DNA of 52,549 bases, taken from positions 1 to 52,549 of the forward strand of contig JABLXX010000012.1 of NCBI GenBank assembly GCA_013177825.1, read 5' to 3'. A program made the position numbers and the translations under genes. Source of the DNA: Syntrophaceae bacterium (GTDB lineage: Bacteria; Desulfobacterota; Syntrophia; Syntrophales; PHBD01). A model generated the notes under the pieces. It ran no database searches. It saw nothing but the letters and a program-made list of their open reading frames with translations, and was not told where the DNA came from. This document shows, one piece after another, positions 1 to 52,549 of the stretch (position 1 is the first letter of the stretch; the number at the start of each line of letters is the position of its first letter).

Positions 1-128
1 TCCATACCTCCATGCTGAACTCACCCTCCCGGTCCGCCGCCTCGCAGAGAGGCGCTACCTCCTCCTTGCAGTAACGGTAGATCGTATCGCGAAACATCCG
101 CTGCTCGTCGTTGAATGTGAAATCCATC
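1..128 (-). CDS. Acyl-CoA dehydrogenase, N-terminal part only (runs off the window)
   Basis: Reading leftwards from an ATG at 128, the frame starts MDFTFNDEQRMFRDTIYRYC and stays open to the window edge (about 42 codons). This is the usual opening of an acyl-CoA dehydrogenase: a short beta start and then the first alpha-domain helix. A strong GGAGG-type ribosome site lies about 8 bases upstream. It is the last visible gene of the minus-strand acyl-CoA cluster, 15 bases after the BKACE stop, so probably co-transcribed. The FAD-binding and catalytic parts lie outside the window, so substrate and activity cannot be judged. Confidence 0.8.
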
Positions 129-143
129 GAATCGTTCCTCCTC

Positions 144-1013
144 TTAAGCCTTGCGGATGCCCATCATCTCCCGGGCTTCCGCCGGCGTGGCGGGCGTGCG
201 GTTCAGGGACGAAGCGGCCTTCACGGCCCACTCGACCTGCTCCCAGCTGCCCTTGGCCAGCTCGCCGTCGGGCATCCGGGTGTTGTCCTCCATGCCGACC
301 CGCATGTTGCCGCCCATGAGGCAGGACATGACGTTGGCCGGGAACTGCTCGTTGCCCACGGCGCAGGTCGTGAAATTGGCCGTTGCCGGAATGGCGTTGA
401 CCATGGAAATGAACACGTCGGGACGGAACTTCTGGCCGCCGACGACGCCCCAGACGAAGTTGAAGTTCATGGGCTCCGTGAAGAAGCCCTGCTTGGCGAT
501 CAGGAGGGTATTGTCGATGCCGCCGATGTCGTAGCACTCGATCTCCGGCTTCACGCCGTTGGACTCGAAGGCTTTGCCGAAGTCCTGGAGCATCGTGAAG
601 GTGTTGTCGAAGACGTAGTCGAAGAAGATCTGCCCGGTGCCGCGGTCGACGATGCTGAAGTTCATGCTGTTGGTGTTGTATGAGGCCATCTCCGGCTTGA
701 CCGCCACGATCTGGGCCAGCCGCTGTTCCGGCGTCTTGTAGATGCCGACGGCGGAGCTGAGGCAGATGAGCAACTCGGGGCAGCGGGCCTTGATGGCGTC
801 ATGTACGGCCTGGATCCGGTCGATCTCGTGGGTCGGCTGGCCGTCGTCCATTCTCGCATGGACGTGGACCATGGCGGCTCCGGACTGGTAGCACTTGTAC
901 GCCTCTTCGGCGAACTCCTCAATGGTGTAGGGAACGCTGGGGTTGTTGTTCTTCATGGTGGCGGCCCCGGTGAGGGCCGCGGTAATGATGACCTTCTTGT
1001 TTTCCTTGGCCAT
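144..1013 (-). CDS. BKACE-family beta-keto acid cleavage enzyme (3-keto-5-aminohexanoate cleavage enzyme-like)
   Basis: The 289-residue protein has the length and motifs of the BKACE (DUF849) family. These TIM-barrel metal enzymes react a beta-keto acid with acetyl-CoA, giving acetoacetate and a new acyl-CoA. The metal-binding VHVHAR motif is at residues 49-54 (His50, His52), preceded by the N-terminal ITAALTGA strand that is usual here. A C-terminal MGGNMRVGMEDN motif is the conserved active-site segment of the family. The founding member, Kce, works in lysine fermentation, but the family accepts many keto acids. The neighbours (DUF35 and thiolase-like proteins) suggest a carboxylic-acid route rather than lysine. 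A GGAGG ribosome site precedes the start. Family is confident, substrate unknown. Confidence 0.92.
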   Translation of the reverse strand: MAKENKKVIITAALTGAATMKNNNPSVPYTIEEFAEEAYKCYQSGAAMVHVHARMDDGQPTHEIDRIQAVHDAIKARCPELLICLSSAVGIYKTPEQRLAQIVAVKPEMASYNTNSMNFSIVDRGTGQIFFDYVFDNTFTMLQDFGKAFESNGVKPEIECYDIGGIDNTLLIAKQGFFTEPMNFNFVWGVVGGQKFRPDVFISMVNAIPATANFTTCAVGNEQFPANVMSCLMGGNMRVGMEDNTRMPDGELAKGSWEQVEWAVKAASSLNRTPATPAEAREMMGIRKA

Positions 1014-1075
1014 GGTGAAATCCTCCTTACGGGAAAATTTGTTTGTTCATTTCGGCAGATCCTTCCGGCCGCGTC

Positions 1076-1540
1076 TCAGACGGGCTCGAAGTGATCCAGC
1101 TGCATCAGGGTGTTGACGGGTCCCTCGGCGAAGACGGCCTTCACCTTCATGCCGATGGCAACTTCATCGGGATCCACGTCGGCCACGATGTGGGTGAGCG
1201 GCGTGTCGGCCCCGTCCAGCTTGATCTGCCCCAGGATGTACGGCGCTTTCCGGGGAAGATGCTTGTCGTTGTAGTTGACGATGGTGTAGTTGACGAGTTC
1301 CCCCGTCGATCCCACGTCCACCCAGTTGTCGGCGATCCTGGCCCCGCACTTGTTGCAGTGTTCCCGAGGCGGGACATAGGTGATGCTGCATTTGTCGCAC
1401 TTGAGGCCCGTGAGCTTCTTCTTGTCCCTCATGGCGATGATCCACTTCGAGCCGATCCGTCCCACAAAAAACTGGTTGGGCAGGGCCATCCTGGCCTCGA
1501 TGACGAAGCAATCTTTTATGTCTTCACATTTGCATGTCAT
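1076..1540 (-). CDS. DUF35 protein: zinc ribbon plus OB-fold acyl-CoA-associated protein
   Basis: A 154-residue protein with a rubredoxin-like zinc ribbon (Cys48, Cys51, Cys62, Cys65) followed by a beta-rich OB-fold (about residues 75-150). DUF35 proteins partner thiolase-like enzymes, for example BbsA with the BbsB thiolase in anaerobic toluene degradation, and the DUF35-Ltp2 complex in steroid side-chain cleavage. They appear to help bind the CoA substrate. Here it lies between BKACE and a second DUF35-containing fusion, downstream of two thiolase-like genes on the same strand, so a heteromeric complex is likely. The partnership is inferred from neighbourhood. Confidence 0.88.
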   Translation of the reverse strand: MTCKCEDIKDCFVIEARMALPNQFFVGRIGSKWIIAMRDKKKLTGLKCDKCSITYVPPREHCNKCGARIADNWVDVGSTGELVNYTIVNYNDKHLPRKAPYILGQIKLDGADTPLTHIVADVDPDEVAIGMKVKAVFAEGPVNTLMQLDHFEPV

Positions 1541-1558
1541 GGTTCGATTCTCCTCTCC

Positions 1559-2728
1559 CTAGTCGATGATTTCAAAATGGAGGATGTCCCGGAAACTGCC
1601 CGAGGGCTTTTCCGCCCAGACGGGCCGCACCCTCGATCCGATCTTGAGCTTGGGAAGGTCCTCCCTCTTGATTTCGAAAGCGAAGCCTTCCTCCGGCGTG
1701 GCGCCCTCCAGCATGATCCAGGCGCAGGCATAGGGGGTGTCCCGCACTTCGCCGGAGAGGGGATCGGGGCTGGCAAAGTAGACCAGGTCGAAATTCGTGA
1801 CATATCCTTCCGGTCCCAGCTCCACGTACTCCTTGGTTCGCACGTGGCAGAACTGGCAGATCTCCTGGGGGAGGATCAGGGTCCGCTTGCAGAGGGGGCA
1901 GACGCTGGCGAGGAACTTCTTCTCGCGAAGTCCGGCGAACCACTTGCCCATGACGGGGCCCGTGGCGAAGCGCTGGTTAATGGAGGTGACCACCTTCAGG
2001 GAAAGCAGTTCCTCCGCCTCCTCGGCGTTGGGATCCACATACTTGTCGAAATACTTGCCGGTGGCGGCGGCGGCCATCATGTCGCCGTCGATCCTGACTT
2101 TTCCGGAGGTGAAGGCGGCTGCGCCGTCGATCGTGCCGGTCATCATGCCGACATAGGTGACGGCCTCCATGGTCATTTTTACGGCCAGGTCCGAATCGAG
2201 GCCTTCCTTCAGGGTGCAGGTCCCGTCGGCGATGGTGATGGTGAACTGGCCGCCGCCCTCGCCCGTGAGATCGTACCCGTATTTCAGCGTCACGCCCGCC
2301 GCCTTGTCGGGACGGAAACGCTCCCCGATGGCGGAGAGGATTCCCCGGGCGGTGACTTCCGTCTTTTTCTCCGGCACGGTGTATTGCACGAAGATCTGTG
2401 GCAGGAGTGTCATCAGCATCCGTGTGTCGCCGACGACCTTCATCTTTCCCTGGGAGAGGGCGTCGATGGCGCCGATCTTCTGCAGGGTGACGCCGATGAA
2501 CGTCTCCGCATCGGAGGCGATGATCGTGGCCGTGCAAGGGCCGAGGTCGCCCTCGACGGTCTCGACCTTGGCAACCTGGTCCTTGACGGTGAGCTTCCAC
2601 TTGCCCCCGCCCTCGCCGCCGCAATCGTACCCGATGACAACGTCCACGCCCTTGGACGCCTCGGGCTTGAAGCGTTTGGGCATCGTATTGAAGATATCCG
2701 CAACGGTGGTTCCGAAGAATTCAGCCAT
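1559..2728 (-). CDS. SCP2-SCP2-DUF35 fusion protein
   Basis: The protein has about 389 residues and three parts. Two successive SCP2 sterol/lipid-carrier folds (about residues 1-112 and 125-225) share the pattern of a GGG..W/F stretch and an I/M-DGD/VGD-x-M turn. A C-terminal DUF35 unit follows, with zinc-ribbon cysteines near 277, 280, 291 and 294 and an OB-fold. SCP2 domains bind fatty acyl or sterol CoA esters, so it may present a hydrophobic CoA substrate to the adjacent thiolase-like enzymes. I chose the ATG at 2728 (GGAGG with six-base spacing) over an in-frame TTG two codons upstream. It starts 10 bases after the thiolase-like gene ends. The tandem SCP2 fused to DUF35 is unusual. Confidence 0.85.
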   Translation of the reverse strand: MAEFFGTTVADIFNTMPKRFKPEASKGVDVVIGYDCGGEGGGKWKLTVKDQVAKVETVEGDLGPCTATIIASDAETFIGVTLQKIGAIDALSQGKMKVVGDTRMLMTLLPQIFVQYTVPEKKTEVTARGILSAIGERFRPDKAAGVTLKYGYDLTGEGGGQFTITIADGTCTLKEGLDSDLAVKMTMEAVTYVGMMTGTIDGAAAFTSGKVRIDGDMMAAAATGKYFDKYVDPNAEEAEELLSLKVVTSINQRFATGPVMGKWFAGLREKKFLASVCPLCKRTLILPQEICQFCHVRTKEYVELGPEGYVTNFDLVYFASPDPLSGEVRDTPYACAWIMLEGATPEEGFAFEIKREDLPKLKIGSRVRPVWAEKPSGSFRDILHFEIID

Positions 2729-2738
2729 GGTCAACCTC

Positions 2739-3935
2739 CTACCAGTTCAATTCTTTTTCGAGCATGAGCATAACGGTCCACAAGGTGCCGCCGAACCCGG
2801 AGGCCAGGGCATGGCGGACCTCCTTCTTGATCTGGTGCCCGCCGGCGTCCCCCCGGATCTGGAGTGCCGCCTCGGCGGGACGGAGCATGGCCGTGGCGCC
2901 GATGGGATTGCTGGCAATGACGCCTCCCGAGGGGTTGACGGGGAGCTTGCCGTCCAGGTCGAATTCTCCCGCCTCCATGAGCTTGAGAACCGCGTCATCC
3001 TTGAGGAGCAGGAATTCCCGGAGCCAGTCGAGGCCCCAGTAGGCGGACGGATCGTACATCTCGAAAACGTCGAAGTATTCGAGCGGGTTCGTGATGCCGT
3101 TCCGCTTGAACAGTCTTTCCGCACAGTCGCGATGGGTGCTCTTGGGTTTCTGCGCGCCGTACAGGTTGGACATGTTTTCCCCCCGGTGGGAGGTCTCATG
3201 GTCCCGGATCCAGACGGGCGGCTTGGCGGTTCCCTTCTTCACCCGGTCCTCGTGGGTGAGGATCATGGCGCAGGCCCCGTCGGACTGGGAGCACATGTGG
3301 ATCAGCCTGAGCTCGCCGACGAGCTGGGGAGACGTCTCCATCAGGGTCTCCAGCTGGTCGTACTCGAGGCCGAGGCGTCGGTGCGCCCGCTCGTTCAGCA
3401 TGGCGTGCTTGTCCATCATGATCCGGTACTTCATGGCGGCCCGGAGAACCCGATCCTTCCCGAACTCCTTGATCATCTCGGTGGCCGTGGTGGATGTGAG
3501 GGCTCCTGTCTGGAGGTTGCGGAACCAGAGGGGGTCGGCCATGTTCGTGATGCCGCCCGTGGTGTTTCCTTCCTGGAGTTTCTCGAAGCCGAGGCACAGG
3601 ACGGTGTCGTACTGGCCGGAGGCCACGAGGCTGTCTGATGCGCAGACCAGGGTTGCCCCGACGGTGCCGCCCGTGGTGATCCGGTACTCTTCCTTTCCGT
3701 AGGATCCGCAGCCCAGGGCGTGCCACATGTCAGGCTGGAACTGCATCTCGAAGAGCTCCATGTTGCCGTGTACGATGCAGTCGATGTCGTCGAGGGTCAT
3801 ATTGGCGTCCGCCAGGACGTTACGCACGGCCTCGGCGACCATTTCCACCTGATTCTGGTCTTCCTTGTGACTGGAGAGGGTCGTCTGGCCGATCCCGATA
3901 ATGGCTACGTTTCTGTTTTTCTCGTGTTTTTTCAT
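2739..3935 (-). CDS. Thiolase-like (SCP-x family) protein lacking canonical catalytic residues
   Basis: The 398-residue protein has a full thiolase fold. The N-terminal VAIIGIGQT strand, the central substrate-loop region and the C-terminal NPSGG motif are all visible. Where active thiolases carry the nucleophilic Cys (CASG-type), it reads GGTVGAT. The usual GHP motif near NPSGG reads SNP, and the second Cys (C-x-GGG) reads SGFGG. By eye all three classical residues are absent, so ordinary thiolysis is doubtful. Related thiolase-like proteins (Ltp2) act as aldolases with a DUF35 partner, which fits the neighbouring genes. It lies in the minus-strand operon between a second thiolase-like gene and the SCP2-DUF35 fusion. 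Fold confident, reaction unknown. Confidence 0.87.
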   Translation of the reverse strand: MKKHEKNRNVAIIGIGQTTLSSHKEDQNQVEMVAEAVRNVLADANMTLDDIDCIVHGNMELFEMQFQPDMWHALGCGSYGKEEYRITTGGTVGATLVCASDSLVASGQYDTVLCLGFEKLQEGNTTGGITNMADPLWFRNLQTGALTSTTATEMIKEFGKDRVLRAAMKYRIMMDKHAMLNERAHRRLGLEYDQLETLMETSPQLVGELRLIHMCSQSDGACAMILTHEDRVKKGTAKPPVWIRDHETSHRGENMSNLYGAQKPKSTHRDCAERLFKRNGITNPLEYFDVFEMYDPSAYWGLDWLREFLLLKDDAVLKLMEAGEFDLDGKLPVNPSGGVIASNPIGATAMLRPAEAALQIRGDAGGHQIKKEVRHALASGFGGTLWTVMLMLEKELNW

Positions 3936-3947
3936 GATTCCTGCTCC

Positions 3948-5093
3948 TTACGCTTCAAGAATGAGAACGGAGTGGAACTGGCCGGCGGGCCCGTTTGTCG
4001 AGTGGGCCACGGCGCACTTCGCGTCAGGAACCTGGCGGTCTCCCGCGCCGCCCTGAAGCTGGAGGGTCGCCTCGGCGGCCCGATAGAGACCGGAAATGAT
4101 CAGCGGGTTCCCTGCCAGGGTACCGCCGGAGAGGTTTACCCGGTACTTCCCGGGACCACCTTCCGCGACGAAGCGTCCGCCTTCTCCGTCTCCGCAGAAT
4201 CCCAATCCTTCCATCCACATGGGCTGCTGGTAGGCGTAGCAGTCCATGACCTCGACTACGTCGGCGGCCTTTTTCAGATCCTGGATGCCGGCCCTCCGGC
4301 AGGCGTTCGCGGTGGCTTTCTTGAGGGCGAAGTTGCTGGTCAGATCCCGGTCCCCGAAGAAGAAGGTATCCATGCAGTTGGCGAAGCCCGTGATCCAGAC
4401 GGGCTTGTCGGTGAATTCCTTTGCCCGCTCCTCCGAGGCCAGGAGCAGCCCAACGGCTCCGTCGGAGACGGGATAGGCATGAAGCTGGCGGATGGGATCG
4501 CACAGCATGGGGGATGCCTTGACTTTCCCCGCCGGCACGGCTTCCCGTGCGTTGGCATAGGGGTTCTTGGCGGCCCACTGGCGGCTCCGGACCACGATCT
4601 CGGCGAGCTGGTCGTCCGTGAGGCTGCTCTTCCTCATGTAGGCCTGGGCCTGGAGCCCGGCGGCGTTCAGGTAGTCAAGCCCCGTGGCGCGGCCGTAGAA
4701 GGGATCGAAACCGCAGTTCGTGATCATGTTGCGGCTTTCTCCCTGGGATTCCTTGCAGTGTCCCATGATCAGGACAAGGTCCTTGTGCCCGGAGAGGATG
4801 ATGGAGTTGGCATAGCCGATGGCGTTGAGGCCTTCCTGGGCCATTTTCTCTTCCGCCAGGTACTGGCCCCCGATGACGTCCGTGACGCCGTTGTTCGAGA
4901 TGGTCCGGGCGTCGAAGAAATCGTCGGAGGTGCTGACGATCATTTCCACGCCGTTTTCCCCGTACGTGAAGCCCGTCTTCTCCTGGAGGTCCTCCAGCAC
5001 GTCCAGAAGCATGTTCTGGAATCGCCTGTACCAGAGATCCGGTTCGTTCTTGTGCTGGGCAACCGCACAAATCGCTACCCGCTTTGTGGCCAT
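3948..5093 (-). CDS. Second thiolase-like protein lacking canonical catalytic residues
   Basis: A 381-residue thiolase-fold protein of the SCP-x/acetyl-CoA acetyltransferase group. The position of the nucleophilic Cys reads MAQEG. The C-terminal NLSGG is followed by GNP instead of GHP, and the final Cys-Gly-Gly segment is absent. It differs clearly from the neighbouring 2739-3935 protein, so the pair could be unlike subunits of one heteromer. Its stop is 12 bases before the next gene and a ribosome site (AAGGAGACG) precedes its start. It appears to be the first gene of the tight run 5093 to 1; the PHP gene upstream is separated by 96 bases. Confidence 0.85.
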   Translation of the reverse strand: MATKRVAICAVAQHKNEPDLWYRRFQNMLLDVLEDLQEKTGFTYGENGVEMIVSTSDDFFDARTISNNGVTDVIGGQYLAEEKMAQEGLNAIGYANSIILSGHKDLVLIMGHCKESQGESRNMITNCGFDPFYGRATGLDYLNAAGLQAQAYMRKSSLTDDQLAEIVVRSRQWAAKNPYANAREAVPAGKVKASPMLCDPIRQLHAYPVSDGAVGLLLASEERAKEFTDKPVWITGFANCMDTFFFGDRDLTSNFALKKATANACRRAGIQDLKKAADVVEVMDCYAYQQPMWMEGLGFCGDGEGGRFVAEGGPGKYRVNLSGGTLAGNPLIISGLYRAAEATLQLQGGAGDRQVPDAKCAVAHSTNGPAGQFHSVLILEA

Positions 5094-5189
5094 AGAACGT
5101 CTCCTTCCTTAAATTGAATCTGAATCGCATTTTCTTCGGGGATCTGTCCCGGCCGGACCATCCGGTCGGGCGCCGCCCCGGCTGCAGTT

Positions 5190-5795
5190 TCAGGCAAATC
5201 GGATCAGCCGCAGATCCGCGGCGGACTTTCGGCGGGCCTTGTCGCCCGCAAAACAGTTCATGAATCGCCCCTGCTTGACGGCCCGGATGATTTCATCCCG
5301 GTCCAGCGGGGCCTCCAGTTCGATCCATCCGCGTCCGCACCCCAGGAGGGTGTGGGAATCGTCGGCCGCCACCTTGGGATAGGGAATTTCCGGGATGTCG
5401 AACTGGGGCGTGTAGAAGCCGTGGGTCGTGATCTCCACGGCGTCGATCGGATATTGCTCGGCCACTTCCCCGATGATGCGGATGCAGTCTTTCAGGCTGA
5501 CGTCGACGTCGGCGGGGTGATTGAAGATGTGAAGGACTTCCTTATCCCCCTCGATGCGGCTGACGTGGACGTAGCCCTTGCGGCAGTGGACCGTCAGCTC
5601 GATTCCCGTGAAGACGAGCAGGCGTGTATCGATCCTGCCGATGGCGTCTCCGTAGGAGGGCTTCAGCAGGTGATCGTGGTCCGTAATGGCGATGAAGTCG
5701 TATCCGAGGCGTGCATAGGTGTCGGCCGTCTCCTGGGGCGTCAGGGCTCCGTCGGAGAAAGTCGTGTGCGTGTGAAGCTGTCCCTTGAGAATCAT
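5190..5795 (-). CDS. PHP-domain metal-dependent phosphoesterase
   Basis: With the ATG at 5795 the protein has 201 residues and begins directly with the PHP signature: His8-x-His10 and Asp15, then TDHDH near residues 38-42, Glu65 and His93. These are the usual metal ligands of the polymerase and histidinol phosphatase (PHP) superfamily. An upstream in-frame extension to 5942 is low-complexity and overlaps the TetR gene, so I rejected it. It lies 118 bases downstream of the TetR gene on the same strand and ahead of the thiolase-like genes. Substrate unknown; possibly a nucleotide or sugar phosphate. Confidence 0.85.
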   Translation of the reverse strand: MILKGQLHTHTTFSDGALTPQETADTYARLGYDFIAITDHDHLLKPSYGDAIGRIDTRLLVFTGIELTVHCRKGYVHVSRIEGDKEVLHIFNHPADVDVSLKDCIRIIGEVAEQYPIDAVEITTHGFYTPQFDIPEIPYPKVAADDSHTLLGCGRGWIELEAPLDRDEIIRAVKQGRFMNCFAGDKARRKSAADLRLIRFA

Positions 5796-5913
5796 CACTG
5801 CCTGTCGTTTGCTGAATACTGCCTGTCCGCTTCGTTTCCGGCTTTCCGTCTCCGGTTGTCTGCCATTGCCGTCTGTGGTGGAATGTCCCGCAGGTCCGCC
5901 GGAGGGATCCTTC

Positions 5914-6516
5914 CTAATGCTCTGCTTCCGCCTCCGCCCCATGAAGAAAAACGGAGGTGAGGCTTTCGATGATCCGCTTCTCCCTGGCCTTGCTCAGCGT
6001 TTCATTGCCCAGGATCATGACCGACAGGAACGTGTCGATGGCGCCGAGAAATACATAGGTCAGGTAGTTGGACTGGATATCGGCTCGCAGGGTTCCCCGG
6101 GTCTGGCCTTCGCGGATGATGTCTTCACAGAGGTTGAAGAGTTTCCGGAATTTGTCCTTGCCCCGAGGGCTCGAGTGATAGATGAATCCCCGGGAGACCT
6201 CGGCCACAAAAATGGACATCTGGCTCGGTGTTGCGGTATACGCGTTCATCATGAACTTGATGATGTCCACGAGTTTTTCCTTGGTGGCCGCGGTGCTCTT
6301 CTTGAGCATTTCCAGCTCGTCGTAAAAGGTCTTCCACCAGTTCTCGACAATGGCATCGAAAAGTTTTTCCTTGTTTTCGAAATAGTGATAGATGAGTCCG
6401 TACGAGAGGTTGGCTTCTTTGGCAATATCGGCCATGCGGGCTTCGGCGAAGCCTTTCGTGCTGAAGACCTTCAGGGCCGCTTCGACGATGATTTTTTCAC
6501 TGGCTACTTTTTCCAT
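5914..6516 (-). CDS. TetR-family transcriptional regulator
   Basis: A 200-residue TetR protein. The N-terminal HTH (about residues 8-55) carries the typical AALKVFSTKGFAEA and YGLIYHYFENKEKLF stretches, followed by an all-helical ligand domain. The start is set at MEKVAS (6516). An extension to 6552 would be coded by the 16-bp palindrome at 6539-6554, which looks like its operator. TetR repressors of acyl-CoA gene sets usually respond to an acyl-CoA or fatty acid, so control of the neighbouring cluster is a reasonable inference. A divergently transcribed DUF2845 gene starts at 6668. Confidence 0.9.
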   Translation of the reverse strand: MEKVASEKIIVEAALKVFSTKGFAEARMADIAKEANLSYGLIYHYFENKEKLFDAIVENWWKTFYDELEMLKKSTAATKEKLVDIIKFMMNAYTATPSQMSIFVAEVSRGFIYHSSPRGKDKFRKLFNLCEDIIREGQTRGTLRADIQSNYLTYVFLGAIDTFLSVMILGNETLSKAREKRIIESLTSVFLHGAEAEAEH

Positions 6517-6538
6517 GAAGCACCGCTTAACAAATGTT

Positions 6539-6554
6539 GATTGACATGTCAATC
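6539..6554. promoter_or_regulatory. 16-bp perfect palindrome, likely TetR operator
   Basis: GATTGACATGTCAATC is a perfect inverted repeat just 5' of the TetR start codon and in the divergent intergenic region. Being symmetric, it also supplies a TTGACA hexamer on both strands, so repressor binding could block promoters in either direction. Position and symmetry are seen; the assignment to the adjacent regulator is inferred. Confidence 0.6.
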
Positions 6555-6667
6555 GGTATTTGCCGTTGCAGGAACCAGGAAACGGCCGTTTGATCCAAGA
6601 TCATGAATTATAAAGGCAATATTGCAAGGCAAGCCGAACGAACCTCCTGAAGGAGAAGGCGGGGAGC

Positions 6668-7048
6668 ATGAAAAAGATGATGACGATCCTGGTCGTGGCG
6701 ATGCTTTTTTTCTGTTTCGGAAACGAGGCTTCCGCATTCCGGTGCAATCAGGGCAAGGGGCTTGTCAGCAGCGGCGACAGCAAGGCACGCGTCCGGATCG
6801 AATGCGGAAAACCCGACAGCGTCGAGAAGGTGAAGTCCGTCACAAGGGGCCGCTTTCTGGGAGGCGAGGACCCGAACACCGGCAGGAGCCGGGGCGGAAT
6901 CTATGCCGAAGAAACGCTGGCCGTCGAGAAATGGTACTACAACTGCGGGGATAACGATTTTCTGTATGTTCTGACCTTCGAGGGAGACGTCATGATCGCG
7001 GAGGAGACGGCCGGCCGGGGGAACGGTCCTTCCCGATGCACGTTCTGA
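6668..7048 (+). CDS. Small exported protein, DUF2845-like
   Basis: A 126-residue protein with a cleavable signal peptide (KK, hydrophobic core, likely cut after ASA at about residue 23). The mature part starts FRCNQGKGLVSSGDSKARV and contains CGKP, as in DUF2845 proteins. Four cysteines could form disulfides in the periplasm. No function is known for the family. A ribosome site (GGGGAG) lies just before the start. It stands alone, divergent from the TetR gene and about 390 bases from the efflux operon. Confidence 0.8.
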   Translation: MKKMMTILVVAMLFFCFGNEASAFRCNQGKGLVSSGDSKARVRIECGKPDSVEKVKSVTRGRFLGGEDPNTGRSRGGIYAEETLAVEKWYYNCGDNDFLYVLTFEGDVMIAEETAGRGNGPSRCTF

Positions 7049-7176
7049 GAGAATGTATGCATATCCGTCGGCATGTCCATCTGTGGCAAGAGTCCTCTCC
7101 TTTTGCCGGGACACCTGCATGAATCAAGGGTGACGCCCCCGAATTCGTCCTTCCGTCCATCGCTGGATCAATCCCT

Positions 7177-7224
7177 GGATATATTATATCCATCTGCATG
7201 CACCAGGCTGGATAGATAGTATCC
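7177..7224. promoter_or_regulatory. Pair of GGATA-N5-TATCC inverted repeats, candidate operator
   Basis: GGATATATTATATCC (7177-7191) and GGATAGATAGTATCC (7210-7224) share the arms GGATA/TATCC around a five-base centre. Their centres are 33 bases apart, close to three helical turns, as expected for two dimers binding the same face of DNA. They lie about 215-260 bases upstream of the efflux operon. Confidence 0.45.
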
Positions 7225-7300
7225 GCTTTTTCGTGCATCTATGACGGTCTTGTCGCTTCTCTCCAGGTTCATTCCATCATTCCCATATGTTGGAAGTTGA

Positions 7301-7314
7301 TACCCGATCGGGTA
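7301..7314. promoter_or_regulatory. 14-bp perfect palindrome upstream of tolC-like gene
   Basis: TACCCGATCGGGTA is perfectly symmetrical and lies 125 bases before the efflux operon start. It differs in sequence from the pair at 7177-7224, so a different regulator would be expected. Function inferred only from position. Confidence 0.35.
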
Positions 7315-7438
7315 CGATCCTTGCCAGCCACCCGTTACAGGGGATGCTTTCCGGAAGTCCGGATCGAGCAGGAAATCCCCGGCGACTCCCGGGGCTTCGC
7401 CTTGACAGGCCCCCTCATCCGTAGCATATAGACCGGCC

Positions 7439-8731
7439 ATGAAGAAACGGATTGCTCATGTATTGTTTGCGGTTTTCTGCATGTTTCTGCTTGTCCCGGC
7501 GCCGGCGCATCCGGGGGAGGCGATCCGTCCCGGCGAGACGCTGGACCTGAAGCGCTGCATCGCCATCGCTCTGGAACGCCACCCGAGCATCCTCGGCGCA
7601 GCCGGCGGCCTGAGGGCCAGCGAGAGCCGGGTCGGCCAGGCCCGGGCGGGCTACTATCCGCAGATCAGCGCTTCGGCAGAGTACGACCGCACCGCCGTCG
7701 GCGGTACCTCGTCCAGGACGAGCGGAACCGTCTATGATAATTATGCCACCGGTCTCAGCGTCAACCAGACCCTTTTCGATTTCTTCAAGACGTCCACCCA
7801 GGTAAAAATCCAGCGTCTCGGGGCGGACTCCTCCCGCGCAGACCTGGAGCAGGCGGTGAGCCAGGTCGCCTACGACGTCAAGAAGGCCTATTACGGGATT
7901 CTTCAGGCCCGGCGTCTCAGGGACGCCAACGCGGAAACGGTGGCTTCCTATCAGCAGCATCTGGCGCAGGCGAAGAAATTCTTCGAGGTCGGTGTAAAGC
8001 CGAAGTTCGACGTGACCAAGGCGGAGGTCGATCTGAGCAATGCCCGCCTGAACCTGCTGAAGGCGGAGAACGCCCTGAACCTGGCCCGCCTGACCCTCGG
8101 AAACGCCATGGGACTAACGGGCGCGCCTCCCTTCGATGTGCAGGACATCCTGGCCTTTCAGCCCTATTCGGCCTCGCTCGACGAGGCGCTGAAGAAAGGG
8201 TATGAGCAAAGGCCCGACCTGAGGTCGGTCCGGTCGAAGCGGGAGGCGGCGGAGTCCTCCATCGACCTGGCGAAGAAAGGATACTTCCCCGTCCTGACCG
8301 GGAGCGCCGGCTATGGATGGTCCGGCGAGGATCTTCCTCTCGAACGGGGTTGGAACGTCGGCGCGACCCTGTCGGTTCCGCTGTTCAGCGGTCTCTCCAC
8401 AAAATACCAGACCGACGAGGCCCGGGCGAACCTGGAAGTCCTGAAGGCGAATGAGGACCTGGTCCGCCAGACCGCTCATCTGGAAATTCAACAGGCCCTG
8501 CTGAACCTTCAGGAGGCCCGCGACCGCATCGCCGTGGCGGAGCTGGAAGTACGGCAGGCCGCCGAAAACCTTGAACTGGCCCGGGGACGCTACGGCGCGG
8601 GCGTAGGCAGTCCCATCGAAGTGACCGACGCCATGCTGGCGGATCTCAACGCCAAGACGGCCCATACGACGGCCCTTTACGATTACCGGCTTGCCCAGGC
8701 AGGCCTGGAGAAGGCAACCGGGGAGAAATGA
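7439..8731 (+). CDS. TolC-family outer-membrane efflux protein
   Basis: The 430-residue protein has an N-terminal signal peptide (KKR plus hydrophobic run, cut near PAHPGEA) and then two TolC-type helical repeats. DLKRCIAIALERHPSI starts the first repeat, and long Ala/Leu/Gln-rich coiled coils follow. TolC-type trimers form the outer-membrane channel for tripartite pumps. Its stop overlaps the next start (ATGA), so it is translationally coupled to the MacA-like adaptor. With the ABC genes downstream this makes a complete tripartite efflux set. Export substrate cannot be told from sequence. Confidence 0.93.
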   Translation: MKKRIAHVLFAVFCMFLLVPAPAHPGEAIRPGETLDLKRCIAIALERHPSILGAAGGLRASESRVGQARAGYYPQISASAEYDRTAVGGTSSRTSGTVYDNYATGLSVNQTLFDFFKTSTQVKIQRLGADSSRADLEQAVSQVAYDVKKAYYGILQARRLRDANAETVASYQQHLAQAKKFFEVGVKPKFDVTKAEVDLSNARLNLLKAENALNLARLTLGNAMGLTGAPPFDVQDILAFQPYSASLDEALKKGYEQRPDLRSVRSKREAAESSIDLAKKGYFPVLTGSAGYGWSGEDLPLERGWNVGATLSVPLFSGLSTKYQTDEARANLEVLKANEDLVRQTAHLEIQQALLNLQEARDRIAVAELEVRQAAENLELARGRYGAGVGSPIEVTDAMLADLNAKTAHTTALYDYRLAQAGLEKATGEK

Positions 8732-9953
8732 AAATCATCGGAATGGACAGAAAAAAGATCTTCGTTGTTGCCGGCATCGCCGTCCTCGTTGCGGTGGCGG
8801 CCGCCTGGTTCTTTCTTCACGGGAACAACGGCCCCTCCTTCAAGACGGCCAAGGCCGTCCGGGGAGAACTCCAGGCCGCCGTAACCGCCACGGGCACGGT
8901 CAATGCCGTTACCACCGTGCTGGTGGGGACCCAGGTATCCGGGACGATCAAGCAACTCTACGTGGATTACAACTCGCCGGTGAAGAAGGGGCAGGTCCTC
9001 GCCCAGATCGACCCGGTTTCCTTCCAGGCCCAGGTGGATCAGGCAAGGGCGAATCTCCGGCTGGCGGAAGCGAACGTGGAAAAGGCCGATGCGGCCGCCC
9101 GGGACGCCAAACGGACCTTCGAGCGCAACAAGACCCTTTTCGCGTCGAACTTCATCGCCCGGAGCGATCTGGACACGGCCGAGACAAACGCCTCGGCGAA
9201 CGCCGCCTCGCTCAACGCCGCCCGGGCCCAGGTCCAGCAGAGCAGGGCGGCCCTGACCCTGGCGGACACCAACCTCCGCAACACGCGGATCCTCTCCCCC
9301 GTGGACGGCACCGTCATCTCCCGGAGCATCGATGTCGGCCAGACCGTGGCAGCGAGCTTCCAGACACCCACGCTTTTCAACATTGCCCAGGACCTGACCC
9401 GGATGCAGATCGATACGAACGTGGACGAGGCGGACATCGGAAAGGTCAAAGTCGGACATCCCGTGACGTTCACCGTCGACGCCTATCCGGAATCCCCCTT
9501 CCAGGGCGAGGTCTCGGAAATCCGCAACGCACCCATCACGGTACAGAACGTGGTGACCTACGACGTGGTGGTCAAGGTGGCCAATCCGGATCTGAAGCTC
9601 AAGCCGGGCATGACCGCCAACGTGTCCATCATCATCGACCGCCGGACGGCGGCCCTGAAGGTGCCCAACGCAGCCCTCCGTTTCCGGCCCGCAGACAGGG
9701 AGGGCAAGGGGGCGGCATCGACGGCTGCCCGGACAAAGGAAGGAAAAGAGGGCCGGGAAGCGGGCCGGGGGCAGGCGGTCTGGGTTCTGGAGGGCAGGAC
9801 GCCGAAGCGGATCGCCGTCGCCGCCGGGATCAGCGACGGGCAGGTCACGGAAATCGTCTCGGGGGATCTGAAGGAAGGGCAGGATGTGATCGTCGAGGCC
9901 GCGGGCGCCGGTAACAGCAAGCAGCAACAGCAGATGAGCCCGAGGTTTTTCCG

Positions 9954-9957
<4 letters not shown>
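8728..9957 (+). CDS. macA: MacA-like periplasmic adaptor (membrane-fusion) protein
   Basis: A 409-residue adaptor. One N-terminal membrane anchor (about residues 10-27) is followed by a lipoyl half (GTVNAVTTVLVGTQVSGTIK), a long coiled-coil hairpin (about 85-185), the second lipoyl half (ILSPVDGTVISRSIDVGQTV) and beta-barrel domains ending near 300. A charged Lys/Gly/Glu-rich insertion (about 325-350) precedes the last domain. It overlaps the upstream gene by four bases and the downstream ATPase by four. Gene order and pairing with a MacB-type ATPase/permease support MacA rather than an RND adaptor. Confidence 0.9.
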
Positions 9958-10640
<683 letters not shown>

Positions 10641-10661
10641 GAATATGAGAGGAAAAGGGAA

Positions 10662-11891
10662 TTGATCAGCATTCCGTCGACCCTCAAGATTTCCATCCGG
10701 GCCCTCTGGGTCAATAAGATGCGGTCCTCCCTGACCATGCTGGGGATCATCATCGGCGTGGGAGCCGTCATTGCCATGCTGGCGGTGGGCACCGGGGCGA
10801 GCCGGAAAATTTCCCAGCAGATCGCCTCCATCGGGAGCAACCTGATCATTGTAATCCCCGGGAGCATGACCCAGGGAGGAGTGCGCCTGGGAGCGGGGGC
10901 CCAATCCACCCTGAACCGGGAGGATGCCGAGGCGATCGGCAGGGAATGCCCGGCTGTACAGGCCGTCTCTGCGGAGCTACGCCGGGCTGCCCAGGTGGTC
11001 TACGGAAACCAGAACTGGGCCACGGCGATCCAGGGCCTGGAGCCCGGTGCCCTGGAGGTTCGGGACTGGGGCCTCGTGGACGGGCGGAACTTCTCGGAGC
11101 AGGATGTCCGGAACGCCACGAAGGTCTGTCTCCTGGGGCAGACGGTGGCGGACAACCTGTTCGGGAGCATGGACCCCGTCGGCCAGATCGTCCGGATCCG
11201 GAAAATCCCCTTTGTGGTGATCGGGGTCCTGGACCGGAAGGGACAGTCGCCCATCGGGCAGGACCAGGACGATGTGGTGTTCATCCCCATCACGACGGCC
11301 CTGAAGAAGGTCTTCGGCATGTATCATGGCGGCACGATCGGCTCCATCATGGTGAAGGCCGTCAGCACCGAGGCCCTTCCCGAGGCGGAGCGGCAGGTGA
11401 CGGAGCTTCTCCGGCAGCGCCACCGGATCGGCCCGGGCCGGGACGACGACTTCACGGTTCGGAACCTGACGTCCATGCTCCAGGTGGCGGAGCAGTCCAC
11501 GAAGGTGATGACCCTTCTCCTGGGGGCCATCGCCTCGGTGTCGCTCCTGGTGGGCGGCATCGGCATCATGAACATCATGCTCGTCTCGGTCACGGAGCGC
11601 ACCCGGGAGATCGGCATCCGCATGGCCGTGGGCGCCAAGGCCCGGGACATCCGGCTCCAGTTCATCATCGAGGCCCTGACCCTCTCGCTCATCGGAGGTA
11701 TCGCCGGCATCCTCCTGGGGGTTACCGTATCAGGAATCCTGTCGGCGCTGGCCGGCTGGTCAACCGAGGTCTCCATTCTCTCGATCTTCCTGGCCTTCGG
11801 TTTTTCAGCCCTCGTGGGGATCTTCTTCGGCTTCTACCCTGCCTACAAGGCCTCGCTCCTTCATCCCATCGACGCCCTGCGGCACGAATAG
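10662..11891 (+). CDS. MacB-type ABC transporter permease
   Basis: A 409-residue permease. One N-terminal membrane segment (about 22-45, MLGIIIGVGAVIAML) is followed by a large periplasmic MacB-core domain (about 50-265) and three C-terminal membrane segments with the FtsX-fold hallmark GGIGIMNIMLVSVTERTREI. It starts at TTG, because the nearby ATG at 10645 is closed within seven codons. An AGAGGAAAAGGG ribosome site precedes the TTG. The MacB fold works as a mechanotransmitter pushing substrates through TolC, matching the operon. Confidence 0.92.
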   Translation: MISIPSTLKISIRALWVNKMRSSLTMLGIIIGVGAVIAMLAVGTGASRKISQQIASIGSNLIIVIPGSMTQGGVRLGAGAQSTLNREDAEAIGRECPAVQAVSAELRRAAQVVYGNQNWATAIQGLEPGALEVRDWGLVDGRNFSEQDVRNATKVCLLGQTVADNLFGSMDPVGQIVRIRKIPFVVIGVLDRKGQSPIGQDQDDVVFIPITTALKKVFGMYHGGTIGSIMVKAVSTEALPEAERQVTELLRQRHRIGPGRDDDFTVRNLTSMLQVAEQSTKVMTLLLGAIASVSLLVGGIGIMNIMLVSVTERTREIGIRMAVGAKARDIRLQFIIEALTLSLIGGIAGILLGVTVSGILSALAGWSTEVSILSIFLAFGFSALVGIFFGFYPAYKASLLHPIDALRHE

Positions 11892-11942
11892 CGGCAGAAT
11901 TCCGTTGCAAGGGTCCCGGCCCTTGGGGTACCGTTCCGGGCC

Positions 11943-13577
11943 ATGAAGACCTCCCGGATCCTGATTTGCGTTTCCCTCCTGCTCGTGCTGGCAGCTGCCT
12001 GCTCGCGACCGGAAGAGGACGCGCGACGGAAGGGCGCCGTCGACGCCCCGCCCGCCTACGGCGACATCCTGGTGGACGGCTCCATCGGCGACGCCAGCAA
12101 CCTCATCCCGATCCTCGCCTCCGACAGCGCCTCCCACGATATATCGGGCCTCGTCTTCAACGGCCTCGTCAAGTACGACAAGGACATGAACGTGGTCGGC
12201 GACCTGGCCGAGTCCTGGGACGTCTCGAAGGACGGGCTGGTCATCACCTTCCACCTGCGGAAGGGCGTCCGCTGGCACGACGGGCGGCCCTTCACGGCGG
12301 AGGACGTGCTCTTCACCTACCGCCTCACCATCGATCCGAAGACACCCACGGCCTACGCGGGGGACTTCCTGAAGGTGAAAAAGGCGGAGGTCCTGGACCC
12401 GCAAACCTTCCGGGTCACCTACGACAGGCCCTTCGCGCCGGCCCTCATGAGCTGGGGCGCCTCGGTCCTGCCGAGGCACCTCCTGGAGGGGAAGGACATC
12501 AAGTCCACTCCGCTGGCCCGGAAGCCCGTGGGGACGGGGCCTTATCTCTTCAAGGAGTGGGTGACGGGACAGAAGCTCGTCCTGGCCTCGAATCCCGACT
12601 ATTTCGAAGGCCGGCCGTACCTGGACGGCTACATCATGCGGATCATTCCCGACACAGCCACCATGTTCCTGGAACTGCGGGCCGGGGGGATCGACCGGAT
12701 GGGCCTCACGCCCCTCCAGTACACCCGGCAGACGGAGAGCCCCCTGTTCCAACGGGATTTCAACAAGTACCGCTATCTCTCCTTCTCCTACACCTACGTG
12801 GGCTACAACCTGCTGAACCCCCTGTTCGCCGACAAACGGGTCCGCCAGGCCATCGCCTATGCCGTGGACAAGGAGGAGATCATCCGCGGAGTTCTTCTGG
12901 GGCTGGGGCGGGAAGCGACGGGGCCTTACAAGCCGGGGACCTGGGCCTACAATCCCAACGTCCGGAAGTATCCCTATGATCCGCAGAAAGCCCGGGACCT
13001 CCTGGCCGAGGCGGGCTGGCGGGACACCGACGGGGACGGCGTCCTGGACCGGGACGGGAAGCCCTTCGTCTTCGAGATCCTGTCGAACCAGGGCAACGAG
13101 GTGCGGGCCAAGTGCGCCGAGATCATCCAGCGCCGCCTGGCGGAGGTGGGTATCCGCGTGAAGATCCGGATCGTCGAATGGGCCGCTTTCGTGAACGACT
13201 TCATCAACAAGCGCAAGTTCGACGCCACCATCCTGGGCTGGACGATTCCGCTGGATCCGGACGTCTACGACGTGTGGCACTCTTCCAGGACGGGGCCCCA
13301 GGAGCTGAACTTCATCTCCTACCGGAATCCGGAGGTGGACGCCCTCATCGAGAAGGGCAGGGGGACCTTTGACCAGAAAGAGCGCAAGAAGGCCTACGAC
13401 CGCCTCCAGGAGATCCTGGCGGACGAGCAGCCCTACCTGTTCCTCTATGTCCCCGACGCCCTGCCCATCGTCTCCGCCCGGGTCCGCGGCATCGAGCCGG
13501 CACCGCTCGGGATCACCTACAACTTCATCAAGTGGTACGTTCCGAAGGAGGAACAGAAGCTCGTGATGGTCCGGTGA
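11943..13577 (+). CDS. Oligopeptide/nickel-type ABC substrate-binding lipoprotein (SBP family 5)
   Basis: A 544-residue family-5 solute-binding protein. The leader ends in a lipobox (LAAAC, Cys20), so it is probably lipid-anchored in the periplasm. Family hallmarks include the LVFNGLVKYDKDMNVVGDLA opening, a RKGVRWHDGRPFTAEDV segment and KRVRQAIAYAVDKEEI. No permease or ATPase for a peptide transporter is adjacent, so it may work with a distant transporter. It follows the efflux permease after 51 bases on the same strand. Confidence 0.92.
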   Translation: MKTSRILICVSLLLVLAAACSRPEEDARRKGAVDAPPAYGDILVDGSIGDASNLIPILASDSASHDISGLVFNGLVKYDKDMNVVGDLAESWDVSKDGLVITFHLRKGVRWHDGRPFTAEDVLFTYRLTIDPKTPTAYAGDFLKVKKAEVLDPQTFRVTYDRPFAPALMSWGASVLPRHLLEGKDIKSTPLARKPVGTGPYLFKEWVTGQKLVLASNPDYFEGRPYLDGYIMRIIPDTATMFLELRAGGIDRMGLTPLQYTRQTESPLFQRDFNKYRYLSFSYTYVGYNLLNPLFADKRVRQAIAYAVDKEEIIRGVLLGLGREATGPYKPGTWAYNPNVRKYPYDPQKARDLLAEAGWRDTDGDGVLDRDGKPFVFEILSNQGNEVRAKCAEIIQRRLAEVGIRVKIRIVEWAAFVNDFINKRKFDATILGWTIPLDPDVYDVWHSSRTGPQELNFISYRNPEVDALIEKGRGTFDQKERKKAYDRLQEILADEQPYLFLYVPDALPIVSARVRGIEPAPLGITYNFIKWYVPKEEQKLVMVR

Positions 13578-13693
13578 TGCCGGAATCCGGAGCGGCGGGC
13601 GGATTTCCCGTTGCCCAAATGTGTCCGGGCTGGTAAGACTCCCGGCAGCAAACCAATCCGGCGGCAAGCCGGATGACAGGCGGGTATGGAATC

Positions 13694-14209
13694 ATGGCGG
13701 AGATCAAAAGCACCATCGATCTGATCATGGAGAGGACGAAGAATCTCTCTTTGTCGGAGGAAGAAAAGACGGCCATCCGGAGGCGGGAGGCCGAGGGAAA
13801 GGTCAAGGGCTGGATTCAGCGATACCGGGACGGCCTGGCGACCCTCCGGGACCTGAAAAAGGAATTTACCGAGGAGAAGAAGACGTTTCCGGATGCGGAG
13901 CAAATCTTCCGGTCGGCCCTCCTGGAGCACGTGGAGCCCGCGGGTGAGAACGGGGCCGTCTTCGAACTCATGGAAAAGGTCCTGAAAATGAAGACGGAGC
14001 CGGTACGCGAGCTGGCCCTGGCCTGCCGGGAGGAATTGTCCCGGATCGTGCTGGAGGGGCTGGAAGCGGAGCGGGAGGCCCTGCGGCGGAAGGGTGTCTC
14101 CGGAGCGGCGGTCATTCCGAATCCCAATCGGGACCGGGCTCTTATGGAACGGCTCCGGGGGGGAAGAGCGGCCTTTCAGGAGCGGCTCCGGGAGCGGCTT
14201 GCCGCCTGA
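13694..14209 (+). CDS. Conserved hypothetical coiled-coil protein
   Basis: A 171-residue, highly charged, mostly helical protein without cysteine motifs or membrane segments. It opens MAEIKSTIDLIMERTKNL, which I recall from small deltaproteobacterial proteins of unknown function (possibly DUF6657). Start chosen at 13694; an upstream in-frame ATG at 13673 lacks a better ribosome site. It ends three bases before the convergent hydrolase gene ends. No function can be assigned. Confidence 0.65.
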   Translation: MAEIKSTIDLIMERTKNLSLSEEEKTAIRRREAEGKVKGWIQRYRDGLATLRDLKKEFTEEKKTFPDAEQIFRSALLEHVEPAGENGAVFELMEKVLKMKTEPVRELALACREELSRIVLEGLEAEREALRRKGVSGAAVIPNPNRDRALMERLRGGRAAFQERLRERLAA

Positions 14210-14212
14210 ATC

Positions 14213-14857
14213 TCAGCGAAGATAGGGAAACCAGTTCTTCTCGATCCCGGCGAAGTTTTTCCTGACGGCGTCGCGGCCCGCAATGATCCCGCCGTGGCCC
14301 GTCAGGAGGTATTCCACGTCCAGGGCGGCGATGCGGCGGATGCTCTGCATCAACGCCTTCCCGCTTCCCCCGGGCATGTCGGTCCTTCCGATTCCCTGGT
14401 CGAAGACCACGTCCCCCGTAATGAGCACCTTCTTTTCCGGCCAGTAGAGGCACACCGAGGCGGGCGAGTGTCCCGGCGCCAGGATGACCTCGAGCCGGAT
14501 GTCCCCGATCTCGAGATCCCCCTCCGCAAGAAAGAAATCAGGCTCCGGAAGGGTCATGTAACCCGCGGCGTACTGGTTGAAGAGCTCATATTCCCGCTGA
14601 TTCATGGCAAAGAGAGCCGGCGGAGAGAATTCGCCGATCGCCTCCAGATGATCCGGGTGGGCATGGGTGATCAGCACGGCGTCGATCCCCTCGCGGGAAA
14701 GCCCAAGTTCCTTCAATCCCTGGTCCACGTGAGCCAGCAGGTGCCGATGGCCCGGATCCACGAGGATTTTCTTCTCCCCCTCGAGCAGATAGGCGTTGCA
14801 GTTGTTTTCCGAGTAGCTCTGCCACAGGAAGGCGTGGACGCCGTCGGTTACTTTCAT
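14213..14857 (-). CDS. Metallo-beta-lactamase-fold hydrolase
   Basis: A 214-residue MBL-fold protein. It has the THAHPDH metal motif, an APGHSPAS His ligand, GDVVFD with the bridging Asp, and a C-terminal GHGG His. This matches glyoxalase-II-like or general thioester/lactone hydrolases, not true beta-lactamases; there is no signal peptide. The start at 14857 is preceded by GGAGG at seven bases. It is the last gene of a minus-strand run with the exported protein and the amidase upstream. Substrate unknown. Confidence 0.9.
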   Translation of the reverse strand: MKVTDGVHAFLWQSYSENNCNAYLLEGEKKILVDPGHRHLLAHVDQGLKELGLSREGIDAVLITHAHPDHLEAIGEFSPPALFAMNQREYELFNQYAAGYMTLPEPDFFLAEGDLEIGDIRLEVILAPGHSPASVCLYWPEKKVLITGDVVFDQGIGRTDMPGGSGKALMQSIRRIAALDVEYLLTGHGGIIAGRDAVRKNFAGIEKNWFPYLR

Positions 14858-14898
14858 GATCGGTCCTCCATTCATTCGTCTGCGGCGCTATAGCACAA

Positions 14899-15480
14899 TC
14901 AGAACTCGATTCCCAGGCGGATCCGGGGCTCGACGACAACGCCCAGGGATTCGGCGGCCTCCCGGTAGGAGCCGGCCCGAAGCCGGTCTTGAAGAGTCCG
15001 GAACCTTTCCCAGCGCTGGCTTTCCTCTTTCTGCCCGGGGACCAGGTTTTTCAGGTGGGTCTCCTCATCGGGCATGGTCGACAGGGACAGGCGGAAGTGC
15101 CGGAAGTATAATTCGTTCCAGGCTTCGCCGTTGCTTCCTTCCCAAGGGTGGGAAGCAACTCGCCCGAAGTCCGACCAGTATTTTTCCCTCTTTGCCCAGG
15201 AAGGCGAAAGGACGGGCATCGCCTCGTCGACATAGTGTCGGGCCTCCTCCCGGATAGAAGGAGTCTCTGCAGGGGGGGGATTCCCGTTCCGGTTCTCTTC
15301 CCCGGAAGGCTGCGCCGGGTGAGGAAAGGCCGGGACGGCATCGGGTGCCAGGCCCGCAACGGAAATGCTCCACGGTGCCGCATCCGGGCGTGCCCCGGCG
15401 CATGCCTCCGCGGCGGACCCGAGGACGGCCAGCAGGATCAACAGGGCGTTCAGAAGGATCTGTTTCATGACTGTTCTCAC
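14899..15480 (-). CDS. Exported protein of unknown function
   Basis: A 193-residue protein with a signal peptide (hydrophobic LLNALLILLAVLG, cut near ACA). A Pro-rich linker and then a helical, Trp/Arg-rich C-terminal half with no motif I recognise follow. It starts at GTG (15480), overlapping the amidase stop by four bases, or at an ATG four codons later (15468). The overlap suggests coupling with the cell-wall amidase and hence a periplasmic role, but this is context only. Confidence 0.65.
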   Translation of the reverse strand: MRTVMKQILLNALLILLAVLGSAAEACAGARPDAAPWSISVAGLAPDAVPAFPHPAQPSGEENRNGNPPPAETPSIREEARHYVDEAMPVLSPSWAKREKYWSDFGRVASHPWEGSNGEAWNELYFRHFRLSLSTMPDEETHLKNLVPGQKEESQRWERFRTLQDRLRAGSYREAAESLGVVVEPRIRLGIEF

Positions 15481-17276
15481 GGGGCGGAGGGAGACGGGAC
15501 CCGGAGACGCTTGTTCACATAGAGGGGATCGTTGCGCTTGAGGGAATTCAGGCTCATCAGATTCTCGACCGAGGTATGGTGGCGCCGGGCAATCTCCGTC
15601 AGATTGTCGCCCCTTTTCACCCGGTAATAAACCGTTTTCTCGCGCTTGCCCGCCACCTTTTTCGGCTTTTCACCTGCCTTGGCTGCATCGGAATCCGCAT
15701 CGGCGACGGGGATTTTCAGAAGGCGTCCCACGAAGAGGGGATCGTCCCTCTTCATGTTGTTGGCCTCCAGCAGCACCTGGAGGGAAACCTGCTTTTCCCG
15801 GGCGATCCATCCCAGCGATTCCCCTTTTTTTACCCGGTAGGTGAGGACGCGCCTCTTCGGAGCAGGCTCCCGTCCTCCTGCCGCTTTCTTCGGCTGCACC
15901 GTTTCTTCCCCGGAATCGGCGGCGGGGATCTTGATTTTGCGCCCCCACAGGAGCGGGTCGTCGATCTTCATGTCGTTCAGCTTCAACAGGACCGCCAGGG
16001 TCGTGTCGTGTTTCTTCGCGATTCCGGCAAGGGTCTCGCCCCGTTTGACGAGGTACGGGGCCACGGCCGTCCGGTCTTCCCGTCCGCTCCGGCCTCTTCT
16101 TACGATCTTCCCGTCCGGCTCGCCGGTCTCTTCCGCCGGCAGAAACTCTGTGATGGCATCGGTGATGGCCCCGGCGATCTTCTGCTGGTGCAGGCGGTGC
16201 TTGAGGAGTTTTTCCTCCTCCGGGTTGGAGATATAGGCTGTTTCCACCAGGACGGACGGGATGTCCGGCAGCTTCAGGACCCGGAAGGGGGCGTGCTGGA
16301 CGCTGGCGAACTTGATGTTTCCCACGTCCCCCAGGCGGTTCAGGACGGTCGATCCGAAGAGCATGGAGCGGTTGATGGTGTTCGTCTGAAACATGTTGAG
16401 CAGGATCGCGTCGGTCTCTTCGCCGCTCTCCTCCTCGGAGACGCCGCCGATAATGTCCGACAGGTTTTCGTTGGTTGCCAGGAGGCGGGCCGCCTCGTTG
16501 GACGCCCCGCTCAGGGACAGGGCGTAGACGGAACTGCCCCGGGCATGGGTTCCCTTCACGGCGTCGGCATGGATGCTGACGAAGAGGTCCGCGCCGTATT
16601 CCTTCGCAATGGTGACGCGTTTTCGGAACGGCACGTAGTAGTCGCCGTTCCGGGTCAGGAAGGCCCGGTAACCTTCCCGGCCGTTCAACTCGTCGCGGAG
16701 CTTCCTGCCGATCTGGAGGACCACGTCCTTTTCTTTCGTGCCGTGGCGTCCGAGCGCCCCGGGGTCGTCTCCTCCGTGGCCGGGATCGATAATGATGATC
16801 CGTTCCCTCCGGTCTTTCTTGACGGCCTGGCGGGTCTCGCTCTCCTTTTTTTCCAGGGCGGGCAGCCGGAGGTCCACCACCACCCGCTCGGGCCGGTCCT
16901 GAAAACGTTTCAGGCGGAACACCTTCGACTCGGCGCCCTCCGGGAGGTGGAGCTCCGCCCGGAGGATATCCTCGGGGCCCCGTCCCAGAACGATCTTCTC
17001 GATGGACGGCTTCTTCATGTCGATGGTGGAGGGGAGAGAATCCTTGAGGGTCGTATCCTGGAAATCGATGAAAACCCGTCCGGCCTCCTTGTGGACGGTG
17101 AAGACGATTCCGTCGCTGACGTCAAAGACGACTCGGGTCTGGTCCGGTGCCGTCCAGTGGCGGACATTTTGGATTTCCCCGCCGGCAAAGGCAGAGGCGG
17201 AAATGAGCAGCAGCAAGGGGATGACCGCCGTGGCGGCCCGCAAGAACAGATGGATCCTGGAATGCAGCACCAACAT
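15477..17276 (-). CDS. N-acetylmuramoyl-L-alanine amidase, AMIN + Amidase_3 + three LysM
   Basis: A 599-residue exported cell-wall hydrolase. After a signal peptide (cut near AFAG) come an AMIN domain (about 30-140), an Amidase_3 catalytic domain (about 160-385) and three LysM peptidoglycan-binding repeats, each opening YxVK(R/K)G. Zinc ligands are the His in DPGHGG, a Glu near KEKDVV, and the His in SIHAD; the catalytic Glu is in VLVETAYIS. This is the AmiC-type layout plus LysM, expected to cleave the amide between MurNAc and the stem peptide at septa. It heads a three-gene minus-strand run. Confidence 0.94.
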   Translation of the reverse strand: MLVLHSRIHLFLRAATAVIPLLLLISASAFAGGEIQNVRHWTAPDQTRVVFDVSDGIVFTVHKEAGRVFIDFQDTTLKDSLPSTIDMKKPSIEKIVLGRGPEDILRAELHLPEGAESKVFRLKRFQDRPERVVVDLRLPALEKKESETRQAVKKDRRERIIIIDPGHGGDDPGALGRHGTKEKDVVLQIGRKLRDELNGREGYRAFLTRNGDYYVPFRKRVTIAKEYGADLFVSIHADAVKGTHARGSSVYALSLSGASNEAARLLATNENLSDIIGGVSEEESGEETDAILLNMFQTNTINRSMLFGSTVLNRLGDVGNIKFASVQHAPFRVLKLPDIPSVLVETAYISNPEEEKLLKHRLHQQKIAGAITDAITEFLPAEETGEPDGKIVRRGRSGREDRTAVAPYLVKRGETLAGIAKKHDTTLAVLLKLNDMKIDDPLLWGRKIKIPAADSGEETVQPKKAAGGREPAPKRRVLTYRVKKGESLGWIAREKQVSLQVLLEANNMKRDDPLFVGRLLKIPVADADSDAAKAGEKPKKVAGKREKTVYYRVKRGDNLTEIARRHHTSVENLMSLNSLKRNDPLYVNKRLRVPSPSAP

Positions 17277-17384
17277 GGCTGCCGTTTACCAGTATCTTGC
17301 AGGAAAATCAATCAGTTTCACGAAATGGGGTTGACAAGAAACGGCCAAAATGACATGAATACCGGCCTTTAAGGGAGTTAGTGC

Positions 17385-18302
17385 ATGGAAATCAAGAAGA
17401 TCCTGAAGGAAAACCGGTTCTGTCTCTCTTTCGAGGTCTTCCCGCCCAAGCGGGAGGGCAACCTGGAGAGCCTCTTTTCGACGATCGGGGAACTGGGCAC
17501 GTTCGATCCCCACTTCATCTCCGTCACCTATGGAGCCGGCGGAAGCACCCGGGACAAGACGCTGGAGATCGCCTCGAAGGTGAAGAACGATTTCAGCCGT
17601 GAGGTGCTGGCCCACCTGACCTGCGTCGAGGCCACCCGGGACGACATCGCCCGGACGCTGGACGCCTTCCAGGAACGGAATATCGAGAACATCCTTGCCC
17701 TCCGGGGGGATCCGCCGACGGGCCAGGAAACATTCACGCCCACGCCGGGAGGCTTCAACTTCGCCAGCGACCTGGTGGAGTTCATCCACCGGAGGTGGCC
17801 TTTCTGCATCGGCGTGGCGGGATATCCGGAAGGCCATCCCGAGGCCGCCTCCCTCGACGACGACCTGAAGAACCTCAAGAAGAAGATCGATGCCGGGGCG
17901 GATTTCATCGTCACCCAGCTCTTCTTCAACAGCGAGTTCTTCTTCCGATTCCGCGACCGGGCGCGGGCCATGAAGATCCAGGTCCCCATCCTGCCGGGGC
18001 TGTGGCCCATCCTGAACTACAACCAGATCAAGCGGATCGTCTGCCTCTGCGGCGCCACAATCCCCTCCGGCCTGGGCGAGAAGCTGGACCGCGTCATGGA
18101 CCGGCCCGGGGAGGTCGAAAAATACGGCCTCGAACATGCGGTCCGGCAGGCGGAAGAGCTGATCCGGAACGGAGTCGAGGGCCTGCACATCTACTGCATG
18201 AACCGGAGCGAGCCCGTCCGGGCAATCCTGGGAGCCGTGAGCATTCCAAGAGAGAAAGTGGAAGATCCGGGAGTTGCGGAACCCGGGCGGATCAGACCTT
18301 GA
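17385..18302 (+). CDS. metF: Methylenetetrahydrofolate reductase
   Basis: A 305-residue TIM-barrel flavoprotein reducing methylene-THF to methyl-THF. Characteristic stretches are FEVFPPKREGN (Glu catalytic), SVTYGAGGSTRDKT, ALRGDPP and GVAGYPEGHPE. AGADFIVTQLFF and the final LHIYCMNRS are also present. In anaerobes it may serve methionine synthesis or the Wood-Ljungdahl methyl branch; MetV or other partners are not adjacent. A TTGACA at 17331-17336 could be a promoter element, but no good -10 is seen. It is the last chromosomal gene before the decayed attachment-like region. Confidence 0.95.
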   Translation: MEIKKILKENRFCLSFEVFPPKREGNLESLFSTIGELGTFDPHFISVTYGAGGSTRDKTLEIASKVKNDFSREVLAHLTCVEATRDDIARTLDAFQERNIENILALRGDPPTGQETFTPTPGGFNFASDLVEFIHRRWPFCIGVAGYPEGHPEAASLDDDLKNLKKKIDAGADFIVTQLFFNSEFFFRFRDRARAMKIQVPILPGLWPILNYNQIKRIVCLCGATIPSGLGEKLDRVMDRPGEVEKYGLEHAVRQAEELIRNGVEGLHIYCMNRSEPVRAILGAVSIPREKVEDPGVAEPGRIRP

Positions 18303-18397
18303 CGGCTGTCTACGGCTGTCTGAAGGAGTCGGGAAAAAGATATCGGCTGAAGATGCGGTCTCCGGAGAAACCAGAAACCGGGACCATTCGGGAAAGC

Positions 18398-18610
18398 AGG
18401 CCGTTCCTTCAGGTAAATGGAGCGTTGTCGTCCGGCTTCAATCCGGGGCGGCGTTCTTCCGCTTTCCGATATTCGCGTTCCATCCATTTCCTTTTGTACC
18501 TTCTCCGTTTGCGCGTCGCAAAACGCCACCACAAGTACGCAAAGAGTCCATTTTCACTTCCCGTGTCACAGCGCATTGCATAACGGGAAGATGTCCGTAT
18601 CGAGCATCGG
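18398..18610 (+). repeat. Degenerate copy of the left end of the tRNA-Arg integrative element (decayed attL)
   Basis: This segment aligns almost without gaps to 30148-30363, the tRNA 5' half plus left arm of the intact element. Shared anchors are TCAGGT...AGCGTTG, TTCAATCCGGG, ATCCATTT, CAAAAC-N2-CACCA and AAGTAC-CAAA, GTCACA, and GTAT-GAGC near the end. Two-thirds identity is an estimate by eye. The net length difference is three bases over about 213. The tRNA half here is too damaged to fold. It is best read as the fossil left boundary of an earlier element. Confidence 0.65.
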
Positions 18611-18697
18611 TCGTATAGAACCGTGCTCCGATCCTGTCCAAAGAATATTATTTCCATAAGACCGGTCGATTCATGTGGAGAAAGCCATGGAAATGGT

Positions 18698-18726
18698 TTG
18701 ACACGCGATGCCCGATCGATTATGTC
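18698..18726 (+). promoter_or_regulatory. Candidate sigma-70 promoter for the aldehyde dehydrogenase
   Basis: TTGACA at 18698-18703 and TATGTC at 18721-18726 are separated by 17 bases. This lies about 235 bases upstream of the gene, leaving a long leader. Confidence 0.35.
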
Positions 18727-18961
18727 ATTTATGGCATATGCTGTGAACAACTAAATGATTACAATAAGATAGCCAGTGACAAGGCAATCCGCGGTCACCT
18801 GGACACGGATACGGTGCAGGACGGCCGTCGCGGATGTTGCGGGTTCTCAAACGAAGATCGGCGGGTATGGAGAAGCAGCAGGTCGGGCATGCGGTGGAAT
18901 GACAGGACCGAATGTCCCGGTGATTCAGGAAAACGTCTGAAGGTCGATGATCAGGAAAGAA

Positions 18962-20407
18962 ATGGGGGGCAATATGGGGCAAACGGCACAGAAATCCGGA
19001 TTCTCTGAACCGTATACGGAGGCGCAGCGGGCATATCTTTTTCAGAGGCAGGCGTACAGCAACGAGCCGTTTCCAACATATGAAAGCAGGGTTGCGAGCC
19101 TGCGGACGCTCGAGGCACTGATTTCAGAGAACATCGAAGCCATTGCGGAGGCCGTTTCGGCGGACTTTGGAAATCGCAGCCCGATCGAGACCAAACTGCT
19201 GGAGGGATACGGCTCGCTGTCCGGCATTCGCTATACGATTCGGCATTTGAAGCGCTGGATGAAACGCCAGAACCGCCATGTCTCCGTGCTGTTCATGACG
19301 GGGAAAAACAGGGTGATTCCACAACCGAAAGGCGTCGTGGGGATTGTGGTCCCCTGGAACTACCCGCTGTTTTTGATGTGCAGTCCCCTTACCAGCGCAC
19401 TGGCCGCCGGCAATCGCTGCATGATCAAAATGGCGGCCAACTCCCGCAATCTCTGCCGGCTGATGCATGAATTGTTCAAGAAGAAGTTCCCGCAGAACCT
19501 TGTGACCATCCTGCCGGATGTGACAGGGGCCGAGTTCTCGTCGTTGCCCTTCGATCACCTGATCTTCACCGGTTCGGCCGACTCCGGCAGAGTCGTCATG
19601 CGCAGCGCCTCCGACAATCTCTGCCCGGTTACGCTGGAACTCGGCGGCAAGAGTCCGACCATCATCTGTGACGATTTCGATTTAAGGGAAGCCGCCTTGC
19701 GGATTCTGTACGGAAAGTTCATCAATGCGGGGCAGACCTGCATTGCGCCCGATTACCTGTTCGTACCGGAACAGAAAGCGGAAAAATTCGCGGATCTTGC
19801 CAGGGAAATCGTCAGCCGGCGATACGCCGATATAAACGGTGGCGATTATACCTCGATCATCGACGATCGTTCCTACCGCCGTTTGCGGGAAACGTTTCTG
19901 GATGCCACGACCCGAGGCGCACGCGCATTCAAATTGGTCGACGGCGAATTCAATGATGCATTACGAAAATTTCCGCCCCATGTCATGCTGGACGTGACGG
20001 AGGATATGCGCATCATGCAGGAGGAGATATTCGGGCCGCTGCTGCCGGTGATGACCTATCGAAATCTGGACGACGTCGTGGATTATATCAACGGCAAGGA
20101 CCGCCCGCTTGCCCTGTATCTGTTCACCCATGATTCCGCCGTTCAGGAAAGAATACTCTTCGGTACGATCTCGGGCGGTGTCACGCTGAACCACTGCATG
20201 TTTCATGCGGTGCAGCACGACATGCCGTTCGGCGGCATCGGTGCCAGCGGGATGGGACAGTATCACGGTTACGAGGGGTTTCTGGAATTCAGCAAAATGA
20301 AACCGGTATTTTCCTTTCCGGGAATTTCCAAACCGGACATGTTCTATCCGCCTTACGGAAAGTTCCATGAAACGATGTTTGCAATGATCAACCGGTTGAA
20401 GCTGTAA
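18962..20407 (+). CDS. Aldehyde dehydrogenase (coniferyl-aldehyde dehydrogenase-like)
   Basis: A protein of about 481 residues of the NAD(P)-dependent aldehyde dehydrogenase superfamily, converting an aldehyde to an acid. It has the VVPWNYPL cofactor-loop motif, FTGSADSG, LELGGKSP (catalytic Glu) and NAGQTCIAPDY (catalytic Cys). The C-terminal tail (PFGGIGASGMGQYHGYEGFLEFSKMKPV) is typical of the coniferyl-aldehyde/fatty-aldehyde group. Start candidates are 18947, 18962 and 18974; 18962 has the best-spaced AGGA. It stands alone. Its codon use looks somewhat less GC-biased than metF, consistent with an island. Confidence 0.9.
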   Translation: MGGNMGQTAQKSGFSEPYTEAQRAYLFQRQAYSNEPFPTYESRVASLRTLEALISENIEAIAEAVSADFGNRSPIETKLLEGYGSLSGIRYTIRHLKRWMKRQNRHVSVLFMTGKNRVIPQPKGVVGIVVPWNYPLFLMCSPLTSALAAGNRCMIKMAANSRNLCRLMHELFKKKFPQNLVTILPDVTGAEFSSLPFDHLIFTGSADSGRVVMRSASDNLCPVTLELGGKSPTIICDDFDLREAALRILYGKFINAGQTCIAPDYLFVPEQKAEKFADLAREIVSRRYADINGGDYTSIIDDRSYRRLRETFLDATTRGARAFKLVDGEFNDALRKFPPHVMLDVTEDMRIMQEEIFGPLLPVMTYRNLDDVVDYINGKDRPLALYLFTHDSAVQERILFGTISGGVTLNHCMFHAVQHDMPFGGIGASGMGQYHGYEGFLEFSKMKPVFSFPGISKPDMFYPPYGKFHETMFAMINRLKL

Positions 20408-20566
20408 ACGCGGAATCGCCCTGCTTCCGTAAGCCCTGATATCCGATCTTCGGCGCAGTCAGACCCGCGCATTCAAAAGCGGATCGCCGATTTATTCCAT
20501 TCCCCCATGGCCGGGCTCTCCGAATCGCTTTGTGGGATGGAACCTTCCCCGCTAAGTAAAATTAAC

Positions 20567-20595
20567 TTGACAATATGTAATGTATGGTTTACATG
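20567..20595 (+). promoter_or_regulatory. Promoter with internal inverted repeat for the HTH/membrane-protein pair
   Basis: TTGACA (20567-20572) and TACATG (20590-20595) are 17 bases apart. ATGTAA (20575-20580) and TTACAT (20589-20594) form an inverted repeat with eight bases between, lying in the spacer and -10. That is a natural place for the downstream small HTH protein to repress itself. Confidence 0.5.
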
Positions 20596-20629
20596 CGGGC
20601 ACCAACCACGAAACATGAGGGTGCCCGGC

Positions 20630-20860
20630 ATGTCAAAATCCCAGCCACAGCTCAAGATCGTGAATCGCCTGCATGTTCTTCGGGCGGAGCAGAGGATGAC
20701 CCAGGAACAGCTCGCGAAAGAAGTCGGTGTGACCCGGGCGACGATCCTAGCCATTGAGGGCGGGGGGTACAATCCGTCTCTCGAGCTGGCGTTTCGCATC
20801 GCCCGGTATTTCAAGACGGACATACATTCCATTTTCTCGATTGCGGAGGAGGAAAGATGA
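20630..20860 (+). CDS. Small XRE-family HTH regulator (YozG-like)
   Basis: A 76-residue protein that is essentially one helix-turn-helix domain: LHVLRAEQRMTQEQLAKEVG, then VTRATILAIEGG and YNPSLELAFRIARYF. This compact Cro/CI-like form is typically encoded just before a membrane protein, and here its stop overlaps the start of one (ATGA). Start at 20630 with GAGGG eight bases upstream; an ATG at 20615 is possible. A promoter with an inverted repeat lies 35-65 bases upstream, suggesting autoregulation. Confidence 0.85.
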   Translation: MSKSQPQLKIVNRLHVLRAEQRMTQEQLAKEVGVTRATILAIEGGGYNPSLELAFRIARYFKTDIHSIFSIAEEER

Positions 20861-21453
20861 AACGCTTCGATACGGTCCTGCTGAAGGTTTTTTTATACGG
20901 GCTTCCAGTCGGCGTCGTGTTCGCCGTATTCGGCTATTGCTACAGCCAGGGATTGCTGGATCGGAACAACGCCCCTGTCAGCCTCGTGAATGCCGTTTCC
21001 GGATTGTTTATCGCGGCCTGGATGGTGATTTCCCTTTATCTCTGTTTTCGGTTGACCGTCTCAGAAGCACTGAGGGATCAGGTCATCTCCAGGATCACCT
21101 TCATGCGGGAGCGGGACGAACGCGAGTCCATCCTGACGGGAAAGGCGACCAAGACGACGTTTCTGATCACGCTGGCCATGCTGATTTTCCTGTTTTTCCT
21201 CTCCTGCATTCAGGTGTCGGTTTACCGTGTCCCGCCGGATCGGGCTGTTGACGGCAAGACGGGGATGATTTCCCTGGGGATCGGTTTCCATCTGTTCGAG
21301 GCGGACAAACAGGAGCTGGCTTCCGATGCGCTTCAGCGGGAAAACATTTTCTCGTACCGGGGACTGCCCGTTTCAAGCGAAGCGATCATGCTGGTGCTCA
21401 TCCTTCTGCAAATTGTTTCCTACAATTCTTCGATGCGGCGACTCATGCGATAA
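20857..21453 (+). CDS. Multi-pass membrane protein (DUF2178/DUF3796-like), partner of the HTH protein
   Basis: A 198-residue protein with four likely membrane segments (about 9-28, 44-64, 104-122 and 174-190). The cytoplasmic loop contains RERDERESILTGKATKTTF, the (D)ERE..I..KA motif seen in membrane proteins paired with small YozG-like HTH regulators. The pairing is common but its role is unclear; the two may sense an envelope signal. It is translationally coupled to the regulator. Confidence 0.75.
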   Translation: MKRFDTVLLKVFLYGLPVGVVFAVFGYCYSQGLLDRNNAPVSLVNAVSGLFIAAWMVISLYLCFRLTVSEALRDQVISRITFMRERDERESILTGKATKTTFLITLAMLIFLFFLSCIQVSVYRVPPDRAVDGKTGMISLGIGFHLFEADKQELASDALQRENIFSYRGLPVSSEAIMLVLILLQIVSYNSSMRRLMR

Positions 21454-22029
21454 TACGGCATTTGCCGGTTCATGCGTCATCCGCGCCGGTTTCGCACCAT
21501 CGGCCGGATGAACCGCCGAAGCAAAAAAATATCCTGGAAAAGCGAAAGCCCGGACCATGTTCCCGCATGGCCGGGCTTTCTGAATTGCGCCCCGGAGTAG
21601 TAGAACACAACAGGGAATAGAGAGAACTTCCGGAACGAATCTGAGGGCATTATGCAAATCTTGGCACATATGTCAATATGCTTGTTGAAGCATTTGATGA
21701 GTATTTTGCTGACGGCGGATATTGGGCGTGCAATTGCACAACGGGATCTGCTTTGCGATGCGGAGGACAGCGGAATGGAAACAGGCGGCGGCGGAACAAA
21801 ACGGATGCCTGCCGCGAAGCTCTGAGGAGACATGTATGTCCCGGAATACCATCTTAATCCATTGGGTTGTCTTCGAACGGCCGTTCTTTTGCGACATCCG
21901 GTGCCGAACCGGACGTAAGGAAAGGGCGGAGACGCGGGGCGCGGGAACTGCCGTACCGCCTTCGCGTTCAGGAAGGACCGTCTGAAGGCGATCGGGAATG
22001 ACGAAGTCAGGACATTTTTTTACGGGAAC
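21454..22029. other. Gene-free stretch with a dispersed hairpin
   Basis: About 575 bases without a believable gene. It contains the hairpin repeat at 21538-21582, which recurs at 39209-39254. The rest shows no coding pattern; the open frames here are artefacts of the hairpin and GC-rich sequence. Confidence 0.5.
21538..21582. repeat. Dispersed hairpin repeat, copy 1
   Basis: GAAAGCCCGG and CCGGGCTTTC form a strong stem with ACCATG/CATGG pairing inside. The same 45-base unit with one extra base is found at 39209-39254 within the integrated element. On the minus strand the stem is followed by CGCTTTTCC, so it might terminate transcripts leftwards. Confidence 0.6.
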
Positions 22030-22599
22030 TCAGAAAAGATGAATCGCCATCGGTGCGAACATTCCTATGGCGCCGAGAGCTACAGCGACAACCCCCAGTC
22101 CCCCGGATATCCAGACCAGGGCCACCACTCCCGTAATGATCTCAGCCGATGCCAGGACGATGGCGATTTGCAGGGCTGCCGAAGACAGTTCGTAGTAGTG
22201 GTACGCCGCCATGGAGTGAGCACGTTTTGCCTCGGCCGCTTTGGCACGAGCGGACAATTCCTTGCGGCCCTCACCCTTATCAGGCTCTGAATCATACGTG
22301 GCTGCAACCTTCCGCCAGCCCTCCATCTGCTTCTGAAGCGCTTCTGCCTTCGCGGGATTCCTCTCGTGCTTCCATTCCGTCTCCGCCGCATCGGCCGCGG
22401 TGCGCAGCGTCGTCATGCGGATGGTCTTCGCCTGAAAGAACGCCCAGAGGTTGGACGCTTCTATGTTGTAGTTCAATGCCGAAGTCTGGGCGCTTTTAGC
22501 CATTGTCTCGCTCAAGGCAAGGAAAAGGGCCAGGACCGCTATCAGCAATGCAATCTTTTTGTTGGCCGGATCCACGTGCTCAATACCATGTCCAGACAT
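22030..22599 (-). CDS. DUF4337 membrane-associated protein
   Basis: A 189-residue protein. It has an N-terminal membrane segment (about 15-33, IALLIAVLALFLALSETMAK), a soluble coiled region rich in Ala/Glu/Lys (about 50-130) and two C-terminal membrane segments. The ALSETMAKSAQT and EASNLWAFFQAKTIR stretches are the DUF4337 signature. Start set at 22599 by GGAGGA five bases upstream; the long upstream extension has no coding character. Function unknown; stands alone on the minus strand. Confidence 0.85.
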   Translation of the reverse strand: MSGHGIEHVDPANKKIALLIAVLALFLALSETMAKSAQTSALNYNIEASNLWAFFQAKTIRMTTLRTAADAAETEWKHERNPAKAEALQKQMEGWRKVAATYDSEPDKGEGRKELSARAKAAEAKRAHSMAAYHYYELSSAALQIAIVLASAEIITGVVALVWISGGLGVVAVALGAIGMFAPMAIHLF

Positions 22600-23134
22600 T
22601 ACGTTCCTCCAATGATCGAAAAGAGATCCTAACGGCGGCGGTATATAAAGCAAACCGGCTCTGCATGTCAAAAGAAACCTGGCTCCGGGACGCCCCGGGA
22701 GGGCATGTTCCAGAATGGGAAAACCAACGTAAACAAGTGGATAGGACGACGTCGTGGGAGGGTGTGTTCCGTGTCGGAACATGATAACAACGGCCCGCGA
22801 ACGGCCATAGTGCAAATACAAACGTTTTTTCAATATGTTATGTTTATTGGAACGGCCGATGCATCAGAACCGGCCGGATACCCGGATGCGTGCGCCCGGC
22901 AGGGTCCGCATTCGGGAGCAAAAGGACAGCGACACTCCGGGCGCCGTTGAATCGTCAGTCCCGGAGCCGGGCGAGCACAATGCTTCGATTTATGCCGGAA
23001 TCGGACTGGGAGAGGCGGATCTGCAAGCCCTGGCGGAGGAAAAGGTGATCTGAACCGGCTGTTTTCAACCACAAAGCGCCAAGGCACCGAGCCGGATATT
23101 CCGGCCGGCGCCGGGGAAGAAAGGGGAGAAGGAC
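22600..23134. other. Intergenic stretch with palindromes and a CoA-transferase remnant
   Basis: No complete gene. ACGACGTCGT (22746-22755) and a 17-base hairpin, TGTTCCG-TGT-CGGAACA (22765-22781), form a possible regulatory cluster between the divergent DUF4337 gene and the acyl-CoA operon. The right part carries the tail of a CoA-transferase gene (22950-23053). Confidence 0.45.
22950..23053 (+). pseudogene. C-terminal remnant of a family III (CaiB/BaiF) CoA-transferase
   Basis: The frame ending at 23053 reads PEPGEHNASIYAGIGLGEAD then LQALAEEKVI and stop. This matches the closing motif of CaiB/BaiF CoA-transferases (LGEHN..I...LG.....L..EGVI). Only about 34 residues of an expected 400 remain and no start or upstream domain can be found. 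It sits 81 bases before the ligase gene, so the operon once began with a CoA-transferase. Identification rests on a short motif. Confidence 0.55.
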
Positions 23135-25006
23135 ATGGTTTTTTCCGTAACACCGATCGGCGGCATGAAGGACATCGAAGCGCTGGAGAAGGTACCCTGG
23201 GAGGACGTACTCTCCGCGCAGAGCACCTACGAGCTTTTTCGCGATGCGGCAAGCCAGTTCCCCGACAAGGTGGCAATCACCTTCCTGCCCACCGGAGAGG
23301 ACAAGGATGAAGCCGTACGCATCTCCCACAGGCAGCTTTTCGCCCGCATCACGCAGGCGGCTAACGCCTTCCATGCCCTCGGCGTCGGTCCCGTCGATGC
23401 CGTGGGTATCCTGATGCCCGGCATGCCGCAGACCCACTTCGCCCTGTGGGGGGCCCAGACCGCCGGGATCGCCTGCCCCATCAATTTTCTGCTCAACCCC
23501 GAACAGATCGCCGAGCTGATGAACGCTGCCGGTGTCAAGGTCGCGGTGGTCTTCGGGTCCCCCGCCATGCCGGGAATGCTGGAGAAGGCCCTGGCCGTGC
23601 GCGACCTGGTCCCGGGCCTGAAGGCGCTTCTCCTGGTGGGAGCGAAAAGCGATCCCTCCCGGAATATCTGGAATTTCGATGAAAAACTCGACGAGCAGCC
23701 CGGCGATGCCCTGACCTCGAAACGAACGTTCTCGCGCCGGGACGTCTGCACCTATTTCCACACCGGCGGGACCACCGGTTCGCCCAAGCTCGCCCGCCTG
23801 ACCCAGGGAAACATGGTTTATGCCGTCTGGGCCATCGCCCAGATGTACGGCTATACACCGGATGCAATCGGCGTCAATCCGCTGCCCCTGTTCCACGTGG
23901 CGGGTTCCGTAATCCTGGGCCTGTCGCCCCTGTGTTCCGGGGCCCAGATCATCATCCCCACGGCGGGCGGCTTCCGGAACCCCAAGGCCCTGGCCAATCA
24001 CTGGAAGATGGTCGCCCGCTACCGGCCCACCCACGTCGGCGGCGTGCCTGCCAACATGGTGGCCATCTCGGGCGTGCCCCCGCAGGGCGAGGACTTGAGC
24101 TCGATCCGCGCCTTCTATACCGGCGGTGCGGCCCTGCCGGTGGAGACCGAGCGGTATTACCGGGATACGTTCGGCATTCCGGTCTATAAGATGTACGGGA
24201 TGACGGAGTCGACCGCCCTGGGGGCCATGAATCCCGTCGGAGCCCCGGTCAAGCTCGGGTGCCTGGGAATGCGGCCGCCCTACGAGGAGCTCGCGGTCCG
24301 TCACCTCAACGCCGACGGCAGCCTGGGGGCCCCGTGCGGAACCAACGAAACCGGAGCCGTGCTACTGCGTGGGCCCGGAATCTTTGCCGGCTACACCGAC
24401 TCGTCCAAGGATGCCGAGGCGCTCATCGAAGGCGGCTGGTTCAAGACCGGCGACATGGGCTACCTGGACGAGGACGGGGAGCTTTACATCACCGGCCGCA
24501 CCAAGGACATGATCAACCGCAGCGGCCACAGCATCGATTCGGGCGTCATCGAAGAGGCCATCGAACGGCATCCGGCCGTTCTGCAATGCGCGGCCGTGGG
24601 GCGGCCCGACACCTATGCGGGCGAGCTGCCGGTGGCCTACGTGACTCTCAAGCCGGGCAAGACGGCCGACGCCGACGAGATCCGTGCGTTTGCCGCCGCG
24701 AACATCGCCGACCCTCCGGCCGTTCCCAAGGACGTAATCATCCTCGAAGCGATGCCCATGACAGTGATCGGCAAGATCTTCAAACCGGAGCTCAGGGCAG
24801 ACCAGACCAGGCGGGTTTTCCAGGAGGCCCTGGCGGATATCGGAGCAACGGCGGACATACAGGTCATACCGGACAGGAAGCACGGCAACCTGGCCGTCAT
24901 CAGTCTGCAGGACAGGGATGAACGCGGCCGGATCGAGGCCGAAATCAATCGGATCCTGGGAGGATACACCGTTCCGTACGAGATTAGATGGACGCGTGCG
25001 GAATGA
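23135..25006 (+). CDS. Acyl-CoA synthetase (AMP-dependent ligase)
   Basis: A 623-residue ANL-superfamily ligase activating a carboxylic acid with ATP and CoA. The P-loop-like FHTGGTTGSPKLAR, the YKMYGMTEST adenylate motif, the KTGDMGYLDEDGELYITGR hinge and the GKIFKPELR C-terminal lysine motif are all present. It has about 60 residues more at the C-terminus than minimal members, with a small alpha/beta extension. A GGAGAAGGAC ribosome site precedes the ATG. It heads the ligase, Kal-like lyase, acyl-CoA dehydrogenase, ETF run, so it supplies acyl-CoA for that pathway. Substrate chain unknown. Confidence 0.93.
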   Translation: MVFSVTPIGGMKDIEALEKVPWEDVLSAQSTYELFRDAASQFPDKVAITFLPTGEDKDEAVRISHRQLFARITQAANAFHALGVGPVDAVGILMPGMPQTHFALWGAQTAGIACPINFLLNPEQIAELMNAAGVKVAVVFGSPAMPGMLEKALAVRDLVPGLKALLLVGAKSDPSRNIWNFDEKLDEQPGDALTSKRTFSRRDVCTYFHTGGTTGSPKLARLTQGNMVYAVWAIAQMYGYTPDAIGVNPLPLFHVAGSVILGLSPLCSGAQIIIPTAGGFRNPKALANHWKMVARYRPTHVGGVPANMVAISGVPPQGEDLSSIRAFYTGGAALPVETERYYRDTFGIPVYKMYGMTESTALGAMNPVGAPVKLGCLGMRPPYEELAVRHLNADGSLGAPCGTNETGAVLLRGPGIFAGYTDSSKDAEALIEGGWFKTGDMGYLDEDGELYITGRTKDMINRSGHSIDSGVIEEAIERHPAVLQCAAVGRPDTYAGELPVAYVTLKPGKTADADEIRAFAAANIADPPAVPKDVIILEAMPMTVIGKIFKPELRADQTRRVFQEALADIGATADIQVIPDRKHGNLAVISLQDRDERGRIEAEINRILGGYTVPYEIRWTRAE

Positions 25007-25033
25007 CACAAAGACCGTGAGGGGGAGACGAAG

Positions 25034-25474
25034 ATGAAGAAGGCACGCATTCGCGTTCGCATCAGCGAAAAGGACAGGCACTACCGCAACGGGATGGTCA
25101 GCGGCGCTACGATCATGCAGCTCATGGAGGATGCCGGGCTGGAGCTGAGCATCATGGACAGCGGCGACGAAGGATTCCTGGCGGGCTACAAGAACGTTGA
25201 GTTCTTTCACACGGTTTATTCCGGCGACTACATCGAGGTCACGGGCTGGTTCTCGCGGATCGGCAATACCTCCCGGCAGGTGGAGCTCCGGGTCCACAAG
25301 GTCATCGAGGCGATCGACGGCAGCCCGTCGGCGTCCGATATCCTCAACCCGCCCCTGCTGGTGGCGCGGGCGACGCTGATCGGGGTGGTCACCAAGGTGC
25401 GCGACCGGGGGATGCAGATCGAGCGGGAGGAATATCCTTTCGTGGATGAACACTCGATCGAGACGGACGAGTAA
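25034..25474 (+). CDS. Kal-like hotdog protein (3-aminobutyryl-CoA ammonia-lyase family)
   Basis: A 146-residue hotdog-fold protein. Its opening KKARIRVRISEKDRHY, the GDEGFLAGY and VYSGDYIEVTG segments, and GNTSRQVELRVHKVI resemble Kal from lysine-fermenting clostridia, which removes ammonia from 3-aminobutyryl-CoA. The same fold serves acyl-CoA thioesterases and dehydratases, so activity on a non-amino substrate is possible. It is the second gene of the operon, 27 bases after the ligase, with a GGGGGAGACGAAG ribosome site. Confidence 0.78.
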   Translation: MKKARIRVRISEKDRHYRNGMVSGATIMQLMEDAGLELSIMDSGDEGFLAGYKNVEFFHTVYSGDYIEVTGWFSRIGNTSRQVELRVHKVIEAIDGSPSASDILNPPLLVARATLIGVVTKVRDRGMQIEREEYPFVDEHSIETDE

Positions 25475-25535
25475 CCTTTTCCCAGGCGCCGCAGTCAGAG
25501 ACGCCCCTGCATGACCGTTTCAGAAGGAGAACGAG

Positions 25536-26681
25536 ATGAACTTCAATTTTACCAAGGAACAGGAGCTGATTCAGAGGAGCACCCGGGAGTTTGCCGTAAA
25601 GAACATCGAGCCGATCGCAGAGCAGATCGACCAGACCAACGAGGTACCGGAGAATGTCCTCAGGGGGCTGGCCGATCTGGACGTCTTCGGCCTGTCCTTC
25701 CCGGAAGAGTATGACGGGGCGGGGGCCGACAAGGAAAGCTTCGTGATCGTGATCGAGCAGCTTGCCCGGGTCTCCCAGGGCGTGTCCATGATCGTCTCGG
25801 CCGGCACGGTCGCCCTGGAAACCATCCACTACCTGGGCAGCGGAGACCAGAAGCGGCGGTTCCTGCCGCCCTGCTGCCGGGGCGAACAGATCTCCTCTTT
25901 TGCCTTCACCGAGCCGGGCACCGGGTCGGATCCCAAGCAGCTCACCACCACCTACACCGCCGACGGCGACCACTACGTGCTCAACGGAACGAAGCGCTTC
26001 ATCTCCAACGCCAATTTCAAGGGTCCCATGGTGGTTTTTGCGAAGGAGAGCGAGACCGGCAAGGTGTCGGCCTTCATCGGCGAGAAGTGGATCGACGGCT
26101 ATTCCATCTCGGAGCCCTGGAAGAAGCTCGGCCTGCACGGCGGGCCGCTGCTGGACGTGTACCTCAAGGAATACCGCATTCCCCGGGAAAACCTCCTGGG
26201 CGAGGCCGGGCAGGGGTTCGACATCCTTCAGACCGGCATTGCCTTCGGCAAGCTCGGTTCGGGAGCGTGCTCCCTGGGCGGGATTCTGTCCGCCTACGAC
26301 GAGGGCCTGAAGTACGCCACGGAGAAGCTGCACCGCGGGGCGCCCATCGCCAAGTTCCAGACCGTGCAGATGGCCATCGCCCAGCTGGTCATGCTCTACG
26401 ACCAGACGCGGTGGATCTGCTACCGCCTGGGACAGCTGGCCAACAATCCCAAGGACATCGTCAACTACCGCAAGGAGGCCGCCCTGGCCAAGGCCGTCGC
26501 CGGCACGAACCACGTGGAGGCGGCCCGGGTCATGATGGACATCCACGGCTCCTATGGCCTCATGATGGACTACAAGGCGCAGCGCATCTATCGGGACGCC
26601 ATCATGATGAAGGAAGTCGAAGGCGTGACCGACCTGCAGAAGATCGTCGTGGCCGGCACCATCCTGGCCGGCATGCGTTAA
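25536..26681 (+). CDS. Acyl-CoA dehydrogenase
   Basis: A 381-residue flavoprotein oxidising an acyl-CoA to the 2-enoyl-CoA. The AFTEPGTGSD FAD/substrate motif and the FISNA strand are present. RIYRDAIMMKEVEGVTDLQK places the catalytic Glu at about residue 362 (the usual Y-E-G-T site reads V-E-G-V). It should pass electrons to an ETF, and ETF genes follow immediately, but both are damaged. A clear AAGGAGAACGAG ribosome site is present. Third gene of the ligase operon. Confidence 0.92.
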   Translation: MNFNFTKEQELIQRSTREFAVKNIEPIAEQIDQTNEVPENVLRGLADLDVFGLSFPEEYDGAGADKESFVIVIEQLARVSQGVSMIVSAGTVALETIHYLGSGDQKRRFLPPCCRGEQISSFAFTEPGTGSDPKQLTTTYTADGDHYVLNGTKRFISNANFKGPMVVFAKESETGKVSAFIGEKWIDGYSISEPWKKLGLHGGPLLDVYLKEYRIPRENLLGEAGQGFDILQTGIAFGKLGSGACSLGGILSAYDEGLKYATEKLHRGAPIAKFQTVQMAIAQLVMLYDQTRWICYRLGQLANNPKDIVNYRKEAALAKAVAGTNHVEAARVMMDIHGSYGLMMDYKAQRIYRDAIMMKEVEGVTDLQKIVVAGTILAGMR

Positions 26682-26791
26682 CCGGAGGTTGTGCGGCCGG
26701 TCCGGCTCCCGGCGGAGGCCGGCGTGCAATACCGGTTCGGATGAAGGACGGCGAAGGGATAAGGTATGAACACACAAGGAGACGACCGATC

Positions 26792-27151
26792 ATGAATATC
26801 GTTGTAGCCATGAAACAGGTGCCGGACCTGAAGCAGATCCGCATCCGGAACCGTGAACCCGTGCTGGAAGACGTTCCGCTGACCTTCGGCGACATCGGGC
26901 TGCCTGCCGTGGTCGGCATGCTGGCCGACATCAACGAGCCGAGCATCCCCAGCGTGACCAGAATCCTGAAGGCGGGCCGAAAGCCCAAAACGCTTTACGG
27001 CCGGGACGCGTTTTCCGGAGAAGCGGTCGCTCCCTCACCGGTCAGGACCCTGGGCAACCTGGCGCCGGAGCAGGATCGAAAGCGCATCGTCGTCAAGGAC
27101 GTGCCGGAACTGATTGCCGCCCTTAAGGCGGAAGGCCGCATCGGGAGGTGA
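26792..27151 (+). pseudogene. ETF beta subunit with large internal in-frame deletion
   Basis: The 119-residue product joins a normal EtfB N-terminus (MNIVVAMKQVPDL to LTFGDI, residues 1-35) directly to a normal EtfB C-terminal region (LPAVVGMLADINEPSIPSVT onward to LGNLAPEQDRK). About 150 residues, the AMP-binding core, are missing while the frame stays open. It keeps a good AGGAGA ribosome site. Its stop overlaps the following etfA fragment. A functional ETF beta is unlikely. Confidence 0.75.
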
Positions 27152-27756
27152 CCGTCGAACGGTCCGGCGGCGAGCTTCGCGCCGTACGCAACACCCTGGG
27201 CGGGGCGACGGAAGCCACGCAGGCCGTCACGAGCGCGAAGAAGGTCGTGACGGTGAGTCCCAAGGCCTATGCGCAGGCGGAGGCCGGTTCGGGCGGTTCC
27301 GTCCGCCCCGTGGCCGTATCGGCGCCGCCGACCCGAATGACCGTCAAAGAAAGCAGAAAACTTGGAAAAGACAACATCGACATCGAGGCGGCCGGGGTCA
27401 TCCTGGCCGTGGGCCAGGGGCTGTCCGACGAAGCCGCGCTGGCCCTGGCGGACGAGGTGGCCCGGGGGCTCGGCGGTGTGCTGGCCTGCTCCAAGCCCGT
27501 GGCGACGGACCGCAAGTGGCTGAGCGAGGAGAGGGTCATCGGTCTGTCCGGCAAGCTCTGCAGACCAGAACTCGCCCTGGTCATGGGCATTTCGGGCCAG
27601 GTGCAGTTCACCGTGGGCATCCGGGACGCCAAGACCATCGTGGCCGTGAATACCGATGAAAACGCCCCGATGTGTCAGATGAGCGACTACATCCTCGTCT
27701 CGGACCTGAAGGAGGTACTGTGTCAGCTCAAGGAAGCGATTGGCAAGGGTCTTTAA
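27148..27756 (+). pseudogene. ETF alpha subunit lacking its N-terminal domain
   Basis: The 202-residue frame opens at a GTG overlapping the etfB stop and enters EtfA in mid-protein (LRAVRNTLGGATEATQAV). The FAD-binding domain II is well kept: GVILAVGQGLSD, SGKLCRPELALVMGISGQVQ, and IVAVNTDENAPM. About 110-125 N-terminal residues are absent compared with usual 310-330 residue proteins. Together with the etfB deletion this suggests loss of an entire ETF dimer interface, unless a lone FAD domain has been kept for another use. Confidence 0.72.
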
Positions 27757-27963
27757 CTGCACCGCCGCCATCAAGGCAGGTGTCAAGGGAAAAGCCGGTA
27801 TCCGGATGGATTCGTGTACAGAATGCAAAATATGGCTAATTGCTTTGGAATGCCGGTGGATAATAGGGTATGATCCGTCCCGCGACATCACGGCTGTTCC
27901 GATGTTCGTCGAAACAAATCAAATGGTTGCTGATGTTGGATTCTTTGCAAAAGAGAGGCGTCC

Positions 27964-29862
27964 GTGCGACCAGCGCATTTCCCGTCCGAGGAGAAGCAGC
28001 GGTTCATCGCAGAATCGTTAAAAGAGGCCGGGCAGACCGGCCTGGACTGCGGCCTGAGAAACGTTCCGGCCTCCGCCAATGCAATCTATTCAACAGCGGA
28101 CATATTCTACTGTCTCGAAGAGCTCCTGAAGCAGAGCGTACCGGCCGATCTGCCGTTCAATCTCATCGCCACCGACGCCCACGGCACCGTCCTGACCGTG
28201 ATCGGCGCCCAGGGGGCGACGCAGAAGCGGATCCAGCGGGTGGAATCCCTCTCTCTTGATCTGTGCGGCACCAACGCCTTCGGCCTTGCCCTCCGGCACG
28301 GCGTTCCGTTTACGACCCGGGGAGAGGAAAACTACCTGGCCCTGTTCCGGGACAGGCACTTCTTTGCCGCACCCGTCAAGTGCGACGACCGGATCGATGC
28401 CGCCATCGGGTACATCAGCCCGCTCGAAGGCGATTTCGGCACGACGCAGGAGTGGATGGAGCGATTTATCCTGCTGATGGCCGCCAACGCCTCCCAGGAG
28501 ATCGAGTCGCGGCGGGAACACTCCGAACTGTGGGTCCTCAGGGCCTATATCGAGCGCCTCAGCGACGAGAAGGCCATCTTCGCCGTGGGACCCAACGGGT
28601 GGATTCTGCATGCCACCCCCGCCGCACAGCGGATGCTTCACATCGCGCTCACCGACACGAGCCGGCGGGATCATCTTGTGGAGACCCTGCTGCCGGAATG
28701 GAACGATTTTCTCCACCGGCAGTCCAAGCAGCTCGCGCGAAAAGAAACGCTCGCAATCAACACCCCCACCATCCAGGCCCGGGCCGAAATCACCGAGGTC
28801 GTTCTGCCGAACAAACGCAACGCCGGCTGGATTGTGGAACTGACTTCCTTCCCGTCGGCGGCACGCACCGGCCTGCGCTACGATTTCCTGTCGCTGATCG
28901 GTGAGAACAGGGAGTTCAGGCGGTGCGTGAACATCGCCAAGGTCGTGGCCGAAAGCTCCTCCACCGTGCTCATCTGCGGCGAGAGCGGCACCGGCAAGGA
29001 GATCTTCGCCCAGGCGATTCATCAGGCCGGTTCGCGAAGGGGGGAGCCCTTCGTCGACATCAACTGTTCGGCCATTCCCAGGGAGCTGATCGAGAGCGAG
29101 CTCTTCGGCTACGAGGCGGGCGCCTTTACCGGGGCACGAGCGAAGGGCATGAAAGGCAAGTTCGTTCAGGCCCAGGGCGGGACCATTCTGCTGGACGAGA
29201 TCGGCGACATGCCCCTGGAAGTCCAGCCCAAGCTGCTCAGGGTCCTGCAGGAGAGGCAGATCACGCCGGTGGGGGGCGGCCGCCCGATCAAGCTCAACAT
29301 CCGGATCATCTCGTCCACCAATGTCAGTCTGGAGGAGCTTGTCCGGCGGGGACGTTTCCGTTCGGATCTTTTCTATCGCCTGAACGTGGTGGAGATCATG
29401 ATTCCACCGCTCCGGGAGCGCCTCGACGACATCCCGATCCTGGTCCCCTTCTTCCTGGAGCGTTTTCGCACGCTGCTGCACAAGGATGTCCGCATCGTCA
29501 GCGACGAGGCCTACGATCTGCTCTGTGCCTATCCCTGGCCGGGAAACGTGCGCGAGCTGGAAAACGTCATCGAGCATGCCGTGCACCTTGCGGAAGGCAT
29601 GATGATCGAAAGGGCGCATCTGCCCGAACCGATCGTCTCCGGCCGCGAGTTGCAGGCCGCAAGACGAAGCTGCTCCGGGAATTTCATCAACACCCTGGAC
29701 GAGGTGGAGAAGAACGAGATCATCGCCGCGCTGAAGCACTACGAAGGCAACATCCGGCAGGCCGCCCAGGCCCTCAAAATCGGCCGCACCACCCTGTACC
29801 GGCGCATCAGTGAATACGGACTCCTGGACGATATCCAGCAGTTCAGGAAAGACCCGATCTGA
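27964..29862 (+). CDS. Sigma-54-dependent activator (AcoR-like: GAF + AAA+ + Fis HTH)
   Basis: A 632-residue enhancer-binding protein. An N-terminal GAF-like/PAS sensor half (about 1-310) is followed by the AAA+ domain with Walker A GESGTGKE, the GAFTGA sigma-54 contact loop and Walker B GGTILLDEIGD. The C-terminal Fis-type HTH (about 580-620) reads EGNIRQAAQALKIGRTTLYRR. It starts at GTG with GAGAGG five bases upstream. It probably controls the upstream acyl-CoA operon, but I found no convincing -24/-12 promoter before 23135. Confidence 0.92.
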   Translation: MRPAHFPSEEKQRFIAESLKEAGQTGLDCGLRNVPASANAIYSTADIFYCLEELLKQSVPADLPFNLIATDAHGTVLTVIGAQGATQKRIQRVESLSLDLCGTNAFGLALRHGVPFTTRGEENYLALFRDRHFFAAPVKCDDRIDAAIGYISPLEGDFGTTQEWMERFILLMAANASQEIESRREHSELWVLRAYIERLSDEKAIFAVGPNGWILHATPAAQRMLHIALTDTSRRDHLVETLLPEWNDFLHRQSKQLARKETLAINTPTIQARAEITEVVLPNKRNAGWIVELTSFPSAARTGLRYDFLSLIGENREFRRCVNIAKVVAESSSTVLICGESGTGKEIFAQAIHQAGSRRGEPFVDINCSAIPRELIESELFGYEAGAFTGARAKGMKGKFVQAQGGTILLDEIGDMPLEVQPKLLRVLQERQITPVGGGRPIKLNIRIISSTNVSLEELVRRGRFRSDLFYRLNVVEIMIPPLRERLDDIPILVPFFLERFRTLLHKDVRIVSDEAYDLLCAYPWPGNVRELENVIEHAVHLAEGMMIERAHLPEPIVSGRELQAARRSCSGNFINTLDEVEKNEIIAALKHYEGNIRQAAQALKIGRTTLYRRISEYGLLDDIQQFRKDPI

Positions 29863-30147
29863 ATGGTGAAGCGGCGGCATGCCTCCCGATGCCTTATAAC
29901 CTGACGCGGGACAATGTCAGCCTGAAAACCGGTTCATTCCCGTAAAACGCACGAAGAACGGGGAGATCCGCGGGATTGCCATGAATAAGCGGTTGACAAC
30001 GGTTCTGAAAAATGGCAAAAGCGGTTCCTTCTTTGAGCATGTCCGGCCGGAGAGGGGGACCCCGAGCGGGACCCGGAACCGTCGGATGATCGGCGCTTCG
30101 GACGGCAGGCATTGAGCGCTTGTTGAAAGCGACCGGAATGACAACAA
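29863..30147. other. Intergenic segment holding an integrase remnant before the tRNA half
   Basis: There is no gene. An 87-base integrase fragment (29942-30028) and GC-rich hairpin sequence fill the gap up to the 5' half of tRNA-Arg. If the native tRNA promoter survives, it should be within the last 100 bases, but I see no strong one. Confidence 0.5.
29942..30028 (+). pseudogene. Fragment of a second tyrosine integrase gene
   Basis: These 87 bases match 48189-48275 of the intact integrase at 79 of 87 positions (counted by eye). Translation in the integrase frame is open and matches codons 218-246: TKNGEIR...MNKRLTTVLKN...KSGS. Flanking sequence has no integrase similarity. It is a truncated relic of a closely related integrase standing just upstream of a tRNA-Arg half, as the living integrase stands upstream of the intact tRNA. 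Confidence 0.85.
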
Positions 30148-30186
30148 GGGCGATTAGCTCAGGTGGATAGAGCGTTGGTCTCCGGA
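30146..30186 (+). repeat. attL: direct repeat of the tRNA-Arg 5' half
   Basis: Identical to 48609-48649. It spans the acceptor 5' strand, D arm and anticodon stem up to the end of the anticodon loop (CTCCGGA). Identity stops exactly after the loop, so strand exchange lies at or before that point. Confidence 0.93.
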
Positions 30187-30211
30187 TTCAATCCGGGCCA
30201 ACGCTTTTTTG
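30172..30211 (+). terminator. Terminator built from the attachment core and element left end
   Basis: GCGTTGG (30172-30178, part of the tRNA core) pairs with CCAACGC (30198-30204), and CCGGAT pairs with ATCCGG inside. Six T residues follow at once. The left arm belongs to the attachment repeat, the right arm to the element. In the integrated state it would stop transcripts entering from the old tRNA promoter. Confidence 0.8.
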
Positions 30212-30314
30212 TTTTGTCGTTTTCGCTATCTATCCATTTTCTTTGGTTTTTCCACTGATTTTTCTCTGTCACAAAACATCACCAAAAAGTACACAAAAGT
30301 CATTTTTCGCCTAC

Positions 30315-30340
30315 CGAGTCACACCAGATTTCACACCAGG
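30315..30340 (+). repeat. Arm-type repeat, left end (paired TCACACCA)
   Basis: Two TCACACCA motifs in tandem (GAGTCACACCA then TTTCACACCAGG). The same 26-base arrangement with two or three mismatches is at 48535-48560 in the right end. A looser pair is at 30393-30410. Such matched sites at both ends are what arm-type integrase binding sites look like. Confidence 0.6.
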
Positions 30341-30447
30341 AAAATGGCTGTATAGAGCGTTGGATGCAGAAGCAGATGCTCGGTCAAATCTGAACACCAT
30401 TTTCACACCACCCCTTCTTATGCCTTGGAATGGATCACAAAATTCTC

Positions 30448-30476
30448 TTGACATTGGTGTATGTCATAAGTATAGA
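30448..30476 (+). promoter_or_regulatory. Consensus promoter with TGACAT-N6-ATGTCA operator for the MerR-like gene
   Basis: TTGACA (30448-30453) and TATAGA (30471-30476) with 17-base spacing make a near-consensus sigma-70 promoter. TGACAT/ATGTCA (30449-30466) is a perfect inverted repeat lying between them, the usual place for MerR-family binding. The regulated gene starts at 30524. Confidence 0.65.
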
Positions 30477-30523
30477 TACGACAAAATTAGATTGATGTGG
30501 CATCTTTCATATTGGATTGATTC

Positions 30524-31453
30524 ATGGGCATCACAATCAAAGGAATTGTTCAGGAAATGACGGCCCGCGGTTACAAGGTCACCGCGAGGACAATCCGGCA
30601 CTATCTGGAAATGGGTCTGTTACCGGAGCCAATCAAGAAGGGAACGTACCTCCACGGCGTGTCCCTCATTTTCCCTGAACCTGAAGAAGCTCTTTCGGCG
30701 ATTAGCCGGATTTATGAATTGAAAGCCAAAGGTTATAAACTTGCCGACATTCAGAAAACAATCACCTCCGAAAAATGGGAAAATGCAATCGTTGATCAAC
30801 GCCATAAACTATCAAAATATATTGAGGTAAACGGTAAATATTATCGAGAGATGGATTCTGTTGAAGATCGATATATGCACTTTGTCGATGTTTGGGATGC
30901 TATTCATTCAAAAAGTAGTATTTGGTCAATCCGCAAGTTGGCTCTTCCAAAACTTCCGAGAGAAGTCATTGTTGGATTGGAGGAAAAAGGCATATTCCAG
31001 CCTACTGAGATCTATAAGGGAAAACAATATTATGATAAGCAACACTATTATATACAATTGATCCCCTGTATAGGTCTTGTTAGAGATGACTTTAACATAG
31101 ATTTCTTGGCCTCATTATTTAATCAACATCAGCGCAATTTAGACAAATATGTATATTGGCCTGAAGTCGATAATATCAGATATTCCATAGAGTCAATCAA
31201 TTACATGAAAAGGTCTATGCTGAATTGGTTTGGCTTTTCCCTTTCAGATTATCTCGGGTTTCTTAATAATGTTAATACAAAACGGGATTTCAAAAGATAT
31301 GAAGAAGCCATTCATGACATCTATCCCAATACGGAAGATTTTATTGATAATTTCCTGAAAGGAAATTGCGCTTTCGTCCCTTGGGTTAAAATGTGTAGTG
31401 GATTAGCAAATCTTGATATGTACCTTAATGTGTACCTGAAGAAATTTGACTAA
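30524..31453 (+). CDS. MerR-like HTH regulator with large unknown C-terminal domain
   Basis: A 309-residue protein. Residues 1-75 form a MerR-type winged helix: KGIVQEMTARGYKVTARTIR HYLEMGLLPEP, then a wing and ISRIYELKAKGYKLADIQK. The C-terminal 220 residues are Tyr/Asn/Ile-rich and match nothing I know. The gene is much more AT-rich than the host. A strong promoter with an inverted repeat precedes it, so it is probably the autoregulated master regulator of the element. Confidence 0.7.
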   Translation: MGITIKGIVQEMTARGYKVTARTIRHYLEMGLLPEPIKKGTYLHGVSLIFPEPEEALSAISRIYELKAKGYKLADIQKTITSEKWENAIVDQRHKLSKYIEVNGKYYREMDSVEDRYMHFVDVWDAIHSKSSIWSIRKLALPKLPREVIVGLEEKGIFQPTEIYKGKQYYDKQHYYIQLIPCIGLVRDDFNIDFLASLFNQHQRNLDKYVYWPEVDNIRYSIESINYMKRSMLNWFGFSLSDYLGFLNNVNTKRDFKRYEEAIHDIYPNTEDFIDNFLKGNCAFVPWVKMCSGLANLDMYLNVYLKKFD

Positions 31454-31479
31454 GTAATTGTAGGAATTAGGTGCGGGAA

Positions 31480-31650
31480 ATGAATCAAATAGACAAGCAA
31501 TTATTAATAACGGAATGCATTGAAGAAGACAAGATCATCTTGTCTGAGTCGGGCAAATTCCCTAAAAAGCTAATAATTATAGGAAAAGGGAAAAAGAGCG
31601 AATATCGGCTTACAAGAACACAAGCCGGTAAGTATCAACTGAACAAGTAA
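31480..31650 (+). CDS. Small hypothetical protein
   Basis: A 56-residue frame from ATG at 31480 to TAA at 31650 (MNQIDKQLLITEC to GKYQLNK). It is Lys/Ile-rich, with a short possible beta hairpin in KKLIIIGKGKKSEYRL. It lies 26 bases after the MerR-like gene and just before a strong terminator at 31701, so it may be the second gene of that transcript. The weak ribosome site and the size keep confidence low. Confidence 0.45.
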   Translation: MNQIDKQLLITECIEEDKIILSESGKFPKKLIIIGKGKKSEYRLTRTQAGKYQLNK

Positions 31651-31700
31651 ATAAATCGGCAAGCCAGCCAAGGCGAATCTGTTCTAACCGGCAGCCAGCC

Positions 31701-31750
31701 AGCCGAAATGCCCCATCTCAAAGTATGGGGGGTTTCGGCTTTTTGTTTTT
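31701..31750 (+). terminator. Rho-independent terminator after the regulator gene
   Basis: AGCCGAAA and CCCCAT pair with ATGGGG and TTTCGGCT to give a long stem, followed by TTTTTGTTTTT. It separates the regulator transcript from the replication module. Confidence 0.85.
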
Positions 31751-31761
31751 CTGGGGGTGGC

Positions 31762-31983
31762 ATGAACAACGGGAAGATCGTGTTGTGGAACATTCAACAG
31801 ACGTCTGCATTCCTAGATCGTTCTCCGGGGGCAGTCCGAAATTTGGTCCTCCGAAGAGGAATCCCGTTCAGGAAGGTCGGCGGAAGGCTGATGTTCGTTG
31901 AGGACGAAATCATTTCATGGGTCCAGGACTCACCCGGGATAACCGCCGCAGAATTGAAAGCGAGAAGGGAGCGACGTCAATGA
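31762..31983 (+). CDS. Excisionase-like HTH protein (HTH_17 type)
   Basis: A 73-residue protein with a small winged-helix DNA-binding fold: WNIQQTSAFLDRSPGAVRNL, VLRRGIPFRKVGGRLMF, EDEIISWV. This is the MerR-like excisionase/AlpA pattern (HTH, basic wing, final short helix). ATG at 31762 with GGGGGTGG just before. The stop overlaps the next gene (ATGA). It could serve as the element's directionality factor or as a regulator of replication. Confidence 0.75.
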   Translation: MNNGKIVLWNIQQTSAFLDRSPGAVRNLVLRRGIPFRKVGGRLMFVEDEIISWVQDSPGITAAELKARRERRQ

Positions 31984-32201
31984 GCAGGAAGAATCGAATG
32001 CAGGGGAAGAACCATGACGACAGCCTGGGCATTTACCTATCCTTCAGTCGGTCGGGATTCCTACGCGGGGTCTTCTTCTATTCCAACACAGATCTCGAGC
32101 ACCAAACCTTGGAAAAGGCCCTGTGCCGCCTGACCAAGCAGGATCACTTCGGGTGGATCCGACGACTCTTCAAGAGGGAGGGAGGAGAAAGCCATGTTTA
32201 A
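31980..32201 (+). CDS. Small hypothetical protein of the replication module
   Basis: A 73-residue basic protein (SRKNRMQGKNHDDSLGIYLS and a C-terminal KREGGE tail). It is coupled by ATGA overlap to the HTH gene and overlaps the next gene by eight bases. No motif recognised. The tight packing supports its reality. Confidence 0.6.
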   Translation: MSRKNRMQGKNHDDSLGIYLSFSRSGFLRGVFFYSNTDLEHQTLEKALCRLTKQDHFGWIRRLFKREGGESHV

Positions 32202-32394
32202 ACCGAACCGGAAGTTCAGGCGGGATTACGACCGCATGTTCAAAAAGGATCCCCAGGCCGCGAACATGCTCCTGATGTTGTGTGAGCTTGCCAATGAGAA
32301 TGGAGAGGTTGTCATGGACGGACCATGTCCGGAAGAGGAGATCGCACGTCTCATGTCGGTCAGATTTCCTAATCCCAGGAGGTACAGTCTGTGA
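32194..32394 (+). CDS. Small hypothetical protein of the replication module
   Basis: A 66-residue protein (MFKPNRKFRRDYDRMFKKDP to NPRRYSL). It has a basic N-terminal half, then a helix-rich acidic part ANMLLMLCELANENG that looks like a winged-helix or cap fragment common in phage replication operons. A GGAGGAGAAAG ribosome site lies inside the preceding gene. Overlaps both neighbours by 4-8 bases. Confidence 0.65.
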   Translation: MFKPNRKFRRDYDRMFKKDPQAANMLLMLCELANENGEVVMDGPCPEEEIARLMSVRFPNPRRYSL

Positions 32395-33074
32395 ACCGGG
32401 GCTATGTCCGCCTGTGGCGTAAGTCCCTCGATGCAGGCTGGATCAGGAACCACAAGCTATGGGCCTTCTGGACGTGGTGCCTTCTGAAGGCATCCCACAA
32501 GGAGTTCGACGCCATTGTGGGCTTGCAGGTCGTCCACCTGATGCCGGGTCAGTTCATCTTCGGATTGAAGAAAGCATCGATGGAAACGGGGCTCAGCATA
32601 CAGGAAATCCGCACTATTATTGACTTCCTGAAGAGGACCGAAAATTTAACAATCAAATCAACAAACAAATATTCGATAATTACCATTATAAATTGGAATA
32701 CTTACCAATCTGACATCCTTGAAAGCAACACGCAAAGCAACAAACCACTAACAAACAAAGAACAACATACAAACACAAAAGAAGTAAAATCTTTTTCGTC
32801 GGACTCTGCCGAGCTCCGACTTGCAGAGCTTCTTCACCAGAAAATTCTTTCCCTACTTCCCGGTTTTAAACAGCCAGACCTTCAGCGATGGGCCAGGGAC
32901 ATCGACATGATGATCCGCGTCGACAACCGGAGCCCCGAAGACATCAGGCGTGTCATCGAATGGTGCCGGTCAGATCCCTTCTGGCAAAAGAACATTCTCT
33001 CAACAAGCAAGCTGCGGAAACAATTCGATCAGCTGCGGGCGAAGATGCCTGAAGAGAACAGGGCCTCATGGTGA
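32391..33074 (+). CDS. Phage-type replication initiator-like protein (winged helix N-terminus)
   Basis: The 227-residue protein starts at a GTG overlapping the upstream stop. The N-terminal half (GYVRLWRKSLDAGWIRNHKLWAFWTWCLLKA...) is the winged-helix pattern of phage replisome organisers. A low-complexity Asn/Thr/Gln/Lys linker (about 100-130) follows. The C-terminal helical part (EDIRRVIEWCRSDPFWQKNI) resembles the DnaD/DnaT-like helicase-loader region. The linker DNA (32645-32790) is strikingly A/C-rich. It precedes a DnaB-like ATPase gene, as expected for an initiator plus helicase pair. Confidence 0.65.
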   Translation: MNRGYVRLWRKSLDAGWIRNHKLWAFWTWCLLKASHKEFDAIVGLQVVHLMPGQFIFGLKKASMETGLSIQEIRTIIDFLKRTENLTIKSTNKYSIITIINWNTYQSDILESNTQSNKPLTNKEQHTNTKEVKSFSSDSAELRLAELLHQKILSLLPGFKQPDLQRWARDIDMMIRVDNRSPEDIRRVIEWCRSDPFWQKNILSTSKLRKQFDQLRAKMPEENRASW

Positions 33075-33391
33075 TGCTGACCGCCCAGGAATGGAAAGAC
33101 GTCGAAAGATACGACCGCATGACAGCGGCAAAGGTGCAGGAACACCAGAAGCCGGAGGACATTGATCCCGTCGCCCTGCACTATACGCTGATGATTAAGA
33201 GTCACATGGAGGAGATCACTTTCCAGGCGGCAGAGATCGGGGCCCTGTCACGGATCAAGACAGCGTTCCGCAAGGAAGGCCGGATCATTCAGTTTTGCGA
33301 TTATTTCATCCGTATCGCGGATGCCATGATGGAGGACGCATCAAATGCAGTCGAGAAGATCAGAGCCGAGAAAAAATCTTGCCGAGTATGA
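33068..33391 (+). CDS. Hypothetical protein between initiator and DnaB-like ATPase
   Basis: A 107-residue helical protein (MVMLTAQEWKDVERYDRMTA...). The start may be 33068 or 33074, both overlapping the initiator stop. It overlaps the next gene by 47 bases, an arrangement typical of phage operons. No motif recognised; the position suggests a replication accessory role. Confidence 0.65.
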   Translation: MVMLTAQEWKDVERYDRMTAAKVQEHQKPEDIDPVALHYTLMIKSHMEEITFQAAEIGALSRIKTAFRKEGRIIQFCDYFIRIADAMMEDASNAVEKIRAEKKSCRV

Positions 33392-34124
33392 CGGGGAAGA
33401 CCGGATCGTTTCCAGTCGTGAGCTATGGGTGCACCTGTCCCGGGAGAAAGAAGCCCTCTATGTCAATGCAATGAGCGGTATCCCCGGAATTGATCGGGCA
33501 TGCCAGGGTTTCCAGGATGGGGAACTCGTCGTGATCTCTGGCCCAACGAAGAACGGCAAGACTCTGCTCGCTCAGACAATCACGGCCAACATGGCGCGGA
33601 CCGCCACATTCCCGCTGTGGTTTTCCTTCGAGGTGCCCGCCCGTCAGTTCCTGTCACAGTTCCCGCAGATCCCCATGATCTACATGCCCGCAAAGCTCAA
33701 GCCTCGAGCTCTGGATTGGTTCGAAGAGCGTGTCATGGAAGGCATGGTGAAGTATGGAAGCCGCGTTATTTTTGTCGATCACCTCCACTACCTCGTAGAC
33801 CTTGCCAAGCAGAAGAAATTTGACATCGAGATCGGCGCCATCATCCGCAGGCTCAAGACGCTGGCTGTGTCGAACAATCTGGTGATCTTCCTGCTCTGCC
33901 ATACAACCAAGGGAAAGCATGATGCCGGTTTGTCCTACGAATCAATCCGGGATTCATCGTTCATCTCTCAGGAATCCGATTGCTGCATCATGGTCAAGAG
34001 AACACCGGAGAAGGGCGAAGCACGGGCCAGGGCAAGGGTGGAGTTCCACAGGCGCACAGGAGTTATGGAACGTGTGATCGAGCTTAAGAAAGTCAACGGT
34101 TATCTGGTCGAGGTGGCGGCATGA
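33345..34124 (+). CDS. DnaB-like RecA-fold ATPase/helicase (C-terminal domain only)
   Basis: A 259-residue P-loop ATPase. Walker A is GPTKNGKT (66-73) and Walker B VIFVDHLHYL. DIEIGAIIRRLKTLAVSNNL then VIFLLCH matches the DnaB motif series, and RDSSFISQESDCCIMVKR lies near the arginine-finger region. The N-terminal primase-interacting domain of full DnaB is missing (usual length about 450), so it is a compact phage-type helicase that may need a loader, perhaps the upstream initiator. Confidence 0.8.
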   Translation: MQSRRSEPRKNLAEYDGEDRIVSSRELWVHLSREKEALYVNAMSGIPGIDRACQGFQDGELVVISGPTKNGKTLLAQTITANMARTATFPLWFSFEVPARQFLSQFPQIPMIYMPAKLKPRALDWFEERVMEGMVKYGSRVIFVDHLHYLVDLAKQKKFDIEIGAIIRRLKTLAVSNNLVIFLLCHTTKGKHDAGLSYESIRDSSFISQESDCCIMVKRTPEKGEARARARVEFHRRTGVMERVIELKKVNGYLVEVAA

Positions 34125-34202
34125 CCTGCATGCCAGCGGGTCCTTCCCAGAACGACCGATGATAGGGGTCAAGACAGCCCGTTGATCCCCTGCGTTCAAA
34201 GT

Positions 34203-34230
34203 TGAAAATTCATTGTAACTTAAATTTTCA
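34203..34230. promoter_or_regulatory. Inverted repeat before the small-terminase-like gene
   Basis: TGAAAATT (34203-34210) and AATTTTCA (34223-34230) form an eight-base inverted repeat with 12 bases between. It lies 13 bases before the gene at 34243, just upstream of its GGAGCAGC ribosome site, where a regulator or RNA hairpin could act. Confidence 0.4.
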
Positions 34231-34242
34231 CCGGAGCAGCAA

Positions 34243-34941
34243 ATGGACGAAAACGTGATTAATCGCCTCATGAAGGCCGGGAAGGTGGCCAGGGTGCGGG
34301 CTTATCAGAATTTGATTGAGATGATTCGCGCAGGCAAGCCGCTGAAGCCCTCAGAAATGAAGCTCATGGAACGCTTGGAAAGGGAATTAAGCCCCTCGCC
34401 GGTCGACGGTGAAGGGGAGAAACCGCCGGAGCGGATCGATGGAATGCAAGCGGCTGCCCTCTATGTCGGCAGTTCCAGGCGCATGTTGAGCTATCACATC
34501 AAGAAGGGACACCTTCGGCAGAATCCGGACGGGAGCTTTGACCGATCGGAACTTGATCGGTTCCTCGAGAAGTATGGCCGGAAGACGGAAGAGCCGGGCA
34601 GCCTGGGTGAGCAAAAGGCGGCTGCGGATCTTCGCTTTCGTCTTGCCAAGGCGACTTCTGCAGAAATGAATCTTGCCAGAGAACAGGGTGAGCTCATTTC
34701 CCGTGACGAGGTCCAGATGGAATGGTCCGCCCGGAACATCGAACTGAAAACCGCCCTTCTGGCCTGGGCGAACAAATTACCGCCGTTGTTGCACGGTCGA
34801 GACAAGCGGGAGATAGGCACCGTTCTGCGGGATGAAGTTTATTACCTGTTAAGCAGATTTTCCCGGACAGGCCGATGGACGCCGCAGCCATCAAGAAACA
34901 TCCAGGGGAAGAAGGCCAGAAAGGAGATGCGAAAACGATGA
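34243..34941 (+). CDS. Terminase small subunit-like protein (Nu1 family)
   Basis: A 232-residue protein with a central HTH (GMQAAALYVGSSRRMLSYHIKK) and a C-terminal helical part. That part (DLRFRLAKATSAEMNLAREQ, LISRDEVQMEW, SARNIELKTALLAWANKLPP) is the familiar Nu1/DUF1441 region. Small terminases select the DNA to be packaged. No large terminase follows, which in phage satellites is expected because the helper's large subunit is used. It is coupled by ATGA overlap to a small HTH gene. Confidence 0.75.
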   Translation: MDENVINRLMKAGKVARVRAYQNLIEMIRAGKPLKPSEMKLMERLERELSPSPVDGEGEKPPERIDGMQAAALYVGSSRRMLSYHIKKGHLRQNPDGSFDRSELDRFLEKYGRKTEEPGSLGEQKAAADLRFRLAKATSAEMNLAREQGELISRDEVQMEWSARNIELKTALLAWANKLPPLLHGRDKREIGTVLRDEVYYLLSRFSRTGRWTPQPSRNIQGKKARKEMRKR

Positions 34942-35153
34942 AGCGAAATTTTCGGATTGATGAAGCCGCAGATGTTCTTGGGACAAGTAGAAGAACAGTT
35001 TATCGTCTTTTGATGACCGGCGAGTTGGTCGGGTTTAAGGTTAGATCCTGCCTCAGGATAACCCATGAAAGCTTAAATTCGTATCGGTGCCGACAAATTG
35101 AAAAGTACCAAGAAGATAATGCGATAGATTTGTCGACTACGTCAAGCAATTAA
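34938..35153 (+). CDS. Excisionase-like small HTH protein
   Basis: A 71-residue protein: FRIDEAADVLGTSRRTVYRL LMTGELVGFKV followed by a short basic wing and LRITHESLNSYRC. This is the HTH_17 excisionase fold. It starts inside the last codon of the terminase-like gene (ATGA). It is the second excisionase-like protein in the element; one may regulate, the other direct excision. Confidence 0.75.
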   Translation: MKRNFRIDEAADVLGTSRRTVYRLLMTGELVGFKVRSCLRITHESLNSYRCRQIEKYQEDNAIDLSTTSSN

Positions 35154-35192
35154 TCAAAACAAGATATTATTATGCATTCCGCAATCATACAT

Positions 35193-35474
35193 CTAATAAT
35201 TGATCAAGACATCTATTTCATTTCGACATTTAGGGCATCTGTACGTCTGTTTTGCTCCCTTTAGGTATCTTCCAGCGGAACCATCATATCCACTGTCATC
35301 AACACAATAAGAAGATCCGCTCGCTATTGATTGATTGTATAAAGAGCCATCTATAGTGCTAGTAACATGAACTTCACCACTTGCTTCAGAAGATGTAGTA
35401 GGCGTTGGTATATTCTCTACCCATTCCATATTAGAACCACATATCCTACATTTATGACCGCTTTCTCCATACAT
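35193..35474 (-). CDS. Zinc-ribbon protein of unknown function
   Basis: A 93-residue protein with CRICGS near the start and CPKC near the end, enough for one zinc site. Between them is a Ser/Thr/Gly-rich stretch of about 55 residues that may be extended or exposed. Start at 35474 is supported by GGAGG seven bases upstream. It begins just 3 bases after the membrane protein gene ends, so the two form a minus-strand pair. Confidence 0.65.
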   Translation of the reverse strand: MYGESGHKCRICGSNMEWVENIPTPTTSSEASGEVHVTSTIDGSLYNQSIASGSSYCVDDSGYDGSAGRYLKGAKQTYRCPKCRNEIDVLINY

Positions 35475-35476
35475 TT

Positions 35477-36355
35477 CTATTCCTCCACACATTCTCTAGA
35501 TTCTTTTTCAAAATTAAACTCCCTTGCAGATTTAGCACCAATTTCCTTTGATACTTGAACAACTATTGAGAAATCACTTTCACCATATTCATCAACGATT
35601 TTTTCACAGTTATCGAACAAATGGAATGCTGCCCCAGCTGTACCCATATCACTAATTCCTGCTACGATGATAATTACCCTACCTTGATGGTTCAGATTTG
35701 AAACTTTCGTAATTATTCCATAGTCATACCGAGGAGAATTTTCTATATACTTATAGTAAGAGTCATATTTCTTAATTATAGCTCTGCCATTTTTTGAAAA
35801 ATAGTAGTCAAATACATCTCTATGACTTTCCATCAGAGATCTTGTAACTCTATTAGTTAATCCTCCAATTGATATAAAGTTACTAGTATAGTAATCGTTC
35901 ACATTTTCAAAAGATCTAACAAGCCTAATCTTGTCATATGGTTTTCTTGCTTTGAGCAACAAATTATATAAATATGGTAGAGCTTCTGCATCACCTGATC
36001 CAATCAAACGACTTGTAGCGACAACATAATGCCCCTTGTAGTCCTGCAGGCTTTTTTCAGTAATATCTCTCTTGAATTCTGTAATAAATATTATGCACTC
36101 GTCTCTTGATTCAAACATGGGGCCTAGCAATTTACTTAATTTTGCGGATAAGTATATCTTTTTTGCCCATGGGATCGTAAATTCATATATAATAGAAAAC
36201 ACTACGCTTAAGAAAGCTCCAAAGACAACCCAAAGAAACATGGATTCTTTAATAGATAAGCTAATAACAAATCCAAATGTAAATCCCCAAAACAAAAAGC
36301 GGTATCTTTCATTTCTGGCAGTTTCATAGATTTTTATAAACAATTTCTGATTCAT
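35477..36355 (-). CDS. Two-TM membrane protein with unknown cytosolic domain, effector-like
   Basis: A 292-residue protein. Two N-terminal membrane segments (about 19-35 and 41-60, ESMFLWVVFGAFLSVVFSII) are followed by a 230-residue cytosolic part. Recognisable positions are GGLTNRVTRSLM, DYGIITKVSN and RVIIIVAGISDMGTAGAAFH, which I recall from uncharacterised proteins with GGP..N and DYG..AG..GxGT motifs. Two membrane segments plus a sensor-like domain is a common build for conflict-system effectors. AT-rich cargo, opposite in strand to the phage-like genes. Function not known. Confidence 0.7.
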   Translation of the reverse strand: MNQKLFIKIYETARNERYRFLFWGFTFGFVISLSIKESMFLWVVFGAFLSVVFSIIYEFTIPWAKKIYLSAKLSKLLGPMFESRDECIIFITEFKRDITEKSLQDYKGHYVVATSRLIGSGDAEALPYLYNLLLKARKPYDKIRLVRSFENVNDYYTSNFISIGGLTNRVTRSLMESHRDVFDYYFSKNGRAIIKKYDSYYKYIENSPRYDYGIITKVSNLNHQGRVIIIVAGISDMGTAGAAFHLFDNCEKIVDEYGESDFSIVVQVSKEIGAKSAREFNFEKESRECVEE

Positions 36356-36646
36356 AATGATTTATTTCAGAAATATAAATTGAGGTATTTTGTATTCAGT
36401 AGCGATTATGATTATCGTTATTTCTCGAAAATGTATCTCAGAATTAATTTCTGATTACAGTAGGAAGCGGACGTTGTCAATATTTTGTGTCCACGTGTGC
36501 CTGGGTGTGCCTGGGTGATTCGACATCTTCCCACCCTCCCCTGTATCCTTCCTGCCGTGATTATCTGATCTCCTTTCGGGTCCTGGCCGGTTGATGCCCC
36601 CGCCGGCTGGGACCCCCAGGGGAAACGAACTAAACGGAGGTGCAAA
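36356..36646. other. Intergenic stretch between divergent cargo and virion-like genes
   Basis: About 290 bases, AT-rich on the left and GC-rich on the right. It contains two tandem copies of TGTGCCTGGG (36496-36515). No gene or clear terminator is seen. Confidence 0.45.
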
Positions 36647-36985
36647 ATGGATCGACCGAAGACGTTTGAAGTAGCCGTGGCGCTGATTATGGGCCGAACA
36701 GGGAAGAACAAAGTTTCCGCGATGGAAGAGGCGCGGGACAGCTACCCCGACCTTTTCCTGGAATTCTCGGCCAGGATGAAAGCGGGCGGGCCTGATTATT
36801 TCGCGGCCCTGGGCATCGAGGGAAAAGAAACAACGTTCGAACAGGCCGTCAGCAGCCACTACCAGACCGGCAAGAGCAAAGCGGACTCGGTGAAGGCTGC
36901 AATGCAGAGCCATCCGGAGGCATACCAGAAGTACCTGCTCCGCCTGAGGAACGGTGAGCATGTCCGGTTCGATCTTAACCGGTGA
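36647..36985 (+). CDS. Phage-like protein with two copies of an S49-tail-like motif
   Basis: A 112-residue protein made of two similar halves. Each reads F-x-A-V, a basic segment, then Ser-Ala/Val-x-x-A-M and a (S/H)-P-E/D-x-(Y/F)-x-x-(Y/F) end. The same roughly 40-residue motif closes the S49 protease gene downstream (38390-38510). A GGAGGTGCAAA ribosome site precedes the ATG. The motif is familiar from head-morphogenesis genes of Mu-like phages, so a scaffold- or head-related role is possible. Confidence 0.65.
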   Translation: MDRPKTFEVAVALIMGRTGKNKVSAMEEARDSYPDLFLEFSARMKAGGPDYFAALGIEGKETTFEQAVSSHYQTGKSKADSVKAAMQSHPEAYQKYLLRLRNGEHVRFDLNR

Positions 36986-36999
36986 GGAGGTCCACAGCC

Positions 37000-37239
37000 A
37001 TGATCAACAACGACGTTGCCGAACTTCTCCGAGGTCCCGTCACACGAACCCGGGAGATTTTGGATGAAGTAAAGCGGATCCGGACGAAGCCGTTTCTCAC
37101 CGAGGATGATTACCGGCGGCTGGCGGAATTGAAAGTTGAAATGCTCGAGCTCTCCCCCCCGGGACGCTTTAGCTGGTTGAATACAAAGCCGTGTATCGAC
37201 ATCTGGGCAGAGTTGATCCGCCTCAGCGAAGGAGCGTGA
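37000..37239 (+). CDS. Small phage-like protein
   Basis: A 79-residue helical protein (MINNDVAELLRGPVTRTREI...). ATG at 37000 with GGTGAGGAGG nine bases upstream; a GTG at 36982 overlapping the previous stop is also possible. It lies between the repeat-motif protein and the S49 protease. The size and position recall head-tail joining or scaffolding genes, but no family is recognised. Confidence 0.6.
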   Translation: MINNDVAELLRGPVTRTREILDEVKRIRTKPFLTEDDYRRLAELKVEMLELSPPGRFSWLNTKPCIDIWAELIRLSEGA

Positions 37240-37250
37240 CAGGAACGACA

Positions 37251-38513
37251 ATGGAAGCCACCGATTTCAGCAATGGTCAGATTTGGGGAATCCTTCCGGA
37301 CAACCTGGAAATACTCATTCGGAGTTACCTCGACATTCGGGACCGCAAGGATTTACCCGCCGAGGCGGCCCGGTACATCGCTTCCGGGCCGAGTACTGAA
37401 GAGAAGCCTTACACGATGTTGAACGGGGCGGCGGTAATCCCCGTCAACGGCACAATCACGAAACGGGCGTCCTTCATGTCCATGATCTACGGCGGTGCAT
37501 CGGCTGCAGGAATCATCCATTCCCTCAAGACCGCCCAGGCGGACCCGGAAGTGAAGGCCGTCGTCCTGTCTATCGACTCCCCCGGGGGAACCGTCAGCAG
37601 TGTTGAATCCCTGGAAGAAGCGGTCCGGAACGCCGATGCTGTCAAGCCGGTCGTGGCCTTCGGCAACGGCATGATGGCGAGCGCGGCCTACTGGATCGGG
37701 AGCGCGGCCCGGTCGGTGATCGTGGAGAACACGGCCCAGGTGGGAAGCATCGGAGTCCTGATGGTCCATTACGACTGGTCGGAGAATGACCGGAAGATGG
37801 GGCTGAAGAGGACCTTTGTTGCCGCAGGTCGTTACAAGGCCATGGGCAACGATGCCGAACCGCTTTCGCGGGAAGCCAGGGACGAGATCGAGGCGCAGCT
37901 AAACCACTATTACAGCCTTTTCGTGGATGCCGTGGCCAGGAACCGAAAGACCGATGTGCAGGCGGTCCTGGAAGGCATGGCGGACGGGCGGGTGTTCATC
38001 GGGAAACAGGCCGTTGATGTCGGGTTGGCGGATCGGACCGGCAACATCGAAGCGGCTGTCAATACGGCCCTTGTCTTTGCCGCAGGGAGCGGCAGCAAGG
38101 GGGGAATCTCAACCAAGGTGGAGCGGGCAGTGGAAACATCGATCACCGGTACCGAAGCGGGCAAGACCGAACGGCAGCGGATCATGGGGCTGGCAATGCA
38201 CCATTTAGGCGAGGAGGACGGAAAGAGGTTCAAGATCCTTGTGGAGTCCGGCGTCACCGTCGAACAGTACGCGACGGTTCGGCAGGCCACCCCGACACCA
38301 GCTGCTTCTGCCCAGACCGAAGAGGATAGGACAATGGCAAGAATGCTGGCCGCGCTGAAGGAGTCGAGAACGGAACAGGGTGGAAAAGATTTCATAACCC
38401 TGGTTGCGGAAACCGTTGTCGCCACAAATTGCAGCCGGACGGAGGCCATGAAGCAGGTCATCAAGGCGAACCCGGAGGCCCACAAGGCATACCTCCGGAA
38501 AGTCAATGTGTGA
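37251..38513 (+). CDS. S49-family (SppA-like) phage-type protease
   Basis: A 420-residue protein. The S49 fold shows AVIPVNGTI, LSIDSPGGTVSSVESL, the nucleophile Ser144 in GNGMMASAAYWIG, and the base Lys196 in GRYKAMGND. Without signal peptide or membrane segment, it resembles capsid maturation proteases of phages rather than host SppA. The C-terminal 100 residues end in the DFITLVAETV...SRTEAMKQVIKANPEAHKAYL motif shared with the 36647 gene. An internal start could release that tail as a scaffold, as lambda C/Nu3 do; this is inference. Confidence 0.85.
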   Translation: MEATDFSNGQIWGILPDNLEILIRSYLDIRDRKDLPAEAARYIASGPSTEEKPYTMLNGAAVIPVNGTITKRASFMSMIYGGASAAGIIHSLKTAQADPEVKAVVLSIDSPGGTVSSVESLEEAVRNADAVKPVVAFGNGMMASAAYWIGSAARSVIVENTAQVGSIGVLMVHYDWSENDRKMGLKRTFVAAGRYKAMGNDAEPLSREARDEIEAQLNHYYSLFVDAVARNRKTDVQAVLEGMADGRVFIGKQAVDVGLADRTGNIEAAVNTALVFAAGSGSKGGISTKVERAVETSITGTEAGKTERQRIMGLAMHHLGEEDGKRFKILVESGVTVEQYATVRQATPTPAASAQTEEDRTMARMLAALKESRTEQGGKDFITLVAETVVATNCSRTEAMKQVIKANPEAHKAYLRKVNV

Positions 38514-38550
38514 TCATCAAATGCCACTACCGAGAAGAAAGGGGCAGTCA

Positions 38551-39153
38551 ATGGGTATGAAAACGATGGACATGGAAACCTTGATTAAGCAGCGGACGGA
38601 ACAGCTTCTACAGCAGATGCTCGGCACCTTTGACGACGATGTCAAGGCCGCTATCGCTGAGCTTGAAATGGTCGAAAACAGGATAGCGAGGTGCAGAGAG
38701 AAAATCTCGGCATGCAAGGAACGGCATACGGCGGAGAAGAAGAAGCTGGATCAGATCCGGACATACAACTTGGATGCGATCATCGAGGGTGACAGCGAAC
38801 AGGAGTACGCGGAAGCCGCTTCACGGGAAGGTGAAATCGCCTCGCGCGCTGGCGGGTATAAGCGGATTGTGGAAGACTTGGAAGATGCCCTGCTCCGCCT
38901 GGAACAGGATCGCGAAGAAGCCCGTAATAAAATTTCCCATCTCGTCTCGCCGAAGGTTTCTGCCATCAAAGCCGAAGTTAAGGCACGCCTGGACCAAATC
39001 ATGAAAGAATCGGTTTGGGCGGAACTTCAGGCGTGGGATCGGGCCTGTTGGGCCGTAGACAAGGCAAGCAGAACGAATGGCGACGTTGCCAACCACTGTT
39101 CCTTGCTACTGTTAACACCCACAAAAGCCAGGGCTCATATCCCGCCGTATTGA
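38551..39153 (+). CDS. Coiled-coil phage-like protein, C-terminus possibly altered
   Basis: The 200-residue frame from ATG 38551 (AAGGGG upstream) is dominated by heptad-rich coiled coil (about 20-165). The last 35 residues (RACWAVDKASRTNGDVANHC...) change character, becoming Cys/Ser/Leu-rich, and run toward the dispersed hairpin at 39209. This suggests the original end was replaced when that sequence was inserted. Could be a truncated scaffold or tail-related protein. Confidence 0.55.
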   Translation: MGMKTMDMETLIKQRTEQLLQQMLGTFDDDVKAAIAELEMVENRIARCREKISACKERHTAEKKKLDQIRTYNLDAIIEGDSEQEYAEAASREGEIASRAGGYKRIVEDLEDALLRLEQDREEARNKISHLVSPKVSAIKAEVKARLDQIMKESVWAELQAWDRACWAVDKASRTNGDVANHCSLLLLTPTKARAHIPPY

Positions 39154-39523
39154 TCCCCCCTGGGGATTCCCGCGGATGCATGCTTACCGATGCAACAGAG
39201 GCGGCAAGAAAAGCGAAAGCCCGGACCATGTTCCCTGCATGGCCGGGCTTTCTGGATCGCGTTTCAGAAAGGGAGACCGGGACCATGAAGGAGGTACGTC
39301 CAGGCGAAACGGATCCGAATCAATTGAAACTGAAACCGGCATTTCAGTCAAGGTGCATCAACGAAGGTGCCCGTTAAAATTTTGTCATGGACCAGGAGCA
39401 TGGACGGCCATTTCGGACGCTAGAAATGGTTTTCTCTTCCCGGACGGGTGTAGAGTCATCCCAGGGGGAGAAAATCAATTCTAGGCCGGATAACTCCCAC
39501 CCAACACCCCTACTTGTCGATCA
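39154..39523. other. Decayed or non-coding stretch with dispersed hairpin
   Basis: There is no convincing gene. It has hairpin copy 2 (39209-39254) and a 30-codon frame from 39287 to 39376, which I do not consider a gene. This is where phage structural genes would be expected after the protease, so it may mark a deletion. Confidence 0.45.
39209..39254. repeat. Dispersed hairpin repeat, copy 2
   Basis: Same unit as 21538-21582, with one extra T in the loop: stem GAAAGCCCGG/CCGGGCTTTC and inner ACCATG/CATGG. Copies occur in two unrelated contexts in this window, so it is probably a genome-wide repeat. Confidence 0.6.
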
Positions 39524-39853
39524 ATGAAACACCCCTCACGTCAACATCACCGATCCAAGCGACCCATGATCACAAAGGCGGAACTCCCAGAGATTATCCG
39601 TAGGGAACCTTCCCTGCATGGAGAGGTGGGCCTGTGGCTTTATCTGCTCCTGGACGTGATCGAGACCCTACAGAAGGAACCCCGGACCTGCCAGGACCGC
39701 GAGGATCAGGAGTTGGCCCGGAGGTTCGTTCAGGAACGGGGCGGGATTTTTGACCATATGGCGGAGATTCTGGGGCGTGAACCAGAGGATTTGCGGGAAA
39801 TGGTGTCGAGGATTTATGGAAAGACGAATTTGACAACGATGTTGAACAAGTAA
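39524..39853 (+). CDS. Small hypothetical phage-like protein
   Basis: A 109-residue frame, or 95 residues from the ATG at 39566 (MITKAELPEIIRREPSLHGE). Helical and charged, with the pattern LWLYLLLDVIETLQKEPR. It is the last plus-strand gene before the minus-strand cargo block. No family recognised. Confidence 0.5.
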   Translation: MKHPSRQHHRSKRPMITKAELPEIIRREPSLHGEVGLWLYLLLDVIETLQKEPRTCQDREDQELARRFVQERGGIFDHMAEILGREPEDLREMVSRIYGKTNLTTMLNK

Positions 39854-39924
39854 TTCTCATTTATTCTGATGCGTATGTCACTTCTTGATGCACAGACCAA
39901 TAAGAATTTTCATTTATCCCGTTA

Positions 39925-40671
39925 TTACCAATAGGTAAAAGTTACCGGTTTGGGCATAGATATTGCCGCTTTTTTACTTGTATTACATTTTTCGCATGTC
40001 AATTGGAAGTTTGTAGGATCATTTGTGCCTCCTTGATGTAATGGAATTATGTGATCATAATGTAATCCATGTTGCGACATTGGGGTCAATAATCCTGTCA
40101 AATCCCTTCTACATATTTGGCAATGACCTTTATCTCTATGATATACAGCATTTGTCAACCATTTTGGCAAATAATTAAGACGCGACAATACCCCATCTTT
40201 CTTAAATATTTTAGGGTTGTCTTCTTTCTTCATTTTCTTTACCACGCTAGATACTATCATCTGAAACCTAAAAAGACATTCATGATCCGAGAACAGAATA
40301 TGAAATGCCGGTTCCGCGATTCTTTCCATTATTATCTCAAGTAGTTCATAAGCATCATCCCTATGATCATGAAACTCGTTCTCGTTAAGCCAAGACGGTA
40401 TATCTACCTCAGCATCACGGCACATTTTTCTAAATTGTTCGATATTTTCTTCTCCTGTATGACGCATAATCCACTCCCAATCATTACAACCCACCTCCGT
40501 TATAAAGGTGTGCAATAAAGTCTTCTTTTTCGGTAAAGCAATCCTGTCGAGAAATTCCAAACTCGAAGGATCAAAATAATCTTCGATATATTCTTCTGAT
40601 TTGTTGTCATCAACCATTGAAGCAATGCGGGCGATAAATTGATAGGCAAATGTAAATTTTAATTCCTTCAT
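39925..40671 (-). CDS. HNH endonuclease with helical N-terminal domain
   Basis: A 248-residue protein. Residues 185-240 carry an HNH site framed by two zinc knuckles: CQICRRD, HYDHIIPLHQGGTNDPTNFQ, CEKCNTSKK. The N-terminal 170 residues are helical, acidic and unknown, possibly a specificity or partner-binding part. It follows the PLD nuclease gene after 23 bases, so the two are probably one transcript. The gene is AT-rich. A role in attacking invading DNA is likely but not shown. Confidence 0.85.
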   Translation of the reverse strand: MKELKFTFAYQFIARIASMVDDNKSEEYIEDYFDPSSLEFLDRIALPKKKTLLHTFITEVGCNDWEWIMRHTGEENIEQFRKMCRDAEVDIPSWLNENEFHDHRDDAYELLEIIMERIAEPAFHILFSDHECLFRFQMIVSSVVKKMKKEDNPKIFKKDGVLSRLNYLPKWLTNAVYHRDKGHCQICRRDLTGLLTPMSQHGLHYDHIIPLHQGGTNDPTNFQLTCEKCNTSKKAAISMPKPVTFTYW

Positions 40672-40694
40672 TATGAACTTTCCTCATTACCTAG

Positions 40695-41969
40695 TCATAA
40701 TTGACGAACATCAAATCCCAAATATCTCAATACCTTTGTAGTACGAGAATTCACCACAGGTAATTCTTCTTTATTTTGCCATCCGATCAATTCTTGGACA
40801 TTTGCTTGTCCAAATACATTAAGTTTATATTCAATATCAAATATTAACTTTGCCATTCTTTCGATTACATCTTCTTTACCAAAAACCAGATAAGATAGAC
40901 TGCTCTTAATTTTATCAATTTTATTCTTTCCAAGAAACTCATTCTTAAGTGTATCTAAACCTCCATCAAAATATCTTAAACGATCATGAAATGAATGTAA
41001 CGTGCACAGAGCATGAAACATCTCATCCGGTGTGGACTTACATATAGAGTCTTCTGAATCGAACACTGATAATAATCTCGGATAATTTTCATTAACAATT
41101 GTATTTTCAAAATATAGCCTAGGAGTTTCGTGCCATTCTTCTATCAGTTCTCTAATTTGTTTTATTTGCTTTTCTCCCGATATAATGGGTGTTGTTTCCC
41201 ACTTGTCTTTTTTGGCATGTGCTTCCCTTACAAAGCTAATAAAAGAATCGATCTCTAATCTTAATGGTATATGTTTTTCATCTACTTTCCTTGCACCCAC
41301 ATTCTCATATACAGAACGCACGGCGCGGAATGCATTAACCGTTTCTTGATATGTTTTTCTGTAATCTTCGATAAATATATTCTCTTTTGTTTTATTTTCT
41401 TTATCCCTCGTTATATTTGAAAATATTACCTTTCCTATGTATTTTTGAACCTTTTCTTCAAGCCTCGATTCATCACCATTTAATGATTTATATTGGTTAT
41501 ATATATCATCATATTTCTTAACGATGTCTTTGGTTAGAACATTTGCCTCTGCCCAATATTCAGAAAAAACATCTAGAAGTTGACTGAATACATTATCTTC
41601 GGGATCTATTTGTATCATGATTTCTTGGTTAGTGAACATCGCCGATTTTGTCAAATTCGCTGAACCAACCAAAGCTCCCGACGATCCAAATATGTATAGC
41701 TTAGGATGAAAGGTTCTATCAGAATAGAATCGTGCTTCAACACGTTCCATTTTTAATAAATTTTCCAAAGCATATGGTAATGTTGGGTATCCAAGTCTCA
41801 CAATTATTCTAATATTACAACCTCTTTTGTTTAATTCTTTTAAGATGTCTGTGTCAGTGAGAAATGCAACGGCAATATTAATTGTATCGGTCTTACGCAT
41901 TAGATTATCAATTCCATTAAAAATGAAATCACTGCGTAACTTATTGTTAGTGTAGATTCGTAAATTCAT
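40695..41969 (-). CDS. PLD-domain nuclease-like protein
   Basis: A 424-residue protein with a single N-terminal phospholipase-D-type active site (His88-x-Lys90 in FHPKLYIFG and Asn105 in GSANLT). Such proteins usually dimerise to build a full catalytic pair and often act as nucleases. The remaining 280 residues are helical and unlike anything I recognise. The downstream partner is the HNH gene. Two different nuclease folds in one operon suggest an anti-phage or restriction unit. Confidence 0.8.
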   Translation of the reverse strand: MNLRIYTNNKLRSDFIFNGIDNLMRKTDTINIAVAFLTDTDILKELNKRGCNIRIIVRLGYPTLPYALENLLKMERVEARFYSDRTFHPKLYIFGSSGALVGSANLTKSAMFTNQEIMIQIDPEDNVFSQLLDVFSEYWAEANVLTKDIVKKYDDIYNQYKSLNGDESRLEEKVQKYIGKVIFSNITRDKENKTKENIFIEDYRKTYQETVNAFRAVRSVYENVGARKVDEKHIPLRLEIDSFISFVREAHAKKDKWETTPIISGEKQIKQIRELIEEWHETPRLYFENTIVNENYPRLLSVFDSEDSICKSTPDEMFHALCTLHSFHDRLRYFDGGLDTLKNEFLGKNKIDKIKSSLSYLVFGKEDVIERMAKLIFDIEYKLNVFGQANVQELIGWQNKEELPVVNSRTTKVLRYLGFDVRQL

Positions 41970-41998
41970 TACAGAAGCCTTCCTTATTATTTATTCAG

Positions 41999-42036
41999 TC
42001 CTGCCCTGGCTCACCAATCAGATAATCATCCTGATT
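41999..42036 (-). repeat. Short fragment duplicated from the DUF6933-like remnant
   Basis: On the minus strand it reads LIGEPGQD and stop, matching NDDLIGEPGQD of the remnant at 43378-43530. About 38 bases are similar between the two places. A small duplication scar in the cargo block. Confidence 0.5.
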
Positions 42037-42051
42037 GATATAGTCCTACTG

Positions 42052-42870
42052 TTATAAACGAGGCACAGGGATTTGACTGATTAATAATCTATCATTACCG
42101 TTTTGAAAATACCCTGTTTCATTAATCTGCTTGAGTACATCAGTCGACTTTTTATCACACATCTTCACCAGATAATTTAAGATGTTCTCCGTTGCACCAT
42201 CCCCTCTTCCATACATAAGCGAAAAGTTGTCTGGCAAGTAAACATCACGAAATAAAGCTCTTTCTTTGTTGTTATATAATGTGTGATTGTCAAGATCATG
42301 ATCCGACACAAGGGCATATTTTTTCGGCCTGTTAGATGGCTGATTGTTGATTCTTGCTATTGCGTTTATCCAACTGAATTTTTCAGGTGACAACTCATTC
42401 GGACAATTACGAAATATAATTGCACCCTGCCACTGAAAATCTGCAAAGAAACGGTTATTTTCGGATGTGGGGCGAACTATGCAATGAACGATTCCAGCTA
42501 CTGATATTCTGTCACTTCCAATTTCTCGGGTGTTCGTGTCGATTGATATGATCATTTCCATCGAGGACAGATGTCTCATAAGATCGGCTTCATTAGGAAT
42601 GACTTTGTCTTGGATTCGTGAAGTTACCTTCTCCTTTCCTGAACTCGATTCATAATGAATTTGAGAATATGTAACAGAAGGCTTTATCAATTGATCATCA
42701 TAAGTTAATCCAGTTAACTCCATTTTATCTTTATCGTAATAAAATCCATGAAGAGGTTCAGGTGAACCTATAATTATCGTTCGTGCCCGCGGTTTTCTAT
42801 CAAGACAGCATTTCTTATATTTAAGTCCACTTCCACAAGGGCAAGGTTTATTTCTTCCAATTTTAGTCAT
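42052..42870 (-). CDS. SEC-C zinc-motif protein of unknown function
   Basis: A 272-residue protein opening with a SEC-C motif (CPCGSGLKYKKCC, Cys10, Cys12, Cys21, Cys22), the short zinc fold that ends SecA and caps many unrelated proteins. The other 245 residues form an alpha/beta domain I do not recognise. AT-rich, in the minus-strand cargo between an exported protein and the PLD-HNH pair. Confidence 0.75.
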   Translation of the reverse strand: MTKIGRNKPCPCGSGLKYKKCCLDRKPRARTIIIGSPEPLHGFYYDKDKMELTGLTYDDQLIKPSVTYSQIHYESSSGKEKVTSRIQDKVIPNEADLMRHLSSMEMIISIDTNTREIGSDRISVAGIVHCIVRPTSENNRFFADFQWQGAIIFRNCPNELSPEKFSWINAIARINNQPSNRPKKYALVSDHDLDNHTLYNNKERALFRDVYLPDNFSLMYGRGDGATENILNYLVKMCDKKSTDVLKQINETGYFQNGNDRLLISQIPVPRL

Positions 42871-42883
42871 AATTACTTAATAA

Positions 42884-43348
42884 TCAATGTCCCAACCAAA
42901 CATTTGGTATGTACTTCTCGTGATTTCTTTTACCAACATCAGACATATTACTGACATAAGTATACCCACTTGCATTAACTAAATGTATTCTTGGTTTTAG
43001 CTCATTGCTAAAATCAATAACTCCTGTAATCTCCGAGCTTCCATATTTATCATTAAGAGGACGGCATTTAATTCTGTGTACATTTCTCGAAACTATGGCC
43101 TTTTCAAGAACTATAAATAGATATGGTTCAACATGAATGATGCCGACAATCGGATTAAATGTTACTAATTGAAGAGATTTGTTGGAATACTCTAATTTCC
43201 CCATAATGAAGTCGTCTTCATTAATTGTGACCGCTATTTTTATACTGTAGTCTGAATCAGAATTCAGAATATTTTCTGACCATGCCTGTGTACCAAGCAG
43301 GCAAAGCATACAAATATAAATAATGCCTAGAACACTCTTTTTTTTCAT
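42884..43348 (-). CDS. Small exported protein of unknown function
   Basis: A 154-residue protein with a signal peptide (KKKSVLGIIYICMLCLLG, cut near AWS) and a beta-rich mature part without cysteines. It ends 13 bases before the SEC-C gene. No family recognised. An exported protein is odd within a nuclease cargo block and may be an unrelated passenger. Confidence 0.65.
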   Translation of the reverse strand: MKKKSVLGIIYICMLCLLGTQAWSENILNSDSDYSIKIAVTINEDDFIMGKLEYSNKSLQLVTFNPIVGIIHVEPYLFIVLEKAIVSRNVHRIKCRPLNDKYGSSEITGVIDFSNELKPRIHLVNASGYTYVSNMSDVGKRNHEKYIPNVWLGH

Positions 43349-43377
43349 CTAGTCTTCCTCCGATATTGACGAGTATT

Positions 43378-43530
43378 TCAGGTGTTCTGACATTCGGAAT
43401 GCCTATCCAAGGTGATCAGGTGGCAGTACCACTCGTTGAAGCTCTTGGCGTCCTGCCCTGGCTCACCGATCAGATCATCATTCTTCAGGCCAAGGGCCTG
43501 CCGGGCTTTCATGGAAGTGCTGAAGGGCAT
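43378..43530 (-). pseudogene. Truncated DUF6933-like protein
   Basis: The frame from ATG 43530 to TGA 43378 (50 codons) reads MPFSTSMKARQALGLKNDDL and then FNEWYCHLITLDR. That is the N-terminal third of DUF6933-type proteins (WY..LI..DRRK). It stops right after, where the family continues for about 120 residues. A part of it is duplicated at 41999-42036. Confidence 0.5.
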
Positions 43531-43535
43531 AGTAT

Positions 43536-44033
43536 TTATTGAAGCCTCATAATGCCCTGTGGGGCAATCGAGTTCTCATCACATAAGAGCCATATTTGTT
43601 TAAATGGATTCACATTGGGAATAACAATTTGTTTCTTGTGTTTTCGATAGTCAGTCAGTGACCATAACATAAAGGCATTTCGTACAATTAACCATGTAGG
43701 TGAAAACTGATAAGTCTTTGACGATTTTCCTGCGAGAATATTATTAAGAGAACCCAGTGCGCGCACATCTAAGTGTGTTAACCGACGCATTTGATGTAAT
43801 TTTTCAGGGAAGTCTTTCATCTTGCGATTCCCTAGACGCACGGCCGCTTCCACACCCGTTCCATAGCTATGTGCCACTTCAATTCCAATTTCTTTGTTAT
43901 TGAGTCGACAAATGGTGTCAGGAAATGGCGGTTGGCATTGACGAATAAAATGCAGTAACCTTTTGTGCTTACAGTTGTATATCTTAACAAAGTTGATAAC
44001 GGCATGATATTCAAGCTTGTCTTTCTGTTTCAT
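43536..44033 (-). CDS. Small protein downstream of OLD nuclease, possible PD-(D/E)xK nuclease
   Basis: A 165-residue AT-rich protein 29 bases after the OLD-family gene. PPFPDTICRLNNKEIGIEVA resembles the first half of a PD-(D/E)xK nuclease site (Asp, then a beta strand with Glu), but the Lys is not where expected. The remaining part is basic (KMKDFPEKLHQMRRLTH). It could be a nuclease or regulatory partner of the OLD protein. Function uncertain. Confidence 0.6.
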   Translation of the reverse strand: MKQKDKLEYHAVINFVKIYNCKHKRLLHFIRQCQPPFPDTICRLNNKEIGIEVAHSYGTGVEAAVRLGNRKMKDFPEKLHQMRRLTHLDVRALGSLNNILAGKSSKTYQFSPTWLIVRNAFMLWSLTDYRKHKKQIVIPNVNPFKQIWLLCDENSIAPQGIMRLQ

Positions 44034-44062
44034 TGTATAATGCGAACTGTAACGGTTATCGA

Positions 44063-45850
44063 CTACGCATAGATTGTATTAATTTTATCTCGGAGGGAAT
44101 TCTCTATAGAGAATCCCTCTGTTTCAACATGTGTAAGAGTTGCATATGGCTTGTTCTTTTTGCTGGGATCTGCAATTCCAAGTTCCTCCTCTATATCGTT
44201 TATCAATTCGATACATTGGCCCAATGTTTTGTCGATCTGTGAATTGATCCGTTTCGATACTTTATCCGCTGCTGCTATTGCATCAGCTGACTTGCCCGGT
44301 TGGTGATCTTTGTCGTAAACAACAATGTAAGGGAGATTAAACTTATTGAGAAGCTGGATATAGTTTGGCATTGAGTCTTTCGATCCACAGTCTATAAGCG
44401 TGTAGTCATGTCTAAATATACCCAGCCTGTGGGCCAGCAAAGGGAGGACTGTTTTATCTGTTGGACCTTCAAGAAGAATAACCTTTCGAGCAAAGAATAG
44501 CTCTCCGCGATCAGGATTGATCCAATAGGCAATGTTGAATAAATCTTTCTCTTTGGGGTCGGGAAAAAGTTCTTCTACGCATTGAAAAGTAGTTGTTCCT
44601 TCCTCAACACTATTCTTTCTAACGATGCAGATTGAACGATAACGATCAAGATTAATAAAAGAACTTGAATGGGTGCAGATTAAGACCTGGCTTTCAGCCT
44701 TGGATAGTTCAACTACGGAATCAAAGAGTTCTCTCTGTGCTTGTGGGTGAAGATAAAGTTCTGGTTCTTCTAAAATGAAATATGAGGATCTGGACGCCTT
44801 ACGAGAAGTTCCCCCATCCTTGTTCTCTTCTTGTGAATCTTCCCGATCTTCCTCCTGAATCGCTAGTTTTGCAAGAGATCGAACGAGAGCAAAGATTAAC
44901 GCCCGCTGTAGGCCCTGTCCTTTTCGCCCGACATTAGTTCTAATTCCATCGTCAACCCAAACTGTCGCACCGACTTTAAATATGTCATCAAGATCCGGTG
45001 GAGTTATTTCTACATCTATTGTTGCGGCCCAGTTACGTAATTCATCGGCAAGAGATTTCTCAAATGATGTTAACTCAATCGGTCTAGCCTCATTCTCTGT
45101 ACCATCTTCGTTGACTCTGTTTAGTATTCTCATGAGTGATGCTATTCTTTCTTTGGCATCGCTAAATTCTTTGTTTGTCTCTGACATTTTATTTATAACT
45201 CTTGCATAGAGTGCACTGAAAACGGACCTTCCTCTTGTGCTGAGATCTTCTTCAGCCTTCTTCACTGACGGCACAAAATAAACCTCTCCAAAAATACCTT
45301 TAGCTACATTTTTGGCTCCAAGAAAAGGACCTTGTTCAAGCTCATACGAAAATATCAAATTATCCCGGTTATTCTCAATATATCTTTCTTGTGCTTCCCT
45401 GAAAATATCCTTTGTAATACGGCCCCCTCCGGGAAGTAGTTGAGCCAATGGCAACTTTTCTGCATCTTCACGCTTCGCATATGCAGCAATGTTGGCTTCT
45501 TTAAGCCAATCTTCCATTGGAGTTTCTGTGTAGCCATGATAAGAGGAAATTTGTTCTTTGGTTGCAACCTTTTGAACTCTGATTGTATTGTTGGCCGTCA
45601 CATATTTCTTAAAAGTTGTTCTGTCTGAATTATCAAGGTCACCAAATAAGACTTCAACAAACAACTCTTTGGTGTCTTTTTTAAAATCGAGGTCATCTAG
45701 CCCTATTTCACCGAAGAAGAATAACAAAGCTGATAAAATATTAGACTTCCCATGGTTATTCTGACCAATGAATATCATTAAATCTTGGACAGAAAGTTTT
45801 ATGTTTCCAATAGAACGCCAGTTTTGAATAATTACCTCTCGGATCTTCAT
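44063..45850 (-). CDS. OLD-family ATPase/TOPRIM endonuclease
   Basis: A 595-residue protein. The N-terminal ABC/SMC-like ATPase has Walker A GQNNHGKSN (29-37), a coiled middle region and Walker B ILEEPELYLHPQAQ. A C-terminal TOPRIM domain starts at VILLEGPTDKTVLP and includes VVYDKDHQPGKSADA. This is the OLD architecture: ATP-controlled nucleases of phage P2 and of Gabija (GajA). No UvrD-like helicase (GajB) is nearby; instead a 165-residue protein follows. Probably an anti-phage cargo gene. A ribosome site (GGAGAGAAC) precedes the start. Confidence 0.9.
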   Translation of the reverse strand: MKIREVIIQNWRSIGNIKLSVQDLMIFIGQNNHGKSNILSALLFFFGEIGLDDLDFKKDTKELFVEVLFGDLDNSDRTTFKKYVTANNTIRVQKVATKEQISSYHGYTETPMEDWLKEANIAAYAKREDAEKLPLAQLLPGGGRITKDIFREAQERYIENNRDNLIFSYELEQGPFLGAKNVAKGIFGEVYFVPSVKKAEEDLSTRGRSVFSALYARVINKMSETNKEFSDAKERIASLMRILNRVNEDGTENEARPIELTSFEKSLADELRNWAATIDVEITPPDLDDIFKVGATVWVDDGIRTNVGRKGQGLQRALIFALVRSLAKLAIQEEDREDSQEENKDGGTSRKASRSSYFILEEPELYLHPQAQRELFDSVVELSKAESQVLICTHSSSFINLDRYRSICIVRKNSVEEGTTTFQCVEELFPDPKEKDLFNIAYWINPDRGELFFARKVILLEGPTDKTVLPLLAHRLGIFRHDYTLIDCGSKDSMPNYIQLLNKFNLPYIVVYDKDHQPGKSADAIAAADKVSKRINSQIDKTLGQCIELINDIEEELGIADPSKKNKPYATLTHVETEGFSIENSLRDKINTIYA

Positions 45851-46204
45851 TGTTCTCTCCTTTTGGCAGGAATGAACCTTTGAACTATAACATTACCAAA
45901 ATCCATTCCTTTCCAGTAGCAATGTTTAAGAATCGGGAGATAATAGAGTTTAGAGGAGCCTGACAACAGGAAGAAGAAAAGACCTGACGGATTGTCGCCT
46001 TTACCACGGTTCCCCCCTATGACAAGGCTGATTACCGCATGAACGGAAACAAAAATCTCCGGCATAGTCAAGTGTTTTGTCATTAGCATACTACGAGGAT
46101 GGTCTATATCCATCCAGGTAATCTCACCCCTCCAACTCCCCCTTGACATTCTCTGCCGCTTTGGTATCCTGCTGGTGCTAAAATTTCATCCGGAAGGCCA
46201 TCCG

Positions 46205-46233
46205 TTAATGGCTATTTCTGTTTTTGCCATAAA
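46205..46233 (+). promoter_or_regulatory. Candidate promoter of the structured RNA
   Basis: TTAATG (46205-46210) and CATAAA (46228-46233) are separated by 17 bases. The predicted start, near 46240, coincides with the first base of the folded element at 46242. Confidence 0.35.
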
Positions 46234-46241
46234 CACAAATT

Positions 46242-46312
46242 TGCTCGTGGAATCCGTCACTCGCAAGAGCCGGGGGGCTTGATGAAGCCTTAGCAATTCC
46301 ACGAGCATTTTT
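46242..46312 (+). ncRNA. Compact three-stem RNA candidate (P4 CI / P1 C4 immunity-RNA-like layout)
   Basis: A perfect 12-base outer stem, TGCTCGTGGAAT (46242-46253) with ATTCCACGAGCA (46296-46307), closes two inner hairpins: CTC-GCAA-GAG (46260-46269, GNRA loop) and GGCTT-GATG-AAGCC (46276-46289). TTTTTC follows the outer stem, so it carries its own terminator. Size (about 70 bases), layout and phage context recall the antisense immunity RNAs of satellite phage P4 (CI) and phage P1 (C4). The family match is from memory and unverified. Confidence 0.5.
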
Positions 46313-46330
46313 CGTTTATGGGGGACCTCA

Positions 46331-46597
46331 ATGCTAGAACAGAAACAAGAGCGGTTGGAGGTGTTGCAGGATCAGGCGTTAGCAGCGGTAGGGAAGAAGC
46401 TGGACGACCTGGAAGACGTGATCGGGAAATTCCCGGCGGTCACCGATGAAGAGCTTGCGGATCTGGAAGTGGAGGTTGATCCGGAGGCCTTGGAACGGCT
46501 GATCGAATCGGTCCGGGAATGGGAGAAGGAGGTTGACGAGCAGATTGAAAACCTCCTGAACGTACTGGACGGAGGAGGTGACGGCGATGCGAAATGA
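46331..46597 (+). CDS. Small acidic coiled-coil protein
   Basis: An 88-residue, strongly acidic, helical protein (MLEQKQERLEVLQDQALAAV to DGGGDGDAK). It starts 19 bases after the structured RNA and its tail overlaps the next gene. No family recognised. If the RNA is an immunity RNA, this operon is its probable target. Confidence 0.6.
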   Translation: MLEQKQERLEVLQDQALAAVGKKLDDLEDVIGKFPAVTDEELADLEVEVDPEALERLIESVREWEKEVDEQIENLLNVLDGGGDGDAK

Positions 46598-47003
46598 CAA
46601 GCTGTCACCGGCCGAGGAAATCAGGGAACATGGAAAGTCCGCCCAGGGCAGAAAGGAATTGATCAGGCACCTGGACGGCGACAGGCTGACCGCGAGGGAA
46701 GCCATCTTAGCCAAGTGTTACGACTGCTGCGGGCGCTTTGTAGACGGCAAGGAAGACTGCCGGGTGACCCGTTGCCCCCTTCACCCCTTCATGCCCTATC
46801 GAGAGTCCCAAGAGGAGAAACCGAAACGGGAGATTTCAGAGGAGCGACGTCAAGCAATGAGAGATCGGATGCAAAAGGTGCTCAATGCGAAGCGTCAGAA
46901 TACCCCTTGTTTGCTCCCGCGCATGACAAATTGTCATACGCTAGAGATTTTCTCCCCCCAGGATGAAGGATCGGTCATGTCGAAGGAGGTGAGGGCAAAA
47001 TGA
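46587..47003 (+). CDS. Zinc-finger phage-like protein
   Basis: A 138-residue basic protein with CYDCCGRFVDGKEDC then RVTRCPLHPFMPYR, a Cys-rich finger found in many prophage proteins of unknown role. ATG at 46587 has GGAGGAGG eight bases upstream; a GTG at 46578 is possible. It overlaps the preceding stop by 11 bases and the next start by four. Confidence 0.7.
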   Translation: MRNDKLSPAEEIREHGKSAQGRKELIRHLDGDRLTAREAILAKCYDCCGRFVDGKEDCRVTRCPLHPFMPYRESQEEKPKREISEERRQAMRDRMQKVLNAKRQNTPCLLPRMTNCHTLEIFSPQDEGSVMSKEVRAK

Positions 47004-47449
47004 TGCAGAAAACGAAGCGGGAAATGCCGGTGGGGAAACTGGCGCGGAGAGTCCGGGAACTGAAGGCGGAATTGGCCGAGGAAAAGAGCCGGACAGTCGA
47101 CGACATGGTGGAGGCCCGGAACTTCGGCGGGGCATGGTACGGGAAACCCTACGCCCTCCAAGACGTGATGCACGGCGAGAGAATGGAAGAGCTTGGCCAC
47201 CTGTTCGCGGAGATGAAGAAGGCGGGCATGGTGCCCAGGGGCGAGGACCCGAAGAAGTCACCGGACTTCGCCTTCTGTGAACAGATGTTCGCCATGCTGG
47301 AATATCTGATCATGAACGCGCCCAGGGTAATGGATTCCCTGTTGGCCTTACAGATCCGCGCCATGAAGGCAGAGTTGTCGGCATTCCAGGTGCAAGGGGT
47401 TGCCAACGCCGGTACAGATGAAGTATCGTTCCGCGGGCAGATCGTTTAA
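47000..47449 (+). CDS. Hypothetical phage-like protein
   Basis: A 149-residue helical protein (MMQKTKREMPVGKLARRVRE...), coupled by ATGA overlap to the zinc-finger gene. No motif recognised. It is the last gene before the integrase. A hairpin of GGCCAGGG/CCCTGGCC lies at 47467-47501 in the gap, without a T run. Confidence 0.6.
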   Translation: MMQKTKREMPVGKLARRVRELKAELAEEKSRTVDDMVEARNFGGAWYGKPYALQDVMHGERMEELGHLFAEMKKAGMVPRGEDPKKSPDFAFCEQMFAMLEYLIMNAPRVMDSLLALQIRAMKAELSAFQVQGVANAGTDEVSFRGQIV

Positions 47450-47537
47450 CCACGGCTGATTCTGAAGGCCAGGGGGTGTGTGACAAGCCCGCTCCCTGGC
47501 CCTGCAGAAACGAACCGAAGAGATATGAGGTGACCGC

Positions 47538-48608
47538 ATGGGCGTCTACAAGCGAGGGAAAAGCTGGTACGTCGATTTCGTCTATGATGGCCAGAGGTAC
47601 AAAGAAAGCGTCGGCCCCGTCAACAAGACGATTGCCAAGGAAAAGCTGACGCTCATCAGGGAACAGGTTATCCGGGGCAAGTACAAGCCGAAGCCCCTCA
47701 AGGTCCCGTTCGACAAGTTCAGCGAGCAGTACCTGAAGTTCTCCAAGGACAATAAAAAACCCTCCTCGTCCCTCCGGGATGAATCTTCCATGAAGCACCT
47801 GAGCCGGTATTTCTCGGGGAAAAAGCTGTCCGAGATAAGCCCGTTCCTGCTTGAGAAGTACAAGATGGACCGGAAGAGGGAAGGTGCGATGGAGGCAACG
47901 ATCAACCGGGAAATGGGGTGCATGCGGCATATGTTCACCATGGCCGAGAAGTGGGGTAAAGCCCAGGGCAACCCGGTCCGGCAGGTGAAGTTCCTGAAGG
48001 AGCCCAAAGAGGCGGATCGGATCCTCTCGGCCGAGGAAGAGGAACGGCTGTTGGAAGTGGTCCGGACCGGCGCGAAGTCAAAGCACCTCGAGGCGATCAT
48101 CATTACGGCCCTAAACACCGGCATGCGGAAAAGCGAGATCCTGAACCTGAAATGGGACAACGTCGATTTGAATAACCGGGTGATCACCGTAGAGCACACG
48201 AAGAACGGGGAGATCCGCAGAATCCCCATGAATAAGCGGTTGACAACGGTTCTGAAAAATGTCAAAAGCGGTTCCCGTTTTGATTACGTATTCTCGGAGG
48301 ATGGAAAGCCCTACGGAGATGTCAAGACGGGTTGGTGGGCGGCCCTCCGGAAGGCGGGTATTGACAACTTTCGGTTCCATGATCTCCGGCATACTTTCGG
48401 ATCGCGCCTGGGGATGGCCGGGGTGGACATCAAGACCATCCAGGAGCTCATGGGGCACAGGGACATTTCGATGACCATGCGGTATTCACACCCCACTTCT
48501 GAGCACAAAATGAAGGCCGTCGAAATTTTGGGATCGAGTCACACCAATTTTCACACCAGGGCATCTGACGGGGAAAACAGGAAGGTCGTAAGTATCCGAA
48601 AAGATTAA
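47538..48608 (+). CDS. int: Tyrosine integrase
   Basis: A 356-residue site-specific recombinase. An N-terminal arm-binding part (about 1-55) is followed by a SAM-like core-binding domain (about 55-150) and the catalytic domain. Catalytic residues are Arg197 (NTGMRKSEI), Lys near 223, His281 and Arg284 (HDLRH), His307 (GHRDI) and the nucleophile Tyr316 (MRYSH). It ends two bases before the tRNA-Arg gene, facing it. A fragment of a close relative is at 29942-30028. It should integrate the element into, and with an excisionase remove it from, tRNA-Arg. Confidence 0.95.
   Translation: MGVYKRGKSWYVDFVYDGQRYKESVGPVNKTIAKEKLTLIREQVIRGKYKPKPLKVPFDKFSEQYLKFSKDNKKPSSSLRDESSMKHLSRYFSGKKLSEISPFLLEKYKMDRKREGAMEATINREMGCMRHMFTMAEKWGKAQGNPVRQVKFLKEPKEADRILSAEEEERLLEVVRTGAKSKHLEAIIITALNTGMRKSEILNLKWDNVDLNNRVITVEHTKNGEIRRIPMNKRLTTVLKNVKSGSRFDYVFSEDGKPYGDVKTGWWAALRKAGIDNFRFHDLRHTFGSRLGMAGVDIKTIQELMGHRDISMTMRYSHPTSEHKMKAVEILGSSHTNFHTRASDGENRKVVSIRKD
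48535..48560 (+). repeat. Arm-type repeat, right end (within the integrase 3' coding end)
   Basis: The same paired TCACACCA arrangement as 30315-30340, differing at two or three positions, although here it also codes for integrase residues. A further TTCACACC lies at 48485-48492. A coding sequence that preserves the element-end repeat supports its role as a binding site. Confidence 0.55.
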
Positions 48609-48649
48609 AAGGGCGATTAGCTCAGGTGGATAGAGCGTTGGTCTCCGGA
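48609..48649 (+). repeat. attR: direct repeat forming the 5' half of the intact tRNA-Arg
   Basis: Identical to 30146-30186. Here the core is continued by the matching 3' half of the tRNA, giving a complete gene. Confidence 0.93.
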
Positions 48650-48687
48650 ACCAAAGGCCCCGCGTTCGAGTCGCGGATCGCCCACCA
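48611..48687 (+). tRNA. tRNA-Arg (anticodon CCG)
   Basis: A complete 77-base cloverleaf. The acceptor is GGGCGAT/ATCGCCC, the D stem GCTC/GAGC, and the anticodon stem TTGGT/ACCAA with loop CTCCGGA (anticodon CCG, reading CGG). The T stem is CCGCG/CGCGG with loop TTCGAGT, followed by an encoded ACCA. The 5' half lies inside the element's repeat, so after integration it is element-supplied together with whatever promoter drives it. It starts two bases after the integrase stop. Confidence 0.97.
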
Positions 48688-48697
48688 CTAATAAAAA

Positions 48698-48737
48698 CGA
48701 GGGGTTAGACGTTCCGTCTGATCCCTTGTTTTTTGTT
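48698..48737 (+). terminator. Rho-independent terminator after tRNA-Arg
   Basis: A 13-base stem (48698-48710 with 48716-48728, some G-T pairs), loop GTTCC, followed by TTTTTTGTTT. It ends the integrase-tRNA transcript. Confidence 0.8.
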
Positions 48738-48845
48738 TGAAAAATACTAAAGCTCCCTTCTGATCTGAAGTTTGAACATATCTTCTGAGAGAAAGGCTGA
48801 ATCGGTCTTCTTGATGAATGCTAACTTTTAAGAATTCATAACAGG

Positions 48846-49625
48846 TCAAGAATCTTTAGGAAACCAGGGAATGAATACGCTGGTCCTTTTTCGATATTCT
48901 GCAAATGAAGGATTTTTCTCCATCAGTTTTTCTGTCATTGGTATGCCCGAGACAAAGATGATCAGGAAAGTGATCGTTACAGGACCAAAGAAGGATATCC
49001 ATCCCCAAGGCGCCGACAGTGCAATCATGTAAATGCCCCACCACATAACGACCTCACCGAAATAGTTGGGGTGCCTCGAATAACGCCACAGGCCGCGGTC
49101 CATAATGATCCCCCTATTGCAGGGATCCTTCATGAATCGGTCCAATTGCCAATCCGCGACAGCTTCGAAACAGAAACCCACCACCCAGACAAGCACGCCG
49201 AATCCATCCATGAGTGTCAGGGTAGCCGCATCACCCGCATTGATGAAGAGCACGGAGGAAAGGTTCAGAAGCATCAGGAATCCCTGCAGAATGAATACCT
49301 GGAAATAGCTCCGCACGATAAAGGAACGGCCCCATTCTTCCCTCCATCGTCGGTATCGAACGTCTTCCCCCTTCCCGTGGTTTCGGAAATAAATGCGGCT
49401 GGAGAGCCTCACTCCCCAAATCAGGACAAATACGTTGGCGATCACCTGCCGATTCGTGAACTCACCGAAGAGCAGGAGCGTTGTCCAGGACACAAGGACA
49501 AAACCCATGCCCCACGCCACATCGGCGATGCTGTTGTCATGGCGTTTTAAGGCCACGAAAAAGAGTGCGGTCATGTAGATGAATACAAGCAAGGCCGCGA
49601 ATCGGATGGTTTCTGCGATTTCCAT
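48846..49625 (-). CDS. DUF1295 membrane protein (steroid 5-alpha-reductase-like)
   Basis: A 259-residue polytopic protein with about six membrane segments. The C-terminal signature GLWRYSRHPNYFGEVVMWWG is the NAD(P)H-binding motif of the DUF1295/isoprenylcysteine methyltransferase/steroid 5-alpha-reductase clan. LIWGVRLSSRIYFRNHGKGEDVRYRRWR is the other conserved block. Some relatives reduce double bonds in lipids. First chromosomal gene on the right of the element, convergent with the tRNA. Confidence 0.9.
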   Translation of the reverse strand: MEIAETIRFAALLVFIYMTALFFVALKRHDNSIADVAWGMGFVLVSWTTLLLFGEFTNRQVIANVFVLIWGVRLSSRIYFRNHGKGEDVRYRRWREEWGRSFIVRSYFQVFILQGFLMLLNLSSVLFINAGDAATLTLMDGFGVLVWVVGFCFEAVADWQLDRFMKDPCNRGIIMDRGLWRYSRHPNYFGEVVMWWGIYMIALSAPWGWISFFGPVTITFLIIFVSGIPMTEKLMEKNPSFAEYRKRTSVFIPWFPKDS

Positions 49626-49685
49626 TTCGTTTCCTTGTGCACAGGCCGAACGCGATGCAGTTTCACGGGCGGCAGGTAAGCAACG

Positions 49686-50441
49686 TCACGCTTCGAACCG
49701 GGCATGACGGTCGATACCCTGCTGGATGACGCCCCTCACGTGCAGGATGAAATCGTCAAGGCGGTCTTCCCCGTATTCATCGCCGGACAAGGGTTTGTGG
49801 ACGACCAGCGTGACACGGCCGGGAAAAAGGTTCAGCGTTCCGGGTGGCAGGATGTGCCTCGTGTCGACGATGGAAACCGGAAGCACCGGGATTCCGAGGG
49901 CCAAAGACATGGCAAAGGCGCCTTTCTTGAACTCCCGCAATTTTCCGTCGCGGCTTCTCGTGCCCTCGGGAAGCATGATCACGGAAACACCATTCTTCAG
50001 GATTTTTCCTGCCCCCGCCAGGCTTTCGTGGGCCGACCTCCCTTCGCTCCGGTCAATGTAGATGTTGCCGCCCAACTTCCCGGCGAGGCCGAACAGAGGT
50101 ATCCTGCGCAGTTCCTTCTTGATGACCCAGCGGGCATCGATTCCCAGATAACCCCAGAGGACAAAAATGTCATAGGAGCTCTGGTGATTCGCAACGACCA
50201 CATAGGACTGACCTTTTTGGATGTTCTCCCTGCCGACGAGGGTGACCCGCATGGGGGTTATGAAACCGTTGAATCGTGCCCATCCGCGGCCGGCGATACG
50301 ATTTCCAGCGTCCGGACCGAACAGGGCGATGATCGGCATGCCCAGGAGGATGAAAGAGACCGTCGAAATGACGAAAAGCGGCAGGTAAACAAGCCACTTG
50401 TAGGGCTGGTAAAGGATGCGGAGGACTCTTCCGTTCATCAT
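49686..50441 (-). CDS. plsC: 1-acyl-sn-glycerol-3-phosphate acyltransferase (PlsC family)
   Basis: A 251-residue protein with an N-terminal membrane stretch (about 17-40). The acyltransferase motifs are NHQSSYD (His-x4-Asp), GGNIYIDRSEG and LPEGTRSRDG (phosphate binding), and IPVLPVSI. It transfers an acyl chain to lysophosphatidic acid in phospholipid synthesis. Stop lies 60 bases before the DUF1295 start; ribosome site GGAGGAGTGCCCC precedes MMNGRV. Other PlsC-like substrates are possible. Confidence 0.9.
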   Translation of the reverse strand: MMNGRVLRILYQPYKWLVYLPLFVISTVSFILLGMPIIALFGPDAGNRIAGRGWARFNGFITPMRVTLVGRENIQKGQSYVVVANHQSSYDIFVLWGYLGIDARWVIKKELRRIPLFGLAGKLGGNIYIDRSEGRSAHESLAGAGKILKNGVSVIMLPEGTRSRDGKLREFKKGAFAMSLALGIPVLPVSIVDTRHILPPGTLNLFPGRVTLVVHKPLSGDEYGEDRLDDFILHVRGVIQQGIDRHARFEA

Positions 50442-50468
50442 GGGGCACTCCTCCGGAGGACGGGGGGC

Positions 50469-50873
50469 TCACGCCATAACCCACTTTCCGATGAAGAAGC
50501 TTGCCGCGGCGACGGTGGCGGTGAGCACGATGCCCCAGGCGATGTCCACGAATACGACGTTGAGAGGCCAGTCCTTCAATGTCGCCAGGTTGGTAAGGTC
50601 ATACGTGGCATAGGTGAAAAGACCGAAAAGACCTCCCGACACAATCGCCTGTCTCAGGGAGCTTTTTTCAAGGGCCGGCATGGTCGCAAAGATCAGGATG
50701 CCTGCGATGTACAGGAGGTAAAAGAGAAAGGCTGCCACCCAGTTGACATCCGGGCGAAGAAGGTGGCCCAGATTGTTGCGGTAGAAGCCCTTGGCCACGA
50801 ACCCCAGCCAAATCATGTCAATTGCAAAAAAAACCGGCACTGTCAGCAGATAGAGGTATATCAGGTTTTTCAT
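50469..50873 (-). CDS. DUF2177 membrane protein
   Basis: A 134-residue protein with four membrane segments and the family opening LIYLYLLTVPVFFAIDMIWL (a D-x-x-WLG pattern). The central FGLFTYATYDLTNLATLKDWP is the most conserved DUF2177 block. Start at 50873 with GGAGGAAGCG upstream. Function unknown. It is the upstream neighbour of plsC on the same strand, with 27 bases between. Confidence 0.88.
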   Translation of the reverse strand: MKNLIYLYLLTVPVFFAIDMIWLGFVAKGFYRNNLGHLLRPDVNWVAAFLFYLLYIAGILIFATMPALEKSSLRQAIVSGGLFGLFTYATYDLTNLATLKDWPLNVVFVDIAWGIVLTATVAAASFFIGKWVMA

Positions 50874-51039
50874 CGCTTCCTCCCCGTTCCCGGCCATGAA
50901 ATATCCGTGATTTGCAGCAGGTAATGCAGATAACCGCTACATATGGAGTTTTCGATCTTTCCGGGTTTCACGGACCCGTATGCCTATGTTGAGTGCGCCG
51001 CCATTCGGCACCCATGCGAACAGGATAAATACACCCGCG

Positions 51040-51612
51040 TCATCTGCCGGTATCCGGCCAGCGCTGCGGCACTTTCTTCAACTTGTCGATATTGTAACCC
51101 TGAAGGGACACCTCCTCCACAAGCCTCTTGTAATCCTCGTCGGGAATCGCTGGTTTCCGCGCCATGATCCACACGTAATCCCGTTTGGTGCGACTGATGA
51201 TTGTACGGGTATATCCTTCATCGAGGTAAGTAATCAGATATTCTGCCTTGATTGGCCATAAGAACTGCATCCCCCAAACGGCGTTGCTTGCCTTGTCATG
51301 GATGAACCCCCGCGGCCTGTATGTTTTCAACTGGCCTTCAAACGAATCCTGACGGAACGTGAACGTTGTGGCAATGGTTCCGTCCGGGTCGAGCTTATAG
51401 CTCTCCACTGCGTTGTGAGCCCCTTCTTCAATAATGGTTGGAATGCTCGCAATGACATACCAGTCGCCCATGAAGCGATTTATGTCGACGTATGTCACGG
51501 CCTTAATCGGCGTGAGTTTGGCACTGCAACCTGAGAGAAATAGTGCTGCCAGGAGTGCGCCGATTATCTTCTTGGCAACAGACCCTGCAACGATGTGATT
51601 GAGTCTTTTCAT
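51040..51612 (-). CDS. blc: Blc-type bacterial lipocalin (lipoprotein)
   Basis: A 190-residue protein. The leader ends in the lipobox LSGC (Cys about 31), followed by the lipocalin fold with the diagnostic FMGDWYVIASIP (G-x-W) strand, LDPDGTIATTFTFR and the late Arg strand YTRTIISRTKRDYVWIMAR. Blc-type lipocalins sit in the outer membrane and bind lysophospholipid or fatty acids. Start at 51612 (GAGG six bases upstream). Close to plsC, hinting at an envelope lipid theme. Confidence 0.92.
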   Translation of the reverse strand: MKRLNHIVAGSVAKKIIGALLAALFLSGCSAKLTPIKAVTYVDINRFMGDWYVIASIPTIIEEGAHNAVESYKLDPDGTIATTFTFRQDSFEGQLKTYRPRGFIHDKASNAVWGMQFLWPIKAEYLITYLDEGYTRTIISRTKRDYVWIMARKPAIPDEDYKRLVEEVSLQGYNIDKLKKVPQRWPDTGR

Positions 51613-51704
51613 GACCATCCTCGTCAGTGAGTGTCGGACCAATTGTCTTTGCCGGCAAAGCCAACTCGAATGCAGGCAGGAACGTGCGGCCATCTTCCGG
51701 ATCT

Positions 51705-52232
51705 TTAAAGCCCTTTCTTCTCGAACAGGCCGAACATTCCAAGGAAGGCGGCGATCAAGACAATGATGACGATCCAGTGGCTGATTCCCAGGACGCCCGG
51801 GACCGTGATCTTTCCATAATTGCCCCACGTCAGGACCGTTTCCTTGAGGAATGGAAAGGCCTCTGCATAAATAGCCGCCCCGAGGACCATTCCCGCCAGG
51901 CCGAAAAGGCTGTCGTAGCGCCCCTCGCCGAGGGCGGCTGCGCCCGTGGTGGGACAGTAACCTACTATGGCCCAGCCGATGCCGAAGATCAGCCCGCCCA
52001 GTATGTTTGCCCCCAGGATTGTGGTCTTGATGGAAAGTTTTACCATACCCAGGTCCAGGAGTAGGTAAATCCCGACCATTGCAACCAGGATGGCGCTTAA
52101 CATGAACTTCACGATGGTCATGTCCTTCAGGCGCATGGCCTCCAACTGTTTATCGTAACGGATGACCTGGGCCTTCTGCATGATGAACCCGAAACGGAGG
52201 CCCGTGACGGCTCCTGTCAACAGTTCGTTCAT
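51705..52232 (-). CDS. YeeE/YedE-family transporter (DUF6691-like half)
   Basis: A 175-residue protein with four to five membrane segments. The GWAIVGYCPTTGAAALGEG motif with a membrane Cys is the hallmark of YeeE/YedE sulfur-compound (thiosulfate-type) transporters. It is a half-size member; such halves usually come in pairs (PmpA/PmpB-like), and the partner is not visible here. Start at 52232 with GGAGG nine bases upstream. Confidence 0.85.
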   Translation of the reverse strand: MNELLTGAVTGLRFGFIMQKAQVIRYDKQLEAMRLKDMTIVKFMLSAILVAMVGIYLLLDLGMVKLSIKTTILGANILGGLIFGIGWAIVGYCPTTGAAALGEGRYDSLFGLAGMVLGAAIYAEAFPFLKETVLTWGNYGKITVPGVLGISHWIVIIVLIAAFLGMFGLFEKKGL

Positions 52233-52361
52233 CGTCACTCACCTCCTCGTCGTTGTCCGGTTCCAAAAGCTACATTCCAAGCCTGTCTTCGGCTCGGTTC
52301 CCACATGATGCCGAGACGCTTTCGTTGCCGCTCTAATCTATCACTTCCCCGGGATTCCGCG

Positions 52362-52549
52362 TCAGGAACGCGCTGCGTTTCTTGCCTTCTTTTCGAGGCC
52401 GATCGCCAGGTAAATCCCGAATGAGATGAGAAGGATCATCCCCCAGTCACGGGCGGAAATGGGAGCCGTCTGGAAGAGCCGGTTCATGACGGGTGTGTAG
52501 GTAAACAGCATCTGGAGGACCACCATCACGGCGGATCCGACCAGGACCC
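52362..52549 (-). CDS. C-terminal end of a P-type cation ATPase (partial)
   Basis: The frame enters from the right window edge and ends at TGA (52362-52364), 61 codons. It has one clear membrane segment (DWGMILLISFGIYLAIGLEK). The preceding VLQMLFTYTPVMNRLFQTAP is the usual closing pattern of Ca2+/Mg2+/Na+-type P-ATPases. The catalytic and ion-binding parts lie outside, so the ion cannot be named. Confidence 0.65.
   Translation of the reverse strand, partial: VLVGSAVMVVLQMLFTYTPVMNRLFQTAPISARDWGMILLISFGIYLAIGLEKKARNAARS

Follow-up and report, generated by a model that had tools for sequence, protein, structure and literature searches.

Two adjacent thiolase-like genes of a Syntrophaceae bacterium, here called A and B, probably encode (we put the probability at about 0.6) an Ltp3/Ltp4-type retro-aldolase, heteromeric and CoA-dependent. 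They lie in a 52,549-nucleotide stretch of contig JABLXX010000012.1, the whole of which was analysed and which we call the window. We infer the complex, its reaction and substrate, and the roles of the accompanying SCP2 domains and beta-keto acid cleavage enzyme (BKACE) from what was observed: the order of the genes, their homology and fold, the conservation of residues, the parallel divergence of A and B, and the fusion of DUF35 to BKACE in relatives. The paired core is already known; what appears to be new is an anaerobic variant of it, with a proposed reaction and substrate.

Gene set and operon context

Profile searches of the window confirmed the gene content that the original prediction had assigned to positions 1,076–5,093, with two amendments: BKACE, which it had counted in, lies outside that range, and neighbouring PHP-domain and TetR-family genes had gone unmentioned. 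All genes of the set lie on the minus strand, in the following order:

5914..6552, minus strand: TetR-family regulator, 212 aa (Pfam TetR_N, 62.4 bits)
5190..5795, minus strand: PHP-domain protein, 201-aa form (Pfam PHP, 32.4 bits in the 201-aa ortholog)
3948..5093, minus strand: thiolase-like A, Ltp4-type, 381 aa (Pfam Thiolase_C_1, 94.4 bits)
2739..3935, minus strand: thiolase-like B, Ltp3-like, 398 aa (Thiolase_C_1, 69 bits; Thiolase_N, 28.3 bits)
1559..2734, minus strand: SCP2-SCP2-DUF35 fusion, 391 aa from a TTG start (two Pfam SCP2 stretches; OB_ChsH2_C, 24.9 bits)
1076..1540, minus strand: DUF35 protein, 154 aa, zinc ribbon and OB fold (OB_ChsH2_C, 57.3 bits; zf-ChsH2, 25.3 bits)
144..1013, minus strand: BKACE, 289 aa (Pfam PF05853, 303.8 bits)

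The same order recurs in many genomes, so the set is not a product of chance; the relatives are delta-proteobacterial metagenome assemblies. All 13 ortholog loci have a PHP gene upstream of A, as do, in a second set of eight loci, the seven that cover that side; in the window its longest ORF extends to 5942 (250 aa, Pfam PHP 29.9 bits), but the orthologs keep the 201-aa form. The TetR gene, clearly matched at the same place in L018, L020, L021 and L028 and in L070, L071 and L075, is probably part of the operon and a possible regulator of it.

The free DUF35 protein exceeds the Pfam gathering scores for both of its domains (27.1 bits for OB_ChsH2_C, 23.2 for zf-ChsH2), whereas the DUF35 end of the SCP2-SCP2-DUF35 fusion falls short of the OB_ChsH2_C cut-off and gives no zf-ChsH2 match at 0.001; its last 150 residues nonetheless align to DUF35 proteins, and the C-x2-C-x10-C-x2-C zinc motif is intact in both proteins. 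The fusion, which has an alternative ATG two codons into its TTG-started ORF, is matched in 31 of the 155 genomes of the class at E<=1e-25 (its own genome included), the match covering at least residues 3–366 in 27 of them.

BKACE is a clear member of its Pfam family (gathering score 24.8), and shares that family with 3-keto-5-aminohexanoate cleavage enzyme and other BKACE proteins, but it scores below the cut-offs of all four NCBIfam BKACE-type models that it matches (at best, 259.7 bits against 382). Of 30 loci, counting the window, 28 have a BKACE gene adjoining the SCP2-DUF35 gene, and in 13 of the 30, each from a different related genome, DUF35 and BKACE form a single ORF of 474–480 aa. 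(Sixteen such ORFs reduce to 13 loci because L072, L073 and L074 repeat L054, L055 and L056; the long BKACE ORFs of L019 and L045 carry no DUF35 match and are not counted.) This fusion ties BKACE to the putative complex of A, B and DUF35. The gene is absent from seven of the 13 ortholog loci: two of these (L022 and L024) end too early to show it, and in the remaining five the available sequence carries different genes.

Among the SCP2-type units read, we recognised a ligase and acyl-CoA dehydrogenases, with a MaoC-type gene in L029, but neither a hydroxyacyl-CoA dehydrogenase nor an ordinary thiolase; both activities could come from genes encoded elsewhere. No hydratase gene was recognised in the operon of the closest relative (L018, L068). 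The two acyl-CoA dehydrogenases, inspected by eye, both lack Glu at the usual EGT position, as is normal for some enzymes of that family.

Two unequal thiolase-like chains

Alignment with Ltp2, Sal, BbsB, an SCP2 thiolase and a Pyrococcus thiolase bore out the prediction that both A and B lack the nucleophilic Cys and the His of the GHP motif (replaced by GNP in A and SNP in B), so that, judged by sequence, neither can be an ordinary thiolase. The further claim that both proteins are catalytically stripped holds for A and fails for B, whose site has the Gly and Tyr of the steroid aldolases Ltp2 and Sal: Gly90 occupies the nucleophile position, and Tyr294, the first residue of a YDxx motif, stands where thiolases have the His of HDxF. 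In our alignment the two coincide with the Gly/Tyr pair known for these aldolases from the paper on Sal.

All 30 B proteins aligned, the window's and 29 others from the phylum (a set that leaves out the window's own locus, L090), have Gly90, Tyr294 and Asn343, which are among only 31 invariant columns of 381. Pro296 recurs in 28 of the 29, and none of the 29 carries a Cys90 or a His343. As these proteins are only 31–74% identical to the window B, such invariance is hard to explain without catalysis, and B is the probable catalytic subunit, with Gly90, Tyr294, Pro296 and Asn343 as its candidate site. Three of the genome's six other B proteins (L011, L013 and L014) that at first resembled ordinary thiolases, having Cys in T-C-G-S-T-G or S-C-G-S-T-G, were rejected as such: the Cys directly precedes the nucleophile position, itself a Gly.

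A, by contrast, appears degenerate. None of its sites matching Gly90, Tyr294 and Asn343 is invariant, nor are its positions 283, 285 and 329 conserved, across 27 A rows (28 A proteins, minus the short L104 and L098, plus the window; L096, cut at its C terminus, was kept). The A gene was detected in 26 of 29 loci with an overlap filter and in 28 without it. A second Cys, said to be missing from both proteins, is in fact present in A, as Cys285 at the HDCF position of SCP2-type thiolases. We considered it as a conserved catalytic Cys like that of Sal and rejected it: it is common to the close orthologs in L018, L019 and L028 and, beyond these, occurs in one of the 27 full-length rows, the window's own. 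Only A is thus active-site-degenerate on present alignments, and it is a probable pseudo-enzyme partner of B.

The AlphaFold model of B adopts the thiolase fold, with Z scores of 28–32 to SCP2-thiolase-like chains; the structural comparison, by VIA-align, covered B only. Mean pLDDT is modest (72.1 for B, 71.5 for A) and falls below 50 in the B loops 60–89 and 120–145, and so in some of the stretch that precedes the nucleophile position; the models were accordingly used for fold only.

Relation to Ltp3–Ltp4 and other DUF35-dependent enzymes

Ltp3 and Ltp4 are known from the genetics of sterol degradation. As characterized in a passage of a review, they form a heteromeric aldol-lyase that acts after carboxylation and hydration (PMC6678751); ltp4 and ltp3 correspond to Rv3522 and Rv3523, following Rv3521 (PMC6429209). 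Like the window, sterol-degrading actinobacteria have a pair of neighbouring thiolase-like genes, an Ltp4-like one and an Ltp3-like one, accompanied by two DUF35 domains, and the two systems share the same split between a strongly degenerate chain (Ltp4, A) and one with Gly at the nucleophile position and a Y-x-P motif (Ltp3, B). The window core is therefore not without precedent, contrary to the original prediction that no described pathway has this set; SCP2-DUF35 fusions, too, were noted in 2010 (PMC2954200). The systems differ in that the actinobacterial DUF35 domains share one gene, whereas those of the window are on separate proteins, one fused to tandem SCP2 domains, and in that the window operon adds PHP and BKACE genes. 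Among the literature matches listed, nothing links such A–B pairs to BKACE, PHP, sulfate reducers or syntrophs, and no structure among the PDB matches is named as Ltp3 or Ltp4.

The distance is considerable: against the actinobacterial NCBIfam families, A reaches only 166.6 bits where PRK07937 has its cut-off at 419, and B 259.5 bits where PRK08313 has it at 514. A Tsukamurella plasmid (NZ_LR134446) carries homologous double-DUF35, PRK07937 and PRK08313 genes, the last two above these cut-offs, together with EchA19, kstR, MlaD/mce-type genes and a steroid 3-ketoacyl-CoA thiolase. The names Ltp2, Ltp3 and Ltp4 for Tsukamurella, Nonomuraea and Nocardia proteins are our own assignments, their records reading 'thiolase domain-containing protein' or bearing no annotation; the Nonomuraea and Nocardia pairs were assigned by similarity and gene order, and the Nocardia Ltp2 exceeds its NCBIfam cut-off and matches PDB 6ok1 at E 5e-182.

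The window pair is one of seven in its own genome, where each of the seven A genes adjoins a B gene; one cluster (L013) shows a single DUF35 gene. Divergence among the seven A proteins closely tracks that among their B partners (r = 0.976; 1/5040 permutations), and the correlation persists when Nocardia and Cupriavidus pairs are added (r = 0.81; 6/20000). A tree rooted on BbsB sampled six of 19 A rows and six of 19 B rows from the ortholog sets, with the window among them. It unites A and B with Ltp3, Ltp4 and an R. ruber pair (99/99) and separates this branch from Ltp2/Sal and from the thiolases; A falls on one branch with Ltp4 (100/99), whereas the fork that holds B and Ltp3 does not resolve them as a single clade. 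Smaller groups match between the A and B halves, the deeper order does not, and six rows belong to no group. Ltp2 and Sal have a branch of their own (99/91; 100/99 with the own-genome protein oth_L016), outside which A and B lie.

Taken together, the A/Ltp4 branch, homology to ltp3/ltp4, the Gly/Tyr pair in B and the co-diversification of A with B argue for a retro-aldolase, and so for the heteromeric CoA-dependent lyase, rather than thiolase, that had been predicted from the genes. The DUF35–BKACE fusion, and the units read in which no hydroxyacyl-CoA dehydrogenase or ordinary thiolase was recognised, point the same way. The case is weakened by the low family scores, by the lack of resolution between B and Ltp3 in the tree, by the ortholog loci that lack BKACE, by the operon of the closest relative with no recognised hydratase gene, and by the site itself: Ltp2 needs Tyr344 and Sal Cys304, where B has Pro344 and Pro296.

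Other relatives combine a thiolase fold with a DUF35 partner. Ltp2–ChsH2 (PDB 6ok1) and Sal–Shy (PDB 9myr, for which an alpha-beta-beta-alpha arrangement is reported) do so with one kind of thiolase-like chain, as against two in the window; ChsH2 and Shy join DUF35 to the hydratase that acts one step earlier, whereas relatives of the window fuse it to BKACE. Anaerobic degradation is also the setting of BbsAB. In this benzoylsuccinyl-CoA thiolase (PDB 7pxp) the chain of thiolase fold has BbsA as its partner, which the paper on Sal counts as a DUF35 domain, but BbsB is the one kind of thiolase chain and has the Cys nucleophile, HDAF and GHP, the first and last of which A and B lack.

Proposed reaction and competing explanations

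In the mechanism that we propose, each thiolase-like chain would bind one DUF35 domain, either the free protein or the end of the SCP2-SCP2-DUF35 fusion, as in Sal–Shy. B would hold the only plausible active site, with A as its degenerate partner; Tyr294 would act as the base on the beta-hydroxyl, with Gly90 where thiolases have Cys, and Asn343, which replaces the GHP His, may lie in the oxyanion hole. The tandem SCP2 domains would probably hold and present a bulky hydrophobic acyl-CoA. The substrate, most likely beta-branched or bulky, would be a beta-hydroxyacyl-CoA supplied by the ligase, the acyl-CoA dehydrogenases and, in some relatives, the MaoC hydratase of the extended operon, and its cleavage would yield acetyl- or propionyl-CoA and a carbonyl product. 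What that product is may be suggested by the BKACE gene and its fusion to DUF35 in relatives: if the branch carries a carboxyl group, as proposed for phytosterol side chains, the product would be a beta-keto acid, which BKACE, docked through DUF35, could convert with acetyl-CoA to acetoacetate and a shortened acyl-CoA. The genome encodes three carboxyltransferases but none near any A–B cluster, and the carboxylated version thus lacks local support.

More tentatively, and with rather less than even odds, the Ltp3/Ltp4 type may be a broad family of two-subunit, thiolase-fold aldol-lyases in anaerobe-rich lineages, represented in this genome by seven pairs, each with one catalytic and one pseudo-enzyme chain; in this lineage it would act like an HMG-CoA lyase with BKACE docked through DUF35, the main part of the released beta-keto acid being thioesterified by exchange with acetyl-CoA, without ATP. 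If so, anaerobes could get past the obstacle that beta-branched chains, whether isoprenoid, terpenoid or sterol-like, pose to beta-oxidation. To our knowledge, no activity has been reported for any member of the lineage, but its many divergent pairs and clear split between catalytic and degenerate chains make both the Ltp3/Ltp4-type reaction and a possible anaerobic route of this kind directly testable.

An unlikely alternative to the retro-aldolase is that the pair carries out condensation or acyl transfer, in the manner of PhlABC or of the archaeal complex of thiolase, HMG-CoA synthase and DUF35, and so forms or cleaves a beta-diketone or beta-ketoacyl thioester. The B model is at least as close to PhlC (Z = 30.9), MucABC (29.6) and the Methanothermococcus complex (31.7) as to Sal (28.3) or Ltp2 (28.1), and in sequence B matches SCP2 thiolases better than either aldolase. 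PhlABC-like enzymes and archaeal thiolase complexes, however, use a Cys nucleophile, as seen also in BbsB, SCP2 thiolase and the Pyrococcus thiolase, where B has Gly throughout; the tree, which lacks PhlC and the Methanothermococcus thiolase, sets the pair apart from these last three.

Slightly less probable still is that this anaerobe degrades sterols and that its pair acts as an aldolase on steroid or sterol side chains, sharing the substrate of actinobacterial Ltp3/Ltp4. The shared core genes and the SCP2 domains would fit, as would the paired acyl-CoA dehydrogenases and paired MaoC-type hydratases that adjoin such pairs in L071 and L075; in another group, Sterolibacterium, anaerobic loss of the cholesterol side chain proceeds by aldolytic cleavage, according to a passage of PMC6678751. 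Yet no sterol-ring genes were recognised among the genes read and no sterol genes were seen beside the window operon, the papers listed include none on sterol degradation by such bacteria, and seven diverged pairs in one genome suggest several substrates.

That neither A nor B is catalytic, both serving as carriers or scaffolds and leaving all chemistry to BKACE, the dehydrogenases and the hydratase, would suit the absence of the thiolase Cys and His from both, the delivery of acyl-CoA proposed for DUF35 (PMC2954200) and the 13 fusions, BKACE then being what the scaffold serves, but is improbable given the invariant Gly90, Tyr294 and Asn343 of such divergent B proteins.

A conserved operon

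The operon lies in the first 6.6 kb of the window, with all seven genes on the minus strand; in transcription order they are:

5914-6552, minus, TetR
5190-5795, minus, PHP-domain protein
3948-5093, minus, thiolase-like A (Ltp4-type)
2739-3935, minus, thiolase-like B (Ltp3-like)
1559-2734, minus, SCP2-SCP2-DUF35 fusion (SCP2 fusion)
1076-1540, minus, DUF35 protein
144-1013, minus, BKACE (beta-keto acid cleavage enzyme)

From A through BKACE, ORF coordinates leave intergenic gaps of 12, 4, 18 and 62 bases. Because the window is the start of its contig (C12) in a 4.24 Mb genome, the region downstream of BKACE is cut off. The PHP protein, which may be a hydrolase, retains HxH, DHD and, further downstream, DSH. 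Elsewhere in the window, a low-GC stretch (39925-48687; GC 0.36 at 40-44 kb) encodes HNH endonuclease, PLD/NgoFVII-like, SEC-C and OLD-type ATPase-TOPRIM proteins and a phage integrase, the last adjoining tRNA-Arg (48611-48687); it has the appearance of an integrated island that may include defence genes.

The operon is conserved among relatives. Scanning genome contigs with A yielded 13 ortholog loci, 56-95% identical to A over the best segment; they come from metagenome assemblies that are delta-proteobacterial (Syntrophaceae, Desulfobacteraceae and others) or unplaced. All 13 have a PHP gene upstream of A, and in each an SCP2-DUF35 gene follows the SCP2-type pair (an A-B pair with such a fusion gene), bar the first set of L030, where the ORF caller missed it. 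In L018 and L020 BKACE comes next, along with two acyl-CoA dehydrogenases and a CoA ligase; L029 has a MaoC hydratase as well. A search for the SCP2 fusion across 155 genomes of the class matched 31, our own included (E<=1e-25); of the 30 loci returned with the fusion, the window among them, 29 encode B and 28 encode BKACE within 1.5 kb flanks. Counting against this conservation, BKACE is absent from seven of the 13 A-ortholog loci as read, two of which (L022 and L024) end too early; over the sequence available, L023, L025, L026, L027 and L030 show a second A-B pair, a ligase or an acyl-CoA dehydrogenase in its place. After their SCP2-type units, L071 and L075 each carry another A-B unit, which comes with a ligase, paired acyl-CoA dehydrogenases and two MaoC-type hydratase genes and is reminiscent of the dehydrogenase-hydratase-aldolase sets in actinobacterial side-chain operons. 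In L019 a second A-B pair, an ordinary thiolase and an FAD oxidoreductase lie directly upstream of the SCP2-type unit. CoA-transferase family genes also adjoin A-B clusters in relatives (L028 11285-13046, called by PF01144; L073 12671-14448 and L070 4-1071, by similarity); IpdAB, which acts in steroid-ring degradation, is another member of that broad family.

Active sites, pairing and kinship of the thiolase-like proteins

For the steroid aldolases Sal and Ltp2, PMC12329534 names Tyr302 and Cys304 (YDCY) in Sal and Tyr294 (YDHF) and Tyr344 in Ltp2, and notes that Gly replaces the thiolase Cys in such enzymes. Aligned with these chains, B presents Gly90, Tyr294-Asp-Pro296 and Ser-Asn343-Pro344. 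Among 198 genomes of the phylum, 31 (our own included) matched B at E<=1e-60; taking the best protein per genome, 29 further B proteins, 31-74% identical to B, all retain Gly90, Tyr294 and Asn343, and 28 retain Pro296. Within 1.5 kb flanks, 28 of these 29 loci have a DUF35-type gene, and 26 (with an overlap filter) or 28 (without) an A gene. Of the 381 columns tested over 30 B rows, 31 are invariant, including those three residues; over 27 A rows, 17 of 375 are, none of them at the matching positions 283, 285 and 329, and residue 87, within the decayed nucleophile loop, is acidic throughout (27/27). Since site residues are invariant in B and none is at the matching positions of A, B has the look of a catalytic chain of aldolase type, and A that of a partner with a decayed active site. 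One B subgroup (L011, L013, L014) carries a Cys one residue ahead of the nucleophile position (T/S-C-G-S-T-G). Foldseek matches the AlphaFold models of both proteins (mean pLDDT 72.1 for B, 71.5 for A) to chains of the thiolase fold, and by VIA-align B scores Z 28-32 with SCP2 thiolase, BbsB, archaeal thiolases, PhlC, Sal and Ltp2 and Z 22-23 with classical thiolases; the common fold so modelled does not reveal the reaction.

Our genome holds six further A-B pairs, each adjoining one or two DUF35 genes; in these clusters, matches to the SCP2 fusion are restricted to its DUF35 part. Across the seven pairs, the A and B identity matrices correlate at r = 0.976, a value that the true pairing alone reaches among 5040 permutations; with Nocardia and Cupriavidus pairs added, r = 0.81 (6/20000 permutations). 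By this sequence measure A and B diverge together, which supports a predicted obligate heteromer.

In a 48-row tree rooted on BbsB, A, B, Ltp3, Ltp4 and an R. ruber pair group together (support 99/99), with Ltp2 and Sal on a different branch; A and Ltp4 share one branch (100/99), Ltp4 nested inside A, and the branching between B and Ltp3 is unresolved. Four groups recur in both halves of the tree, (L010, L012), (L011, L013, L014), Ltp and (L009, Cupriavidus, window), but the deeper branching order of the A and B halves differs. The top NCBIfam scores, all under cut-off, are PRK08313, PRK06066, PRK06064 and PRK07937 for A and PRK08313 for B. The Tsukamurella plasmid NZ_LR134446 encodes a 309-aa protein containing two OB_ChsH2_C stretches, then PRK07937 and PRK08313 proteins, both above cut-off, with an EchA19 equivalog nearby; kstR, MlaD-type genes and a steroid 3-ketoacyl-CoA thiolase are in the same record. 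This order and setting fit Rv3521, ltp4 (Rv3522) and ltp3 (Rv3523) as listed in PMC6429209. A-B-DUF35-DUF35 also occurs on two Cupriavidus necator plasmids. Actinobacteria are already known to have the core gene set, and a 2010 paper (PMC2954200) noted both SCP2-DUF35 fusions and tandem DUF35; within open-licence PMC literature, we found no description of A-B-type pairs from anaerobes, nor of any accompanied by BKACE or PHP.

BKACE and the proposed reaction

That BKACE works together with the A-B pair is best supported by a DUF35-BKACE fusion. In 13 of the 30 loci with the SCP2 fusion, from 13 genomes, a single ORF of 474-480 aa encodes DUF35 first (~residues 3-160) and BKACE last (~190-479); Pfam finds both domains in the two scanned, L073 (BKACE 304.7 bits, OB_ChsH2_C 49.2 bits) and L074 (316.3 and 45.2 bits). 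They belong to a branch in which the SCP2 fusion shares ~40% identity with the window's. A DUF35 in ChsH2 and in Shy tethers a hydratase to the aldolase (PMC12329534; Shy abstract); in these relatives BKACE would be the enzyme that a DUF35 anchors to the thiolase-like pair.

In the SCP2-type units read in relatives, a ligase and dehydrogenases were recognised, with a hydratase in L029; neither a hydroxyacyl-CoA dehydrogenase nor an ordinary thiolase was recognised there, though either could be encoded elsewhere. This gene content fits a direct retro-aldol cut after a putative hydration step. As outlined in a review (PMC6678751), the route for the phytosterol branch runs through desaturation, C28 carboxylation, hydration and cleavage by the heteromeric aldol-lyase Ltp3-Ltp4, after which the carboxylate needs thioesterification. 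From the phytosterol chemistry we infer a beta-keto acid as the probable non-CoA product. Beta-keto acids are the substrate class behind the name BKACE, which exchanges them with acetyl-CoA to give acetoacetate and an acyl-CoA; it could carry out the thioesterification. The DUF35-BKACE fusion speaks for this extension; we found no carboxyltransferase gene near the A-B clusters, which leaves it weaker than the aldol-lyase proposal.

Our genome encodes 13 BKACE genes, five in the seven A-B clusters (the window, C11, two on C5, and C2) and eight outside them. At L009 12004-14586, the C11 cluster also encodes a protein with a weak, under-cut-off CrtC-lipocalin match (20.5 bits) and an FAD amine-oxidase-type protein adjoining its A-B-DUF35 genes, together a faint hint of isoprenoid-like substrates.
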